From Owenia fusiformis (Eukaryota; Annelida; Polychaeta; Sabellida; Oweniidae), in the NCBI GenBank assembly GCA_903813345.2, contig CAIIXF020000010.1, positions 34,645,425 through 34,709,424 of the forward strand: a DNA stretch of 64,000 nucleotides. Reading direction: 5' to 3'. The stretch's first letter is position 1, and every line of letters begins with the position of its first letter. Under the pieces are notes generated by a model. The model ran no database searches. It had not been told where the DNA came from and saw nothing but the letters and a program-made list of their open reading frames with translations. Below, piece after piece: positions 1-64,000 of the stretch. Both the position numbers and the translations under genes were made by a program.

Positions 1-1
1 A

Positions 2-961
2 GCGATCAATTCTCAATCTGAATCCAATGACAATGAACCTACAAGAAGAAACAACGTGGAAGAGAAAGAAGATCCGCAAAATGGCCAAGACGCCGCGAAT
101 GGAGAAGATTCCGAGCCTAAATTGTCATGGAGACAAAAGGTGCCTCTAATGAACGCAATAAATAAATGGAAAGCGAGCAATTCTCAATCTGAATCCAATG
201 ACAATGATCCTACAAGAAGAAACAACGTGGAAGAGAAAGAAGATCCGCAAAATGGCCAAGACGCCCCGAATGGAGAAGATTCCGAGCCTAAATTGTCATG
301 GAGACAGAAGGTGCTTCTAATGAACTCAATAAACAAATGGAAAGCGAGCAATTCTCCATCTGAATCCAATGACAATGACCCTACAAGAAGAAACAACGTG
401 GTAGAGAAAGAAGATCCGCAAAATGGTCAAGACGCATCGAATGGAGAAGATGCCGAGCCTAAATTGTCATGGAGACAAAAGGTGCTTCTAATGAACGCAA
501 TAAACAAATGGAAAGCGAGCAACTCTCAATCTAAATCCAATGACAATGATCCTACAAGAAGAAACAACGTGGAAGAGAAAGAAGATCCGCAAAATGGTCA
601 AGACGCACCGAATGGAGAAGATGCCAAGCCTAAATTGTCATGGAGACAAAAGGTGCTTCTAATGAACGCAATAAATAAATGGAAAGCGAGCAATTCTCAA
701 TCTGAATCCAATGATAATGATCTTTCAAGAAGAAACAACGTGGTAGAGAAAGAAGATCCGCAAAATGTTCAAGACGCACCGATTGGAGAAGATGCCGAGC
801 CTAAATTGTCATGGAGACAAAAGGTGCTTCTAATGAATGCAATGAATAAATGGAAAGCGAGCAATTCTCAATCTGAATCCAATGACAATGAACCTACAAG
901 AAGAAACAACGTAGAAGAGAAAGAAGATCCGCAAAATGTTCAAGACGCGAGGCAATTGATT
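2..961 (+). CDS. secreted repeat peptide precursor, 5'-truncated by the window (gene 1)
   Basis: The frame is open from base 2, so the gene starts before the window. It encodes five full copies of a 57-residue (171-bp) unit plus partial ends. Each unit has an acidic spacer (EEKEDPQNGQDA..GED), a cationic, Trp-containing, probably helical core (EPKLSWRQKVLLMNAINKWK), a Ser/Asn/Asp-rich linker and a dibasic PTRR site. Units are nearly identical at DNA level, which suggests recent expansion or homogenisation. The exon probably ends at 961, where GTGAGT is a strong donor; beyond it the frame runs into an interspersed repeat and stops at 1015. The paralog at 11785 has the same core and a signal peptide, so secretion is inferred for this gene too. 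I do not recognise the family. An antimicrobial or neuropeptide-type precursor would fit the architecture, but function is unproven. Confidence 0.75.
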
Positions 962-977
962 GTGAGTAATATAATAA

Positions 978-1430
978 TAGATGCGAGTAGAAATAATCTT
1001 GATTTACGTCATTAAATATTCTAATTCTAGTCAAAGTGATGTCATATTTGAAATCTGCATGTAAAAGTACATCAGAAATATGGTTTCGATAATTGTCTAT
1101 CAACTTTGATATGTTACAAAATTACAAAAAGTGAATTATCTTGTATTGGACAGATAACATTTTCTTTTTTCTGGCGATATTTTAATTTGCATAACTATTA
1201 GATACATAAGGGTTATATGAGAATTGAACCACGCAAATAGATGTAATTTAGGTTACAGGGAACTTTCTTCTATACCCGCCATGCTATCTGACCCGAACGA
1301 GCCATCTGGTGGTGAATCTGCTAACTACCCACCGGGAACTTTCTACTATACCCGCCATGCTATCTGACCCGAATTACGAGCCATCTGGTGGTGAATCTGC
1401 TAACTACCTACTCGCATCTGCGTAATTGTA
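978..1430. repeat. interspersed repeat, copy 1 of 2
   Basis: From about 978 the sequence matches 34886-35310 closely (GATGCGAGTAGAAATAA, then TTGATTTACGTCATTAAATA and onward). This copy ends with two tandem versions of a ~75-bp block containing CTATACCCGCCATGCTATCT. No coding frame is present. The copy lies just inside the probable first intron of gene 1. Confidence 0.75.
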
Positions 1431-3911
1431 TATAGTTTCTAGGGGATGGAAACTATCAAAAACTGTCAATCGTTTTTAATGTCACACTTGTTTTTGATAG
1501 CTTGCTAAGTTTACATTCTTTAAAAAACAATAGAAAACTAATGCACTCTCCTTTTCATTAAATCATAGATTCTTCATTCATTCATGCATGTAGTTAATTA
1601 ACATGTTAAAATTGTTAAACATGTAGTGGCGTAGCCAGCAATTGGTGACCAGGGGTTCGATTTTTTATGTTATCCACAAACCTCCCCCTTCATTGGTGTA
1701 CCTAACATAAAAGCATTTTTTGTATTTGTCATACATACAATTCATCCTTTCATTCACATGTTCATTCACAGATATGTCAAGTTCTGAAACATGCAATTCC
1801 CACGCTTTTAGCTGATTTTTGAAAAGATTCCAAATCAAAAGATTTTTATTTGCCATTTCATTTTATTTGCTTGTTATTTCTTTTTTTTGTGGCGCACAGT
1901 GACAGATGACAAATAGTATTGTATTAATGGAATGAAACATAGGCTGAAATTCCAAAATGACCAAATTGAAATAACAATATTTCCACTGTGCTCTGTAGCT
2001 CTAGCATTAAACATTTCTTTTAAATTTTAATGCCTTGCAACAAAAAACAACTAATGCTGAAAAACCTATTTGTTCTTTCTTTGAATTGAAAATAAAAAAT
2101 AAAACATTCCATTCTCTATCACCGTTCCGCTGTTTTTTTAATTATCATAAATGACGAGAAACATGAACGTTTAGAGAAATGAAAACATTTAAGTTGAACT
2201 TGTGAATCAACATAAACTTTAATTTGCTTTTGAGAAATGAACATTTTATTATCTTACTAAAAAATGCTGTCAAATCCTTTTTTCCTTTTTTCCCCTCCAG
2301 AAGTTTGGCAACCTTTGCTTCCTCCTCTTTATTGTTATATTTTGCTTTGGTTACGTATAAATGATTTAACATAAAACAAGAAGTAGTGTTCCATGTTTAT
2401 TTAATGTTCAGGATTAATCCTACTCTACGACATAATTACTTTGATTGAATCCTGGTTCTCAACTTATGTTGATGGTTTTTATAGAATTTAGAATTTTGAT
2501 AGAAAGTCACATAGTTTTGAAGTTTATATCTAAATAAAATGTTAATGTTGCTTAAACCAAAAATATCCGAAAAGTGATTCTATACTGGAAAGATGCTATC
2601 TTAACCAGATTCAAAAGAATGTTAAGACCGCCACTTTTCCATATAAGGAATGTTAACGAAAGTAACACTCTTAAAATTTGAACCATACAATATTATGTTT
2701 GAATTTTTATTTACAGAACCCGCGAGGAAAATACTTATAACATTGAGGGAAATGTAACTTGACTTCATTTCCAATGCTACAAATTTTCCCAATTTTTTCT
2801 CCTATTTGATGAATTTTTGAAAAACGTCATTCCCATGAAAACCAAGGGGAACCCATGGGCTTTATATTCAATTAGTAGATTAGATTCAACCGCAGACCAT
2901 CTGTAATTAGGTCTTTGAAGTGATTAGGTTTAAAAAGTGATTATCAGGAAGCATATTGCATATTGGTGCACCACATGATTTATCAAACATTTTTATTCTT
3001 AAACTTTTCCCTTAACTGTGAAAATAAAATACTCATTCGAAATAATAAATCTAGACTTATTTGATATAATACTTCTTGTGCCTTTGCTTTCCTCAGCAAA
3101 AGATGACTGCATCTGTTTTTTATTGGACAGAACTTTCCACTGCATGTAATGTGTGTACCTTTTTAGCTTACACTTGTATTTAGTACCAGGGACATACTCA
3201 CATAATTGCCTCCCTTAATCCATTTATTTGCTAAACATATATAATTAATGACATTAACACGATCCACTAAAGTTTGATATATGTGAAAATAGAGGATATA
3301 CTAAATACACCTACACAGCTACAATTCAAACTTTAATTTAAATTTAAATAAACTTTAATTTTAATTAATTTTAATTTAAACTTTTTAAATAATCTCCGGG
3401 ATAAACGTGCATCTGAAAAGAAAACTAATTTTTTTCGCAATGGATTTATTTTCCTTAAAGGGACAACGTGCGTAAATGAAGTCTCACTTTTGATGGATTG
3501 ATAAGTACCTGATCTTTCATTTGACACCAAAACAGCTCAAACAGACCACATCAGAGTTGACACTAGCTCATGAAAAAATATGTTGGATGTATAGATGTCA
3601 AGTTTTTAGCAATGCCATAGAAAGATGGCATTGTTGTTTGCATTAATTGTCCATTCATTTCCGATAGGATTTTCAACCATACGCCATCTTTTGTCCAAAG
3701 GTTATTTATGTTTCTATTAATTAATATTTGCTTATCAGCCCCGGGTATATTTTTGTTTGAAATAAAATAAAACGGAGGCGCACGGCTATGGGCCATGCAC
3801 ACTAAAGTCAGTTCTGAAAGTACCAACAAAAAGTTCCGAAAAGCAAGCCCAATGTCCTGTTTAAGAAACCATATTCTTACCTTTGAAAATGGATTTTAGT
3901 AATACTATCCC
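1431..3911. other. AT-rich intronic/intergenic sequence, no gene seen
   Basis: This is probably part of the large intron of gene 1. It is AT-rich, with a low-complexity TTTAAATTTAAA-like stretch near 3330-3390 and a short GTGGCGTAGCCAG piece near 1626 that resembles the ends of the GC-tract repeats at 16345 and 27343. No convincing exon or RNA gene was found on either strand. Confidence 0.5.
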
Positions 3912-4760
3912 ACATGAATTTACTTGTTAAGACTCGATCAACTTGAGTTCTTCTGAGAAAATGAGGAGTTTAGCAAGGGTGCATTCACTCAACACGGGGA
4001 AATACACCATTGGCCATTGACTAAGCGTAGGGATACTAAGCAAATATTTCATTCTATGAAGGGCAATACCTGTTCATCTTTCAATGATTTTTGCAGTATG
4101 TATTGCCCGCAGCCCGTAGGGCGAGGGAAATACATGCTGCAAAAATCATTGAAAGTGCAACAGGTATTGCCCGAACATAGAATGAAATATTTGTTTTATT
4201 ATATCATTGCTAGACATTCGCTTACTTTGCAGACTGGCACTCTTGTAATATTCCCCATCCTTCGTTCGCAGTTCCAAAAAAATCCTCTAGAATTCCATCC
4301 AGAACGATTTTATCGATAGATTTAACGTCTATTTCGTTTGTGGACATAACACTTGAAAATGTTCTAAGACATTAGATGTCATTCCGTTGATTTAATGGTG
4401 TTTTTAGAATGCACATCCCTCAAGATGTCGTTCTTTTCATCGGAATTCAGACTTTTAAATCTTTTTCCGTCTGCCTTGATGCACGTCACAACTGTACTGA
4501 ACGAAACGGGACGATTCAGAATTCCCGGGCGGGCAATACGCCGGGCAATACGTCTTTTATAATTCCAAAATTAAGGGAGCTGTGAAATACGCTTTGGTAT
4601 TTTTGATCACATGGTACTGAATCAGCCAATCAAAGGACACAAATTCTAGCAATGATATAATAACATCATGTATGTCACCATGTAAAGTCAATGCACCCTT
4701 GCTGAAATCCTCATTTTTCAGAAGAAGTCAGGTTGATCGAATCCCAACAAGTTAATTCCT
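3912..4760. mobile_element. foldback (non-autonomous DNA transposon-like) element
   Basis: Imperfect terminal inverted repeats pair 3912-3990 with 4685-4760: ACTCGATCAACTTGAG..AGCAAGGGTGCATT on the left answers AATGCACCCTTGCT..GGTTGATCGAATCC on the right. An inner palindrome (about 4036-4195) pairs CAATGATTTTTGCAG and its complement around a GGGCAATAC motif. There is no transposase frame. Target duplications are not clear. Confidence 0.7.
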
Positions 4761-4871
4761 GCTGGATAGAAGATGCTAGAATAGGGGCTCTTAAAACGGG
4801 ACATTAAAGCTTGACGAAGGCTTCTTTGAAATTTTTTAAGTACTATATTATAACTGTACGTTTACTTTCAG

Positions 4872-4944
4872 AATTGAAACCAGTACAAGGGCTTTAATGA
4901 CAGAATGGCATAACACGAATCAGCATGACAGTCTCCAAAAATGA
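4872..4944 (+). CDS. candidate last exon of peptide gene 1
   Basis: A pyrimidine-rich acceptor (TTTACTTTCAG) is followed by a stretch that aligns base for base with the last exon of gene 2 (13815-13885), including the stop codon position (TGA here, TAA there) and the downstream GCTTGGACAAACAT-like 3' UTR. In the aligned frame it reads RALMTEWHNTNQHDSLQK then stop. Splicing from the donor at 961 (phase 0) would instead reach a TGA after one codon, so this exon may be wholly or mostly 3' UTR, or another exon may intervene. Confidence 0.5.
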
Positions 4945-4984
4945 GGAAAAGATAAAAGATAAACTTGGACAAACATGACTTAAG

Positions 4985-5285
4985 AATTCAAGCCCTGGAC
5001 TCAGTACAATGTGGAATGACCATTCCTTGAAGATTTTGCATGAAATGCGCAGCATCGAGTGTTACTTTTCGGAAACAATACCTGCATGCAACGCATTGAG
5101 TCTTGGGCTTAAATTATTTTCACACATTGCAAATAGATTCTACCATGCTACTTAAAAAATCACTAAAAAGAACGCAAGGCCCAAGTTGGCAAAGCATCAA
5201 TTTCAATCTGGAGAGTCAAGTTGTCACCTTGACAACCAAACTAGGAACGAGCTTGGACACACCTTGCCTACGTAGCTATTTGTGA
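4985..5285. repeat. interspersed hairpin repeat, family with GACTCAATGCATTG ends
   Basis: Same family as 15585-16130 and 24748-25030. The hallmarks are GTGGAATGACCATT, GCGCAGCATCGAGTGTT, GCATTGAGTCTTGGGCTTAAA, then TTTCACACATTGCAA. The end block GACACACCTTGCCTACGTAGCTAT also occurs in the tandem units at 8650 and 9800. It is non-coding. Confidence 0.7.
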
Positions 5286-5639
5286 ATTTGTTAGTTAGTG
5301 TATGAATGAATTTGTACTTATAAAAGTAACTACATATCATTTGACAAATTCAATATGGATACTTTCGATGATCATTAATTATCCATGTTTTGTCGCGTTA
5401 TAAAGAACTGAAGCCATTATTAAGCCTGCCCATTAGCATAGCAGCATACGTGTAGAAACACCATATAGCTTTTTAGATTTTGAATTGAAACTAGTTTTGT
5501 TAATGTTTACAGTTAATTTTGATTTGGTTATACATATTGTTAGATGCACATTATATATTTCTTACATAACACTTCTTTCAAAAAATATACAATGCCATAA
5601 GTATATGGCTTCTTAGATTTTGAATTGAAACTAGTTTTG

Positions 5640-7735
5640 TTTTTTTGCGACGGCGGTTGGTGGTTGGTGGTTGGTGGTTGGAGGTTGGAGGTTGGAGGTT
5701 GGCGTCCGGCGTCTGTAACAATTTCTTACAACTTCCTATAACTTAACAAATACTGGTTAGACTGACTTCAATTTTTTTCTAAATCATCTACATGTTCTCA
5801 GAAGTCCAAATCTGACTTTAGATTTGACATTTGACCTTCAATGACCTTCTCAAGGTCAAAAAGGTCTTTTTTCAACTTGCTTCACATTGACTAATTTTTT
5901 TTCAAAATCATCTACATGTTCTCAGAAATTCAAATCTGACTTTAGATTTGACTTTAGATTTGACATTTGACCTTCAAATCTGACTTTTGATTTGACATTT
6001 GACCTTCAATGACCTTCTCAAGGTCAAAAAAGGTCAAAAAGGTCTGTTTTCAACTTGCTTCAAATTGACTAATTTTTTTTTCAAAATCATCTACGTGTTC
6101 TCAGAAATTCAAATCTGACTTAAGATTTGACTTAAGATTTGACATTTGACCTTCAATGACCTTCTCAAGGTCAAAAAAAGGTCAAAAAGGTCTGTTTTCA
6201 CCTTGCTTCAAATTGACTAAAAAAAAAATTCAAAATCATCTACGTGTTCTCAGAAATTCAAATCTGACTTTAGATTTGACTTAAGATTTGACATTTGACC
6301 TTCAATGACCTTCTCAAAGTCAAAAAAGGTCAAAAAGGTCTTTTTTCAACTTGCTTCAAATTGACTAACATTTTTTTCAAAATCATCTACATGTTCTCAG
6401 AAATTCAAATCTGACTTTAGATTTGACATTTGACCTTCAATGACCTTCTCAACGTCAAAAAAGGTCAAAAAGGTATTTTTTCATCTTCCTTCAAGTTGAC
6501 TAAATTTTTTTTTCAAATCATCTACATGTTCTCAGAAATTCAAATCTGACTTTAGATTTGACATTTGACCTTCAAATCTGACTTTAGATTTGACATTTGA
6601 CCTTCAATGACCTTCCCAAGGTCAAAAAAGGTCAAAAAGGTCTGTTTTCAACTTGCTTCAAATTGACTAAATTTTTTTTTCAAAATCATCTACGTGTTCT
6701 CAGAAATTCAAATCTGACTTAAGATTTGACTTAAGATTTGACACTTGACCTTCAATGACCTTCTCAAGGTCAAAAAAGGTCAAAAATGTCTTTTTTCAAC
6801 TTACTTCAAATTGACTAAATTTTTTTTTCAAAATCATCTACATGTTCTCAGAAATTCATATCTGACTTTAGATTTGACATTTGACCTTCAATGACCTTCT
6901 CAAAGTCAAAAAAGGTCAAAAAGGTATTTTTTCATCTTGCTTCAAATTGACTAAATTCTTTTTTTCAAAATCATCTACATGTTCTCAGAAATTCAAATAT
7001 GACTTTAGATTTGACATTTGACCTTCAATGACCTTCTGAAGGTCAAAAAAGGTCAAAAAGGTCTTTTTTCAACCTGCTTCAAATTGACTATTTTTTTTCA
7101 AAATCATCTACATGTTCTCAGAAGTTCAAATCTGACTTTAAATTTGACATTTGACCTTTAATGACCTTCTCAAGGTCAAAAAAAGTCAAAAAGGTCTGTT
7201 TTCAACTTGCTTCAAATTGACCAAAGTCATCTACATCTTTTCAGAAGTTCAAATTTGACTTTACAAGTTCTCAGAAGTTCAAATCTGACTTTAGATTTGA
7301 CCTCTGACCTTCAATGACTTTCTCAAGGTCAAAAAGGTCTTTTTTCAACTTGCTTCAAATTGACTAATTTTTTTTTCAAAATCATCTACATGTTCTCAGA
7401 AATTCAAATCTGACTTTAGATTTGACATTTGACCTTCAATGACCTTTTCAAGGTCAAAAAGGTCTTTTTTCAACTTGCTTCAAATTTACTTAATTTTTTT
7501 TTCAAAATCATCTACATGTTCTCAGAAGTTCAAATCTGACTTTACATTTGACATTTGACCTTAAATGACCTTCCCAATGTCAAAAAAAGTCAAAGAGGTA
7601 TTTTTTCAACTTGTTTCAAATTGACAATTTTTTTTTCAAAATCATCTACATGTTCTAAGAAGTTCAAATCAAACCTTCTTAAGGTCAAAAGGTATTTTCC
7701 AACTTGCTTTAAATTGACCAAATTGTTTTAGGTGG
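5640..7735. repeat. ~130-150 bp minisatellite made of AGGTCA/TGACCT motifs
   Basis: About 14 units are anchored by CATCTACATGTTCTCAGAA. Each has AAATCTGACTTTAGATTTGAC, TTTGACCTTCAATGACCTTC, TCAAGGTCAAAAAAGGTCAA and a poly-T tract. The array starts with a GGTTGGTGGTTGG tract at about 5650-5710. It interrupts the repeat unit that resumes near 7760. The hexamers match nuclear-receptor half-sites; see findings. Confidence 0.85.
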
Positions 7736-8060
7736 TGACATTTTGTCATGTTAATGCCTTGTTAATGTTTACAGTTAATTTAGATTTGGTTATACATATT
7801 GTTAGATACACATTATATATTTCTTACATAACACTTCTTTCAAAAATATATACCATGCCATAAGCGAAAAGTGAATACCAGAGAAATACATGACTCTGCC
7901 CCCCCCCCCTCCCAGATCCAGATCCGCCATTGCAACGCGGCCTGACGGTCGTCTCCAGTGTACTTTTGTCTCAACACGGAGGTGCGTTTTTACATTATAT
8001 TGTTCGTCAAAAATTCATCGATAGTCGCTTACATTTACAGGTAGGTTCTCAAATATAATA

Positions 8061-8485
8061 CAAACAACTTCAATGGTTCAAAACGATGTATATTGTGTAA
8101 CCTTTGTGAAACTGAAACAATTGAACATTTTATATTAAGATGCCCTATGTATGAGTCATATAGGCACAACATATTTGAAGCCCTTGGCTGTCGTGGTGAC
8201 AGTATGCATGTTATTATGAAGATAAGTTTTAGTTTCAGATGTTTCATGTGAGATGTTAATAATTGTATCATCATCTGTACACAAAATGTACAATCACAGA
8301 GCCAACCTGTTAGCTCTGCTTGACACGTAATTTCTCTATCACTTTATTTTTATGTTTTCCAAAACAACAACTTTTTATCACATAATTTAATCTTATCCTT
8401 GTATATTATATTTTATATGTAAAATTAATACTAAAATGTATTCTCTCATATAAATGAGGCAATAAATATACAATACAATACAATA
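8061..8485 (+). pseudogene. non-LTR retrotransposon 3' tail (copy A)
   Basis: This encodes the degraded C-terminus of a LINE ORF2, with the zinc-knuckle-like CNLCETETIEHFILRCPMYE pattern (C-x2-C-x8-H-x4-C). It is followed by a 3' UTR and a (CAATA)n tail. A frame break lies near 8222, where the other copy reads on. It is duplicated with its host unit (compare 9211-9632) and absent from the third unit near 10360. Confidence 0.75.
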
Positions 8486-9210
8486 CCATTGAGATTTTAA
8501 AGTCGTAACGACATAACTTGCAAAATTTCAAAATGGCCGCCACTTTAACGCGGGAAAGTTATACTTAGTGCCAAACAAGGAACGAGCTTGGATGCGGTGA
8601 TTTGTTATATAATGAAATGCAGTAACGTGAAATAGCTTGTTCTTATTGGCTGGAATCGGACACACCTTGCCTACGTAGCTATGTGTGATTTTGTTAGTAA
8701 TAAGTGTATGAATGAATTTGTACTTATAAAAGTAGCTACATATCATTGGAGAAATTTAATATGTATACTGTCGATGATCATTAATTATCCATGGAAGTCA
8801 AACATGTTTTGTCGCGTTATAAAGAACTGAAGTCATTATTAAGCCATTAGCATAGCAGCATACGTATAGAAACACCATATAGCTTTTTAGATTTTGAATT
8901 GAAACTAGTTTTGTTAATGTTTACAGTTAATTTAGATTTGGTTATACATATTGTTAGATGCACATTATATATTTCTTACATAACACTTCTTTCAAAACAT
9001 ATACAATGCCATAAGTGATAAGTGAATACCATAGAAATGCATGACTCTGCCCCCCCCCCTCCCAGATCCAGATCCGCCATAGCAACGCGGCCTGACAGTC
9101 GTCTCCAGTGTACTTTTGTCTCAACACGGAGGTGCGTTCTTACATTATATTGTTCGTCAAAAATTTATCGATAGTCGCTTACATTTACAGGTAGGTTCTC
9201 AAATATAATA

Positions 9211-9632
9211 CAAACAACTTCAATGGTTCAAAACGATGTATATTGTGTAACCTTTGTGAAACTGAAACAATTGAACATTTTATATTAAGATGCCCTATGT
9301 ATGAGTCATATAGGCACAACATATTTGAAGCCCTTGGCTGTCGTGGTGACAGTATGCATGTTATTATGAAGAAAGTTTTAGGTCTTTCAGATGTTTCATG
9401 TGAGACGTTAATAATTGTATCATCATCTGTACACAAAATGTACAATCACAGAGCCAACCTGTTAGCTCTGCTTGACACGTAATTTCTCTATCACTTTATT
9501 TTTATGTTTTCCAAAACAACAACTTTTTATCACATAATTTAATCTTATCCTTGTATATTATATTTTATATGTAAAATTAATACTAAAATGTATTCTTTCA
9601 TATAAATGAGGCAATAAATATACAATACAATA
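9211..9632 (+). pseudogene. non-LTR retrotransposon 3' tail (copy B)
   Basis: Near-identical to 8061-8485, with an open frame from 9243 to 9482 (79 residues) ending HRANLLALLDT. The C-x2-C-x8-H-x4-C motif is intact. The (CAATA)n tail and a short AATA repeat at the junction mark a 5'-truncated insertion into the tandem unit. Only the last ~80 residues of the polyprotein remain. Confidence 0.78.
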
Positions 9633-10589
9633 CCATTGAGATTTTAAAGTCGTAACGACATAACTTGCAAAATTTCAAAATGGCCGCCACTTTAACGCGG
9701 GAAAGTTATACTTAGTGCCAAACAAGGAACGAGCTTGGATGCAGTGATTTGTTATATAATGAAATGCAGTAACGTGAAATAGCTTGTTCTTATTGGCTGG
9801 AATCTGACACACCTTGCCTACGTAGCTATGTGTGAATTTGTTAGTAATAAGTGTATGAATGAATTTGTACTTATAAAAGTAGCTACATATCATTGGAGAA
9901 ATTTAATATGTATACTGTCGATGATCATTAATTATCCATGGAAGTCAAACATGTTTTGTCGCGTTATAAAGAACTGAAGCCATTATTAAGCCATTAGCAT
10001 AGCAGCATACGTATAGAAACACCATATAGCTTTTTAGATTTTGAATAGAAACTAGTTTTGTTAATGTTTACAGTTAATTTAGATTTGGTTATACATATTG
10101 TTAGATGCACATTATATATTTCTTACATAACACTTCTTTCAAAACATATACAATGCCATAAGTGATAAGTGAATACCGGAGAAATACCTGACTCTGCCCC
10201 CCCCCCCAGATTCAGATCAGCCATCGCAACGCGCCGGGCCTGACAGTCGTCTCCACTGTACTTTTGTCTCTGCACGGAGATGTGTTCTTATATATGTATA
10301 TTGTATTGTTCGTCAAAAATTCATCGATAGTCATTTACATTTACAGGTAGGTTCTCAAATATAATACCATTGAGATTCTAAATTCGTAACGGCAAAACTT
10401 GCAAAATTTCAAAATGGCCGTCACTTTAACGCGGGAAAGTTATACTTAGTGCCATATCAAAGGAATAATTGTTTTGATTTGGTCATAATTTATAGTAACT
10501 TCCTTTCAGACAAATTGCTGCGGAAGCAAAAGGTTCGGGAAATATTGCTTTGTTTTGCATTAATATGTTGAAATATGTTTCCATATGTA

Positions 10590-11150
10590 CATTAATACCA
10601 ATGCGGTTTTGAAGTCAAAATCGCTGTTAACACTGGTGATCCGCTCGATTACGCTGGTTACCGAAACGGTCCCTTTTGGTAACAAAATGTCGGAACGTCG
10701 AAGGTACGATTTTTCTTTTTTCCTTATTTCACGCGTTGTATATCAGTATCATATGTTTAAGAAGATGTATATGTTTGCGAAAAAATAGCTCAGAAGACAA
10801 CACAATCGTCGATTTAATTCCTCACTTAAGTTACATAAACGGTTTGGGTTAAAAGTGCAGATCTTAACTGTTTTTCGAAATACCGTTTATGTAACTTAAG
10901 CGAGTAATTAAATCGACGATTCCGTTGTCTTCTGAACTATTTCTTCGCAAATATGTACATTTTCTTTAAAACATATGATACTGATACACGTTTGTGATAA
11001 AAATGTCGTGGGAATTCTGCCTACAACGTTAGGCTACGTGTGAAATAAAGAAAAAAGAAAAATCGTACCTTCGATGTTCCGACATTTTGTTACCAAAATG
11101 AACCGTTTCGGTAACCAGCCTAATCGAGTGGATCACCAGTAGTTAATCAA
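10590..11150. mobile_element. ~560 bp foldback element
   Basis: Arms 10590-10840 and 10885-11150 are inverted repeats. GTTACCGAAACGGTC, CGATTTAATTCCTCACTTAAG and CAGAAGACAACACAATCGTCG on the left answer GACCGTTTCGGTAACC-type, CTTAAGCGAGTAATTAAATCG and CGATTCCGTTGTCTTCTGA sequence on the right. The spacer is ~45 bp. The left arm has an incidental 67-codon frame at 10585-10788 that is not a gene. Confidence 0.75.
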
Positions 11151-11720
11151 ACTAAAATCTGCGCAATGTGAGCCCAGCAATCTTGATCCATCAAGGTATT
11201 ACACATCGTCGGTTCCCACGCTCAATCACTACGTTCTACCGAGGATAGGTCCGAAGCGTAATGATAATGAAGCAAGATGATGGGTATTACATATGACTGA
11301 AGGATTGCACTGGTTTAACAGTATGGAGCCGAGCACTAATGTACTACTTTAAATATTAAGCTGCACATTGAACGATTGTTAAGAGATATACCTTGTCAAG
11401 ATTACTTTAAATTGCGGCCAGCCAACCTTTTAAGGCATGCTTATTTGAATTTAAGCATTATAGCCCTTACTTAAAATTTCGCTCTGATTGCACTTTTTGT
11501 ATCATTTCCTAGAGAAATTATGAATTTTCTCGCAGGTCTATGAATTTTAACGTATATGACTTTATGTCCGCTTACTATGTATTTGTCGATTCTGTCTATT
11601 TCATCATATTTTGCATTTTTCAAATTACTCGATTCAAATTTTATACACTTCGGTAACGCATTAAATGTTTTTAAAATACTTGTGTTTGAAATAGGGACCC
11701 CACTGACCCACAGCTTCTCA
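11151..11720. other. upstream region of peptide gene 2, nothing further seen
   Basis: Moderately AT-rich unique sequence between the foldback element and the TATA box of gene 2. The 106-codon frame at 11556-11876 overlaps the promoter and start of gene 2 in another frame and is not believed. Confidence 0.4.
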
Positions 11721-11721
11721 C

Positions 11722-11731
11722 GCTATAAAGA
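11722..11731 (+). promoter_or_regulatory. TATA box of peptide gene 2
   Basis: GCTATAAAGA lies about 60 bp before the ATG at 11785. That leaves room for a start site near 11755 and a 5' UTR of about 30 bases. It is a canonical TATA element, in keeping with an inducible or tissue-specific secreted product. Confidence 0.65.
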
Positions 11732-11784
11732 CGCGTGGATATATCAGAACGTTTCAATTTGTTTTCAACAAGAAGTTCGACAGA

Positions 11785-12220
11785 ATGAGGAATTTCAATG
11801 CGATGTTATTTGCCGTGTTGGTAGTGGCTCTTGCAGGGGAAATGAACGCAAAGAGTTATTTCCGAACAGATCTTGATGAGTTGGAAAGAGCCATTCGAAT
11901 ACAAGGGGAGACGCAGATTGATCAAGATACTCAAACAGATGCCGAGCCTAAATTGTCGTGGGGACAGAAGCTGCTTATGATGATGAAATCAGTGAACAAA
12001 TGGAAAGCCAGCGATACTGAAGATAGCGCCAATGAAAATGATCTGACAAGAAGAACAAACGCGCAAGAGCAAGAAAATGCGCAAGATGGGCAAAACACTT
12101 CAAGTGGGTCTCCTGATGGCTCTGAACAAAAAAAAGAAGATTCCAAGCCTAAATATTCATGGGTACAGAAGGTGCTTCCTATAATGAACGCAGTGGGCAA
12201 ATGGGGAGGAATGGGAAATT
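11785..12220 (+). CDS. secreted peptide precursor, exon 1 (gene 2)
   Basis: The start at 11785 gives a clear signal peptide: basic MRN, a hydrophobic core AMLFAVLVVALAG, and a likely cleavage after MNA (residue 22). Then come a leader (KSYFRTDLDELERAI), a first repeat core (AEPKLSWGQKLLMMMKSVNK), an acidic linker ending DLTRR, a long Gln/Asn/Ser/Asp spacer, and a second, diverged core (SKPKYSWVQKVLPIMNAVGK). This is the two-repeat paralog of the gene at 2-961. The exon ends at 12220 before GTGAGT (phase 1); unspliced, the frame stops at 12228. The product would be about 146-168 residues depending on the acceptor used downstream. Cationic amphipathic cores between acidic segments suggest a membrane-active or signalling peptide; this is inference only. 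Confidence 0.8.
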
Positions 12221-12594
12221 GTGAGTAATATCAGCCATTTTGATACCTACATTTTCTCAATATTGATTTCACTATAGTTTCTGTTAAAACCTTATCAATG
12301 ATATACAACAATCCATATTGATTATATCACTGTTATATTTCTATCTTTCTAATTGGCCCATGTCCTTCACGTGACATGATATGACGTGATATGATATTCA
12401 CAAGTCACGACTTCGTCGAGTGTAATTTCGATTGTATACCCCCGGCAGAATTACACAATAATGGTTTGTTTTCCCATCAATGTGAGTTAGGAATATAACA
12501 GTGAATAATAAAACAAATATTTAATTCAATTTCCAGTGAAAACCTGTGGCACTTTGACAAGATGATATTCCACTACCACTTTGGGCTTCGTGGA

Positions 12595-12774
12595 TATCAC
12601 TTGTGAAAGATTTATAGGATATCCTATGATATTGAAGGATATCATTTTTACCGACTAGGTAATATATAATACTAATATTGATATCTGCACGAGAGAGCAA
12701 AGCGAAGGAGTGCATATATCAATATCACCGAGTAGATTAAAATGATATTCTGAAAAAATCATAGGATGTTCTTA
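12595..12774. repeat. AT-rich hairpin repeat flanking a MITE
   Basis: This carries AGGATATCCTAT and ATATTGATATCTGCACGAGAG followed by AGCAAAGCGAAGGAGTGC, a hairpin tip. The same module occurs in inverse orientation next to the related MITEs at 41435-41590 and 43344-43500. It lies in the intron of gene 2 and is non-coding. Confidence 0.7.
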
Positions 12775-13044
12775 TTATCCTACACTAACAAAGAGTGTAC
12801 TAAATGTATATTATCATTGCAAAATGAAGTTCATGTCAAATAGAGTCAATTTGGCGGAAAATCAACAAGCGGAGTATAGTCTATAGTCACAATATCCTCC
12901 GCATATTAGGTTCTCCGGAGTATATTGTCACGATATCCTCCGCCCGGAGTATATCGTTATATCCTCTGGTTATTCATTTTGCTAATAAATATCAGATTTA
13001 TTTTGTAATGTTATTATACATTTAGTACACTAAGTGTAGGATAA
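12775..13044. mobile_element. MITE with TTATCCTACAC ends (copy 1 of 3)
   Basis: The terminal inverted repeats are TTATCCTACACTAAC.. and ..TAAGTGTAGGATAA, with ACTAAATGTATA/TATACATTTAGT next to them. The interior has CCGGAGTATATCGT palindromes. The same element is at 41138-41434 and 43076-43343. It lies in the intron of peptide gene 2. Confidence 0.8.
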
Positions 13045-13814
13045 TCACTGGTATTCACCTCAACAGAATTAAAATATTTTGTTTCATACAGTAGTTATAA
13101 TGATTTCTCTTAGTTATAATTGTACACTGCTGTTTCAAAACTACCTAATGTTTTAGATGGACTTCTTTGACATTTTATTTTAAGGCCGACATTTTTTAGG
13201 ACCCCAGATGGGCCTTGTTGGTATTATTTGGCCTTATCTCTAATTTAAAGAGAGAATCAGATATAGCGAGCAGGCAAACAAAAAATTGTTTCAATTTTAG
13301 AATATTTCTGGCTCATGCCATTCCTTGTCATGTCTATTTTCTAAAAATCCAAAAAGTGCACACTTTATTTCAGGAAAACTCGAGATTTTTACAATAATAT
13401 ATTATTTTTCTATAAGAATGGTTACCATTCTTATTATTTGGGAGAATTTAAACATTTTCCACCTATTTTTGCACATTGAATCCGTAATAACTTCGTCAAT
13501 TTATAACATATCACGAATCTTTTGGGAGATATTGTATTTGAGATTGTAAGGAATATATTGGTGGGTCAATTGTACATGTTGCTTGTAATTTTGTCACCCA
13601 TATAGATCTGATTCTGCCTTTAAGGACAAAACGTCAAGAGAATGGGACCTTTTCAAAATAAATTTTAAAACTACTTGTTAATTTATAGATCCGTCCCTGA
13701 TGGTGTGAATAAAATCGTGTATGTGAATATCCCCATAAATGTAATTCATTTACGCGATAAAATTGTTTATCATGCCTTAATTACTATCTAGTATTGTACT
13801 TTTATTTTCAGAAG
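13045..13814. other. rest of peptide gene 2 intron
   Basis: No repeat or exon was recognised until the polypyrimidine acceptor TTTATTTTCAGAAG at 13801-13814. Small open frames at 13215-13549 look random. Confidence 0.4.
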
Positions 13815-13885
13815 TCCAATCGATGATGAGGGCTTTGTTGACAAAACGGCATGACAAGGATCATCGTATGGAACTTCAAAAATAA
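13815..13885 (+). CDS. candidate last exon of peptide gene 2
   Basis: The acceptor is a NAGNAG site (CAGAAG, 13809-13814). With AG at 13813-13814 the phase-1 junction gives TTC and the frame reads FQSMMRALLTKRHDKDHRMELQK (23 residues), stopping at 13883-13885. With AG at 13810-13811 the junction codon becomes TAA and the protein ends at once. A homologous segment with the same stop position exists for gene 1 at 4872-4944. The differences between the two are mostly non-synonymous, so coding status is uncertain. Confidence 0.5.
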
Positions 13886-14682
13886 ATAAATATCTTGAGA
13901 AAAGCTTGGACAAACATTTATCTATAGCTAGTGAATTCTTATCAGTGGATATCACTGCTAAACATACCTATATTGTTTTGGAACAAAATCAGTAATATTG
14001 GTATTGTTGATGAATTCTGCGCGGAAGTGAAATATGTTTTGTTGCATTTTGAAGAGTTAAAGTCAGTATAACACCCTTAATTTAACAGGATAATGTATAA
14101 ACATCAGATAGTTTTGTAGATTCTAGATATGTAAATGTATAGTTTTGTACATGTTTACAGTTATTTTGGATTCACCAATACATTAATTTAAGTTGCACCA
14201 TATACTTTATCTTAGTCCATGCTCTCCATCCTTCTAAGCAGGTATCCAGAATCCGTACCTCCTCTTTCCCCCCTGCTATAACCAATTTGGAAGCGCCCGA
14301 TTAAACTAAATCACGTGATCTAATTATGCGCAATGACTTATACATGATTTCTATCGCAGTGTTGCGACAGCCAATCAGATTGCGAGTACTTAATTGGGGA
14401 AATGCTAACTGCTTATCGCAGGGGATAAAAAGAAAGAATATATTCTGGATTTTGAAGCTCTGTGATCGGAGAATGATGCTCTCATATTCAATTTTTATTC
14501 ATTTATGATATGGATATATCTTAATATTTCTTAATATTATGTATATTTAAACTTAAGATTAGCATAACATTAGGAACTTTGCAATGAATGGACACTTGAA
14601 AAAAGCATCTCCTAGAACCACAATCAAATAAAAAATATAGTTCGCCAAATTGCTTATTTTTATCAATTTTCATGATATTATC

Positions 14683-14930
14683 ACTGGCGTATCCAGGGGG
14701 TGGGGGTATGGGGCCCGTCCCCCCTCTTTTTGTGGGCCTAGAAAACTTTTTTAAGGCCCGAAAATCTTTTGGACCCGTAAAAATGTGTTGGGCCTCAAAA
14801 AGGTCTTTATGGGCATAATTTGGCATTTTAAGGCCAAATAATCAAAGGAGGGCCTCCAAATTAAAAAAAATCCCGAATCAAAAAAGTTTTGCCCCCCCCC
14901 CCTTGTTAACTTCTGGATCCGCCTGTGATA
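14683..14930. repeat. GC-tract foldback repeat
   Basis: Ends GGCGTATCCAGG and GGATCCGCC face each other around G-rich and C-rich runs (GGGGGTGGGGG near 14697; C10 near 14884). It resembles the GTAGCCAG..CTGGCTAC repeats at 16345 and 27343. It is non-coding. Confidence 0.5.
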
Positions 14931-15041
14931 CAGGTGTATTGTCTCATTTTGGCAAATACTACCAATGACGTGATATGACACCATATTAAAAAGTTTGACC
15001 AATTCAGTCAACCTGTTTTTGAGTTATAACCTGGGCAGACG

Positions 15042-15168
15042 TGATAATAGTACAATAACGTCATTTCTAAGGGCAATATAGTGAAATATTGGACCGAGGG
15101 CCGAAGGTCCAAGGTCCAATATTTCACTAAATTGCTCGCAGAAATGACGTTATTAGTATTATTACCAC
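15042..15168. repeat. 127-bp hairpin element
   Basis: Near-perfect inverted repeat: AATAACGTCATTTCT..GCAATATAGTGAAATATTGGACC pairs with its complement ending AGAAATGACGTTATT, around a short loop (GAGGGCCGAAGG). A compact MITE-like hairpin. Confidence 0.75.
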
Positions 15169-15584
15169 CGTTAACGACCAGGACTGAAACAGCAAGAAAA
15201 CCTTACGCATTGAACGATATCTAATTTCCCGGGCAAAATTGCCGGTCCAAAATATATTCTAGACCGGTCCATATGGACCACCACTATGACGTCACACATT
15301 TTTCAGGTCGATATAGTAAAATGAATGCCTTCTAAACTAGCACTAAAACCCCTAGAACTGGCCCGGCAAGGTGGTAATAATATTCCACAAAGCATTAAAA
15401 AGTATAAATCTTTTAGATTTTATTGTTCAGAGTTGTTTACATTTTATTTGCTGTTGATATACTGACAAAATATGAAAGACCCACACTTCACCTTAAAGTT
15501 AACACACAGCTTTCACAGCGCAAAAACAATTGTGAAGATAGTACAAGTATATTGTATTCATCGTCCGTACTTATTTAAAATTAA

Positions 15585-16130
15585 AAACCTTGGACTCAAT
15601 GCATTGTGGAATGACCATTGCATGAAGGTGTTGCTTTCCGAAATTTGCCCGAGATGCGCAACATCGAGTGTTCAATAACCACTGAAAGGAATGGTCATTC
15701 CACACTGCATTGAGTCTTGGGCTTAAATTCTTTTCACACATTGCAAAATATTCTCTACTATGTCACTTAAAAGATACGGAATCACTAAAAGAACACATTG
15801 TCAATGAAACTTTTTGCAAAGGTCAGGTTGGCAAACGAGGTGTGTAAACTGCAACCAGGCTCTCGGTAACTCTGGCTTTTATTGGTTACAATTTGTTATT
15901 ATGCAGCCAATAAATTGTAGTAACAATAGGAGTCTGGTTGCATGGGCCCGTTTGGCAAAGCATCAATTTCAGTCGTTGGAGTTAAGTTTTCACCTTGACA
16001 ACTACACAAGGAGTGACCTTGGATGGAGTGGTTGGTGATATAATGCAGTGCAGTTATCTGAAATACAGCGTTTGGATTGGCTGTAATCTGACACACCTTG
16101 CCTAGCTATGTGTGAATGAACTTCCATCTA
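15585..16130. repeat. interspersed hairpin repeat, family with GACTCAATGCATTG ends
   Basis: Begins TTGGACTCAATGCATTGTGG and includes GCGCAACATCGAGTGTT and GCATTGAGTCTTGGGCTTAAA. It ends with GACACACCTTGCCTAGCTATG. Related copies lie at 4985-5285 and 24748-25030. Confidence 0.7.
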
Positions 16131-16344
16131 TATGAGTGCTTCGCTCTATATAAGTTTCCCTTCTTATATCTTGGCAATGAAGAATTTTTATTCTGATGCT
16201 TCCATTTGTTTTTATTTTATTTTTGTTCATATTTTAAAAACCTATACTAGACGTTAAGACGTAAATTCTGGCATATGACACCATTTACTGATCGACAAAC
16301 TGGATACAGGGTGTAAATGAACGCACATTGAGTTTCAGTCCAGG

Positions 16345-16510
16345 CCCGTAGCCAGAATTTTCCAAGGGGATGGGTTCACTTTTCCAAAAGATTCTAGGGG
16401 GGTTCACTTTGGCAATTGCCAAAAATCACTCAAAAAATAGTCAGAATGGTGAAAAACTGCAAGATTTTGAAAAGACATTTTGCCCCCCCCCCCCTGGCTA
16501 AGGGCCTGAA
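16345..16510. repeat. GC-tract repeat with GGCCCGTAGCCAG / CTGGCTAAGGGCC ends
   Basis: Inverted ends AGGCCCGTAGCCAG and CCTGGCTAAGGGCCTG bracket a G-run/C-run body with GGGGGGTTCACTTTGG. Same family as 27343-27523. It is short and non-coding. Confidence 0.6.
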
Positions 16511-17546
16511 GTCTTACGTAATTTAGGTTTGAACGCGCGTAAGACACATCTTATTCACTTTTACAAAGCGTGCAGTTGATCCTTACTCGAGATTTTAACA
16601 GGATTCATCTGGCTCATATATACATAGTACTCTTTGAACAGTTGCAAGTGTTAGACCTTTGCTTAGCCATTTGAGGTATGTTCATTTTGTCTAAATGTGA
16701 TGAAATAAGACCTGTCAAATAAGGTCTTTAAGGAAATCAAAGATGAGGATCTAGAGTCTTAAGTTGAAATCCATTCAGGTCAACCTGTTTACTAATATAT
16801 GCACTTATTTTGTGCAATGAATTTTGTATTAAATTAAATGTATAGAGCACGTGTAGTATTCAAAAGTTACCTTTGAAGAAAAGCTCTTTCACTTTTAAAG
16901 TTTTATTCATTGCAGTAAAAAGAGGCTGTCGCTAAAATAGCTAAAAATGTTTTACTTGGTGTATTGATTTAATAAACTGAACAGGTTATGCTGACTTTCC
17001 AGGCATCGAGATACTGCAACAGGCTATAATCGATGAAGGTTACTTATATTTGGACCTCGACGGTCGTAGTTTCCGGTGTACACGCGTGATGTAAGCATGA
17101 GATATGACGATTGACAACGAATTATCTTAAATGTCGTGTCAACTCTGAGAGCTACACCTGTCAATGTACATGATAGTTAATGAAAATACAGAATGAAATC
17201 CTGTGCCAATGGCTTATGTGAAATACTACAATAAAACTATGTATCCAATACAAGAGGAGGGAAAGCCCAAGAGTTGAACTCTGGTGTTTCTCCCCCTCTG
17301 ATCCAATACCAAGGAGCAAGCAACTGGCGCCCTGATCGAAAAATTCTACTAAATACACGAACAGTAGTCGTCCAGATAGTGAATTTCACACAGGGGCATA
17401 TACCTTCCTGGTATTGCGTTCGTCTTCGAACCAAATCCTACTAACCGATGATGATGACGCTTCATGGACAATTAATTATTGCGATTGAATTATTCATCCT
17501 GATCAGCATAGTTTGTGTGCCAAATCGGATATTTTGACCATTAGCC
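16511..17546. other. upstream region of the cGAS-like gene, no gene seen
   Basis: Unique AT-rich sequence without recognised repeats. Small minus-strand frames at 17161-17434 have no recognisable features. No TATA box was convincingly placed. Confidence 0.4.
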
Positions 17547-19391
17547 ATGGAAGCCGGTACAAGTAGCAGTCCTGAGGTCCATACAAGATGGCGGAGTCCT
17601 CCTATAAAAACAATCCCCTTAATCAAGGGCACTCTCTCTGAACTCGAGGACCAACAATTATCAAACAATGTAGCAGAAATACACAACTTGGCTAAACTGA
17701 AACATAACACGGCGGAACTTGATGGGCATATAGAGTATATCAAGACTCGAATTATACAACCAATCATTGATAAATTCAACAGAATGTACCCACAGTTGGC
17801 AGTGGATGATGTTCTTCTTAATGGAAGCATGTCCAACAGGACTAAAATATTAACTCCTGGAGAATGTGATTTTGTGCTCCCAATGGCTCTCTCTAGATAT
17901 GTAGTAGTGGTCTATCCCAGTGATAGTACAGCTAAGTATTACATACCTGGTAAATTAGACGTAAAACTACCCAATGAACAACATCCCGATGTATTAGATC
18001 TCATCAAAGAGTACCCCGAGATGGTAAAACCAAACACTGCACTCAAAACAGGGTATATAATTCAGTCGATCATTCGTGGAGCTGTTGCAGAATGTTTATC
18101 ACAACTACACATGGAAGGTGCCATAACCCTCAGGGGAATTACAGATCTGGAAAAAGAGCTGCCCGTCGAATCAATTCAACTGCGAAAGCATGACGTCATT
18201 ATTGACAAAAGAGCGCATGGGCCCAGCCTTCGCTTCAGGGTGTGGGGACCATTGTGTGTAACAGACATGGACCTGACATTCTGTCTGAAGATAATCAATA
18301 TACCCGAACTGCCCTATTCAGAGGACAGCTTCTATATGGCATTGGACATGGGACATGGCTGGATAAAATCATACTATGAGAAACCTCATTTGCGAGCTTC
18401 AAGAATAGACGGTTATCATATTGTACTGAGAACACTGAAATATATTCTACTACAGCATGAGAAGAAGCGTCTTTACAATGAAAAGTCGACAACCTTTTAT
18501 TCCCATGCACTATTCACCATTGCAAGATACAATCAGGAAGAATGTGAAAGCAAGCCATCGCTGGGAAAAGGTTTCTCTGATATCACACACAAACTGAGTC
18601 AGTTTCTTTTAAGATCTGTAGAGAATACAACAGAAGTTGAAGTCAGTATCAAATGGCTTGAAGATCTCTTTGATAAAGACTGTACTGATATGCGTCTCAT
18701 TTTTGGAGCAACAGATGCCATAGAAACGACAACACTTATATTCTCACTGGTTGTGTACATCCTGCCTGAAATATTGAAATCAGTAAGAGTTACGTCATCA
18801 AATTTTTGCGCATATCTTGAGCTGGTTATTAAAGAGTGTGAGATGGAATACGCGAGAGAACATTTACTCCAAGATCCAAAAAGTATGTTTACATCGGTTC
18901 AGAGGGGAGAAATCTCATCTCTGAAGGAAAAGAAAGAGCTGTCCAGGAATCGAAGTTTACAGGATCATGGATATCAAAAGTTTGCCGTTTTTATTGATAC
19001 TCAGAAAATGATATCAAGACTGAAACCTATGATAACTAAGGTGGTATCGCATATTGAATCAGATAACATGGACCCCATAGTATGTGAAAGCAATCGTGAA
19101 CCAGACACTTTCTTACCTCAAACGGACTCATTACGACCTAACAGTTCATCCTCTACCATTGCGCGCAATGTATGTGTGGGCAATTCCGATCCATCTCAAA
19201 CTGTAAAAGAATCTACTACATGCGAGGACACACATGTTTGTAATGATCAACACATATGTGGTAAATGCAGAAAAAGTTGCGGAATGACCAGTACATGCTG
19301 GTTCTGCCATTTCGCGAGATGTTATGAATGTAATCAACAAGAACACGAGTGTAAACCATCGCCTTCGCCATGCCCGTTATATGAAACATAA
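17547..19391 (+). CDS. cGAS-like receptor / Mab-21 family nucleotidyltransferase with Cys-rich tail
   Basis: Single-exon, 614 residues; the start has a strong Kozak context (GCCATGG). Residues ~55-430 match the Mab-21/cGAS fold. NGS at 92-94 is the nucleotidyltransferase GS motif, PGECDFVLPM contains the E106-x-D108 metal pair, and VTDMDLTFCLKI supplies the third acidic residue (D242, or D240). All catalytic positions look intact, unlike many Mab-21 proteins. A helical C-lobe follows, with IDGYHIVLRTLKYILLQH at about 287-304. After a Ser-rich linker, residues 559-609 form a Cys/His-rich segment (HICGKCRKSCGM, CWFCHFARCYECNQQEHEC), probably zinc-binding. Animal cGAS-like receptors sense cytosolic nucleic acid and make cyclic dinucleotides for STING; that role is inferred. 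A structural Mab-21 protein without catalysis is the alternative. Confidence 0.85.
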   Translation: MEAGTSSSPEVHTRWRSPPIKTIPLIKGTLSELEDQQLSNNVAEIHNLAKLKHNTAELDGHIEYIKTRIIQPIIDKFNRMYPQLAVDDVLLNGSMSNRTKILTPGECDFVLPMALSRYVVVVYPSDSTAKYYIPGKLDVKLPNEQHPDVLDLIKEYPEMVKPNTALKTGYIIQSIIRGAVAECLSQLHMEGAITLRGITDLEKELPVESIQLRKHDVIIDKRAHGPSLRFRVWGPLCVTDMDLTFCLKIINIPELPYSEDSFYMALDMGHGWIKSYYEKPHLRASRIDGYHIVLRTLKYILLQHEKKRLYNEKSTTFYSHALFTIARYNQEECESKPSLGKGFSDITHKLSQFLLRSVENTTEVEVSIKWLEDLFDKDCTDMRLIFGATDAIETTTLIFSLVVYILPEILKSVRVTSSNFCAYLELVIKECEMEYAREHLLQDPKSMFTSVQRGEISSLKEKKELSRNRSLQDHGYQKFAVFIDTQKMISRLKPMITKVVSHIESDNMDPIVCESNREPDTFLPQTDSLRPNSSSSTIARNVCVGNSDPSQTVKESTTCEDTHVCNDQHICGKCRKSCGMTSTCWFCHFARCYECNQQEHECKPSPSPCPLYET

Positions 19392-19759
19392 ACAAGATGA
19401 ATGGATGAAGGATGAATCGACATGGAAGAGAATAAGATTGTCTTTTTATAGCACATGTGGTGCATATGTCTGTTTCCAGGACATAAATATCAGGCGCAAC
19501 AGGAGATACATTTGCTCCATTACTCCATTGGATTACCATTTACTACATTACATTTACTGATAATTGTGGTCACAGCGTGACTCAACTCAGTGACAAATAT
19601 TAAATCAAAAGACTACAATACTATTCGGAAAATACAGTGATAAGCTTGAGTTAATTATTGCATAACCAGAAAGATGAATTTACACAGAAATAGATGAATA
19701 TTGCATACGAATGACATTTGTATGTCTTTGATTCCTTATATTTTAGGTTTTATTATACA

Positions 19760-19765
19760 AATAAA
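19760..19765 (+). terminator. poly(A) signal of the cGAS-like gene
   Basis: AATAAA about 370 bp after the stop codon, the first good signal in the 3' flank. Confidence 0.55.
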
Positions 19766-20355
19766 ACATTGAAATGGACTCAGACCGTGTTTGGTGGATT
19801 TAGTTTTTTGTACATATATTTTCAACACTTTTATTTCTGAATAAATATATTAGGGTTTATAAGTTCTCTTCATTTAGGAATAAAGGCCGAGATTTTATGA
19901 TTTATGGCGTAATATATGACCAAAAATTTTATTCTGTTCATTGTTAAAAGACCGGAATCGCGTAGCGAAAAAAAAATCATGCAAAACTGACGATTCAATA
20001 CGTTGACTTTATAGTGGGAACCATTGTTAGCAAGGGTCAAGGTCATTACTTGAGAACGGAAAGTGTACACGTTCTTTTGCTTTGATGTAGAAATCTCTCT
20101 CAGTCATTATTCTCTATCCTTCGTCCTTTAATAACTCCGATCTCGCCTTATTTCGCCCAACTTATGTTTTATGAATGATTCAAACATGACCGTGCTCTAT
20201 TCGAATTTCTCAACCAATCAGAATGCAGCATAGCCAATATAGAACGTTCTCTAATTCTCCATAGATGCACGACCATGCTCTATTCAATCTGCAATTTGCA
20301 TTGTTTTGAGTGACGTCACATCTCAGCTGCACATCTGGGGCTCTGTCCGGGGATA

Positions 20356-20453
20356 GCTGTTCTTTTTTACTCCCGATATTTATTTTTATTTTATCAACAC
20401 CCCATGTTTGCATACACCGTATAAAATTAAAGCGGGGAGTAAAATAGAACAGC
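20356..20453. repeat. ~98-bp inverted repeat
   Basis: GCTGTTCTTTTTTACTCCCG and CGGGGAGTAAAATAGAACAGC form imperfect inverted ends; the middle is AT-rich. MITE-like hairpin. Confidence 0.55.
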
Positions 20454-20565
20454 CCAAACAAATTCTAAAATCTTTCCGGCCGACTTCAGAATCTTGACAG
20501 CATGCGTATTCTTCCTTCATATCCGTTCCACAGACACGGCTTTTACTAATTTTTATGTTTGAATC

Positions 20566-20724
20566 GGAATAAATAATGATAGGCCATTCAATATGGTGAA
20601 ATTCAGCACTCGTTGGACAGAATGTTAGTACAAATGCACTCACCTTCGGTTCGTGCTTTGTACAACATTCTGTCCAACTCGTGCTGAATTTCACCATATT
20701 GAATGGCCTATCATTATTTATTCC
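20566..20724. repeat. 159-bp near-perfect hairpin element
   Basis: GGAATAAATAATGATAGGCC..CAGCACTCGTTGGACAGAATGTT pairs with AACATTCTGTCCAACTCGTGC..GGCCTATCATTATTTATTCC. The arms are ~65 bp around a short loop with CTCACCTTCGGTTCG. A small foldback/MITE. Confidence 0.85.
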
Positions 20725-22740
20725 TTAAATATCCAATTCGAAAAATACACACAGAGAATCAAGATAAGACTTCCAACCAAAATATAGTTTCTCATTCTTC
20801 CTCCCATCCTCATAATATGTCTATGCTATTTCCAACTTTTGTAATAGTAATGTAGAAAATATTGATTGTTAAAGGATAAATCACTTTCATTTTTGACACA
20901 AATCGTGTTTTATTTGAGATTTAAATCAATCGTCAGCATTAAATTTGTTATGCTAACTCAGTACAATTATACGAGGGAGATCAAATATTTTGTATGTTAA
21001 CTTTTTTATAAATTTTGAACTTTTAAAAAAAATTCCATTTAAGATTTGATTGATAAATGTAAAATTATATAAGATTTTCATCCTGATAACATCATGCATA
21101 TCAATAGCTAGCCTACAGATCTACATACCATATCCCATTGTGTATAACGTTGAACAAATCGCATTGACTACAATTAAGTTCATACTAATATAATAATATT
21201 CATTTGGGGGTCTTTCTAGAAGAAAGCGTTTACTGACATTCATACAAGTTCTATGGCAATTATCATATTTATCGTAACATCAACACATCATCTATTCCCA
21301 ATTTGTGTTTAATACAAGAAAGAAATGTTGGTACATTTGTTTTCATATTTTGTCGAAATGTCGAGTTAAGATTCGCAAATTGGAAATGTCTCCGATCCAC
21401 GACGGGGTTTATACAAAAACAAGAGGTACTTGTATCAACCTTGAGCAGGTTATTGAGATGAAAGTGTGACAATTTATTAATAAATATAAGAAAACATAAT
21501 TAAAGTAGAAAAAGGGATATTAGTCTTAGAAGCAAAATTTAAAAAAACCTAAACCATATCATATGACAAATTGAAGATTGATAAGCAGCCCTGATTTAAT
21601 TGTAGCATGGGTATTTTAAAACTCGATTGGATGTGAAATTCTAGTTTTAGCTTTCCAATACGCAATATTATCATTTGGAATTATTGAAAGGACATCTGTT
21701 TGATACGACTTGGCACTGATCAATATAGGGAGTAGGTAACGTTGGATTTCTTTTCCTTTCATAATGGGTGAGGTTGATAAAAGTCCATAGCTCGTGTTGG
21801 CGCCACGCCCCCGAATTGCAGTTTACTTTCCAACCCCCTCTCAATCCTTGGATTCTCTCTAAGTATATAATATAAGGCGCAACGGGACATGTATAAACTA
21901 CATAGGCGTAGGCAAGGGGGTGCAATGGATGCGAGCTCAAAACTAATACAATAGAACAAGAAAATAGCTTTATTTGAAGATTGTAGCTCAGTTTTGTAAA
22001 ATAGTTGCATGAAAAAAATTGGCTATGCCACGATCGCACCCCCCCCCCCTCGACTGAAAGCTAACACGCCCCTACACTGATCACGACGGTAGCCCCTACC
22101 GGACGATAATCTCCATATAACTTTACAGGGAGTTGACAAGGTGACTCTGTTAGATTCCCCACCGAAGGTGCATTGAAGGTTGATGATCATCATATAGCTG
22201 CCATGACAACGTTGAGGCAGTCGCTTGAACCAATCGACCCCCCTTCCCTGGGTACGTGCCTGCTACTGAGTGGAATGTGTAGCCTTCCTGCAAATATGTT
22301 TGAGGCGTTACGTGCAGTAGACTGATGAAAGCCGTTCTCCAAACCGAGAACAGTATTTTTTGAAAGGGCTTTTATAAATGATCCAAAGTGGGGTTCCACT
22401 TTTAACAATAGACCTGAAAACAATAACTTGTATATGTATGGATTTACAGTAAACTAAGTAACACTTATAGTAAGCTGTAGTATATTGTAAATATATGTAC
22501 ATACGTAACCTGATTCTAACACCACACACGTTCTGAAATTGAATTAACAGATTAAGTTCCAACTGATAAGAGTTATAAAGCTACCCTTTAGTATTGTACT
22601 TCTACACTCTCCCCGATTAGTTTAGTACCCTTTGCATTCGTTTGACTTCACTTCTTAAAAGAGAGCTTCGTCTTCATTAACTAGACTCTGCGCGCAGGGT
22701 ATTAGTTTAGTAATCAGGCTGAAGTCAATTTTATTTTAAT
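20725..22740. other. intergenic, no gene seen
   Basis: AT-rich sequence. A repeat-like block at about 21775-22075 carries GC-rich pieces and a C9-10 run. No credible exon on either strand. A possible 5' UTR splice acceptor (TTTTACAG near 22757) precedes the transporter gene. Confidence 0.4.
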
Positions 22741-22848
22741 CGCCAAACTTTTACAGATACTGGAGAAAGGATTTATCAAGCGATCCAGAAGGATATATCC
22801 GGTTGCAAAACTTGCACTGTTCTACGTGTACATGTAAGTACCGTTTAA

Positions 22849-24597
22849 ATGGACAACAAAATTATGAAATTTGACGATACCTTGTCAAAGATTGGAGGAT
22901 TCGGGAGATACCAGAAGCTTCTCCTACTAGGCTTCATTATATTTTATCCAGGAAGCAGTTACCAGTTTACTAATATCAACTTTCTCGTTGGAGGGATGGA
23001 CCATTGGTGTAGATTCGATTTTCACAGTGGTTTTAATAAAACTTATCTCAAGGAGCTAATTATTCCAAAAGCTATTAATGAGTTTGGTGAGGAATTCTAT
23101 AGCAAATGTGAAATGTATGATGTCAATATTACCGAACTATGTGATGATCCAGTTGGTGATTTGGGCAAATTGATGCCAGATAGAAATTGGACACGAGTGC
23201 CTTGTAAATATGGTTGGGAATTTGACCGGACTGAGTTCTATTCAACCATCGTAAGTCAGCACAGACTAGTTTGTGATCGATCTTGGCTTCAAACTATACC
23301 GGCTATAGCCTATGTCATGGGCTCATTTTGTGGCTCCATTCTTGCTGGATATTTTTCTGACAGATGGGGTAGAAAATGGACTGCAGTTTTAATGATAATG
23401 GGCCAAATGTTATGCAATATAGCAGAAGCATTTTCGCCATATTTCTGGCTATTCGTTGGACTACGATTCTTAGTAGGAATTTGGAATATGGGCGCGTATT
23501 CTGCACTTTGGATTCTCGTGATAGAAAACATGCCTCCAGTCTACCGGAACCATTGTACATATTTCTTCACGCTTGGACGAATTCTTGAATTTATTCTACC
23601 TATAATTGCATTCTTTGTTCGAAATCACATACACTTGCAAATAATTGGTGTGGGTGTCGCTGTACCCGGACTTATTTATGCCATTCTACTTCCCGAAAGT
23701 CCAAGATGGCTTCTCTCCCGCAAACGATATAAAGAGTATGATGCTGTGGTGCGTACAATCGCTAAAATAAACGATGTTGCCTTTACCGAAGAGATGACAA
23801 AAGAGACGTCAGAATTCGATTTAGAAGGGAAAGACAATGGGGTCACAGATGAATTAAAGGAAAGGGCGTCTTTCCTGAACTTACTCAGAACGCCACGACT
23901 CAGGCAACGCACCTTGATTGTCTGTTTCCTATGGTTCAGCAGGGGGTTTGTTCTCTATGCATTTGGAACGAATATTGGAAAACTAGTACCAGGAAACATA
24001 TATTTAAATATGGTACTCATAACGGCTGGCTCTGAGGTACCTACGTTTCTTACAATTTGGTTTGCTTTATTTAGATCGGGGAGAAGACTGGCGATGATGA
24101 TCTACATTTTGATAACTGGATTATGTTGTTTATTGATGATTCCGCTAATCATGGTGAAAATGAAGTTATTGGTGACGATAGCTGCTATGATAGCGTTGGC
24201 AGCATTAAAGACGGTGGAGCGAGTCCTCGTGCTGTACACGGGAGAGATATATCCCACCCCTGCCAGGACCATTGGCTTTGGAAGCGCAGCGAGTGCTGCA
24301 CGAATTGCGGCACTGATTGCTACGCAGCTCCCACTTTTGAAACTTATATGGTTTGGCCTGCCATATGTGTTCCTTTCAATATTTCCAATTGCCTCAAGTG
24401 TTTTAGCATATTTCCTCCCTGAAACCAAGGGATGCCACCTACCGGAAACATTTGAAGAAGCGGAAATGTTCGGTACTCGTCTCCATGGTGAATTCGAAAA
24501 GGAAAGAGTTAATACAAATGACTCAAAAGGACTTTCAGAGCCATTTATCACTGATTATACTCATTCGGAAAAGTCAAATTCCGATAAACAGATATAA
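22849..24597 (+). CDS. SLC22 family organic cation/anion/carnitine transporter
   Basis: 582 residues in one exon, the normal length for SLC22. The order of features is typical: TM1 (~21-45); a large extracellular loop with cysteines 54, 87, 98, 119 and 142 and N-glycosylation sites at N63, N93 and N113; the signature YGWEFDRTEFYSTIV..LVCDRSW; the MFS loop motif FSDRWGRK (169-176) after TM2; PESPRWLLS (282-290) after TM6; a long cytosolic loop; GEIYPTPARTIGFG (465-478); and LPETKGCHLPET (523-534) after TM12. It would be a plasma-membrane uniporter or exchanger for organic ions. The substrate cannot be read from sequence. Lack of introns is unusual for this family in vertebrates and could reflect an old retrocopy or lineage-wide intron loss. 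Confidence 0.92.
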   Translation: MDNKIMKFDDTLSKIGGFGRYQKLLLLGFIIFYPGSSYQFTNINFLVGGMDHWCRFDFHSGFNKTYLKELIIPKAINEFGEEFYSKCEMYDVNITELCDDPVGDLGKLMPDRNWTRVPCKYGWEFDRTEFYSTIVSQHRLVCDRSWLQTIPAIAYVMGSFCGSILAGYFSDRWGRKWTAVLMIMGQMLCNIAEAFSPYFWLFVGLRFLVGIWNMGAYSALWILVIENMPPVYRNHCTYFFTLGRILEFILPIIAFFVRNHIHLQIIGVGVAVPGLIYAILLPESPRWLLSRKRYKEYDAVVRTIAKINDVAFTEEMTKETSEFDLEGKDNGVTDELKERASFLNLLRTPRLRQRTLIVCFLWFSRGFVLYAFGTNIGKLVPGNIYLNMVLITAGSEVPTFLTIWFALFRSGRRLAMMIYILITGLCCLLMIPLIMVKMKLLVTIAAMIALAALKTVERVLVLYTGEIYPTPARTIGFGSAASAARIAALIATQLPLLKLIWFGLPYVFLSIFPIASSVLAYFLPETKGCHLPETFEEAEMFGTRLHGEFEKERVNTNDSKGLSEPFITDYTHSEKSNSDKQI

Positions 24598-24747
24598 TAT
24601 GATAGATGGATAATTCAATTGGTTGCTATGGTGACAGATTGTTATGTTGTCTCCAACATTTTATGGACGGTGTTCGGCGGTCGGCGTCTAGAAAATTGCA
24701 GGTGGTGACATTTTGCACGTTAATACCTTGTTAATATAAAGCATTTT

Positions 24748-25030
24748 TAAAGCCCAAGACTCAATGCATTGTTTGCTGAATCATACCATGAAGGAGTTTT
24801 TTCCAAACCTTTGCATGACCGAGCAGCGGGAATGCAAAGTTTAGGAAACGCCTGAGTGTGAAGCAGCTACAATGACATTGAGTCTTGGGCTAAAATTCTT
24901 TTCACACATTGCAACTGTTTAACTAGTGACCTTGCATGTGTTATTGGTTTTTCAAACACTGTTCATTATGTGAATATTCTGTTCGGATTGGCTGGAATCG
25001 GACACACCTTGCCTAGCTATGTGTGAATAT
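24748..25030. repeat. interspersed hairpin repeat, family with GACTCAATGCATTG ends
   Basis: AGCCCAAGACTCAATGCATTG on the left answers CATTGAGTCTTGGGCT at 24878-24895. It continues with TTTCACACATTGCAAC and GGCTGGAATCGGACACACCTTGCC. Third copy of the 4985/15585 family. Confidence 0.75.
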
Positions 25031-25582
25031 TAATTATATTGAATAGAAATGATATAAAAACACTATTTATGACATTTTAAGAAGATCTATTATGCGGTGT
25101 GGTCGTAGACGTTTTAATTGCATAGTTGAAATTTGTACCTTTTGCGCCGGCTTTCGCGATGGGCTTGAATGGTGAAAAAACAGATTTCTTTAAAACGAGG
25201 CAAAGAGGAGTCCGGACCAATGGTGTAAATTACTGGACAAACGGAACTAATGTCACTTTCAGACATATGTGGGATTCAAAAGGCTCGTATTTAAATTACC
25301 TTCTTCGTCCGCCAGTAATTTCGCTAGAGACTCGGGTACAAGCTCGTGTCATGTAAATTCAGAAAAAAAATGATAGCCGCTATTTGGTCCAATGTTTCGA
25401 TATACCATTTGAATACCAGGTAAATGGGAATAAGGTATTTTGCTATTTATAAAGTCGATTACTTGATGCTTGCCACTTGTTACCATGTTTCGATACTACC
25501 TATGCCAAACGGGTTGCTGAAATGGCAAATACGTAATTCAACAGAAGAAATCAAATCGTTTCCAAAGACTTGTATTTTATAT

Positions 25583-25588
25583 TTTATT
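25583..25588 (-). terminator. poly(A) signal of the 140-residue gene
   Basis: AATAAA on the minus strand about 90 bases after the stop codon at 25678. Confidence 0.5.
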
Positions 25589-25677
25589 TGAATATTTGAA
25601 ATTACACAATTATTTTCATCAGGTTTAAGGCGATGAGATCGATTCATTTGAGTACGCACATTGTTTCCAATCCTGAA

Positions 25678-25877
25678 CTAAACAGTGGAAATGGCATTGT
25701 TTACAGTGTGCATGTGTTTTAATTGTTTATTTTTTAGGCCAAGCTTCTTGAGAACTTTCTTGAAAAAATCGTTCGCTCTTTGTCTTAGCGGTATCTTCTT
25801 TGATACAGAGTTCTCTAGATTTACTTCTTGCACGACGTACTTTATAATGATCGGACATTCTGGTTTGTTCAGCCCAC
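25678..25877 (-). CDS. exon 4 of the 140-residue gene
   Basis: Acceptor TTTCCAG, 200 bases, ends with TAG at 25680-25678. Confidence 0.72.
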
Positions 25878-26736
25878 CTGGAAACAAAACAGTGGTATTT
25901 CAGAAATCATGTGAATCAAATCAGGTTTAAATGTATTGTCATGGAAACAAATCATAATACTTATATTTTCGGCCTAGCTCGTTCGGTTTCATATTTTCCT
26001 CAATAGGAAAAAAATATAATATACATATAATTGAGACCCTTATGCGGAGTAGGATGTTCAAATACTTACGGGCTTCAAACTCCATAACGATCCTATTTCT
26101 TTCTTCCATCAACACTCTTAGATCGTTATCTATAGTTGTCAACTAGAAAAAATGAATTGTAATCTATAAATAAAAAATGTGCAAATCGGTGCAAAACACA
26201 ATACATAACATTTTCTATCTGATTTGACAACACAGCAACAAGAGTAATTTTAACCGATTTGTCCAACACATTTGTAAAATAAAGTTCTTTCAGGGCTACT
26301 TGTATTTGAATAAAGCTCTTACACAGTGTCTAAGGCAAGCTTCTGACGACTCTACCGCAGGAGAGGGGATGAACACGTCACTCGGTTGTGGGGGTGGTGG
26401 TCGTCTTATTGGGTTAATTTCTCCAATAACGTTGTCTTCATGGTCAACTGGACTTTCTACAAATCAAATATATTTTCAAATTCAGAAACAGTTTCTAGGG
26501 ACATCTATGGTAAAACAATTTTGTATCCAAGTGCCAACATTGTTTTTATGACGTCATTATATTTTTTCTTCTGAAGATGAAGTCATTCAAATAGTTTCGA
26601 TGGCTAATTTATTTTTCACAATTTCTTCTTTAATCTCGCAAGACAATATCTAATATAAACCTTCATTTTAAAATGGTATGTCCGCAATTGTTTTTCACAA
26701 AAAATCAACAATTTTCTTACCATATTTCGTTGCCAT
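25678..26736 (-). CDS. unrecognised 140-residue protein, four-exon gene
   Basis: Four minus-strand exons join with matching phases and GT-AG borders: 26736-26721, 26456-26323, 26142-26070 and 25877-25678. The protein starts MATKYESPVDHEDN and has a Pro-rich stretch (INPIRRPPPPQPSDVFIPSP). It then has a short helical segment (TTIDNDLRVLMEERNRIVME) and a basic C-terminus (NDFFKKVLKKLGLKNKQ) ending NNAISTV. No signal peptide or membrane segment is seen; it is probably intracellular. I do not recognise the family. The consistent phases and the AATAAA downstream argue that it is real. Start choice: first ATG of the most upstream exon, with A at -3. Confidence 0.75.
26070..26142 (-). CDS. exon 3 of the 140-residue gene
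   Basis: Acceptor TTTCTAG, 73 bases coding LTTIDNDLRVLMEERNRIVM and onward, donor GTAAGT in phase 1. Confidence 0.72.
26323..26456 (-). CDS. exon 2 of the 140-residue gene
   Basis: Acceptor TTGTAG, 134 bases, Pro-rich coding, donor GTAAGA in phase 0. Confidence 0.7.
26721..26736 (-). CDS. exon 1 (coding part) of the 140-residue gene
   Basis: ATG GCA ACG AAA TAT G, then donor GTAAGA (phase 1). Confidence 0.65.
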
Positions 26737-26953
26737 ATTTTCTCTGTTTACTTCGCTGTTTCTCTGTAATTTTAATGTTGATTCGATGAGATGTAAACAA
26801 AAATGAATATCAACAAATCAGTCTAGCAACTAGCATATTGTGACGTCATTGAGTTCGTCACACTTTCATTGTTTCAATTTGTGTATTCTATTTCCTATGC
26901 CAACAGAGTTTTGTTTTCAAACAATGAAAAAATATTCTACTGAACACTAGCTA

Positions 26954-27064
26954 CATCAAAAATGATTGAGATTACAATTTTTGATTAATTTCTAAATCTT
27001 CTTCAGGTAAACTCATATTAGGAATAAATCGAACATTTGTAAATCTCAATCATTTTTGATGTTT
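26954..27064. repeat. ~110-bp inverted repeat
   Basis: CATCAAAAATGATTGAGATT and AATCTCAATCATTTTTGATG form near-perfect ends around an AT-rich loop. Hairpin MITE-like. Confidence 0.65.
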
Positions 27065-27342
27065 TTAACACTTATTAAAAATACTGTACACCATGGGCTT
27101 TCAACTAGAATTGAAAGACCATGTGTACACCAATTTTTTTTCAATTTTTTACAAAAACTCTTAAAGTTACGATTGGTGAGGATAGTAAATTAGAGAAGGC
27201 ACCTAGACCTAGGTAGCGGAAAATTATTTCTTTTCCCAGTGGAAACGCTAAAATTATAATATTCATCATATTTTATCGCAGTTCCGATTTTTGGAGTACT
27301 ACACCCAGATATTTTATTTCACACAGAAAAAAACAAAGAACT

Positions 27343-27523
27343 TGCCCGTAGCCAGCTTTTACCAGGAGGGGGAGCTTTTTTCCAGGGGGGAGCTTTATCA
27401 CAATTTTGGCTAAAAATCAAAGCGAAAAATTCTCTGAATGGGGAAAAACTGCATTTGAAAGAATTTCTGGCAAGGGGGGGGAGATTCCGCTCCCCCAGCT
27501 CCCCGTCTGGCTACGGGCCTGAA
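27343..27523. repeat. GC-tract repeat with GCCCGTAGCCAG / CTGGCTACGGGC ends
   Basis: Inverted ends TTGCCCGTAGCCAGC and GTCTGGCTACGGGCC bracket G-rich and C-rich tracts. Same family as 16345-16510. Confidence 0.7.
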
Positions 27524-27599
27524 GAGGTGGGACAAACTACATTGTAACACGCGTATTCAATCAAAGTCAATGGTTTTATTCGTCATGGAGAGGGGCCGC

Positions 27600-27865
27600 G
27601 CGGGGGAGGGGGCATCCCGAGGGGTTCACTCTATACAAACCTTGACAGGGGTCCTAGGCTGAACCCTCAGATAACAGTATGTTCCCATACCAATCTGTCA
27701 AATTTCAATATGTTCCCATACAAACCAATTTGCATACCCAAAGCCATACCAAATGCCCAAATACAGGACCAATGCCATACCAATTGAACAAATACAGGAC
27801 CAATGCCATACCAATGGAACAAATATAGGACCAATGTCATACCAAATGAACAAATATATATTATG
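27600..27865. repeat. GGACCAATGCCATACC minisatellite with shared head (short copy)
   Basis: The head GGTTCACTCTATACAAACC..GGGGTCCTAGGCTGAACCC and then ATGTTCCCATACCAATCTGT are shared with 53690 and 55390. A few ~31-bp AATATAGGACCAATGCCATACC units follow. Confidence 0.75.
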
Positions 27866-28518
27866 TAAACAACCTGTCACAAGCAGGAAGAAACACTTGG
27901 AATTCAATATTTTTAATTGTTAAAATAGCACAAGTGTGAAATTCCAGTCCAGTTTTTTTGGTTTTGGCACAAGACACTTAATACCTATTAATTATTATAA
28001 GTGGACATATACTCAGCTATAGTTACATTTACTACAAGCTTATATTCTTATTTTAACACTACATCATTGACCTCATAAGGTTATCAGTTAAGTTCCAAGA
28101 GTTTATAACATAAACAATCTCTAGAATTTGATACTGGACACTACTCTTCTGGACATGATGGTATAAATATGTCAACACTGAGGTTTAGATTTCAAGCTAA
28201 ATCATTTTAGATAAAAAAGGAAAGGCTATAAGAATTTGTAATTGATAATTCATGATACTGTAAACTGAAACTTTAACTTTGAAAAAAGAAAGGATGTTGC
28301 AATATGAGCTCTAAGAACCTATCACCCCTATATAGCATAATGGACCAGTCTATGTAAAATATATCTAGTATGTAGTTTTTGAATCTGATACTTCACTTCC
28401 CTATGTTGGGTTAATAAAGCTATACTCTTTATATATCTCAAACATTGTCTTTAACTTAAATAAACTCTCATCTTGAAACAATTACAGTAACAGTGAACAA
28501 GAAAACTAGTTTGATAAT
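27866..28518. other. upstream region of the sulfotransferase gene, no gene seen
   Basis: AT-rich unique sequence. No promoter element could be assigned with confidence. Confidence 0.4.
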
Positions 28519-29577
28519 ATGTTAAGATTGCGTCCTTTGAGATGTTTACTACTTATAATTTTGGTAGCAGGAACTATCAATATAGCACTTATCCTAAGAT
28601 CAACAAATCGGAAACATTGCGTAACATCCTCAATAATAGAGAGGTTTCAAACTGGAGTTCCGTCTATGTCACAAAATAATGAGAGGAAACATTTACTAAC
28701 TAAACATGTGAACACCACTAAGATCATAATCATGGCCACCTATAGGAGCGGATCAACATTCTTGTCCGAACTCTTCAAACAAAATGAGAAAATATTCTAC
28801 GCTTTTGAACCACTTAAACCTCTGATAAGAACATGGGATCGTAGAGATTTGATACAAAAATATGGTGCAATCGTAATGAGAGATATTCTGAATTGTGATG
28901 TTGGGATACTGTCACACATAGCTAAAGGCTGGCATTATTGGATGGTTCGATACAATTATACCGAGTACACATTTGAAACTACGTACCAAATGTGTAAAGG
29001 AAAGAAATTGAGGACGGTGAAAATTATCTCATTGGATAATTTGGAAAATCTTTCCTCATATTTTGGGAATGACACAGCTATTGTTTTACTAGTACGAGAT
29101 CCAAGAGGTATATACAACTCTAGAAACCATTTATACGAAGAACCTCGTGAAAATATAACAGATAGAGAAAATAGACTAAATAGTATGAAACACACATGTT
29201 ATAATTTTGTGACAAACATGAAATTTGTAGAAAAAATTAACAAATTACCCAGACGTGAAAAAGCAGGGATGCCACTCATTAAGCAGATCGCATATGAAGA
29301 TGTTGCGAACAATCCAATTTTAAAAGCCAAGGAGATTTACAAAGAGCTTAACATAGAATTTGATGATCATATATCAGAGTGGATACATCATAATACAAAC
29401 TATAATGGTGACCCAAATGATAAAGACTTAAATGATCCACAATCTACCAAACGAAACTCAAGTGCTACAGTGAACAAATGGTCACACCAGTTGAAGAAAT
29501 CACAAATATACGATCTACAAAATATAACAGACTGCGCTGAAGTTATAAAATTGTTGAACTATGACCTTGTAATTTAA
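28519..29577 (+). CDS. Golgi carbohydrate sulfotransferase (CHST1-7 / GST family)
   Basis: 352 residues, single exon. The N-terminus is a type II signal anchor (CLLLIILVAGTINIALIL, 9-26) placing the enzyme in the Golgi lumen. The 5'-phosphosulfate loop is TYRSGSTFLSELF (74-86) and the 3'-phosphate site is LLVRDPRGIYNSR (190-202), both complete for PAPS binding. EPLKPL follows the PSB, and the C-terminal TKRNSSATVNKWSHQL and CAEVIKLLNY blocks are typical of Gal/GlcNAc/GalNAc 6-O-sulfotransferases. It transfers sulfate from PAPS to sugar hydroxyls of glycoproteins or proteoglycans; the acceptor sugar cannot be told. N-glycosylation sequons occur at about 65, 146, 177, 184, 212, 313 and 335. Intronless genes are common in this family. 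Confidence 0.92.
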   Translation: MLRLRPLRCLLLIILVAGTINIALILRSTNRKHCVTSSIIERFQTGVPSMSQNNERKHLLTKHVNTTKIIIMATYRSGSTFLSELFKQNEKIFYAFEPLKPLIRTWDRRDLIQKYGAIVMRDILNCDVGILSHIAKGWHYWMVRYNYTEYTFETTYQMCKGKKLRTVKIISLDNLENLSSYFGNDTAIVLLVRDPRGIYNSRNHLYEEPRENITDRENRLNSMKHTCYNFVTNMKFVEKINKLPRREKAGMPLIKQIAYEDVANNPILKAKEIYKELNIEFDDHISEWIHHNTNYNGDPNDKDLNDPQSTKRNSSATVNKWSHQLKKSQIYDLQNITDCAEVIKLLNYDLVI

Positions 29578-30065
29578 AAGGGATATTCCAGCTCTGACAT
29601 TAAAATTGTTCTTTATTTAGTATGCACTTTGGAAAAAAAGCAAATGTACCTTGGGAAAAAGCATTGCACATGGGAAAAAGCATTGCTCATAGGACCTCTG
29701 GAACATACTATGATCCTGTTTTGATGGACGTTTAAAGATTAAAGTTGATTATAGAGAAGGTATCATTTGTACATACTTAAATAACTATATGACACCAGAA
29801 CTACATTTTTGAGTGCTGATTCTGCACATAATGAATGATAATTTCAACGCTGTTATATCAGTGCATAACAATTAATTTAACATCTATGACATGATTAATG
29901 CTGGAAAATCAATATTGTATCAGACTGTACTTCAAGTCCACTTTAAAATGTATAAACATGCAAAATATCACCACCTGCCATTTGTTACAGACACCAAACA
30001 ACAAATGCTAAACACCAACCGCTAAACACCAATTGCCACTTGTTGTGTTGCTTTTTCCTACTTAC
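29578..30065. other. 3' flank of the sulfotransferase gene, no gene seen
   Basis: AT-rich, with small direct repeats (GGGAAAAAGCATTGC twice near 29653-29690). The expected next ARMC3 exon was looked for on the minus strand here and not found. Confidence 0.4.
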
Positions 30066-30217
30066 CCCATTGTCCAATTGACTCCGTACTGAGAAGATTC
30101 TCGCACATGACCCGAAGACCCTGGGCTGCTGCACATTGGACTGTGGGGTCTTCATGACCTAGCAATAAGATCAACATCTTCTCCGCCCCTTTTTCTATAA
30201 GATTTTACGGTTTTCAG
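30066..30217 (-). CDS. ARMC3: ARMC3-like exon f, with one-base deletion
   Basis: Acceptor GTTATTACAG, donor GTAAGT. The frame opens AENRKIL, meets TAG, and resumes one base off as EKGAEKMLILLLGHEDPTVQ through ESIGQW. Restoring one base after CTTATA would keep phase 1 at the donor, as in the other introns. Confidence 0.75.
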
Positions 30218-33200
30218 CTGTAATAACACAAAATATATTTTTTAATTCTTGATGTTCTGATTGATTCTGATGATCTCTTGTATCGTGAACACCTATCTAC
30301 AGTGAACACATACATATAGTGAACACCTTTTTATAGTGAACACCTACATAAAGTGAACACCAACAGATAGTGAACACCTACATATAGTGAACACCTACAA
30401 ATAGTGAACACCTACATATAGTGAACACCTATTTATAGTGAACACCTACATATAGTGAACACCTATTTATAGTGAACACCTACATATAGTGAATACCTAT
30501 CTACAGGGAACACATACATATAGTGAATACCTACAGATAGTGAACACCTACATATAGTGAACACCTATTTATAGTGAACACCTACATATAGTGAACACCT
30601 ACAGATAGTGAACACCTACATATAGTGAATACCTATTTTAGTGAACACCTACATATAGTGAACACCTATTTATAGTGAACACCTAGATATAGTGAACACA
30701 TTTCATGACTCCATAGGTTATCACTATACAAAAGTTTTACTGAATCTATGAGAGAACTCAAATGCAGTAATGACCCTTACCATTTTTTGCAGCTCTTGCT
30801 ATAGCTATACAAGCATGAGGTTTCACCTCTGGTAGTGTGTTAGAGGGCGGACCAGGTTCATCGTTATCATGACCTCCTTTACCTAAGTAAAACAATCAAA
30901 CAACTTATAATCATACAAATGATATAAATATGAAGTGTTCCTCTTTCGATGATACTACCAAGACCCCCTGAGTCCAAGAATTAATCGTATTTTTAGGTCG
31001 TACATGCAAGGTATGGATCAATCAGAGAGCGGGGAATATGGCAGTGAAATAATGAATCAGTTATATAAGAAAAGTAATGATTTATATGTTAATACATCAA
31101 TCCTTGTTAACCAAGAACCCGTAAAAAGGAAAGACAAAGTAATTATAATTAGTTCATAATCATTCAATAATTTCTTGAACAAGTATGTCTTTTAACAATA
31201 ATAAAATAAGTTTGTATTGCAATTAATGTATTTATATGACGATTTAAACACTGATACACAAGCATGAGAAATTCTGACATCTTGAACAAAATATCTGGAC
31301 CCGATCCTTGTACATAAAATCAGGGGTCTAGTGTATAAAACTTGAGGCCTAACATAAAACATGGGCCTAGTACATAAAAAAACTCGGGCCCCATAGATAA
31401 AACTTGAAATTTCCTACGTGAGTACCTAACTAGATCTAAGGATGCAAGGGGCTGAACATACTATGTTACATCTACATGCTTTGTATCAAATTCATGCATG
31501 TACGAAGTTACTCTCAGTATGGTGCACAACTACAAGAGTAAATGGCCAATCAAATCACTCCCCCCCCCCCTTTATCAATGAAAGTTAAAGGAGGGACTCA
31601 AGGACCATCTCAAATTAAAGTATTTCTTGAGTCTTTTCCTGGTAGACTGATTTAAATCAAAACTATATACAACATCATTCATGCACAGTGAAAAATCTCC
31701 ATAGTGAACAGCATTAGAATTTATTATGAAGTCAAGCCATCACTAATGATTGAGATTTTTACTCTTTTGCCACATGGGAACGTAACTAGAGAAAATAAAG
31801 GCTTATGGGTAATATTCCACATTCTACGGCCTTCTAGAAATGCATGACATCTAGTGATAATTGGTGACACCAAAGTAGAACATTTAGTAAAACATACACA
31901 TGCTTTACGTTACCCACATGCAAGTATATACCTTCACTTATATATGGAGTTTTACCACCTAGAACGCTACCTGGGATTGTCTGAAGGACACTGGCAGCCA
32001 TTCTTGGCTCAGCTAAATAATAAAATGAGGTAATAACATATGTGGTGCGTAATCATAACAAAAATCCAACACATTGTTGTGTCCTCCTTCAACAGTCCCC
32101 CATATAAATTATGATGCATATATGTGAGCGTTTAAATGATATTTTTATTCAGGATTTTTTTATTTAACAAAGCATCAAAGCAACAACCTCATAAGAAAAA
32201 GCAAGAAGAAAAAGTTTTCTTATTCTTATAAAAGGGTAAAGTATTTCTAATTTGAATAGAATGATACATTTAGACATTATAATCTATATGATTATTTCCA
32301 TAACCTTTCAAAGCAGAGAAGGTGCAAGAGTCGATCTAAGTTAGCCAAAGATAGGAATAAGAATATTTTCTTCATCTTAGCTCAGAGTGACTAATTTCCC
32401 TAGAATTGTGCTAAATAGTTGAAGCTTTATGCAGTTTTCAGCTTAAGTTATTTCTTAAGAAAATTAACAAAGGAACTAAGTATGCCTTAATTAATCAATA
32501 GTATAGTTTCCATATAGCTTTTGAAATCTCGCTAAATCTCGTTTTTCGTGAGATTTTAAGAGACTTGCATATTAGACCTTTAATGACTTACATTATCTTC
32601 TTTTAAATGGCATAATTGAATTCAGTGAAATGTTTTCGCCTATAATAGCTTTGATTTACAAAGTTATGTAATTTGAATAATTTTCTATAACAATTTAAAA
32701 AAACTTGGGCCAAATGTCCATAGATGCAATGCTAAAATTCTTTAAATCCGTGGATTATTTGTATGTCAATCAACATTTGCATGTTTAATCACAACATGTA
32801 CATAAACAGGGTCATCATGTGGTATATCATTCAAGTTTTATACAGATTCAACAAACACACTTTGATAAATCATGAAATTAAGCCACTTTTCCAAGATTTT
32901 AGCATGTAAATGAATGGAGCTCTAGCCCAAGTTAAAAGCTGAATAAAAGATGGCAGCACGAGATTTCATTGATGTTTCTGCTATTTAGAAACTATCCTAT
33001 TGCAATGTATAGTATTAATGCGCTTAATTAATGTAACTAGTGGTGTGATTAATTCATCAGAGAAAAATGAACTTATCAAAAATTTATTCTGGGTCTTACA
33101 TCAAGTGGTTGCCCCCTCCCTGTTCTGACTGACAAACTTTCTCAGAATGGGGGTGGGTGTAATTGTTGTAAGACTACAAAAATTGACCAGATGTATGAAT

Positions 33201-36200
33201 AAATGTATCTTGCCGTACAAATAATAACACTGAAGTATGGATTACATTAATACAGAACATCGGGACTTACATTGTCTCAATCATGATTTTACCATTGTTA
33301 GTGATAGAAAGAGAAAAGTTCTTAATATATCTGAGGATATTTCTTGTTTAGTTTTGTGCAAAGCTCTTAAAGAGAAAGCAAAGTCATTCTTAGAGTTCCG
33401 GTACCTTTTTTGCCTGAAATGGTGAATAAATAACAATAGGTGTTAATTACAACATATAAAAATACATGTAAAGTACATTACATTTTACATGTATTTGCAA
33501 ATAGTATTTGTAACATGGTCATTTTCACATTGTTTATATTTCTTCTATTCATATTGTCCAATCCCCATCCATGTCATTTTAACAGGTCCCTTCATTACTT
33601 TACACCAGTTTTTCAAATATTTAATTCCAATGTTTTCAATTCTTTTGTATACTTTCTACTTTAGCTTCCTTTGTTTAAACCAGTTTTTAGCTTTTCATGG
33701 TGTGATTGTTTTGTACTGTTTTTGTATTCAATATAATAGCATTCACTCACATGTAGTTGAGTTGGGGTGTTGTCCCTTTACTTGTTAGTGTTACCTAGAG
33801 TTTGTGACTGGACATACACAGAGTATTTCAAATATATATTTTAGAAGACATTTTAACTACATCTACTGTACGTCATATTTGATTGCCACCCACGGGCCTT
33901 ACACTCGCCCCGTTACATTAGCATTCAGTGATTTAATCAAAAATATTCAACAAGTGTGACTTTGTAAAAGTTAAAACATTTAATAAAAAGGAAATTAACA
34001 TTAGTATTGTGACATAATTCACTGACCATAGTAAGCTTGGACAGAATGGGTTAGATAATCTTTAATTCTTGTTAAATTACTTTTATGAAAAAGCTGATAT
34101 TTTGACCATGCTCTGAACATGTATATGTATAAAGTGTACACGAAGCAAGTGATTTAAAAATACAGTAAGTATCAATATCAAAAAATGGTGCTTACATAAC
34201 TTTTTGTGAATATAATTTATATAAAAATAACCTAATTTCTCTAGCATATAAATAAATTACATCTAATATCAATATAATCCTTTTTACCAAAAACTTACTG
34301 TCATCTAAAACAGGACAAAATAAAATATTAATGAGATCAAAATTTAAGGTTCAGCTGGAAAGTAACATTTTGGTAAAAAATTGCTATACCTGCACATGTT
34401 ATTTTCTGGTACAAAATTAAGCATGAAGTTGTGTGTGTATTTCCTTGCTTTTTTCAGGAAAGTATTATTACACTGTTTACTTATAGAATATCTAGAAACA
34501 GGTCAATGGTAGCTCCTGTGTTGTCTGGAAACTTTGAAAGAAAATTTGGAAAAATAGAAAGTGTGAAATATCAGAATTTCCTGGAGTTCCCATTGAACCC
34601 CTACCAGATATTCTAAAAGAAGACAATGTAATGATACTTTCCTGAAAAAAGCAAGGGAATTGACACATGCCTTCATACTTTATTTTGTACCAGAAAATAA
34701 CATGTGCAGGTATAGCAATTTTTTACCAAAATGTTACTTTCCAGCTGTACCTTAAAAGCACTTTTCAAGCATTCACTTTTTATTAGTTAAAATATTGGCA
34801 AGGTCTGTACAATTAAAGGGGCAGTCAGGCCCATAGCGAACCCCCCTGACTCAGTTCATTCGACTCTGGCACTTATCAATTGACTAGATGCGAGTAGAAA
34901 TAAACTTGATTTACGTCATTAAATATTCAAAATTCAGTCAAAGTGGTGTCATATTTGAAATCCACATGTAAAAGTACATCTAAAAATGTGGTTTCGAAAA
35001 TTGTTTATCAATTTTGAAAATTTTTTTTTTTTTGAAAATGCGACTTTTAGTTCGGGGAGATTACCCATAGACCCTATGTTATAAAATCACAAAAAGTGAA
35101 ATATCTTTTCTTGTATTGGACAGATAACATTTTCTTTTACTGGACATATTTTAATTTGCATAACTATTAGATACATAAGGGTGATATGAAAATTTAACCA
35201 CTAAAACAGATGTAATTTAAGTTAAAGGGAACTTTCTCCTATACCCGCCATGCTATCTGACCCGAACGAGCATCCTGGTGGTGAAACTGGTAACTACCTT
35301 CTCGCATTTGAGTTATTCATTTTGGACAAAAGTTGTCAAATGTGAACTCCCCCTTTGAAAAGTGAACCCCTTCTGGCAAAAGCTGGCAGTATTGGATCAC
35401 ATGGTAGGATAGGATAAGTAAAATGTTAAAACGCTTCATGTGTACACCTGTTGCCATGGTAACAGAAAGATGAGATGATATTAGAAAATGTCTTAACCAA
35501 TTAGAATTCAATATTCTTGTAGAATAAATAAAATAGAATAAATAACCAATTATGAAGATATAATAATTGGGTAATTAAATTTTAATTACTTATTAATTAC
35601 CTTCATCTCCTTTCTTCTTGCCTTTGTCTTTCTTTTTCTCTTTCTTGGTTTCTTCCTCTGGAGGGGTGACATCAGTTATAAACGCAACAAACCTTTGTAG
35701 ACCTCCGGATTCACGGATTTGCTAAGAAATTCAAAAAAATCACAATTGGTTGATATTTATTAACTAGGCTTTGAATTCTTGTGGGGCACAAGCACCCTGC
35801 ATATACATGTAAGAAAGTATATGTAAATGTTAAAATAATGTAGATCAGTTGATATGTCTCACCCTGTAAGCATTTGCGCACACAGCGTATTTAAAACAGA
35901 AATCCTGAGATATAAAACATGTTTACTATGGATTTCTAGTATAGTATAATAAGTAAATTAGAAGTAATTTGAAATGTCTGATTCTGAATATATTCTGAAC
36001 TACAATTTGTTCTTACCACTTAATTAAATGTACCATCAAAAATTAAAGAAATATAAAAACATGAACCCTCACAATCATTTGTGATGATTGCAAACTATTT
36101 TTCATAGCTGAATGAAAGTAATATCTAAATCAGGCTATCAAAAACAATTTTAACTTTTCACATGTCAGCCATTGTCACAGCCTTCAATGAGCTTTTTACA

Positions 36201-37055
36201 TACCTCCATGCTCTCGGGATCCTCAAGAGCATGTACATGTAGATCATTATATTCAGGTTTCCCCACAAACTCAATGAACTCTCTCAAAACTTCTAACTCC
36301 CTCAGGGCAGCTCTGTTTTCAGCTGAAATAAATATAATTTTATATATAATCGATATCATTTATAAATGTGCCATCTATACAATAACAGCTAGTGATATTT
36401 CTGACATAACTATTTTAATATGAGGTCAAATCAAAAAATAAATAGGGCCACTGGCTCTCATTTTTGAAGGAAGTGTTTATTTAAGTTGAAATTTTTACCA
36501 ATACTTATTTACATATAAAGGTCCAATGTATAGGTGCACATAAAAGAACAGAGGGCTCCTTCAAGGAGGGGTTTCTGGGTCTATCTTTCAGGTTAATTAC
36601 GTTAATTACGACCGTATATGTACGGGATATACCCAAGAGGTATTGCTCACCTTCATTGGTGGTAAACAAAATACAATACAATACAATATGAGAACTAAAA
36701 ATTGTTGCTTTGTTACTTAGTTGCTTAGTTACAGGTTACAGCATGTAACTTACTCATATTTCCCAGAAGATTTGATTTTATTAGTGACAGATCCATTTGC
36801 CATTTTTGGTACTCAACATGTTAAAATGTGAAAACAATATTTCAAACCAACCAACCAAAGTGTCTTTCACCTTCAATTCATAATATCTGCTCATACAAAA
36901 TCCTAATCTTGTAACATTATCTTCATACCATCTTGCGTTGCTCTGATCAGTGCAAGCAGGGCCAGCTCTTGTATTATTGCATACTCTGACTTCAATAAAT
37001 GCATGATTGGCTCTAGCCCATTCCATTCCCTTACAGCAGTTCTACTTTGGTAATC
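30066..37055 (-). CDS. ARMC3: ARMC3 (armadillo repeat-containing 3), internal exons; frameshifted and apparently truncated
   Basis: Six minus-strand exons have GT-AG borders and consistent phases: 37055-36929, 36322-36204, 35721-35601, 32012-31932, 30882-30781 and 30217-30066. They encode successive armadillo segments: NGLEPIMHLLKSEYAIIQEL; AENRAALRELEVLREFIEFV with GKPEYNDLH; and IRESGGLQRFVAFITDV, with a Lys/Glu-rich insert (EEETKKEKKKDKGKKKGDE) absent from my memory of the vertebrate protein. Then come HACIAIARAAKNAENRKIL and EKGAEKMLILLLGHEDPTVQ. Order and spacing match ARMC3, a protein of ciliated and testis cells. The last exon carries a one-base deletion after RKIL that breaks the frame. 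No exon for the N-terminus or for the later repeats and C-terminal domain was found in the window. Either these lie outside or the copy is decaying. Confidence 0.8.
30285..30705. repeat. ~18-19 bp minisatellite (ATAGTGAACACCTACAT)
   Basis: More than twenty copies of ATAGTGAACACCTAC or ATAGTGAACACCTATTT in a row, within an ARMC3 intron. Degenerate outer copies lie on the left. Confidence 0.9.
30781..30882 (-). CDS. ARMC3: ARMC3-like exon e
   Basis: Acceptor TTTTACTTAG, donor GTAAGG, phase 1 to phase 1. Codes a Gly/Pro/Asp-rich linker and VKPHACIAIARAAKN. Confidence 0.8.
31932..32012 (-). CDS. ARMC3: ARMC3-like exon d
   Basis: Acceptor ATTATTTAG, donor GTATAT, phase 1 to phase 1. Codes EPRMAASVLQTIPGSVLGGK and TPYISE. 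Confidence 0.72.
32013..34344. other. ARMC3 intron sequence, no further exon seen
   Basis: Long AT-rich intron between exons c and d. Small plus-strand frames at 33237-33788 and 34431-34616 lack protein features and are not called. Confidence 0.4.
34345..34757. mobile_element. ~410-bp foldback element
   Basis: Arms of ~120 bp (34345-34470 and 34630-34757) are inverted: CAGCTGGAAAGTAACATTTTG, TGCTATACCTGCACATGTTA and CCTTGCTTTTTTCAGGAAAG each recur in reverse complement. It lies within the ARMC3 intron. Confidence 0.85.
34886..35310. repeat. interspersed repeat, copy 2 of 2
   Basis: Close match to 978-1430, with a single version of the CTATACCCGCCATGCTATCT block instead of two. An additional T-run lies near 35022. 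Confidence 0.75.
35601..35721 (-). CDS. ARMC3: ARMC3-like exon c
   Basis: Acceptor CTTAG, donor GTAATT (phase 1). Codes QIRESGGLQRFVAFITDVTP and then a run of Lys and Glu residues. Confidence 0.82.
36204..36322 (-). CDS. ARMC3: ARMC3-like exon b
   Basis: Acceptor TATTTCAG, donor GTATGT (phase 0). Codes AENRAALRELEVLREFIEFV through LEDPESME. Confidence 0.82.
36929..37055 (-). CDS. ARMC3: ARMC3-like exon a
   Basis: Acceptor TATATTGCAG, donor GTATGA (phase 1). Codes DYQSRTAVREWNGLEPIMHL through LALLALIRATQD. Its 5' part is the seed of the 108-bp satellite, so the acceptor could also be used 108 or 216 bases upstream in frame. Confidence 0.75.
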
Positions 37056-39222
37056 CTGCAATATAAAGGCAAACTCCTGTATTATTGCATACTTTGACTT
37101 CATTAAATGCATGATTGGCTCAAGACCATTCCATCCCCTTACAGCAGTTCTACTTTGGTAATCCTGCAATATAAAGGCAAACTCCTGTATTATTGCATAC
37201 TCTGACTTCATTAAATGCATGATTGGCTCTTGACCATTCCATTCCCTTACAGCAGTTCTACTTTGGTAATCCTACAATATAAAGGCAAACTCCTGTATTA
37301 TTGCATACTCTGACTTCATTAAATGCATGATTGGCTGAAGACCATTCCATTCCCTTACAGCAGTTCTACTTTGGTAATCCTACAATATAAAGGCAAACTC
37401 CTGTATTATTGCATAATCTGACTTCATTAAATGCATGATTGGCTCAAGACCATTCCATTCCCTTACAGCAGTTCTACTTTGGTAATCCTACAATATAAAG
37501 GCAAACTCCTGTATTATTGCATACTCTGACTTCATTAAATGCATGATTGGCTCTAGCCCATTCCATTCCCTTACAGCAGTTCTACTTTGGTAATCCTACA
37601 ATATAAAGGCAAACTCCTGTATTATTGCATAATCTGACTTCATTAAATGCATGATTGGCTCAAGACCATTCCATTCCCTTACAGCAGTTCTACTTTGGTA
37701 ATCCTACAATATAAAGGCAAACTCCTGTATTATTGCATAATCTGACTTCATTAAATGCATGATTGGCTCAAGACCATTCCATTCCCTTACAGCAGTTCTA
37801 CTTTGGTAATCCTACAATATAAAAGCAAACTCCTGTATTATTGCATAATCTGACTTCATTAAATGCATGATTGGCTCAAGACCATTCCATTCCCTTACAG
37901 CAGTTCTACTTTGGTAATCCTACAATATAAAGGCAAACTCCTGTATTATTGCATACTCTGACTTCATTAAATGCATGATTGGCTCTAGACCATTCCATTC
38001 CCTTACAGCAGTTCTACTTTGGTAATCCTACAATATAAAGGCAAACTCCTGTATTATTGCATAATCTGACTTCACTAAATGCATGATTGGCTCAAGACCA
38101 TTCCATTCCCTTACAGCAGTTCTACTTTGGTAATCCTACAATATAAAGGCAAACTCCTGTTTTATTGCATAATCTGACTTCATTAAATGCATGATTGGCT
38201 CAAGACCATTCCATTCCCTTACAGCAGTTCTACTTTGGTAATTCTGCAATATAAAGGAAAACTCCTGTATTATTGCATACTTTGACTTCATTAAATGCAT
38301 GATTGGCTCGAGACCATTCCATTCCCTTACAGCAGTTCTACTTTGGTAATCCTGCAATATAAAGGCAAACTCCTGTATTATTGCATACTCTGACTTCATT
38401 AAATGCATGATTGGCTCTAGACCATTCCATTCCCTTACAGCAGTTCTACTTTGGTAATCCTACAATATAAAGGCAAACTCCTGTATTATTGCATACTTTG
38501 ACTTCATTAAATGCATGATTGGCTCAAGACCATTCCATTCCCTTACAGCAGTTCTACTTTGGTAATCCTGCAATATAAAGGCAAACTCCTGTATTATTGC
38601 ATACTCTGACTTCATTAAATGCATGATTGGCTCTAGACCATTCCATTCCCTTACAGCAGTTCTACTTTGGTAATCCTACAATATAAAGGCAAACTCCTGT
38701 ATTATTGCATACTCTGACTTCATTAAATGCATGATTGGCTCTAGACCATTCCATTCCCTTACAGCAGTTCTACTTTGGTAATCCTACAATATAAAGGCAA
38801 ACTCCTGTATTATTGCATACTCTGACTTCATTAAATGCATGATTGGCTCAAGACCATTCCATTCCCTTACAGCAGTTCTACTTTGGTAATCCTACAATAT
38901 AAAGGCAAACTCCTGTATTATTGCATACTCTGACTTCATTAAATGCATGATTGGCTCTAGACCATTCCATTCCCTTACAGCAGTTCTACTTTGGTAATCC
39001 TACAATATAAAGGCAAACTCCTGTATTATTGCATAATCTGACTTCACTAAATGCATGATTGGCTCAAGACCATTCCATTCCCTTACAGCAGTTCTACTTT
39101 GGTAATCCTACAATATAAAGGCAAACTCCTGTTTTATTGCATACTCTGACTTCAATAAATGCATGATTGGCTCTAGACCATTCCATTCCCTTACAGCAGT
39201 TCTACTTTGGTAATCCTACAAT
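36950..39222. repeat. ARMC3: 108-bp satellite derived from an ARMC3 splice acceptor and exon
   Basis: About 21 units of 108 bp (36 codons). On the minus strand each unit holds the acceptor TTTGCCTTTATATTG(C/T)AG followed by exon sequence coding DYQSRTAVREWNGLEPIMHL and MKSEYAIIQEFAFIL. Only the proximal end (36929) retains the donor. Units differ by a few bases (GAATGGTCTTGAG, TCTAGCCC and similar). The array resumes at 45281-45605 after the inserted foldback element. Confidence 0.92.
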
Positions 39223-41137
39223 TGTATCAGATGCTGGCACAGTTTTGCCGGAAGTTTGCAAGAAGTAACTTTTGGCAATGCAGTATGTTAGAGTAACCTA
39301 GTAGGTGTAAGAAAATATAAGGTGATGGCCTTTAAAGTGGTAAAAACAATTTTCACGGCCGAATTGGACTTCAATTCCTGCGATTTCAGGGGGTACTATA
39401 AGACTATTTCATAACATAAAGGATATAGTTGCTATTGTTCTGCTTTCTACAGCACACATTACTAGTCCAAAGATGAATAATATCCTAAAGTTATAGGCCG
39501 ATATCTGTATTAGTCTCAGAAATATTGCAATTAATAGGAAAAAAATATGCAATTTTAGTCATTTTTAAGTCACACGTATCTTATATTTTTAGCTTCCAGC
39601 AAAAGATGGCAGCTTAAATAGCTCAAAATTGTTTTCTAAAAACTAATTCAAGCTTTGTTTGATATTGTAATACAATTATAATAATGATAATGTACTATTT
39701 ATGATTTTTAATGTAACTTTATAGTACCCTACCCCTGGAAAGTGGGCGTGGCCAATGTTATCATTTTGCAGCATACAATTAAAAACTTATATTGATAGAA
39801 GGCAAATCAATGCATTTTTAACATTTTCACTTGTTACTTGACATTGTAATTCATTCATTACTAAAATATAGGACTCTACATATTTTATATATACGTTTTC
39901 AATTTTGTATAATGTATCATGATGAAATCTAATAGGCTGGTTCATTTTCAGTGTTCACTAACGCATGAAATGTAAGTCACAGTGTTTCCAAATTACCTTT
40001 GCAATGAGAAAGTACCACAAAGACTACATAATATGAGCAGTTTCAAGGTCCTAATACTAATACTTACCGATCTATCGGCGTTCAAAAATAGAGAAAGCTG
40101 TCGTGAGTGCAGTTTTAAATAACTTTGAACTGAAACTGCTGCTTAATGAATATTTTTCTCAACATCTGTGACTTTTTTAGACCCCAAACATAAGATACCA
40201 AGACATAATGCTACCAAGTTCTGATATCGGAAGTTTCAGAGCTCTAGATCAAATATTCACTTCTGCATATACTTTTAAAAAGAGTCAAAAGGACAAAAAA
40301 CCTGTCAGATATCGTGGAAAATATGAAAGATGCACTATTCAGAACAATTTATCTCTTAAATGTTACTTTTATTTGACATAATTTCTGATTCTGCCTCCAG
40401 TTAGAACCACTAATAATACATATGAGAAGACTTAACGTCATAGTAAGTGGAAGTACAGATCTATTGGCTTCTGAAAATGGGAAAAGCTGTAGCAAGTATG
40501 ATTTTCACCAGTTTTTCATCTAAGACTGCAACTTTCTGAATTTTCTTTTTACAAACTGCACAGTAAGACCAAAGACATTAAAGGAAACCTGGTCATTGTA
40601 CCACCAATAATAGGTAAAAATAATATTGGTAATATATACCAAGTGTTTACTTTAATTCCAAGGCATCTGAATTGATAAATAAATGAAATCAGTACTTTAT
40701 TGTATCTTGAGACAAAATACACCGTTTGAATGCTTAAGCTTGACATCACAGTATCAAGTGAAAGATACGTTGTTATATACAGCTATATATCACTTTAACT
40801 GACTTTACTCTTCAATTTGAAATATGCCTGGCCATTCTAAGAAAAATGCGACGGAGGGCAAAGAGTGTGCATGGTATAATTGGTAATTAAGCTCTTCTAG
40901 AGTTTAAAGCTCCCACAATTTTTAAAAACGAAATGGAGAATAACATGTGAAAGTATAGGATGGACTAATTGTTCTAATAAAGTTTTTGAAAGTGACATTG
41001 CATGAAATATTTAAGCAAGAGATATGTTCCAAAATACTTTCAGGTAGAAATAAAGCTCCGTAATGTAAAAACAATGTATTCTCAGTATTCAATAATAACA
41101 TTCTTTATAGTTTTTTTTGTCTTAAGCATATCAGTGA

Positions 41138-41434
41138 TTATCCTACACTTAGTGTACTAAATGTATAATAACATTAAAAAATAAATTTGATATTTATGGG
41201 CATAATGAATATCCGGAGGATATCGTGACGATATACTCCGGGCGGAGGATATCGTGACGATATACTCCGGGCGGAGGATATCGTGACGATATACTCCGGA
41301 AAACCCAATATGCGGAGGATATTGTGACGATATACTCCGCTTGTTGATTTCCCGCCAAATTGACTCTATTTGGCATGAAATTCATTTTGCAATGATATTA
41401 TACATTTAGTACACTCCTTGTTAGTGTAGGATAA
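41138..41434. mobile_element. MITE with TTATCCTACAC ends (copy 2 of 3)
   Basis: Starts TTATCCTACACTTAGTGTAC and ends CTTGTTAGTGTAGGATAA. The interior has repeated GGAGGATATCGTGACGATAT palindromes. The same flanks (CAGTGA on one side, TAAGAACATCCTATGAT on the other) accompany the copy at 12775, so the MITE travels inside a larger repeat. Confidence 0.82.
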
Positions 41435-43075
41435 TAAGAACATCCTATGATTTTTTTCAGAATATCATTTTAATCTACTCGGTGATATTGATATATGCAC
41501 TCGTTCGCTTCGCTCTCTCGTGCAGATATCAATACCACCTCGTAGATAAAAATGATATTCCTCAAAATCATAGGATATCCTATAATTATCCCATGGTTGC
41601 AAGGATATTATAGGAATATCCTATGGTTTTGAAAAAATATCATATATATCCATGAGTGGATATAATTGATATTTTTGAAAAACCATAGGATTGTCCGTTT
41701 ATCCCATGGGAAATCATCATCAGCGAAAAAATTTGAAAAATATGATTTGAGAAAAAATTTGAAAAAATAATTGAAAAAAATTGTGAAAAAATGTTGAAAC
41801 TTTTTTTTGAAATTTTTAAAAATATTTTTGAAAATAATTAAAAAATGAAATAGGAAAATGTTTTGAAAAAATTCGAAACCATCGAATTTCACTTTTCAAA
41901 CCATCGAATATCACTTTCCAACCCATCGAATATCACTTTCCAACCCATCCACTTTTTAAGACGTGATATTCGATAGTTTAAAAGTGATATTCGATGGTTT
42001 GTGAATTTTTTGCTAAAATATGATATCTTGATCCACATATCAAATATATCTTCTAGTGATATTCGATCTATATCCTTGCAACCATTGGATAAAGATCGAA
42101 TATCACATGAAGGTATATTTGATATGTGGATCAAGTTATAATATTTTAGCAAAAAATTCACAAACCATCGAATATCACTTTTAAACTATCGAATATCACG
42201 TCTTAAAAAGGGATATTCGGTGGTTTGAAAAGTGATATTCCATGGTTTCGAATTTTTCAATTTTTAATTATTTTCAAAAATATTTTTAAAAAAATTCAAA
42301 ATTTTTTCACAATTTTTTTTCAACTATTTTTTCAAATTTTTTCTCGAATTATATTTTTCACATTTTTTCGCTGATGATGATTTCCCATGGGATAAATAAA
42401 TTTTTTTTCAAAAATATCAATTATATCCACTCATGGATACAAATATCTTCACTCACTCGCTGCGCTCACTCATGAAAATATCAATATCCACTCATGGATA
42501 TAAATGATATTTTTTCAAAACCATAGGATATTGCTATATTATCCCATGGTTGCAAGGATATAGATCGAATATCACACGAAGATATATTTGATATGTGGAT
42601 CAAGATATCATATTTTAGCAAAAAATTCACAAACCATCGAATATCACTTTTGAACTATCGAATATCACGTCTAAAAGAGTGATATTCGATGGTTTGAAAA
42701 GTGATATTCGATGGTTTGAAAAGTGATATTCGATGGTTCCGAATTTTTTCAAAAAAAAATTCTTTTTACATTTTTTAATTATTTTCAAAAATATTTTTAA
42801 AAAATTCAAAATTTCAAATAAAATTTTCAACATTTTTTCACAATTTTTTCAATTTTTTTTTTCAATTTTTTTCTCAAATTATATTTTTCAACTTTTTCGC
42901 TGATGATGATTTCCCATGGGATAAACGGACAATCCTATGGTTTTTCAAAAATATCAATTATATCCACTCATGGATACAAATATCTTCACTCATTCGCTGC
43001 GCTCACTCATGAAGATATCAATATCCACTCATGGATATAAATGATATTTTTTCAAAACCATAGGATATTCCTATA
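41435..43075. repeat. nested AT-rich palindromic repeats
   Basis: Alternating inverted blocks include ACCATCGAATATCACTTT, CGCTGATGATGATTTCCCATG and ATATCCACTCATGGATA. Hairpin tips such as CACTCGTTCGCTTCGCTCTC and CACTCGCTGCGCTCACTCAT are present. Long homopolymer-rich A/T spacers produce spurious Phe/Lys-rich frames. No gene. Confidence 0.75.
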
Positions 43076-43343
43076 TTATCCTACACTTAGTGTACTAAAT
43101 GTATAATAACATGAAAAAATAAATTTGATATTTATTGGCAAAATGAATATCCGGAGGATATCGTAACGATATACTCCGGGCGGAGGATATTGCGACGATA
43201 TACTCCGGAAAACCCAATATGCGGAGGATATTGTGACGATATACTCCGCTTGTTGATTTCCCGCCAAATTGACTCTATTTGGCATGGAATTAATTTTACA
43301 ATGATATTATACATTCAGTACACTCCTTGTAAGTGTAGGATAA
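43076..43343. mobile_element. MITE with TTATCCTACAC ends (copy 3 of 3)
   Basis: Nearly identical to 41138-41434 in the same orientation, followed by the same TAAGAACATCCTATGAT module and hairpin tip at 43406-43440. Confidence 0.82.
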
Positions 43344-45280
43344 TAAGAACATCCTATGATTTTTTTCAGAATATCATTTTAATCTACTCGGTGATATTGA
43401 TATATGCACTTGTTCGCTTCGCTCTCTCGTGCAGATATCAATATCACCTGGTAGATAAAAATGATATTCCTCAAAATCATAGGATATCCTATAATTATAT
43501 CAATCTGGATGCTGAAGTCACTTAATAAATAATAACTAGATGTAACTCCTAGTAAGCACTTCAAGTTTCAGTTCTAAATAAAATACAGTTTAGTTAAAAA
43601 ATTGTTAAGAAAAGTCATACATTTTTTCACAATCACAATTTCACCATTTCTGACTGTATTTTGCACATTTTTAGGTGCCAATGGTTCAATGATTATTTGA
43701 TATAACCTCCTGAAACTACTCTCATATATATTTGGTGGTACAGTGATATGGAATCCTGTCTTTTGGGGTCTCACGGAATTCTTGTTTTAGAGAAGAAAAT
43801 CCTGAAAGCTGCAGTTTAATATTATGAATTATAGGTGAAAATTGCACTTGCTACACTGCTTCTCCCATTTTTAGATGCTAATAAATCTATAACTACACTT
43901 ACTATGACCTTAAGTCTACTCATATGTATTATTGGTATTACTAACTAGAGGCAGAATCAGAAATTATGGTAAATAAAAGTAAATTTAAGAGATAAATTGT
44001 TCTGAATAGTGCATTTTGTCACATTTTTTCGCGATATCTGACTGCATTTTGTGTCTTTTGGGTCTTTTTAAGGGTCCATGCAGATATGAATACTTGATCT
44101 AGAGCTTTGAAATTTTCAATACCAGAATTTGGTAGCACTATGTCTTGATATCCTGTGTTTGGACTCTAACCAAATCACAGTTGTTGAGAAAAAAATTCAT
44201 AAGTAGCAGTTTTAATTCAAAATTAGTTGAAACGGCACTCAAGACAGCTTTCCTCATTTTTGAAAGCCGATAGATCGGCAAGCATTTACACCATGATCTT
44301 GAATCTGGGCATACATATTCTTAATGGCACTATCTCATTGCCCAGATATTGTGGAAACATTGTGACTTATATTCCATGTGATAGTAAGCACTGAAAATGG
44401 ACTTGTTGCATTGTGGCGGACCCCATACAAAATAAACATAGGGGTAGGGGGGGGGGGGTTTAAACGTTGATCAGTTCTGCTATTTTTTGTGGCTATTGGT
44501 CATATAGTGGATCATTTTGTCAAAAGGTAAGGGTGATCCGAGAAAAAGTTTGTAAATTGAAACAGCCTATTAGATTTCATTATGACACATTGTACAAAAT
44601 TGAAATTGTATATAAAATATATAGAGTCCTATATTCTAATAATAAAGGAATTACATTGTCAAGTAACAAGTGAAGATGTTTTATATGCATTGATTTGCTT
44701 TCTATCAATACAAGTTTTTAATTGTATGCTGCAAAATGATAACATTGACCACGCCCACTTTCCAGGGGTAGGGTACTATAAAGTCATATTAAAAATCATA
44801 AATAGCACATTATCATTATTATAATTGTATTACAATATCAAACAAAGCTTGAATTAGTTTTTAGAAAACAATTTTGAGCTATTTAAGCTGCCATCTTTTG
44901 CTGGAAGCTACAAATATAAGATACGTGAGACTTAGAAATGACTAAAATTGCGTATTTTTTTCATATTAATTGCAATATTTCTGAGACTAATACAGATATC
45001 GGCCTATAACTTTAGGATATTATTCATCTTTGGACTAGTAATGTGTGCTGTAGAAAGCAGAACAATAGCAACTATATCCTTTATGTTATGAAATAGTCTT
45101 ATAGTACCCCCTGAAATCGCAGGAATTGAAGTCCAATTCGGCCGTGAAAATTGTTTTTACCACTTTAAAGGCCATCACCTTATATTTTCTTACACCTACT
45201 AGGTTACTCTAACATACTGCATTGCCAAAAGTTACTTCTTGCAAACTTCCGGCAAAACTGTGCCAGCATCTGATACAAAT

Positions 45281-45605
45281 ATAAAGGCAAACTCCTGTAT
45301 TATTGCATACTCTGACTTCATTAAATGCATGATTGGCTCAAGACCATTCCATTCCCTTACAGCAGTTCTACTTTGGTAATCCTACAATATAAAGGCAAAC
45401 TCCTGTATTATTGCATACTCTGACTTCATTAAATGCATGATTGGCTCTAGACCATTCCATTCCCTTACAGCAGTTCTACTTTGGTAATTCTACAATATAA
45501 AGGCAAACTCCTGTATTATTGCATAATCTGACTTCATTAAATGCATGATTGGCTCAAGACCATTCCATTCCCTTACAGCAGTTCTACTTTGGTAATCCTG
45601 CAATG
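45281..45605. repeat. 108-bp ARMC3-derived satellite, distal three units
   Basis: Three more units in the same phase as the array ending at 39222, showing that the 6-kb element split one array. Confidence 0.9.
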
Positions 45606-46319
45606 CATATATTAATGTGCAGTTAAACCTGTCTTATTTGAACACCACTGGGGCCAGCCAAATTTTCTCGAATTTTCTCTGATTAGCAGGTGTTCACGTT
45701 TTCAATGCATGAGAGTCAAATAGAGAAGACAGAATGAAAGTGAAGTGTTCACAAAATTGAGAAATGTTCAGATTAGAGGTGTTCACATCAAAGATTCAGG
45801 TCCTACTCTTTTCACAAAATAGAATGAAAAAAGAAGGATTAGCAAAATTCTTGTAACTGAGGCTCAAGCCCAGGACATACTGGATCCTCAAAATTAATAA
45901 TGACAGGTCCCCATGAACTATTGACATATGTAGAGCTGTAGCTATACAGCTATTGCACATTTTCTATAAGCAAGGTCGGTTTTTCTAGTCTTGACATGAG
46001 GAGTAACGGTATTATTTTTCATGAATACAGTACTAATTTAGATGTAGTAACTTTGGGATTATAACAACAGTCAGCCTTGAAAATCAAATATCACTGTTTC
46101 TACTCATGTCATTACAAGATCACAATTGCCTTATATGACTTTGAGTAAATTACTCACTCAAGTGAATAGCCTAATCTGGCTGAAACATTTTCTTATTAAC
46201 TTACTCATACTATCAGCTATTGTTTTTCTTTCCACTTTCCAGTGTGAAATCACTGGGACTAGAGTTGTTACTGAGAAAGATACAACATCAATTTCATTAA
46301 AGAATAAGTGATTAATTAT
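45606..46319. other. no gene seen
   Basis: Begins with a block rich in TGTTCAC/GTGTTCA (45630-45800) resembling dispersed non-coding repeats. The frame at 46126-46311 has no protein features. No upstream ARMC3 exon was recognised here on the minus strand. Confidence 0.4.
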
Positions 46320-46730
46320 TCGTATTGATCTTGCTATATTTTACCAAATATAGTACATTTCTACCTTATTTCTCATCTTGTTTTTCCCTACTATGCATTA
46401 TGTGCAAGTGGTATCTTGGTATATAATACTCAGTACCGCACCTTGCTAATTGATCTCTTATCCAGTTGTTTTTCACCAGTGTGGAGCATGTTCCATCTTA
46501 CTGTTTTATTATATCAAATACAGTCCTTGCCACTTGATCTTTCAATTTGATCTCTTATCTCGTGCATCACCATTGTGGAGCATGTTCCATCTTACTGTAT
46601 CTCTATACCAATTACAATACGTTGCTACATCAGATCTCTCATCTTATTCCACACCAGTGTGGAGTATGTCCCATCTAACTGTATTTTAGCAAATACAATC
46701 AGTGTGGACTATGCTTTATCTTGCAATATA
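46320..46730. repeat. imperfect ~90-110 bp tandem repeat
   Basis: Three to four diverged units share GATCTCTTATC, CAGTGTGGAGCATGTTCCATC and TTACTGT. Non-coding. Confidence 0.6.
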
Positions 46731-47033
46731 TGATTATACTTTGATCTCCCATTTTGTTTTGTTTTTACCAGGGAGTACTAATTTGAGACATAATATTTAC
46801 AGTACTGTGTGTATATAGAATTTACTTAATGCATTTTATTTTTACTGTTAAAGTATGGAAGCAGCTTCATTCCAGTGTCTTACTTACTTAGCATACAATG
46901 ATAAGAACTCTCAATATCTTTGACATGAAAATTGGAATAGGCATTTGGGGTTCATTTTTCATACATCTTTTATTCTTGTGTCTAGTCAACTCTCCAGTGA
47001 GGGATGGTATAGGTTAAAGGTGCAGGTATAACA

Positions 47034-47793
47034 TTGCAATTATGGAGGGCCCGTATAGGATCCTACAACAGTTCTACTTATGCCCCTTCATCCAAACTTA
47101 AGACAGACTACACCCCAACTAATATGAAGTCAATGATTATTTTCATACTCATGCTAATGGTAATGGGTATACTATCTACAATTCTGATAGTAACTCTGAA
47201 ACATTTTGCATACTGCTACGTAGTGGTAATAACACTGCTATTCATGTCACATTTTGTGCTCTTCTTTTGTGCTCTACCAGTAAGTATTATTCTCTTCATT
47301 ATTAAAAATGTTAAACATTTCAATCCACTTGCCATGATTCAAGCTACTGCATTATTTAGCCTATTCTTATTGGTACCAGGCTCAGCAATATACCTACTGA
47401 ATCCATCACTTGTTTGTCTACTTATTCTAGCGGGTGACGTACATCCCGGATCCTAACCCAGGTCCCAAAACATGTGATAAGATTTCCTTCCTCTTTTCAA
47501 ACATTAATAGCTTACTTGCGGATTCAGGCTCCAGATTTGAAGACCTGAAGCAAAGAGTGACTGACTTGAATCCAAGCTTTGTAGGGTTGTGTGAAACTGG
47601 AAATATTGAAAATAGCCTTGATCTTCCCGATTTAAAGTTAGAACACTACCGGAATCCACTTTTCTCTCCACTAGGTCGAGGACTTGTCATATATTCTCAT
47701 GAAGATATTTCTGTTAAGCCTTATAATCATAATCTCTACATTAATAATCTTGATATCTTATTAGCTGAAATCTCTGTTGACCACAAAAAGATC
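47034..47793 (+). pseudogene. non-LTR retrotransposon ORF, 5' part, with 2A-like motif split by a 7-base insertion
   Basis: The first frame (47034-47456) has a basic N-terminus, then several hydrophobic segments (MIIFILMLMVMGILSTILIV, YVVVITLLFMSHFVLFF, ALFSLFLLVPGSAIYLL). It ends LILAGDVHP and runs into a stop. The next frame opens with DPNPGP and continues into an AP-endonuclease-like start (ISFLFSNINSLL, FVGLCETG, GRGLVIYS). Seven extra bases between the GDVHP and NPGP codons explain the frame change; without them the motif is a 2A-like ribosome-skipping sequence of the kind known from LINEs of sea urchins and other invertebrates. The element is cut off at 47793 by a direct repeat, so the rest of the endonuclease and the reverse transcriptase are missing. 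Confidence 0.75.
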
Positions 47794-47959
47794 ATTTATG
47801 AAGCTGTAGTGTTCTGGGTACTTGCACTCTTTGATAGGCAAAAGTTAAGAGAAACACAACTAAGTAGGTTTGTTGTTGGCTATATAATATGATGACGTAA
47901 TTTTATTATAAATTACATAATGTTACATAACAATACTTTTGCCGATAGGGCTAACAACC
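47794..47959. repeat. 166-bp direct repeat, left copy (LTR-like)
   Basis: Nearly identical to 48258-48423 (one difference seen). It contains GGCTATATAATATGATGACG (TATA-like and CRE-like). The two copies flank ~300 bp without coding sequence, the shape of a terminal-repeat miniature retroelement, though TG/CA ends and a target duplication are not clear. Confidence 0.75.
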
Positions 47960-48257
47960 AAGGGCGGTGGAGGGGAATGGGTGGCTTGAAATTTAAATGT
48001 GTAATAAAAAGTTTAATAAATATCGTATAGAGAATACAAATATAATGTAATGTCCTGCAAGAAGAATATCTTCGATGCTGTTTGTATTCACAAATAAATG
48101 TAACGAATGAAGATGGTATACCAGGTGGTATCAGATAACTGACGTTTAAAACCTGGAAGTCACACGATTGGTCAGAATTAATGACTGGTGTCCGACGACA
48201 ATAACACGTCATCCCCCTCACACTCACTTCACAAAACTTTTAATTGCATTAAATTTA

Positions 48258-48423
48258 ATTTATGAAGCTGTAGTGTTCTGGGTACTTGCACTCTTTGATA
48301 GGCAAAAGTTAAGAGAAACACAACTAAGTAGGTTTGTTGTTGGCTATATAATATGATGACGTAATTTTATTATACATTACATAATGTTACATAACAATAC
48401 TTTTGCCGATAGGGCTAACAACC
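48258..48423. repeat. 166-bp direct repeat, right copy (LTR-like)
   Basis: Second copy of the 47794-47959 repeat, same orientation. Confidence 0.75.
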
Positions 48424-48429
48424 GCCAAT

Positions 48430-51400
48430 AGCTGACTACGGCAGTTCGGCATTTGTTATAGATCACCAACACAACGGGAAACACTATTTTGTAAGCACTA
48501 CTAAGAAAGAATACTTTATGTGTTATCCATAAGTAATAACCACGACTAACTACTAATTCTCAGGAATAAAAAGTTCACTCTATTGAGAGATAGATAGAGC
48601 TTATCCTCGGACCAAGGGCGTTACAATACCCGGGAATTTATCGGTTCGTCCAGTACTTGTTTGTGATAGCGCCCTCTGTAGGTCACTGTGCTTATAGCCT
48701 ACAGTAATACGGGGTAGGATATCGGGAATTCGGTCAGTTTCTATCCGTCGATTTCGCTATGAATTGAAGCAAGTGTGACCACTTTATCCACTTAAACAAT
48801 TTGATAATTGATTAAATCTTTAAACAAAATCGATAAACACGTTATACACTTCCTATCTCCTTAGAAATTAGCATGTATTTATGGATTGTGTTTTCGAACA
48901 AGGCTCGACCCACCCCAATAGGGAAATCCTTATGCTAATTAGTATGACGTCATATTTTCCTGGGGAATCCTAGATTTCAAGGCCTCAGTCTGTTATTGTG
49001 TCAAATGTAAACGCTCTTGGGACGCTCTTTTGCAGACAGAAAATTGACAGATTAGCTTTTAACTTTCAGCTTTGATGTTTAAATATTCTGTATTTCTACC
49101 GGACTTCTTGCTGAATATCATATAATGTTATAACTTGATTTGGATCATTGCCTGATTGATCATTCTGAAATTTTGATTGTGATTCATGATTGATTGGCAA
49201 GAAAAATAATTCCTATTGTTTTCCAGCGAAGTCAAAATGTTACAGCATGAGTTATAATGTCGAGTTTGCATCATGTTAAATTCTGCTAGTGATTAGAAGT
49301 CCATGCACAAGCATACACATAAGAGACAAACACACCCAGGCTCCAGGCCGTGGATGGAAATATAAAACTATTTAAGGCACAAACTGGTATTAATATACCG
49401 ATATGTAGTGTCTGCCATGTATTGAAGGTAAACCAATCTGTATTATTAATGTTTCTTCTATCAATACATGGGTTGTGCAATAGAAAAGCAATGGCACAAT
49501 CAAAAATGTGCATATCAATCGTGAATATCTCTCGGTTCAAAGCTTATTTCCAACAGAATCGTGTCAAAATATGTGTCTGAGTAACAGTTATACATTATAA
49601 GATCGCAAACTCTTACCAATTATCAGCCGAATGGCTCATTTTCAACGAAATGTCCTTAAGACAACAGCCCTGGGTCGCGCCTGAGACCAAAAACTACTTC
49701 AAATAGCCCTCCCCTAATTATATTGGATAATCACATTTATGCGTGCGCACGCAGCTCATCCAATGAACGAAACGCCACTTCCCGCTGAAATCACCGGGTA
49801 TTGATCTTTCCCTTGCTCGGACCAGTTACGTCTTATCCGTGTGTCATATGACTACTGTGTTAATTAACTAAGTAAAGTATTCCAATTAAAAAGTGTTGTA
49901 TGTTTGCATGCAGCAAGCGTTTAATAATTCTTCGCATATATAATATTGTCCATAAAAGGGTCTGATATATAATATTGTCCATAAAAGATCGGTCTGATAA
50001 TTACAAGTAACTCATGTTTATTTTAAAACTATTTTTTACGAATTTATGATAAGTGTATAATGTTCAATCATACAAATCGCAGTCAGTGATTGTTCTCCAC
50101 ACTCACCCCTCCCCCTTCCTGACATGAACTATTTTGTAAAACCATTGACAGTGTGGAAAGGATTCTTACACTCGAGTGTCAAGGGGGGGGGCAGTTACAG
50201 AAATATACAAGGCGATGGTTCAAATTGGACAATTTTCAAAACTGCTCAACATGGTGAAAACTTCACGTTTTTAAAGAATGCTTGCCCGGCGAGTGGTTTG
50301 CTCTGGATTGCGAGAGAACAAAAACTTTGAATTAGGATTTTTCCTAATACTATCATTAATCTAAACAACTTTTTAAACCGTCTCTGATTACATATCATGC
50401 CAATTAATACCATTATTGTGTTGACAGGATTAAATATGATATCTATGGAATTATAATTTAATGAACTCAATAGTCTAAATGATAATAAGTTCATAATTTA
50501 GTCTTGGCTGACTAGTCTTGCATCATCAGAGTTGGATTGCAAATACCTCCCTAAATCAAATATTTAAAATTTACAAATTTACTAGTGTACGGGGTGGGGG
50601 AACAAGTCTCCATCCAACTACTAAAGTTTAAAAGGAAGACTATAGTGTCCCGTGAATTCATTATAATTATCTTAGACAATAGTGAAGCGGTACAATCATG
50701 GGAGTGTTAATTAATCGGAATGCAAGTTTGATTTAAAATAACTCCTTTGGATCAAATATTTAAATTCTACTAGAATGCGGGGAGTGGAAACAAGTCTCCA
50801 TTCAAGCACTAAATATCAAAAGAAAGATTTCAGTACCCCTTAACTTCACTCCCGGACTTCACTATTCACCACCACCCCTGCCCCTTCCCCAAGTATCCCT
50901 TATGACCCCAGAATGTTCGTTTCTGTGCCCCCCCCCCCCCCTGTCCATGGCCAGTAAGTAATCTATGTGTATATTGGCTCCCTCCCAAAGGTGGGAAAAC
51001 CAGATGCAGGCATAGACATTGACAAGGTGAGGGGATTTAAATATAAAAATAGTCTTGTTTTTGGCTCCGACTTATATATTTTGGCACTGTTTAACGAAGC
51101 CGTTTTAAGGAATGAGAGGCAGAAATAATTCCTAGAAATAAGATGGCCTCATCGCAATAGCCGCGACCCCTTTGTCTTTATCCTTAAACAATCGGCAGAT
51201 AAGAGTGGCTCTGGCATACCAGAATGAGATGGCCTGTCTTTACTGTAATCAAGATGGTACCTAACCGCAGTTATTTTGGTTTTATAACGGGGATATTGCT
51301 CGAGCTTGAATAACAAATAAAAGGCATGTTCTTATTTCTGTATTCTGTCCTTTGATTGAGTATTAAGTTGAGCTGCACGCCAAACGTTAAGATTGTTAAA

Positions 51401-51755
51401 ACGCTTAAAATAAAACTTTATTCCTCTCAATTTACATAAAAATGAAACAGATTAGATTCGAATCTCAGTCACACCAGCCACTGGTCAAAGGAAGTACAAA
51501 TATCTATATTAATCAAATGTCTGAGAATTTGATAACTGTCTTGGATCCAATTTTAATTTTATTGAAGCAAACTAAGAAAAGTATAAAGATGAATTTTAAA
51601 CGTTTAGAGGGAAAAGTCAAATATGCATTGTAACCCTAAAAATAATTCATTAAAGTGTCGTACACATTTTATAACATTTATATAAATTCGGAGTGGCTCC
51701 AGGACCAACAATTCGGTACTGGAGACTGTACAGTTGGTATTTGCTGGGGTACCGA
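48430..51755. other. intergenic, no gene seen
   Basis: Mostly unique AT-rich sequence. Two diverged direct copies of a ~150-bp block (50530-50665 and 50725-50850) share CAAATATTTAAA, ACAAGTCTCCAT and CACTAAATATC-like pieces. C-runs lie near 50929 and G-runs near 50184. Short open frames (49350-49580, 51442-51633) have no features. Confidence 0.4.
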
Positions 51756-51764
51756 CAATTGTCG

Positions 51765-51838
51765 ACAATTGTAGTGGTCAGCGTCATCGATTGCTGCGCA
51801 TGTGGTGCGGGTTCGATACCCGCTATCGGCCGCGTTTT
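51765..51838 (+). other. tRNA-like relic or tRNA-derived SINE head
   Basis: GTAGTGGTCAGCGTC resembles a pol III A box region and GCGGGTTCGATACCCGC is a canonical T-arm/B box with a paired 5-bp stem. The acceptor stem and anticodon arm do not fold cleanly, so a functional tRNA is not called. Confidence 0.4.
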
Positions 51839-52872
51839 TTCTGTGCCTAGATTATACATCATTCTTTTGCGGACTCAGTTTTGAAATTGTTCTTTCTATT
51901 TCTTTTTATATCAGTAGTAGCTCAATAGATATTTTGAGCCATTGACGCTACAATGATCTGGCTTACCCTCAAGGGCTGGCTGGCTGACTTATTCATAATT
52001 TCCTGATGTTTTTTTTGCGATTTACAACCACAATACATGGATAGTAATATCTGAGACCATCATATGTTTTATGTTAGTTTCAGGTAATATTAAATACATT
52101 CTGTTTACAAAATGAATTGCCTCTAATAAAACTGCACTGAACTGTGATAAGTAACATTGTTATGAGATTATTTCAAGTTCTAGTTGGTTGCAAGCTTATG
52201 TCAATTAGAGTTATTTCCTGCTAATTATTCAGTCACGATTGCCACATGATATTTTGGGAAAATAAAACCCATAAGAGGTTAATTATGAATATAAACTTAC
52301 AAACTTCCTTGTCATGAGTTATTAAGATATTAAGTTGCCTGTTGATTGTTGATATGTATAGGGTTGGGTCCGGGCATATCATGGGTCTCCTTTTTGAATG
52401 AAACCCTTTGATGTGTCGCCGGTAATTTTTCCTGAAATTCCTAGTGGGTGACAATTTTATGATCTTACTTATACACGTGACGATTTTAACTTGAAGTTTT
52501 GTCCCCCGAAAAAAGTAGATCAGCCCCCGAGTTGTGACATGGTTCCTTGAGCATTTAGCTACGTTAATTCCATTCGATCCTTATCAGGCCCTACAACATC
52601 ACAAATTCGAAGAGTTCATATTATGATTTTTACAATAGAACTCTTTCAAATCTCAATTTTTAGTAGAGTTTCGTGAGTAAAATGAAAATTATATAGACGT
52701 TTTAACGGCCTGTCATTTTGCTTGGCCTATAATTTTATTTTTCTTTGTAAAGTGCTGCCATCTTTTAATCACTCTGGTCACGTGATCATAACAGATTTGC
52801 AGAAAATATTTCGGATTCGTTATAAAATGTAAGAATTGTTAGTTATACCCTGATGCAAATAAGAGTGTAATG
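51839..52872. other. upstream region of the ANO8-type gene, no other gene seen
   Basis: AT-rich; no repeat or exon recognised. The promoter of the anoctamin gene should lie in its last few hundred bases, but no clear element was identified. Confidence 0.4.
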
Positions 52873-52942
52873 ATGTCTGGCGAAAGCAGTGGGAACAAGG
52901 AACAAAATGACACCAAGACAACTGGACTTCGATTCAGAGGAT
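52873..52942 (+). CDS. ANO8: ANO8-type gene, exon 1 (coding part)
   Basis: ATG to GGA T, then donor GTGAGT (phase 1). Low-complexity polar N-terminus ending TTGLRFRG. Confidence 0.78.
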
Positions 52943-55900
52943 GTGAGTAAATAACCCAGAACACATTTTTCTATTTTTCTAATTTTTTTTCATTTTTCTG
53001 CCCAATCCTCTAGAGATCTGCTATTCAGTTACTGACCGACTCTCTACTGTATTTTAGGCCTATATTTTATTATTTAAGTCAAAACAGTCAGTTATCTACA
53101 TGTAGTCCAGGTATGTTGATATTAGAGTTGAACTGATATGAAAATCCAGCCCCCAATCGCCCAATCTTTTCCCCCTGGTTCACAGAGAGTGCGAGGGAAG
53201 AGTAGTCTGTACCTGAGGTTCACTAAAGCAATGACCTCTATTATTATTGTATGTTCCCTTACCAATCTGTCAAATGTCGCTAGTATGTTCCCATACCATA
53301 GGGAGTAAGTCCCCCCCTTCTAATATTCTCTATGTAAATAGGCTAATATATATTATTTAGAGTGAGGGATGACTTACTCCTACTCACTTCGAGAGCCATG
53401 TTAGATTTTGAAACTTATGGCTCTCGAACGGGGAAATGGACAACTGAATGATAGTGACCTTTGAAACACGAATTAAGTCGATCAGCGTCGATCAGCGGCT
53501 TACTTTTGTTCTCTAACTATGTCATACATCATTATCATCCTTCCGTGCAAGTATTGGAGCGCTGAAGTACTTCCTTTTCGATCAAGACTTGTAATTGTAA
53601 GTCGAGTGAATGTTTTTTCTGCCAAATTCCAATATGGCGTTTTCTGCTCGGACATTCTCGTAAATCTCCGGAGGTTATCCGAACCCCCAGGGGGTTCACT
53701 GTATATAAAACTCGATGGGGGTCCTAGGCTGAAGCCTCAAATATCAATATGTTCCCATACCAATCTGTCAAATTTCAATATGTTCCAATACCAACCAAAA
53801 TAACGCCCAAAGGCCATACCAAATGTCCAAATATAGGACCAATGCCATACCAAATGTCCAAATATAGGACCAATGCCATACCAAATGCCCAATTATGGGA
53901 CCAATGCCATACCAAATGTCAAAATGTAGGACCAATGCCATACCATATAAAATTCAAAAGTGAAGAAGGCCCTGGAAAACAAGATACATCGGGAAACGAT
54001 CCAAAACAACTTCAAATTTGCAACTACTGGACCAATGCCATACCACGAATGTTAGGTAACGTATCTACAATGACCATTCTCATACCTGAAGAGCAAAAGT
54101 CCGACCATTGCCATACCTCAGAAGTCAGAAATTTCCGGGCATTCCCATACCAAATCCTAAAATATGGGTCCATTGCCATACCAAACGTTGAAAAAGGTAC
54201 CCCACATGCGCCGAGGATCCCCGTCAAGGTTTATATATAGTGAACCCCCCGGGTCCGAACTCATTCTCAAAATTCATTTCGTTCGTTGCGTATCTCACTC
54301 CATGCAAACCGCCATATTGGAAATGGGTTCGAAAAAACATTCATTCGAGGAACAATTTACAAGTCTTGATCGAAAAAGAAGTATTTCAGCGCTCCAATAT
54401 TTGCACGGATTGATGATACTGATGGAAGACACAGTTAGAGACCAAAAGTAAGCCACTGATCGACTTAATTCATGTTTCAAGGGTCACTATTATTCAGCTG
54501 CCCAAGTGCGCCGTGGGAAAGCTATTATATCAAAATCCACATAGCTTTCGCAGGAAGTAAACTTACTCCCTATCTCCCATACCTGAAAAATTGTATGATC
54601 TAATTTGCAATTCTTTAAGTAATGCCTTAAGCCATACAAAATGTTGGCCCAATGTCATACCAAATTTAGAAACATACAGGGTGTCAAATAAGTCTGTTCT
54701 CCCCCCTTAACTTTTTTATTTATATTTAAATTTATCATACTTTCCCATATATCATTTTGAAGCTCATGGAAAATGCTGATCACCCTCAAAGAATCAGGTA
54801 TAGTGAATGAAAAGTGAAAAGTTGATACTGCATTGACAATGCCAACATTGGGTGATTTCGATGTTTCTCAATATCATTACAGAGTAAAATGTATTACATT
54901 CAGGCGAGCCTTTGAGGCAGGGCCATCTTTCATCACAAAATAGTTGATAACACCTAAAATTAAACGTTCTGAATGATTTATACAGGATCATATCCTCGTA
55001 GAATTGAGGCCCTCTGGGCTGCTGGGGGAGACATACAAACTATTAAAAAAATTGGGAATTTAACCAATCACTCTGAAATTTGGTGTGGGATCAGCAAATT
55101 AAATTCCCTTTAAGATGATATATACCAATCCTATGTTATCTCTGAATTAAAAAAGTTAAGGGGGGAGAACAGACTTATTTGACGCCCTGTACAACAAGTT
55201 CTACAGTAAACCATTTGAAATTGAGGATCCATTTATCTTGGCGGGAAAAGCCTGTATTAAAGTTACGAGAAGACCCATGAGACTTCAAAAGTTGAAGGGC
55301 GAACCTGAAAATCAAAAGGGAAGGGACAAACATTTTGCATAAAGATAGGCCCAAAATTAAGAAATAATGCCTTGTACGTCCCCTGGGAGGTTCACTGTAT
55401 TCAAAATTTGGCGGGGGTCCTAAGCTGAACCCTCAGATATTGATATGTTCCCATACCAATCTGTCAAATTTCAATGTGTTCCCATACCAACCGAAATAAC
55501 ACCCAAAGCCATACCAAATGTCAAAATATAGGACCAATGCCATACCAAATGTCCAAACATAAGATCAATGTCATTCCAAATGTCCAAATATAGGTCCAAT
55601 GCCATACCAAATGTCCAAACATAAGATCAATGTCATTCCAAATGTCCAAATATAGGTCCAATGCCATACCAAATGTCCAAACATAAGACCAATGTCATTC
55701 CAAATGTCCAAATATAGGTCCAATGCCATACCAAATGTCCAAACATAAGATCAATGTCATTCCAAATGTCCAAATATAGGTCCAATGCCATACCAAATGT
55801 CCAAACATAAGACCAATGTCATTCCAAATGTCCAAATATAGGACCAATGCCATACCAAATGTCCAAACATAAGATCAATGTCATTCCAAATGTCCAAATA

Positions 55901-57370
55901 TAGGACCAATGCCATACCAAATGTCCAAACATAAGATCAATGTCATTCCAAATGTCCAAATATAGGACCAATGCCATACCAAATGTCCAAACATAAGATC
56001 AATGTCATTCCAAATGTCCAATTATAGGACCAATGCCATACCAAATGTCCAAATATAGGACCAATGCCATACCAAATGTCCAAACATAAGATCAATGTCA
56101 TTCCAAATGTCCAAATATAGGACCAATGCCATACCACAAGGGGAAAAACTGATATTCAAACAGAAGAAGCCCGAGAAGAAGGTAGATCTTTGAGAAAAAC
56201 GATTCAAACAACCTCAAATTAGAGATATGTGTTACTACTAGACCAATGCCATACCACAAGTGTGAGGTCACATATTTTTTCAAGACCATTCTCATACCAG
56301 AAAGTTGAAAGTTTGACCATTGCCATATCTCAAAGTCATAATTTCTACTATCTGTTCCAGTGCCCATGAGTAGGTATCCTCTTAAAGAATTAAAAGATAG
56401 CATCACTTCTTCTCTTTGATGGTCGCAATTATCTCCAAACCTGGAATTGTACTTAGTTAAAACAAAGTTTCTTGATTATTTTTGTTACAGAGGTTCATAA
56501 GACACCCAATTCAAATGAATTTTATTCACCAAATGTCATGAAAATTGTTGAAATCACACAAAATATGCTGATTTTCAATGACTATAGAATAGATGCAATT
56601 CAACATACATCTTCAGTGCTGGGTACACTTGCTTAAGTGCTGGGGTGATCTTTTTTCAGCAAGTCGACTATTTAATAAAAGGTTCACCAACACCAGTCGT
56701 TTTGTGGTCTCGTCAAAAGTATGGATGAACACGATCCCAACACGAGACTGTGATGTTCTTGTTACATTCCCATCCAACACCAGCGATCAGACATTGTTGT
56801 GGCTGTTGTCAAGGTTACGTACCAGAACCCCAGAGCTTTCAGTCCATGTTCGTCACCATAGCAATACAGGAGTGTTTGGATATTACCTCACTGCAACCTA
56901 TGAAAAGTAAGATGTTTTATATGTTGCCATAGCAACATTAAGTGTTGGTTATAAATTTCATGGTAACTCATCAGATGAAGACAGATATTTTTAATACATC
57001 TCCATAGCAACAATGGAAAATTAGTGTTTGGATTCATCAAATTAGGATCTCTTATCGTATTAAACATACTTTTTACGTAATTGAAAATATAAAGCTTCTT
57101 GACAATCAAATTCCCCCACAATCCCCATTTTCAGTTTATTGAAAGCAGCGGAAGACTTAGAAATCCAGAAACCCCTGAAACTTCAATATGGCGGCGGAAA
57201 CAAAGAATTCATATTCGACGACCAAGAATGTTTTGAGGGTATCGAAGAATCGTCCACATTCCTTACTAGTCAAGAGAGGCAGAATATTGTCCAGCATATG
57301 TTAAATAATCTCCGAGCGGTGGAGGGTGAGCAGTTGGGCAAGATACGCTTCCTGGAGGGGCAAGCGATAG
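52873..57370 (+). CDS. ANO8: ANO8-type anoctamin, first three coding exons (gene continues beyond)
   Basis: Exons 52873-52942, 56660-56906 and 57135-57370 join with matching phases. They code the cytosolic N-terminal domain: MSGESSGNKEQ, then SSRLFNKRFTNTSRFVVSSK, WMNTIPTRDCDVLVTFPSNT, LLWLLSRLRTRTPELSVHVR, GYYLTATYENLLKAAEDLEI, STFLTSQERQNIVQHMLNNL and GKIRFLEGQAI. The HTLLWLL-, TATYE- and FLTSQERQ-type blocks are characteristic of ANO8 within the TMEM16 family. ANO8 is known as a tether at ER-plasma membrane contact sites rather than a proven channel. The ten transmembrane segments are not in the window. The next exon must lie beyond the 4.9-kb palindrome, or it was missed. Intron 1 (3.7 kb) is filled with foldback and minisatellite repeats. 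Confidence 0.88.
53297..54575. mobile_element. 1.28-kb foldback element with minisatellite core
   Basis: Nested inverted repeats: GGGAGTAAGT near 53298 with ACTTACTCCCTAT near 54570; CGATCAGCGGCTTACTTTTG with AAAGTAAGCCACTGATCG; GTATTGGAGCGCTGAAGTAC with its complement; and GGGGGTTCACTGTATATAAA with TTATATATAGTGAACCCCC. The core (53750-54190) is the ~31-bp CCAATGCCATACC minisatellite. Its long open frames are repeat artefacts. It lies in ANO8 intron 1. Confidence 0.82.
54677..55189. mobile_element. Tc1/mariner-type MITE with TA target duplication
   Basis: Terminal inverted repeats CAGGGTGTCAAATAAGTCTG..CCCCCCTTAAC and the complement ending GACGCCCTG, with TA on both sides (54675-54676 and 55190-55191). 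Arms are ~40 bp; there is no transposase. The TA duplication and CAGGGTGTC-type ends fit non-autonomous mariner-like elements. Confidence 0.85.
55380..56345. repeat. GGACCAATGCCATACC minisatellite with 62-bp higher-order unit
   Basis: The head (GGTTCACTGTATTCAAAA..GGGGTCCTAAGCTGAACCC) matches 27610 and 53690. From about 55530 to 56130, two 31-bp variants alternate: CCAAATATAGGACCAATGCC and CCAAACATAAGATCAATGTC. They form about ten 62-bp dimers. Degenerate units continue to 56340. Confidence 0.9.
56660..56906 (+). CDS. ANO8: ANO8-type gene, exon 2
   Basis: Acceptor ATCTTTTTTCAG, donor GTAAGA (phase 2). Open throughout; carries DCDVLVTF and LLWLLSRLR. Confidence 0.88.
57135..57370 (+). CDS. 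ANO8: ANO8-type gene, exon 3
   Basis: Acceptor CCCATTTTCAG, donor GTATGT (phase 1). Carries LLKAAEDLEIQK, FLTSQERQNIV and FLEGQAI. Confidence 0.88.
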
Positions 57371-57784
57371 GTATGTAGAAGCATTTATAGCTCAGAATGT
57401 TAAAATGAAGAAAGGTGGAGAATTATTGATTAACGATAGGGAGGAGATCAGAGAAATAATCAAGGTATGAGATGTTATTCCTTGGTAGAGCTTTGTATCT
57501 TAATAGAAAATGCTACGTTGAAGCTGTATAATATCCAACAGTATCTCAAATTACACAAATTGGAAAAACATTGTATTTCCATCATTTGCCCTTCAAAACA
57601 ATTTTACAATATGGGTGATGAATATTTTATGATTTGTCGTAAGTGAATATGTGATGGATAATATGAGTTACTTGCCAGTATTACTCTGTGATCATTTTCA
57701 GATTATTTTTATTTTATCAGCACCAACGAGTAGTGACTTATTGTTATAGCCTTCATTGCAATTATGGAACAAAATTAAGATTGA
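57371..57784. other. ANO8 intron, no further exon accepted
   Basis: A short open stretch at 57399-57466 between an AG and GTATGA looks coding (KMKKGGELLINDREEIREII) but is out of phase with exon 3 and only 28 bases away; see rejected items. Confidence 0.4.
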
Positions 57785-58000
57785 AATGCATGTCATATCA
57801 TTTTTGAAATGCATGTCATATCATTTGTGAAGTGCATGTCATATCATTTTTGAAATTCATGTCATATCATTTTTCAAATGCATGTCATATCATTCATGTC
57901 ATATTACTTTTGAAATGCATGTCATATCATTTGTGAATTGCATGATACATCATTTGTGAAATGCATGTCATATCATTTTTGAAATGTCATATCATTTGTT
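57785..58000. repeat. ~24-bp minisatellite (GAAATGCATGTCATATCATTT)
   Basis: About nine copies of TGAAATGCATGTCATATCAT with small variations, in ANO8 intron 3. Confidence 0.88.
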
Positions 58001-59363
58001 AGATGTAATATATAGCTTGAAATGGCTTGAGATTTCTTTGAAGGGAATCAGTTGTTTTATTATCTATTGTTAGTTTTATGGATTTTATAGATTACTTGAA
58101 GTCTTCTCTTAATGTCTAAGGCTAAATGTTTTCTAAAATAATATAACCAAGCATTGAATATATATGCTCCATCCAATAATCCGGGAGGCTTGTGGTGTTG
58201 TAAAAATATCATTATGGCTTCTTAATCGAGTTGACCCTTTAGTATAGTAGGAACAAGGGGTTCCCATGCACCCATAAGGTGTGAATAAGTTATATACATT
58301 TTTGTAATCCCTAGGGTGTCTATTTAATGAATTCATTTGTTAACATTGCCAACTAATGTCCCATAGTACTTTTATGGCGGCATTCAGTTACCATGGTTAC
58401 GCATCTTTAGACATCTTACCTTGGTATCTTAAATCATTTGTAGCTCTGTCATTATTTGGTCTATAGAAATGATATTGGTACCAAATTAAACCTCGTTAAA
58501 TTTCCAATAAATTTATGATATTCAATTATGCAAATTATCTAATTTGCATAAATTATGACGTCATCAATCTTTTTTTGGTTCAGAATTTCCAACTATAGCA
58601 ACGTATCTATTAGAACTGAGGCCGTATGGCAAAATTTCTGAAAGGTTTTGTCCTTTATTCTATTAGTAGAAGGTATAAGCAACATAAAAGTGAAAACAGA
58701 TTCAAAATTGAATCAGTATTACGAAAGTTATGTAACTTTCGAGGCAGCTATCGTGAATGTCATTATTTGACAATAATATACATATGTCTTACCTTGGAGT
58801 CTTGAATCAATGTAGCTTCGCCATTATTTGGTCTATAGAGATGATATTGGTATCTGATTAAACCTTATTAAATTTACTATATGGTTACAATATTCAGTTA
58901 TGCAAATTAGCTAATTTGCATTAATTGTGACGTCATCAATCCATTTTTGGTTCAGAATATCCTGGTATAGCAACATATCTATTAAAACTGAGGCCGTATG
59001 ACAGAATGTGTGCATAGTTTTGTCCCTTATTTGATGAGTGGAAGATATAAGCAACATTAAAAAGACAACAAATCTTCAAAATTGGATCAGAATTAACAAA
59101 ATTATCCAGCTTTGGAGGCGGCTACTGTGAACGTCATTGTTTGACAATTATAAAAAGAATATTAAATTAACAAAAAAAGTAACAACCATAGTTGTTTCAA
59201 TCTTATTGAGTAAAAATGTGCATGTATTGAACTGAACTAATAAGTATGTGGAAAGGTTACATGTTTTCTGACTATCATTCACAGGGGTCAAAACGGTTAT
59301 CTCGACGCTGTATATTAAAGATCCAATTTTATAATTTACCATGCACTTTCAATGATTCATATA

Positions 59364-60190
59364 CTACTGAAAAGTAGGTTAAAGCCAGGTTCTCTACATC
59401 AACGTATTTTTAACACAATGTATGAGAAGTTTTCCATTTCACATAATGACAAATGTTCATGGCCTTATTTTTCAAATATCAATAACATTTTGATCAAACA
59501 TGGGTTAGACAGAGCCATTCATGTTGATGACACGGACTGGTATCAGGGATATCTTAAAATATCGAATGAAAGAAGCCAAAGCAGTTTTCTAGACACCATT
59601 GCAGACAAATCCTCTCTTGTTCTGTACAGCTCCTTAAAAACAAATTGTTTTCAAGAAAACTACCTTAAGACTGATTTTGACTTTTATGGTCAGAAACTGA
59701 AATTCAAGGCAAGATCAGGGTGTTTTGGTCTGAATACTGACAAGGAGCGATGGGGCCAAGGTAATGGGTTATGCAATTTATGTGATACGAATGTCAAGGA
59801 CTCTATCCAGCATCGTATGTTTGTATGTCCTCATTTTAACAATGAAAGAACTAACTTCTTTCTGAACGTGATAAACTCCTGTAATGAACAACTGTCATCT
59901 AGCCTTATTTCTGCTAATATTCCAATTAAAATATGCTTTACCATGGGTGATAAAGCTTTCATTGACTGGGGAAATGAACAAGGTCATATTTTAGATCAAT
60001 GTGTAAAGAAATATCTGAAAGCAATTTATATTCCCCTTTAATAAGGATTGATGTATTTTAGTGACATTATGTATTTTAATTTTGACTGTAATTGTATGCA
60101 TGTTTGTATGTGGATGCACCACATTTTCAATGTGTGTGCCACTGTTTTAAAAGTGATTCCAATAAATAAATAAAAAATAAATAAAAAAAT
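59364..60190 (+). pseudogene. 5'-truncated non-LTR retrotransposon (ORF2 C-terminus)
   Basis: 827-bp insertion flanked by ATATA (59359-59363 and 60191-60195); the opposite palindrome arm near 62040 shows the uninterrupted site. The frame (to 60041) encodes the C-terminal part of a LINE ORF2: LKSRLKPGSLHQRIFNTMYE, DTDWYQGYLKISNERSQSSF, and the zinc-knuckle-like CNLCDTNVKDSIQHRMFVC (C-x2-C-x8-H-x4-C). A short 3' UTR and an AATAAATAAA-type tail follow. Open but 5'-truncated, so non-autonomous. Confidence 0.85.
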
Positions 60191-60534
60191 ATATAAATAG
60201 TATACATATAGTCTGATTTTCATCATATTCATCATGTTCTTCATATTCTTGATTCTTAAAGCATCTGAAGTATAAAGCATGATTAGAAGTGAAGATGATT
60301 CATCATATGGTTTATGTAATATTTCTAACATTTCAGATGCTATGGTAACATCACTTGATAATGAGGTTTTTACATTTCACGTTCTTAATGAGTTAAAAGA
60401 AAGTTATTCTCCCTTTGCTTTAGAGATAAATAGTCACATGAATTTGTTTAAAAAAATTATAACTTAATTTAACCCCCTCCTGACAGCCCCCATATTTGAA
60501 GATTTTGGTGGAACCTGGCAAAATACATTAATTA

Positions 60535-61705
60535 TTAGGTTCCAGAAGCCCCCAGAAGCTATATGATGGCCCCCAGTGGCCCCAAGAATCTATACAGGGG
60601 CCCCAAGTGGCCCCCAGAAGGTATACGATGGCCCCCAGAAGCTATACAAGGGCCCACAGAAACTATACTGTGGTCTCCAGAAGCTATATGGTGACCCCCA
60701 GTGGCCCTCAGAAGCTATATGATGGCCCCCAGAAGCTAATTAGTGGACCCCAGGAGCTATACGGTGGCACCCAGAAGCTATACAGGGAACCCCAGTGGCC
60801 CAGAAGATGTGAAGGGCCCCCAGTAGCCCCTAGAAGCTATACGGTGGCCCTCATAGGCTATATGATGGCCCCCAGAAGCTAAATAGTGACCCTCAGGAGC
60901 TATATGGTGGTTCCCAGAAGCTAAACAATGGCCCCCAGAATCTATATGGTGGCCCCAAATGGCTCCCAGAAGCTATAAAGGGCCCCCCAGTAGCCCCTAG
61001 AAGCTATACGGTGGCCCCCAGTGGCCCCAAAAGCTATATAGTGGCCCCCAGAAGCTATAAAGGGGCCCACAGTGGCTCCCAGAAGCTATACGATGGCCCA
61101 CAGAAGCTATACAAGGGCCTGCAGAAACTGTACTGTAGCCCCCAGAAGCTATACAGGGGCCCCAAGTGGCTCCCAGAAGCTATACGATGGCCCCCAGAAG
61201 CTATGCAAGGGCCCGCAGAAACTATATGGTAGCCCCCATAAGCTATACAATGGCCTCCAGAAGCTATACAGTGTCCCCCAATGGGCCACCATATAGCTTT
61301 GGGGGCCACCGTATAGCTTCTAGGGGCTACTGGGGGCCCTGTATAGCTTCTGGGAGCCATTGGGGGCCATCATATAGATTCTGGGGGCCATCGTGTAGCT
61401 TCTGGGGGCTGCTGTATAGCTTCTGGGGGCCATCGTATAGCTTCTTGGGGCCACTGGGGTTCCCTGTATAGCTTCTGGGTGCCACCGTATAGCTCCTGGG
61501 GTCCACTAATTAGCTTCTGGGGGCCATCATATAGCTTCTGAGGGCCACTGGGGGTCACCATATAGCTTCTGGAGACCACAGTATAGTTTCTGTGGGCCCT
61601 TGTATAGCTTCTGGGGGCCATCGTATACCTTCTGGGGGCCACTTGGGGCCCCTGTATAGATCCTTTGGGACACTGGGGGCCATCATATAGCTTCTGGGGG
61701 CTTCT
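60535..61705. repeat. ~18-36 bp minisatellite (GGCCCCCAGAAGCTATA) at the palindrome centre
   Basis: Units of GCCCCCAGAAGCTATACGGT type run forward to about 61275 and in reverse complement from about 61285. The left side is longer (~740 bp against ~410 bp), which points to unequal expansion after the palindrome formed. Because unit lengths are often multiples of three, long open frames appear on both strands; these are not genes. Confidence 0.9.
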
Positions 61706-63154
61706 GGAACCTAATAATTAATGTATTTTGCCAGGTTTCACCAAAATCTTCATATATGGGGCTGTCAGGGGGGGGGGGGTTAAATTAATTAAGTTATAAT
61801 TTTTCTAAACAAATTCATGCGACTATTTATCTCTAAAGCAAAGGGAGAATAACTTCCTTTTAACTCATTAAGAACGTGAAATGTAAAAACCTCATTATCA
61901 AGTGATGTTACCATAGCATCTGAAATATTAGAAATATTACATAAACCATATGATGAATCATCTTCACTTCTAATCATGCTATATACTTCAGATGCTTTAA
62001 GAATCAAGAATATGAAGAATATGATGAAAAGCAGACTATATGTATACTATTTATATGAATCATTGAAAGTGCATGGTAAATTATAAGATTGGATCTTTAA
62101 TATGCAGGGTCGAGATAACCGAGTCAAAATGCATGTAACCTTTCCACATACTTATTAGTTCAGTTCAATACATGCACATTTTCACTCAATAAGATGGAAA
62201 CAACTATGGTTGTTACTTTTTTTGTTAATTTAATATTCTTTTTATAATTGTCAAACAATGACGTTCACAGAAGCTGCCTCCAAAGCTGGATAATTTTGTT
62301 AATTCTGATCCAATTTTGAAGATTTGTTGTCTCTTTAATGTTGCTTATATCTTCCACTCATCAAATAAGGGACAAAACTATGCACACATTCTGTCATACG
62401 GCCTCAGTTCTAATAGATATGTTGCTATACTAGGATATTCTGAACCAAAAATGGATTGATGACGTCACAATTAATGCAAATTAGCTAATTTGCATAACTG
62501 AATATTGTAACCATATAGTAAATTTAATAAGGTTTAATCAGATACCAATATCATCTCTATAGACCAAATAATGGCGAAGCTACATTGATTCAAGACTCCA
62601 AGGTAAGACGTATGTATATTATTGTCAAATAATGACATTCACGATAGCTGCCTCGAAAGTTACATAACTTTCGTAATACTGATTCAATTTTGAATCTGTT
62701 TTCACTTTTATGTTGCTTATACCTTCTACTAATAGAATAAAGGACAAAACCTTTGCCAATTTTTCCATACGGCCTCAGTTCTAATAGATACGTTGCTATA
62801 GTTGGAAATTCTGAACCAAAAATAGATTGATGACGTCATAATTTATGCAAATTAGATAATTTGCATAATTGAATACGATAAATTTATTGGAAATTTAACG
62901 AGGTTTAATTTAGTACCAATATCATTTCTATAGACCAAATAATGACAGAGCTACAAATGATTTAAGATACCAAGGTAAGATGTCTAAAGATGCGTAACCA
63001 TGGTAACTGAATGCCGCCATAAAAGTACTATGGGACATTAGTTGGCAATGTTAACAAATGAATTCATTAAATAGACACCCTAGGGATTACAAAAATGTAT
63101 GTAACTTATTCACACCTTATGGGTGCATGGGAACCCCTTGTTCCTACTATACTA

Positions 63155-64000
63155 CTTGTATACATTTTAAGATGATCATGTTTTAAAATGTGAAATAATA
63201 TGAAGAATAGTGGAATTAGCAAGGATTAAAGTAAATAGCATGTAGTTGACACTCTAAATTGTATAGATGTGACAGAAAATAAGGCACTTATTCAGACTGA
63301 CGAGAGAAGCTGGAATTATGAAACAGGCTTATGTTGGTCGGATATTTATGCGCAGATATATTAATGATATATTATTCATACCACTGATACTTGTGTTAAA
63401 TATGGCTACATCTATTTCTATTGTACAGGACGTGAAGTTATTCAGGTTGAAGTAACTTAAGGTTAAAGGGGAGGGGGGGTTATACGTAATTATGATATAG
63501 ATTACTTTCTAATCAAAGTTTATATTTATTTTTCTTATCAAATATGAACACCTGGTAATAATATGTGAACACTGACAAAAAAATGATCTCATACAAATAT
63601 TAAACAATTAAAGTCCAAAAATATCTCAAATATGAACACTTTTATGTGAGAACATTTTAAAAGATGAACATTTAAAGAACACTTTTCTTCCTGGAGAACC
63701 AGAACACCTTAAAATTATGAACTCTTTTTACAAGATTCTGAAAAACGTATAAATCTCTATGTTATCCAGTAAAACAACAGTGAGGTTGAGTTTTTTCCAG
63801 ATCAAATACTCTGATGATGGTTTGCAATTATCTCGCTTCATTCATCGTTTCATATTATAAAAATTAACAGAAGGTTAATACGACATAACAGAAGATTTCC
63901 CCAATGGCTACATGCTAATAATTCTCCCAAGTACTAATTCCTCTGCATATTTCCCTGTATGATTACATCAAATTGTCTTCTTCTTTTTGTTTCTCTATGA
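63155..64000. other. no gene seen
   Basis: AT-rich sequence with a G-run near 63468 and scattered TGTGAACAC/ATGAACAC words (63540-63720). The fourth ANO8 exon was looked for here and not found. Confidence 0.4.

Follow-up and report, generated by a model that had tools for sequence, protein, structure and literature searches.

The spacer between the peptide copies of apidaecin precursors consists of RR plus acidic dipeptides. In the account of the honeybee precursor in PMC11678341, a pre- and a pro-sequence precede many copies of the peptide with a conserved oligopeptide between them, and copy number varies among sequences. For crinoids, the passages of PMC9793003 on this subject describe neuropeptide precursors predicted by a signal peptide and putative peptides bounded by dibasic sites. 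The echinoderm multi-copy precursors treated there (AN peptides, F-type SALMFamides) show the same arrangement, with signal and peptides in separate exons of the F-type SALMFamide genes. Sea urchin SpTransformer (185/333) genes are presented, in the relevant part of PMC9623053, as immune genes with internal repeats.

We analysed a stretch of 64,000 nucleotides of Owenia fusiformis on contig C10, called the window below, which holds two related genes, A and B. A protein search of the genome found a third paralogue, gene C, on contig C2. Each of the three genes has a signal-like N-terminus followed by 2-6 copies of one short cationic core (six in A, two in B and six in C, 14 in total), and the precursors are 411, 145 (to the donor) and 340 residues long for A, B and C, with cysteine absent from all three. 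As in multi-copy precursors, the signal, judged by eye, is in frame with several similar cores that have dibasic sites between them. With the apidaecin precursor they share a pre/pro-sequence ahead of a peptide that is repeated a varying number of times. They differ from it in that their cores are not proline-rich and their spacers, 29-46 residues as deduced from unit lengths, are longer and less regular than the dipeptide spacer, a comparison made by description. The signal peptide and the repeats bounded by dibasic sites are common to A, B, C and the echinoderm neuropeptide precursors, whereas in A, B and C signal and repeats lie in one exon, and amidation and a short bracketed peptide are lacking. 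The likeness to SpTransformer is one of description, and the three genes were not placed in that family.

Table 1. Positions of the features of genes A and B in the window.
Feature	Position	Strand	Remark
Gene A exon 1	1..961	+	begins at the final base of core A1; GTGAGT at 962 is the putative donor
Gene A core A2	113-172	+	
Gene A core A3	284-343	+	
Gene A core A4	455-514	+	
Gene A core A5	626-685	+	
Gene A core A6	797-856	+	
Gene A putative 3' exon	4872..4944	+	alignable with its counterparts in B and C
TATAAA upstream of gene B	11724..11729	+	read from sequence
Gene B exon 1	11785..12220	+	putative donor GTGAGT at 12221
Gene B signal-like peptide	11785-11850	+	hydrophobic
Gene B pro-segment	11851-11943	+	
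Gene B core 1	11944-12006	+	
Gene B spacer	12007-12144	+	with TRR
Gene B last core	12145-12207	+	
Gene B putative 3' exon	13812..13885	+	AATAAA at 13881-13886 and 13885-13890

Gene A crosses the left edge of the window. The near-identical 171-bp repeat that an initial annotation had noticed there was recovered by Tandem Repeats Finder (5.5 copies, 94% matches, window 1-948), and its array is fully open in the frame 2-1015. The same annotation gave this gene five repeats; five cores are indeed wholly inside the window, but the whole gene has six and a signal peptide of its own. Its start codon lies 221 bp to the left, at C10:34645204 (L009:6805; the window starts at C10:34645425), and the exon that holds the repeats also carries the signal peptide and first core, both just outside the window. 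The protein opens MRNFNAMLSAVLVLILAGEMNAKSYFRTDLDELERAIRIQ..., continues with six cores and is encoded by a single open frame of 411 codons. Gene B, on the plus strand, was found as annotated, with a signal-like N-terminus, two diverged cores and an upstream TATAAA (Table 1). The canonical TATAAA is present only in B; at the aligned place A reads TATAGA and C reads TGTAAA. A, B and C can be aligned from the upstream sequence through the start context and the signal to the pro-segment, SYFRTDLDELERAIRIQ, which is identical in the three. Signal and repeats share one exon and one open frame in 3/3 genes, stop-free over 145-411 codons, so the refuting condition named in the annotation, a lack of any transcript joining the signal exon to the repeats, no longer turns on a splice in these predicted genes.

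The putative 3' exon aligns in A, B and C; in B and C it ends with AATAAA. In A it is probably non-coding because joining it gives an early stop. A coding role for this exon was considered and judged unlikely, since C stops before the donor, within exon 1, A stops right after the junction and B does likewise with the first acceptor, where the immediate stop leaves a protein ending ...GGMGN. With the second AG of gene B (exon from 13815), 23 residues would be added.

Other features were observed in the window. A minisatellite with a diverged unit of about 135 bp (12 copies, TTTGACATTTGACCTTCAATGACCTT motifs) occupies 5981-7670. One stretch occurs in two neighbouring copies, at 8045-8830 and 9195-9977, whose ORFs are nearly identical and by eye resemble those of mobile elements. 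Tandem copies of a 108-bp (36-codon) unit number 20.9 at 36966-39222, with 97% matches, and 3.0 more lie at 45278-45604; minus-strand ORFs of the larger array read REWNGLEPIMHLMKSEYAIIQEFAFILQDYQSRTAV, which we take to be armadillo/HEAT-like. An intronless frame of 617 codons at 17538-19391 presumably encodes a protein resembling Mab-21/cGAS-type nucleotidyltransferases, and it had no Pfam match at E 0.01. Long single-frame genes for a sugar-transporter-family (MFS) protein and a sulfotransferase lie at 22849-24597 and 28510-29577. Elsewhere in the genome, an exon of a vasopressin/oxytocin-type precursor with CFITNCPPG-GKR was seen in L018 (contig C5, minus strand, near 5380-5500) and its neurophysin exon in L017; a table passage of PMC7181382 lists CFITNCPPG from two crabs and from neither echinoderms nor hemichordates. 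The H2A/H2B set of the genome looked deuterostome-like. Pfam bindin, the cuticle family PF00379, COX1 and one crinoid peptide printed in PMC9793003 gave no match, in searches that had no animal as positive control; the control for COX1 responded in 8 of 14 named genomes, all prokaryotic.

The three loci account for nearly all matches in the genome. In protein searches of 498 Mb with three queries, they took 15/16, 14/15 and 14/14 matches, or 43/45, these counts being lower bounds. A match at C6:21554244 (E 0.08) was rejected as low-complexity sequence, and another at C10:20562394 (E 2.85, 35%) was taken as chance. Gene C is flanked by ORFs that resemble, by eye, mobile-element genes. No Pfam or NCBIfam family reached its curated cut-off, and no PDB chain matched protein C or one core, the two queries used. 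Pfam PMAIP1 scored E 1.1e-4 over the whole of protein C (22.4 bits, cut-off 27) with 0 stretches passing; this likeness was taken as a short chance match summed over the repeats. Six peptide stretches of the family had no text match in 5.39 million open-access papers, and nothing recognisable as this family appeared in titles and abstract openings of papers on multi-copy or echinoderm antimicrobial peptide precursors. No relative was confirmed among viral contigs with protein C as query, nor among GTDB prokaryote contigs with an alignment of 13 units. The proposal of a secreted, unnamed and tandemly repeated precursor family is supported.

Then, we looked at the repeated unit itself. The core is a cationic, tryptophan-bearing stretch of 18-20 residues of the type KLSWRQK[VL]LLMNA[IV]NKWK, with a net charge of +3 to +5 per 18 residues in 14/14 cores, and it is preceded in every case (14/14) by a D[AST][EK]P boundary. 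Spacers are acidic and rich in Asn, Asp and Ser. In line with the dibasic TRR that the annotation gave for most repeats, an RR-bearing spacer follows 12/14 cores (11 TRR, 1 SRR), the last cores of B and C being those without one. Each spacer has exactly one RR, and the sole further dibasic site is a KK in B. KR is absent from the three exon-1 proteins, and no Gly precedes RR, as an amidation signal would require, in the A, B or C protein. A, B and C thus differ from neuropeptide precursors, in which dibasic sites enclose a short peptide that often carries a C-terminal Gly.

The cores had been called cationic and amphipathic. The charge was borne out, but amphipathicity was no better than in shuffled sequences: the hydrophobic moment at 100 degrees was 0.24-0.32 for the 14 cores (shuffle p 0.15-0.48), while magainin 2 reaches 0.45. 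For a set of six, made up of four cores as 18-mers and two cores trimmed to 15-mers, shuffle p was 0.11-0.80 over helical and 0.19-0.62 over strand angles. The cores thus have the net positive charge of helical cationic antimicrobial peptides, but an amphipathic helix like theirs is not supported. A single-sequence AlphaFold model of B (mean pLDDT 50) was too poor for use. Cutting at RR alone gives pieces of 47-66 residues, counted from residue 23, and all 14 core-bearing ones are net acidic (-1 to -5). Hence either extra trimming is needed to free a cationic peptide, or the product is the entire unit. One exception favours cationic release: if B were cut also at KK, its final piece would have 28 residues and a charge of +2 (hand count). 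The claim that each repeat releases one cationic amphipathic peptide at TRR is not supported as it was put.

Next, we compared substitutions in cores and spacers. Among all 36 A-C core pairs, B being left out, dS was 0.78, dN 0.076 and dN/dS 0.10, a ratio drawn from few sites of a short core in pairs that are not independent; in six A-C spacer pairs dN/dS was 0.32-0.78. The ratio was 0.24 for A-A cores, 0.10 for C-C cores (five of six), 0.55 for A spacers and 0.58 for B-C over the whole. In the mean A-C core pair 5/9 changes are synonymous versus 19% expected (P 0.015). One spacer pair leans the same way (8/20, P 0.03) and another does not (5/20, P 0.37). The N-terminal region had dN/dS values of 0.45 (B-C), 0.54 (A-C) and 1.12 (A-B), and its changes showed no significant synonymous excess (5/15, 3/8 and 2/10). 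Six columns (P, W, Q, M, K, W) are invariant and five nearly so, all in the core, in an alignment of 13/14 units (A6 left out) that includes two units without spacer, which kept any spacer column from counting as invariant; every one of the 12 spacers has its RR. On these comparisons the core appears more constrained than the spacers.

The repeat unit has 57 residues in A and mostly 49 in C. The last unit of B and C is distinct and common to both (63% identity), and because of this shared unit we infer that B is close to the ancestral layout, that A and C may have amplified core 1 separately and that A may have lost the last core. Core C3 (L010:6129-6188) is 90-95% like the A cores versus 87-88% like C1, C2, C4 and C5 over 60 bases, which suggests exchange or gene conversion between chromosomes, or an old variant.

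Our best explanation, to which we give an even chance, is that A, B and C form a small family, recently duplicated, which encodes secreted multi-copy peptide precursors, with host defence as the most likely use. The proteins would enter the secretory pathway and be cut at RR by a furin/PC-type protease; further trimming of the acidic flanks, for which the D[AST][EK]P boundary is a possible site, might then free the core, unless the active product is the complete unit of about 50 residues. The acidic segments could, as a guess, keep the cationic peptide quiet during synthesis. Counting for a peptide precursor are the signal and repeats in one exon, the RR after 12/14 cores, the absence of cysteine, the conserved upstream and start context, the constraint on the core and the amplification in units of 57 and 49 residues, and also the existence of multi-copy antimicrobial precursors with spacers, such as the honeybee apidaecin precursor of PMC11678341. 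The separate rise in copy number in A and C would fit selection for peptide dose. Counting against it are the acidic RR pieces, amphipathicity no greater than in shuffles, the missing amidation signal, the N-terminal region without significant synonymous excess and a dN/dS contrast that comes from few sites. Judged from the DNA, A, B and C most likely make up an unnamed group within the broad kind of multi-copy secreted peptide precursors, with defence slightly favoured over signalling or structure; defence as the use of the peptide is a guess.

Other readings were weighed against the same evidence. A, B and C could be precursors of neuropeptides or peptide hormones; the products released at RR, either the units of some 50 residues or cores trimmed from them, would then act on a receptor. 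Under the selection rules given in the crinoid passages of PMC9793003, they could be listed as predicted neuropeptide precursors, and the RR after 12/14 cores and a core seemingly more conserved than the spacers point the same way. We consider this reading unlikely, however: the core is not closely flanked by dibasic sites, Gly before RR and KR are both missing, no Pfam family is reached at cut-off, and the three copies found are recent, with the unit length altered between them. Alternation of acidic spacers with cationic cores, and a copy number varying through tandem duplication, would also suit a structural, adhesive or mucus-like secreted protein that is never cut and whose charge-alternating repeats serve assembly. 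The RR kept after 12/14 cores, the shortness of B for a structural repeat protein (two cores, 145 residues) and the apparent constraint on the core relative to the spacers all argue against such a protein, and we do not expect it to be the answer.

That the genes are degenerating or recently transposed functionless copies, whose frames persist because the duplication is young, seems very unlikely to us. The N-terminal counts (2/10, 5/15, 3/8), the seeming loss in A of the last core and of the frame into the 3' exon and the mobile-element-like ORFs, recognised by eye, on either side of gene C would agree with decay, but three frames have remained stop-free over 145-411 codons, and the synonymous share of the mean A-C core pair (5/9 against 19%) speaks against it. 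A further reading, possible though rather doubtful, is that of secreted peptides of a class not named before, whose core KLSWRQKxLLMNAxNKWK is cationic and non-amphipathic. They would be made as polyproteins in which the core was amplified at least two times independently, perhaps with interchromosomal exchange, and the intact unit of about 50 residues, balanced in charge, would act in place of a trimmed cationic peptide.

If expressed, the multi-copy precursors encoded by A, B and C would enlarge the known set of polyprotein-type peptide precursors of animals by a family without a name. They would also offer a clean test case: two paralogues have multiplied the same core between different spacers, so that the parts that have to stay fixed, core and RR, can be read directly.
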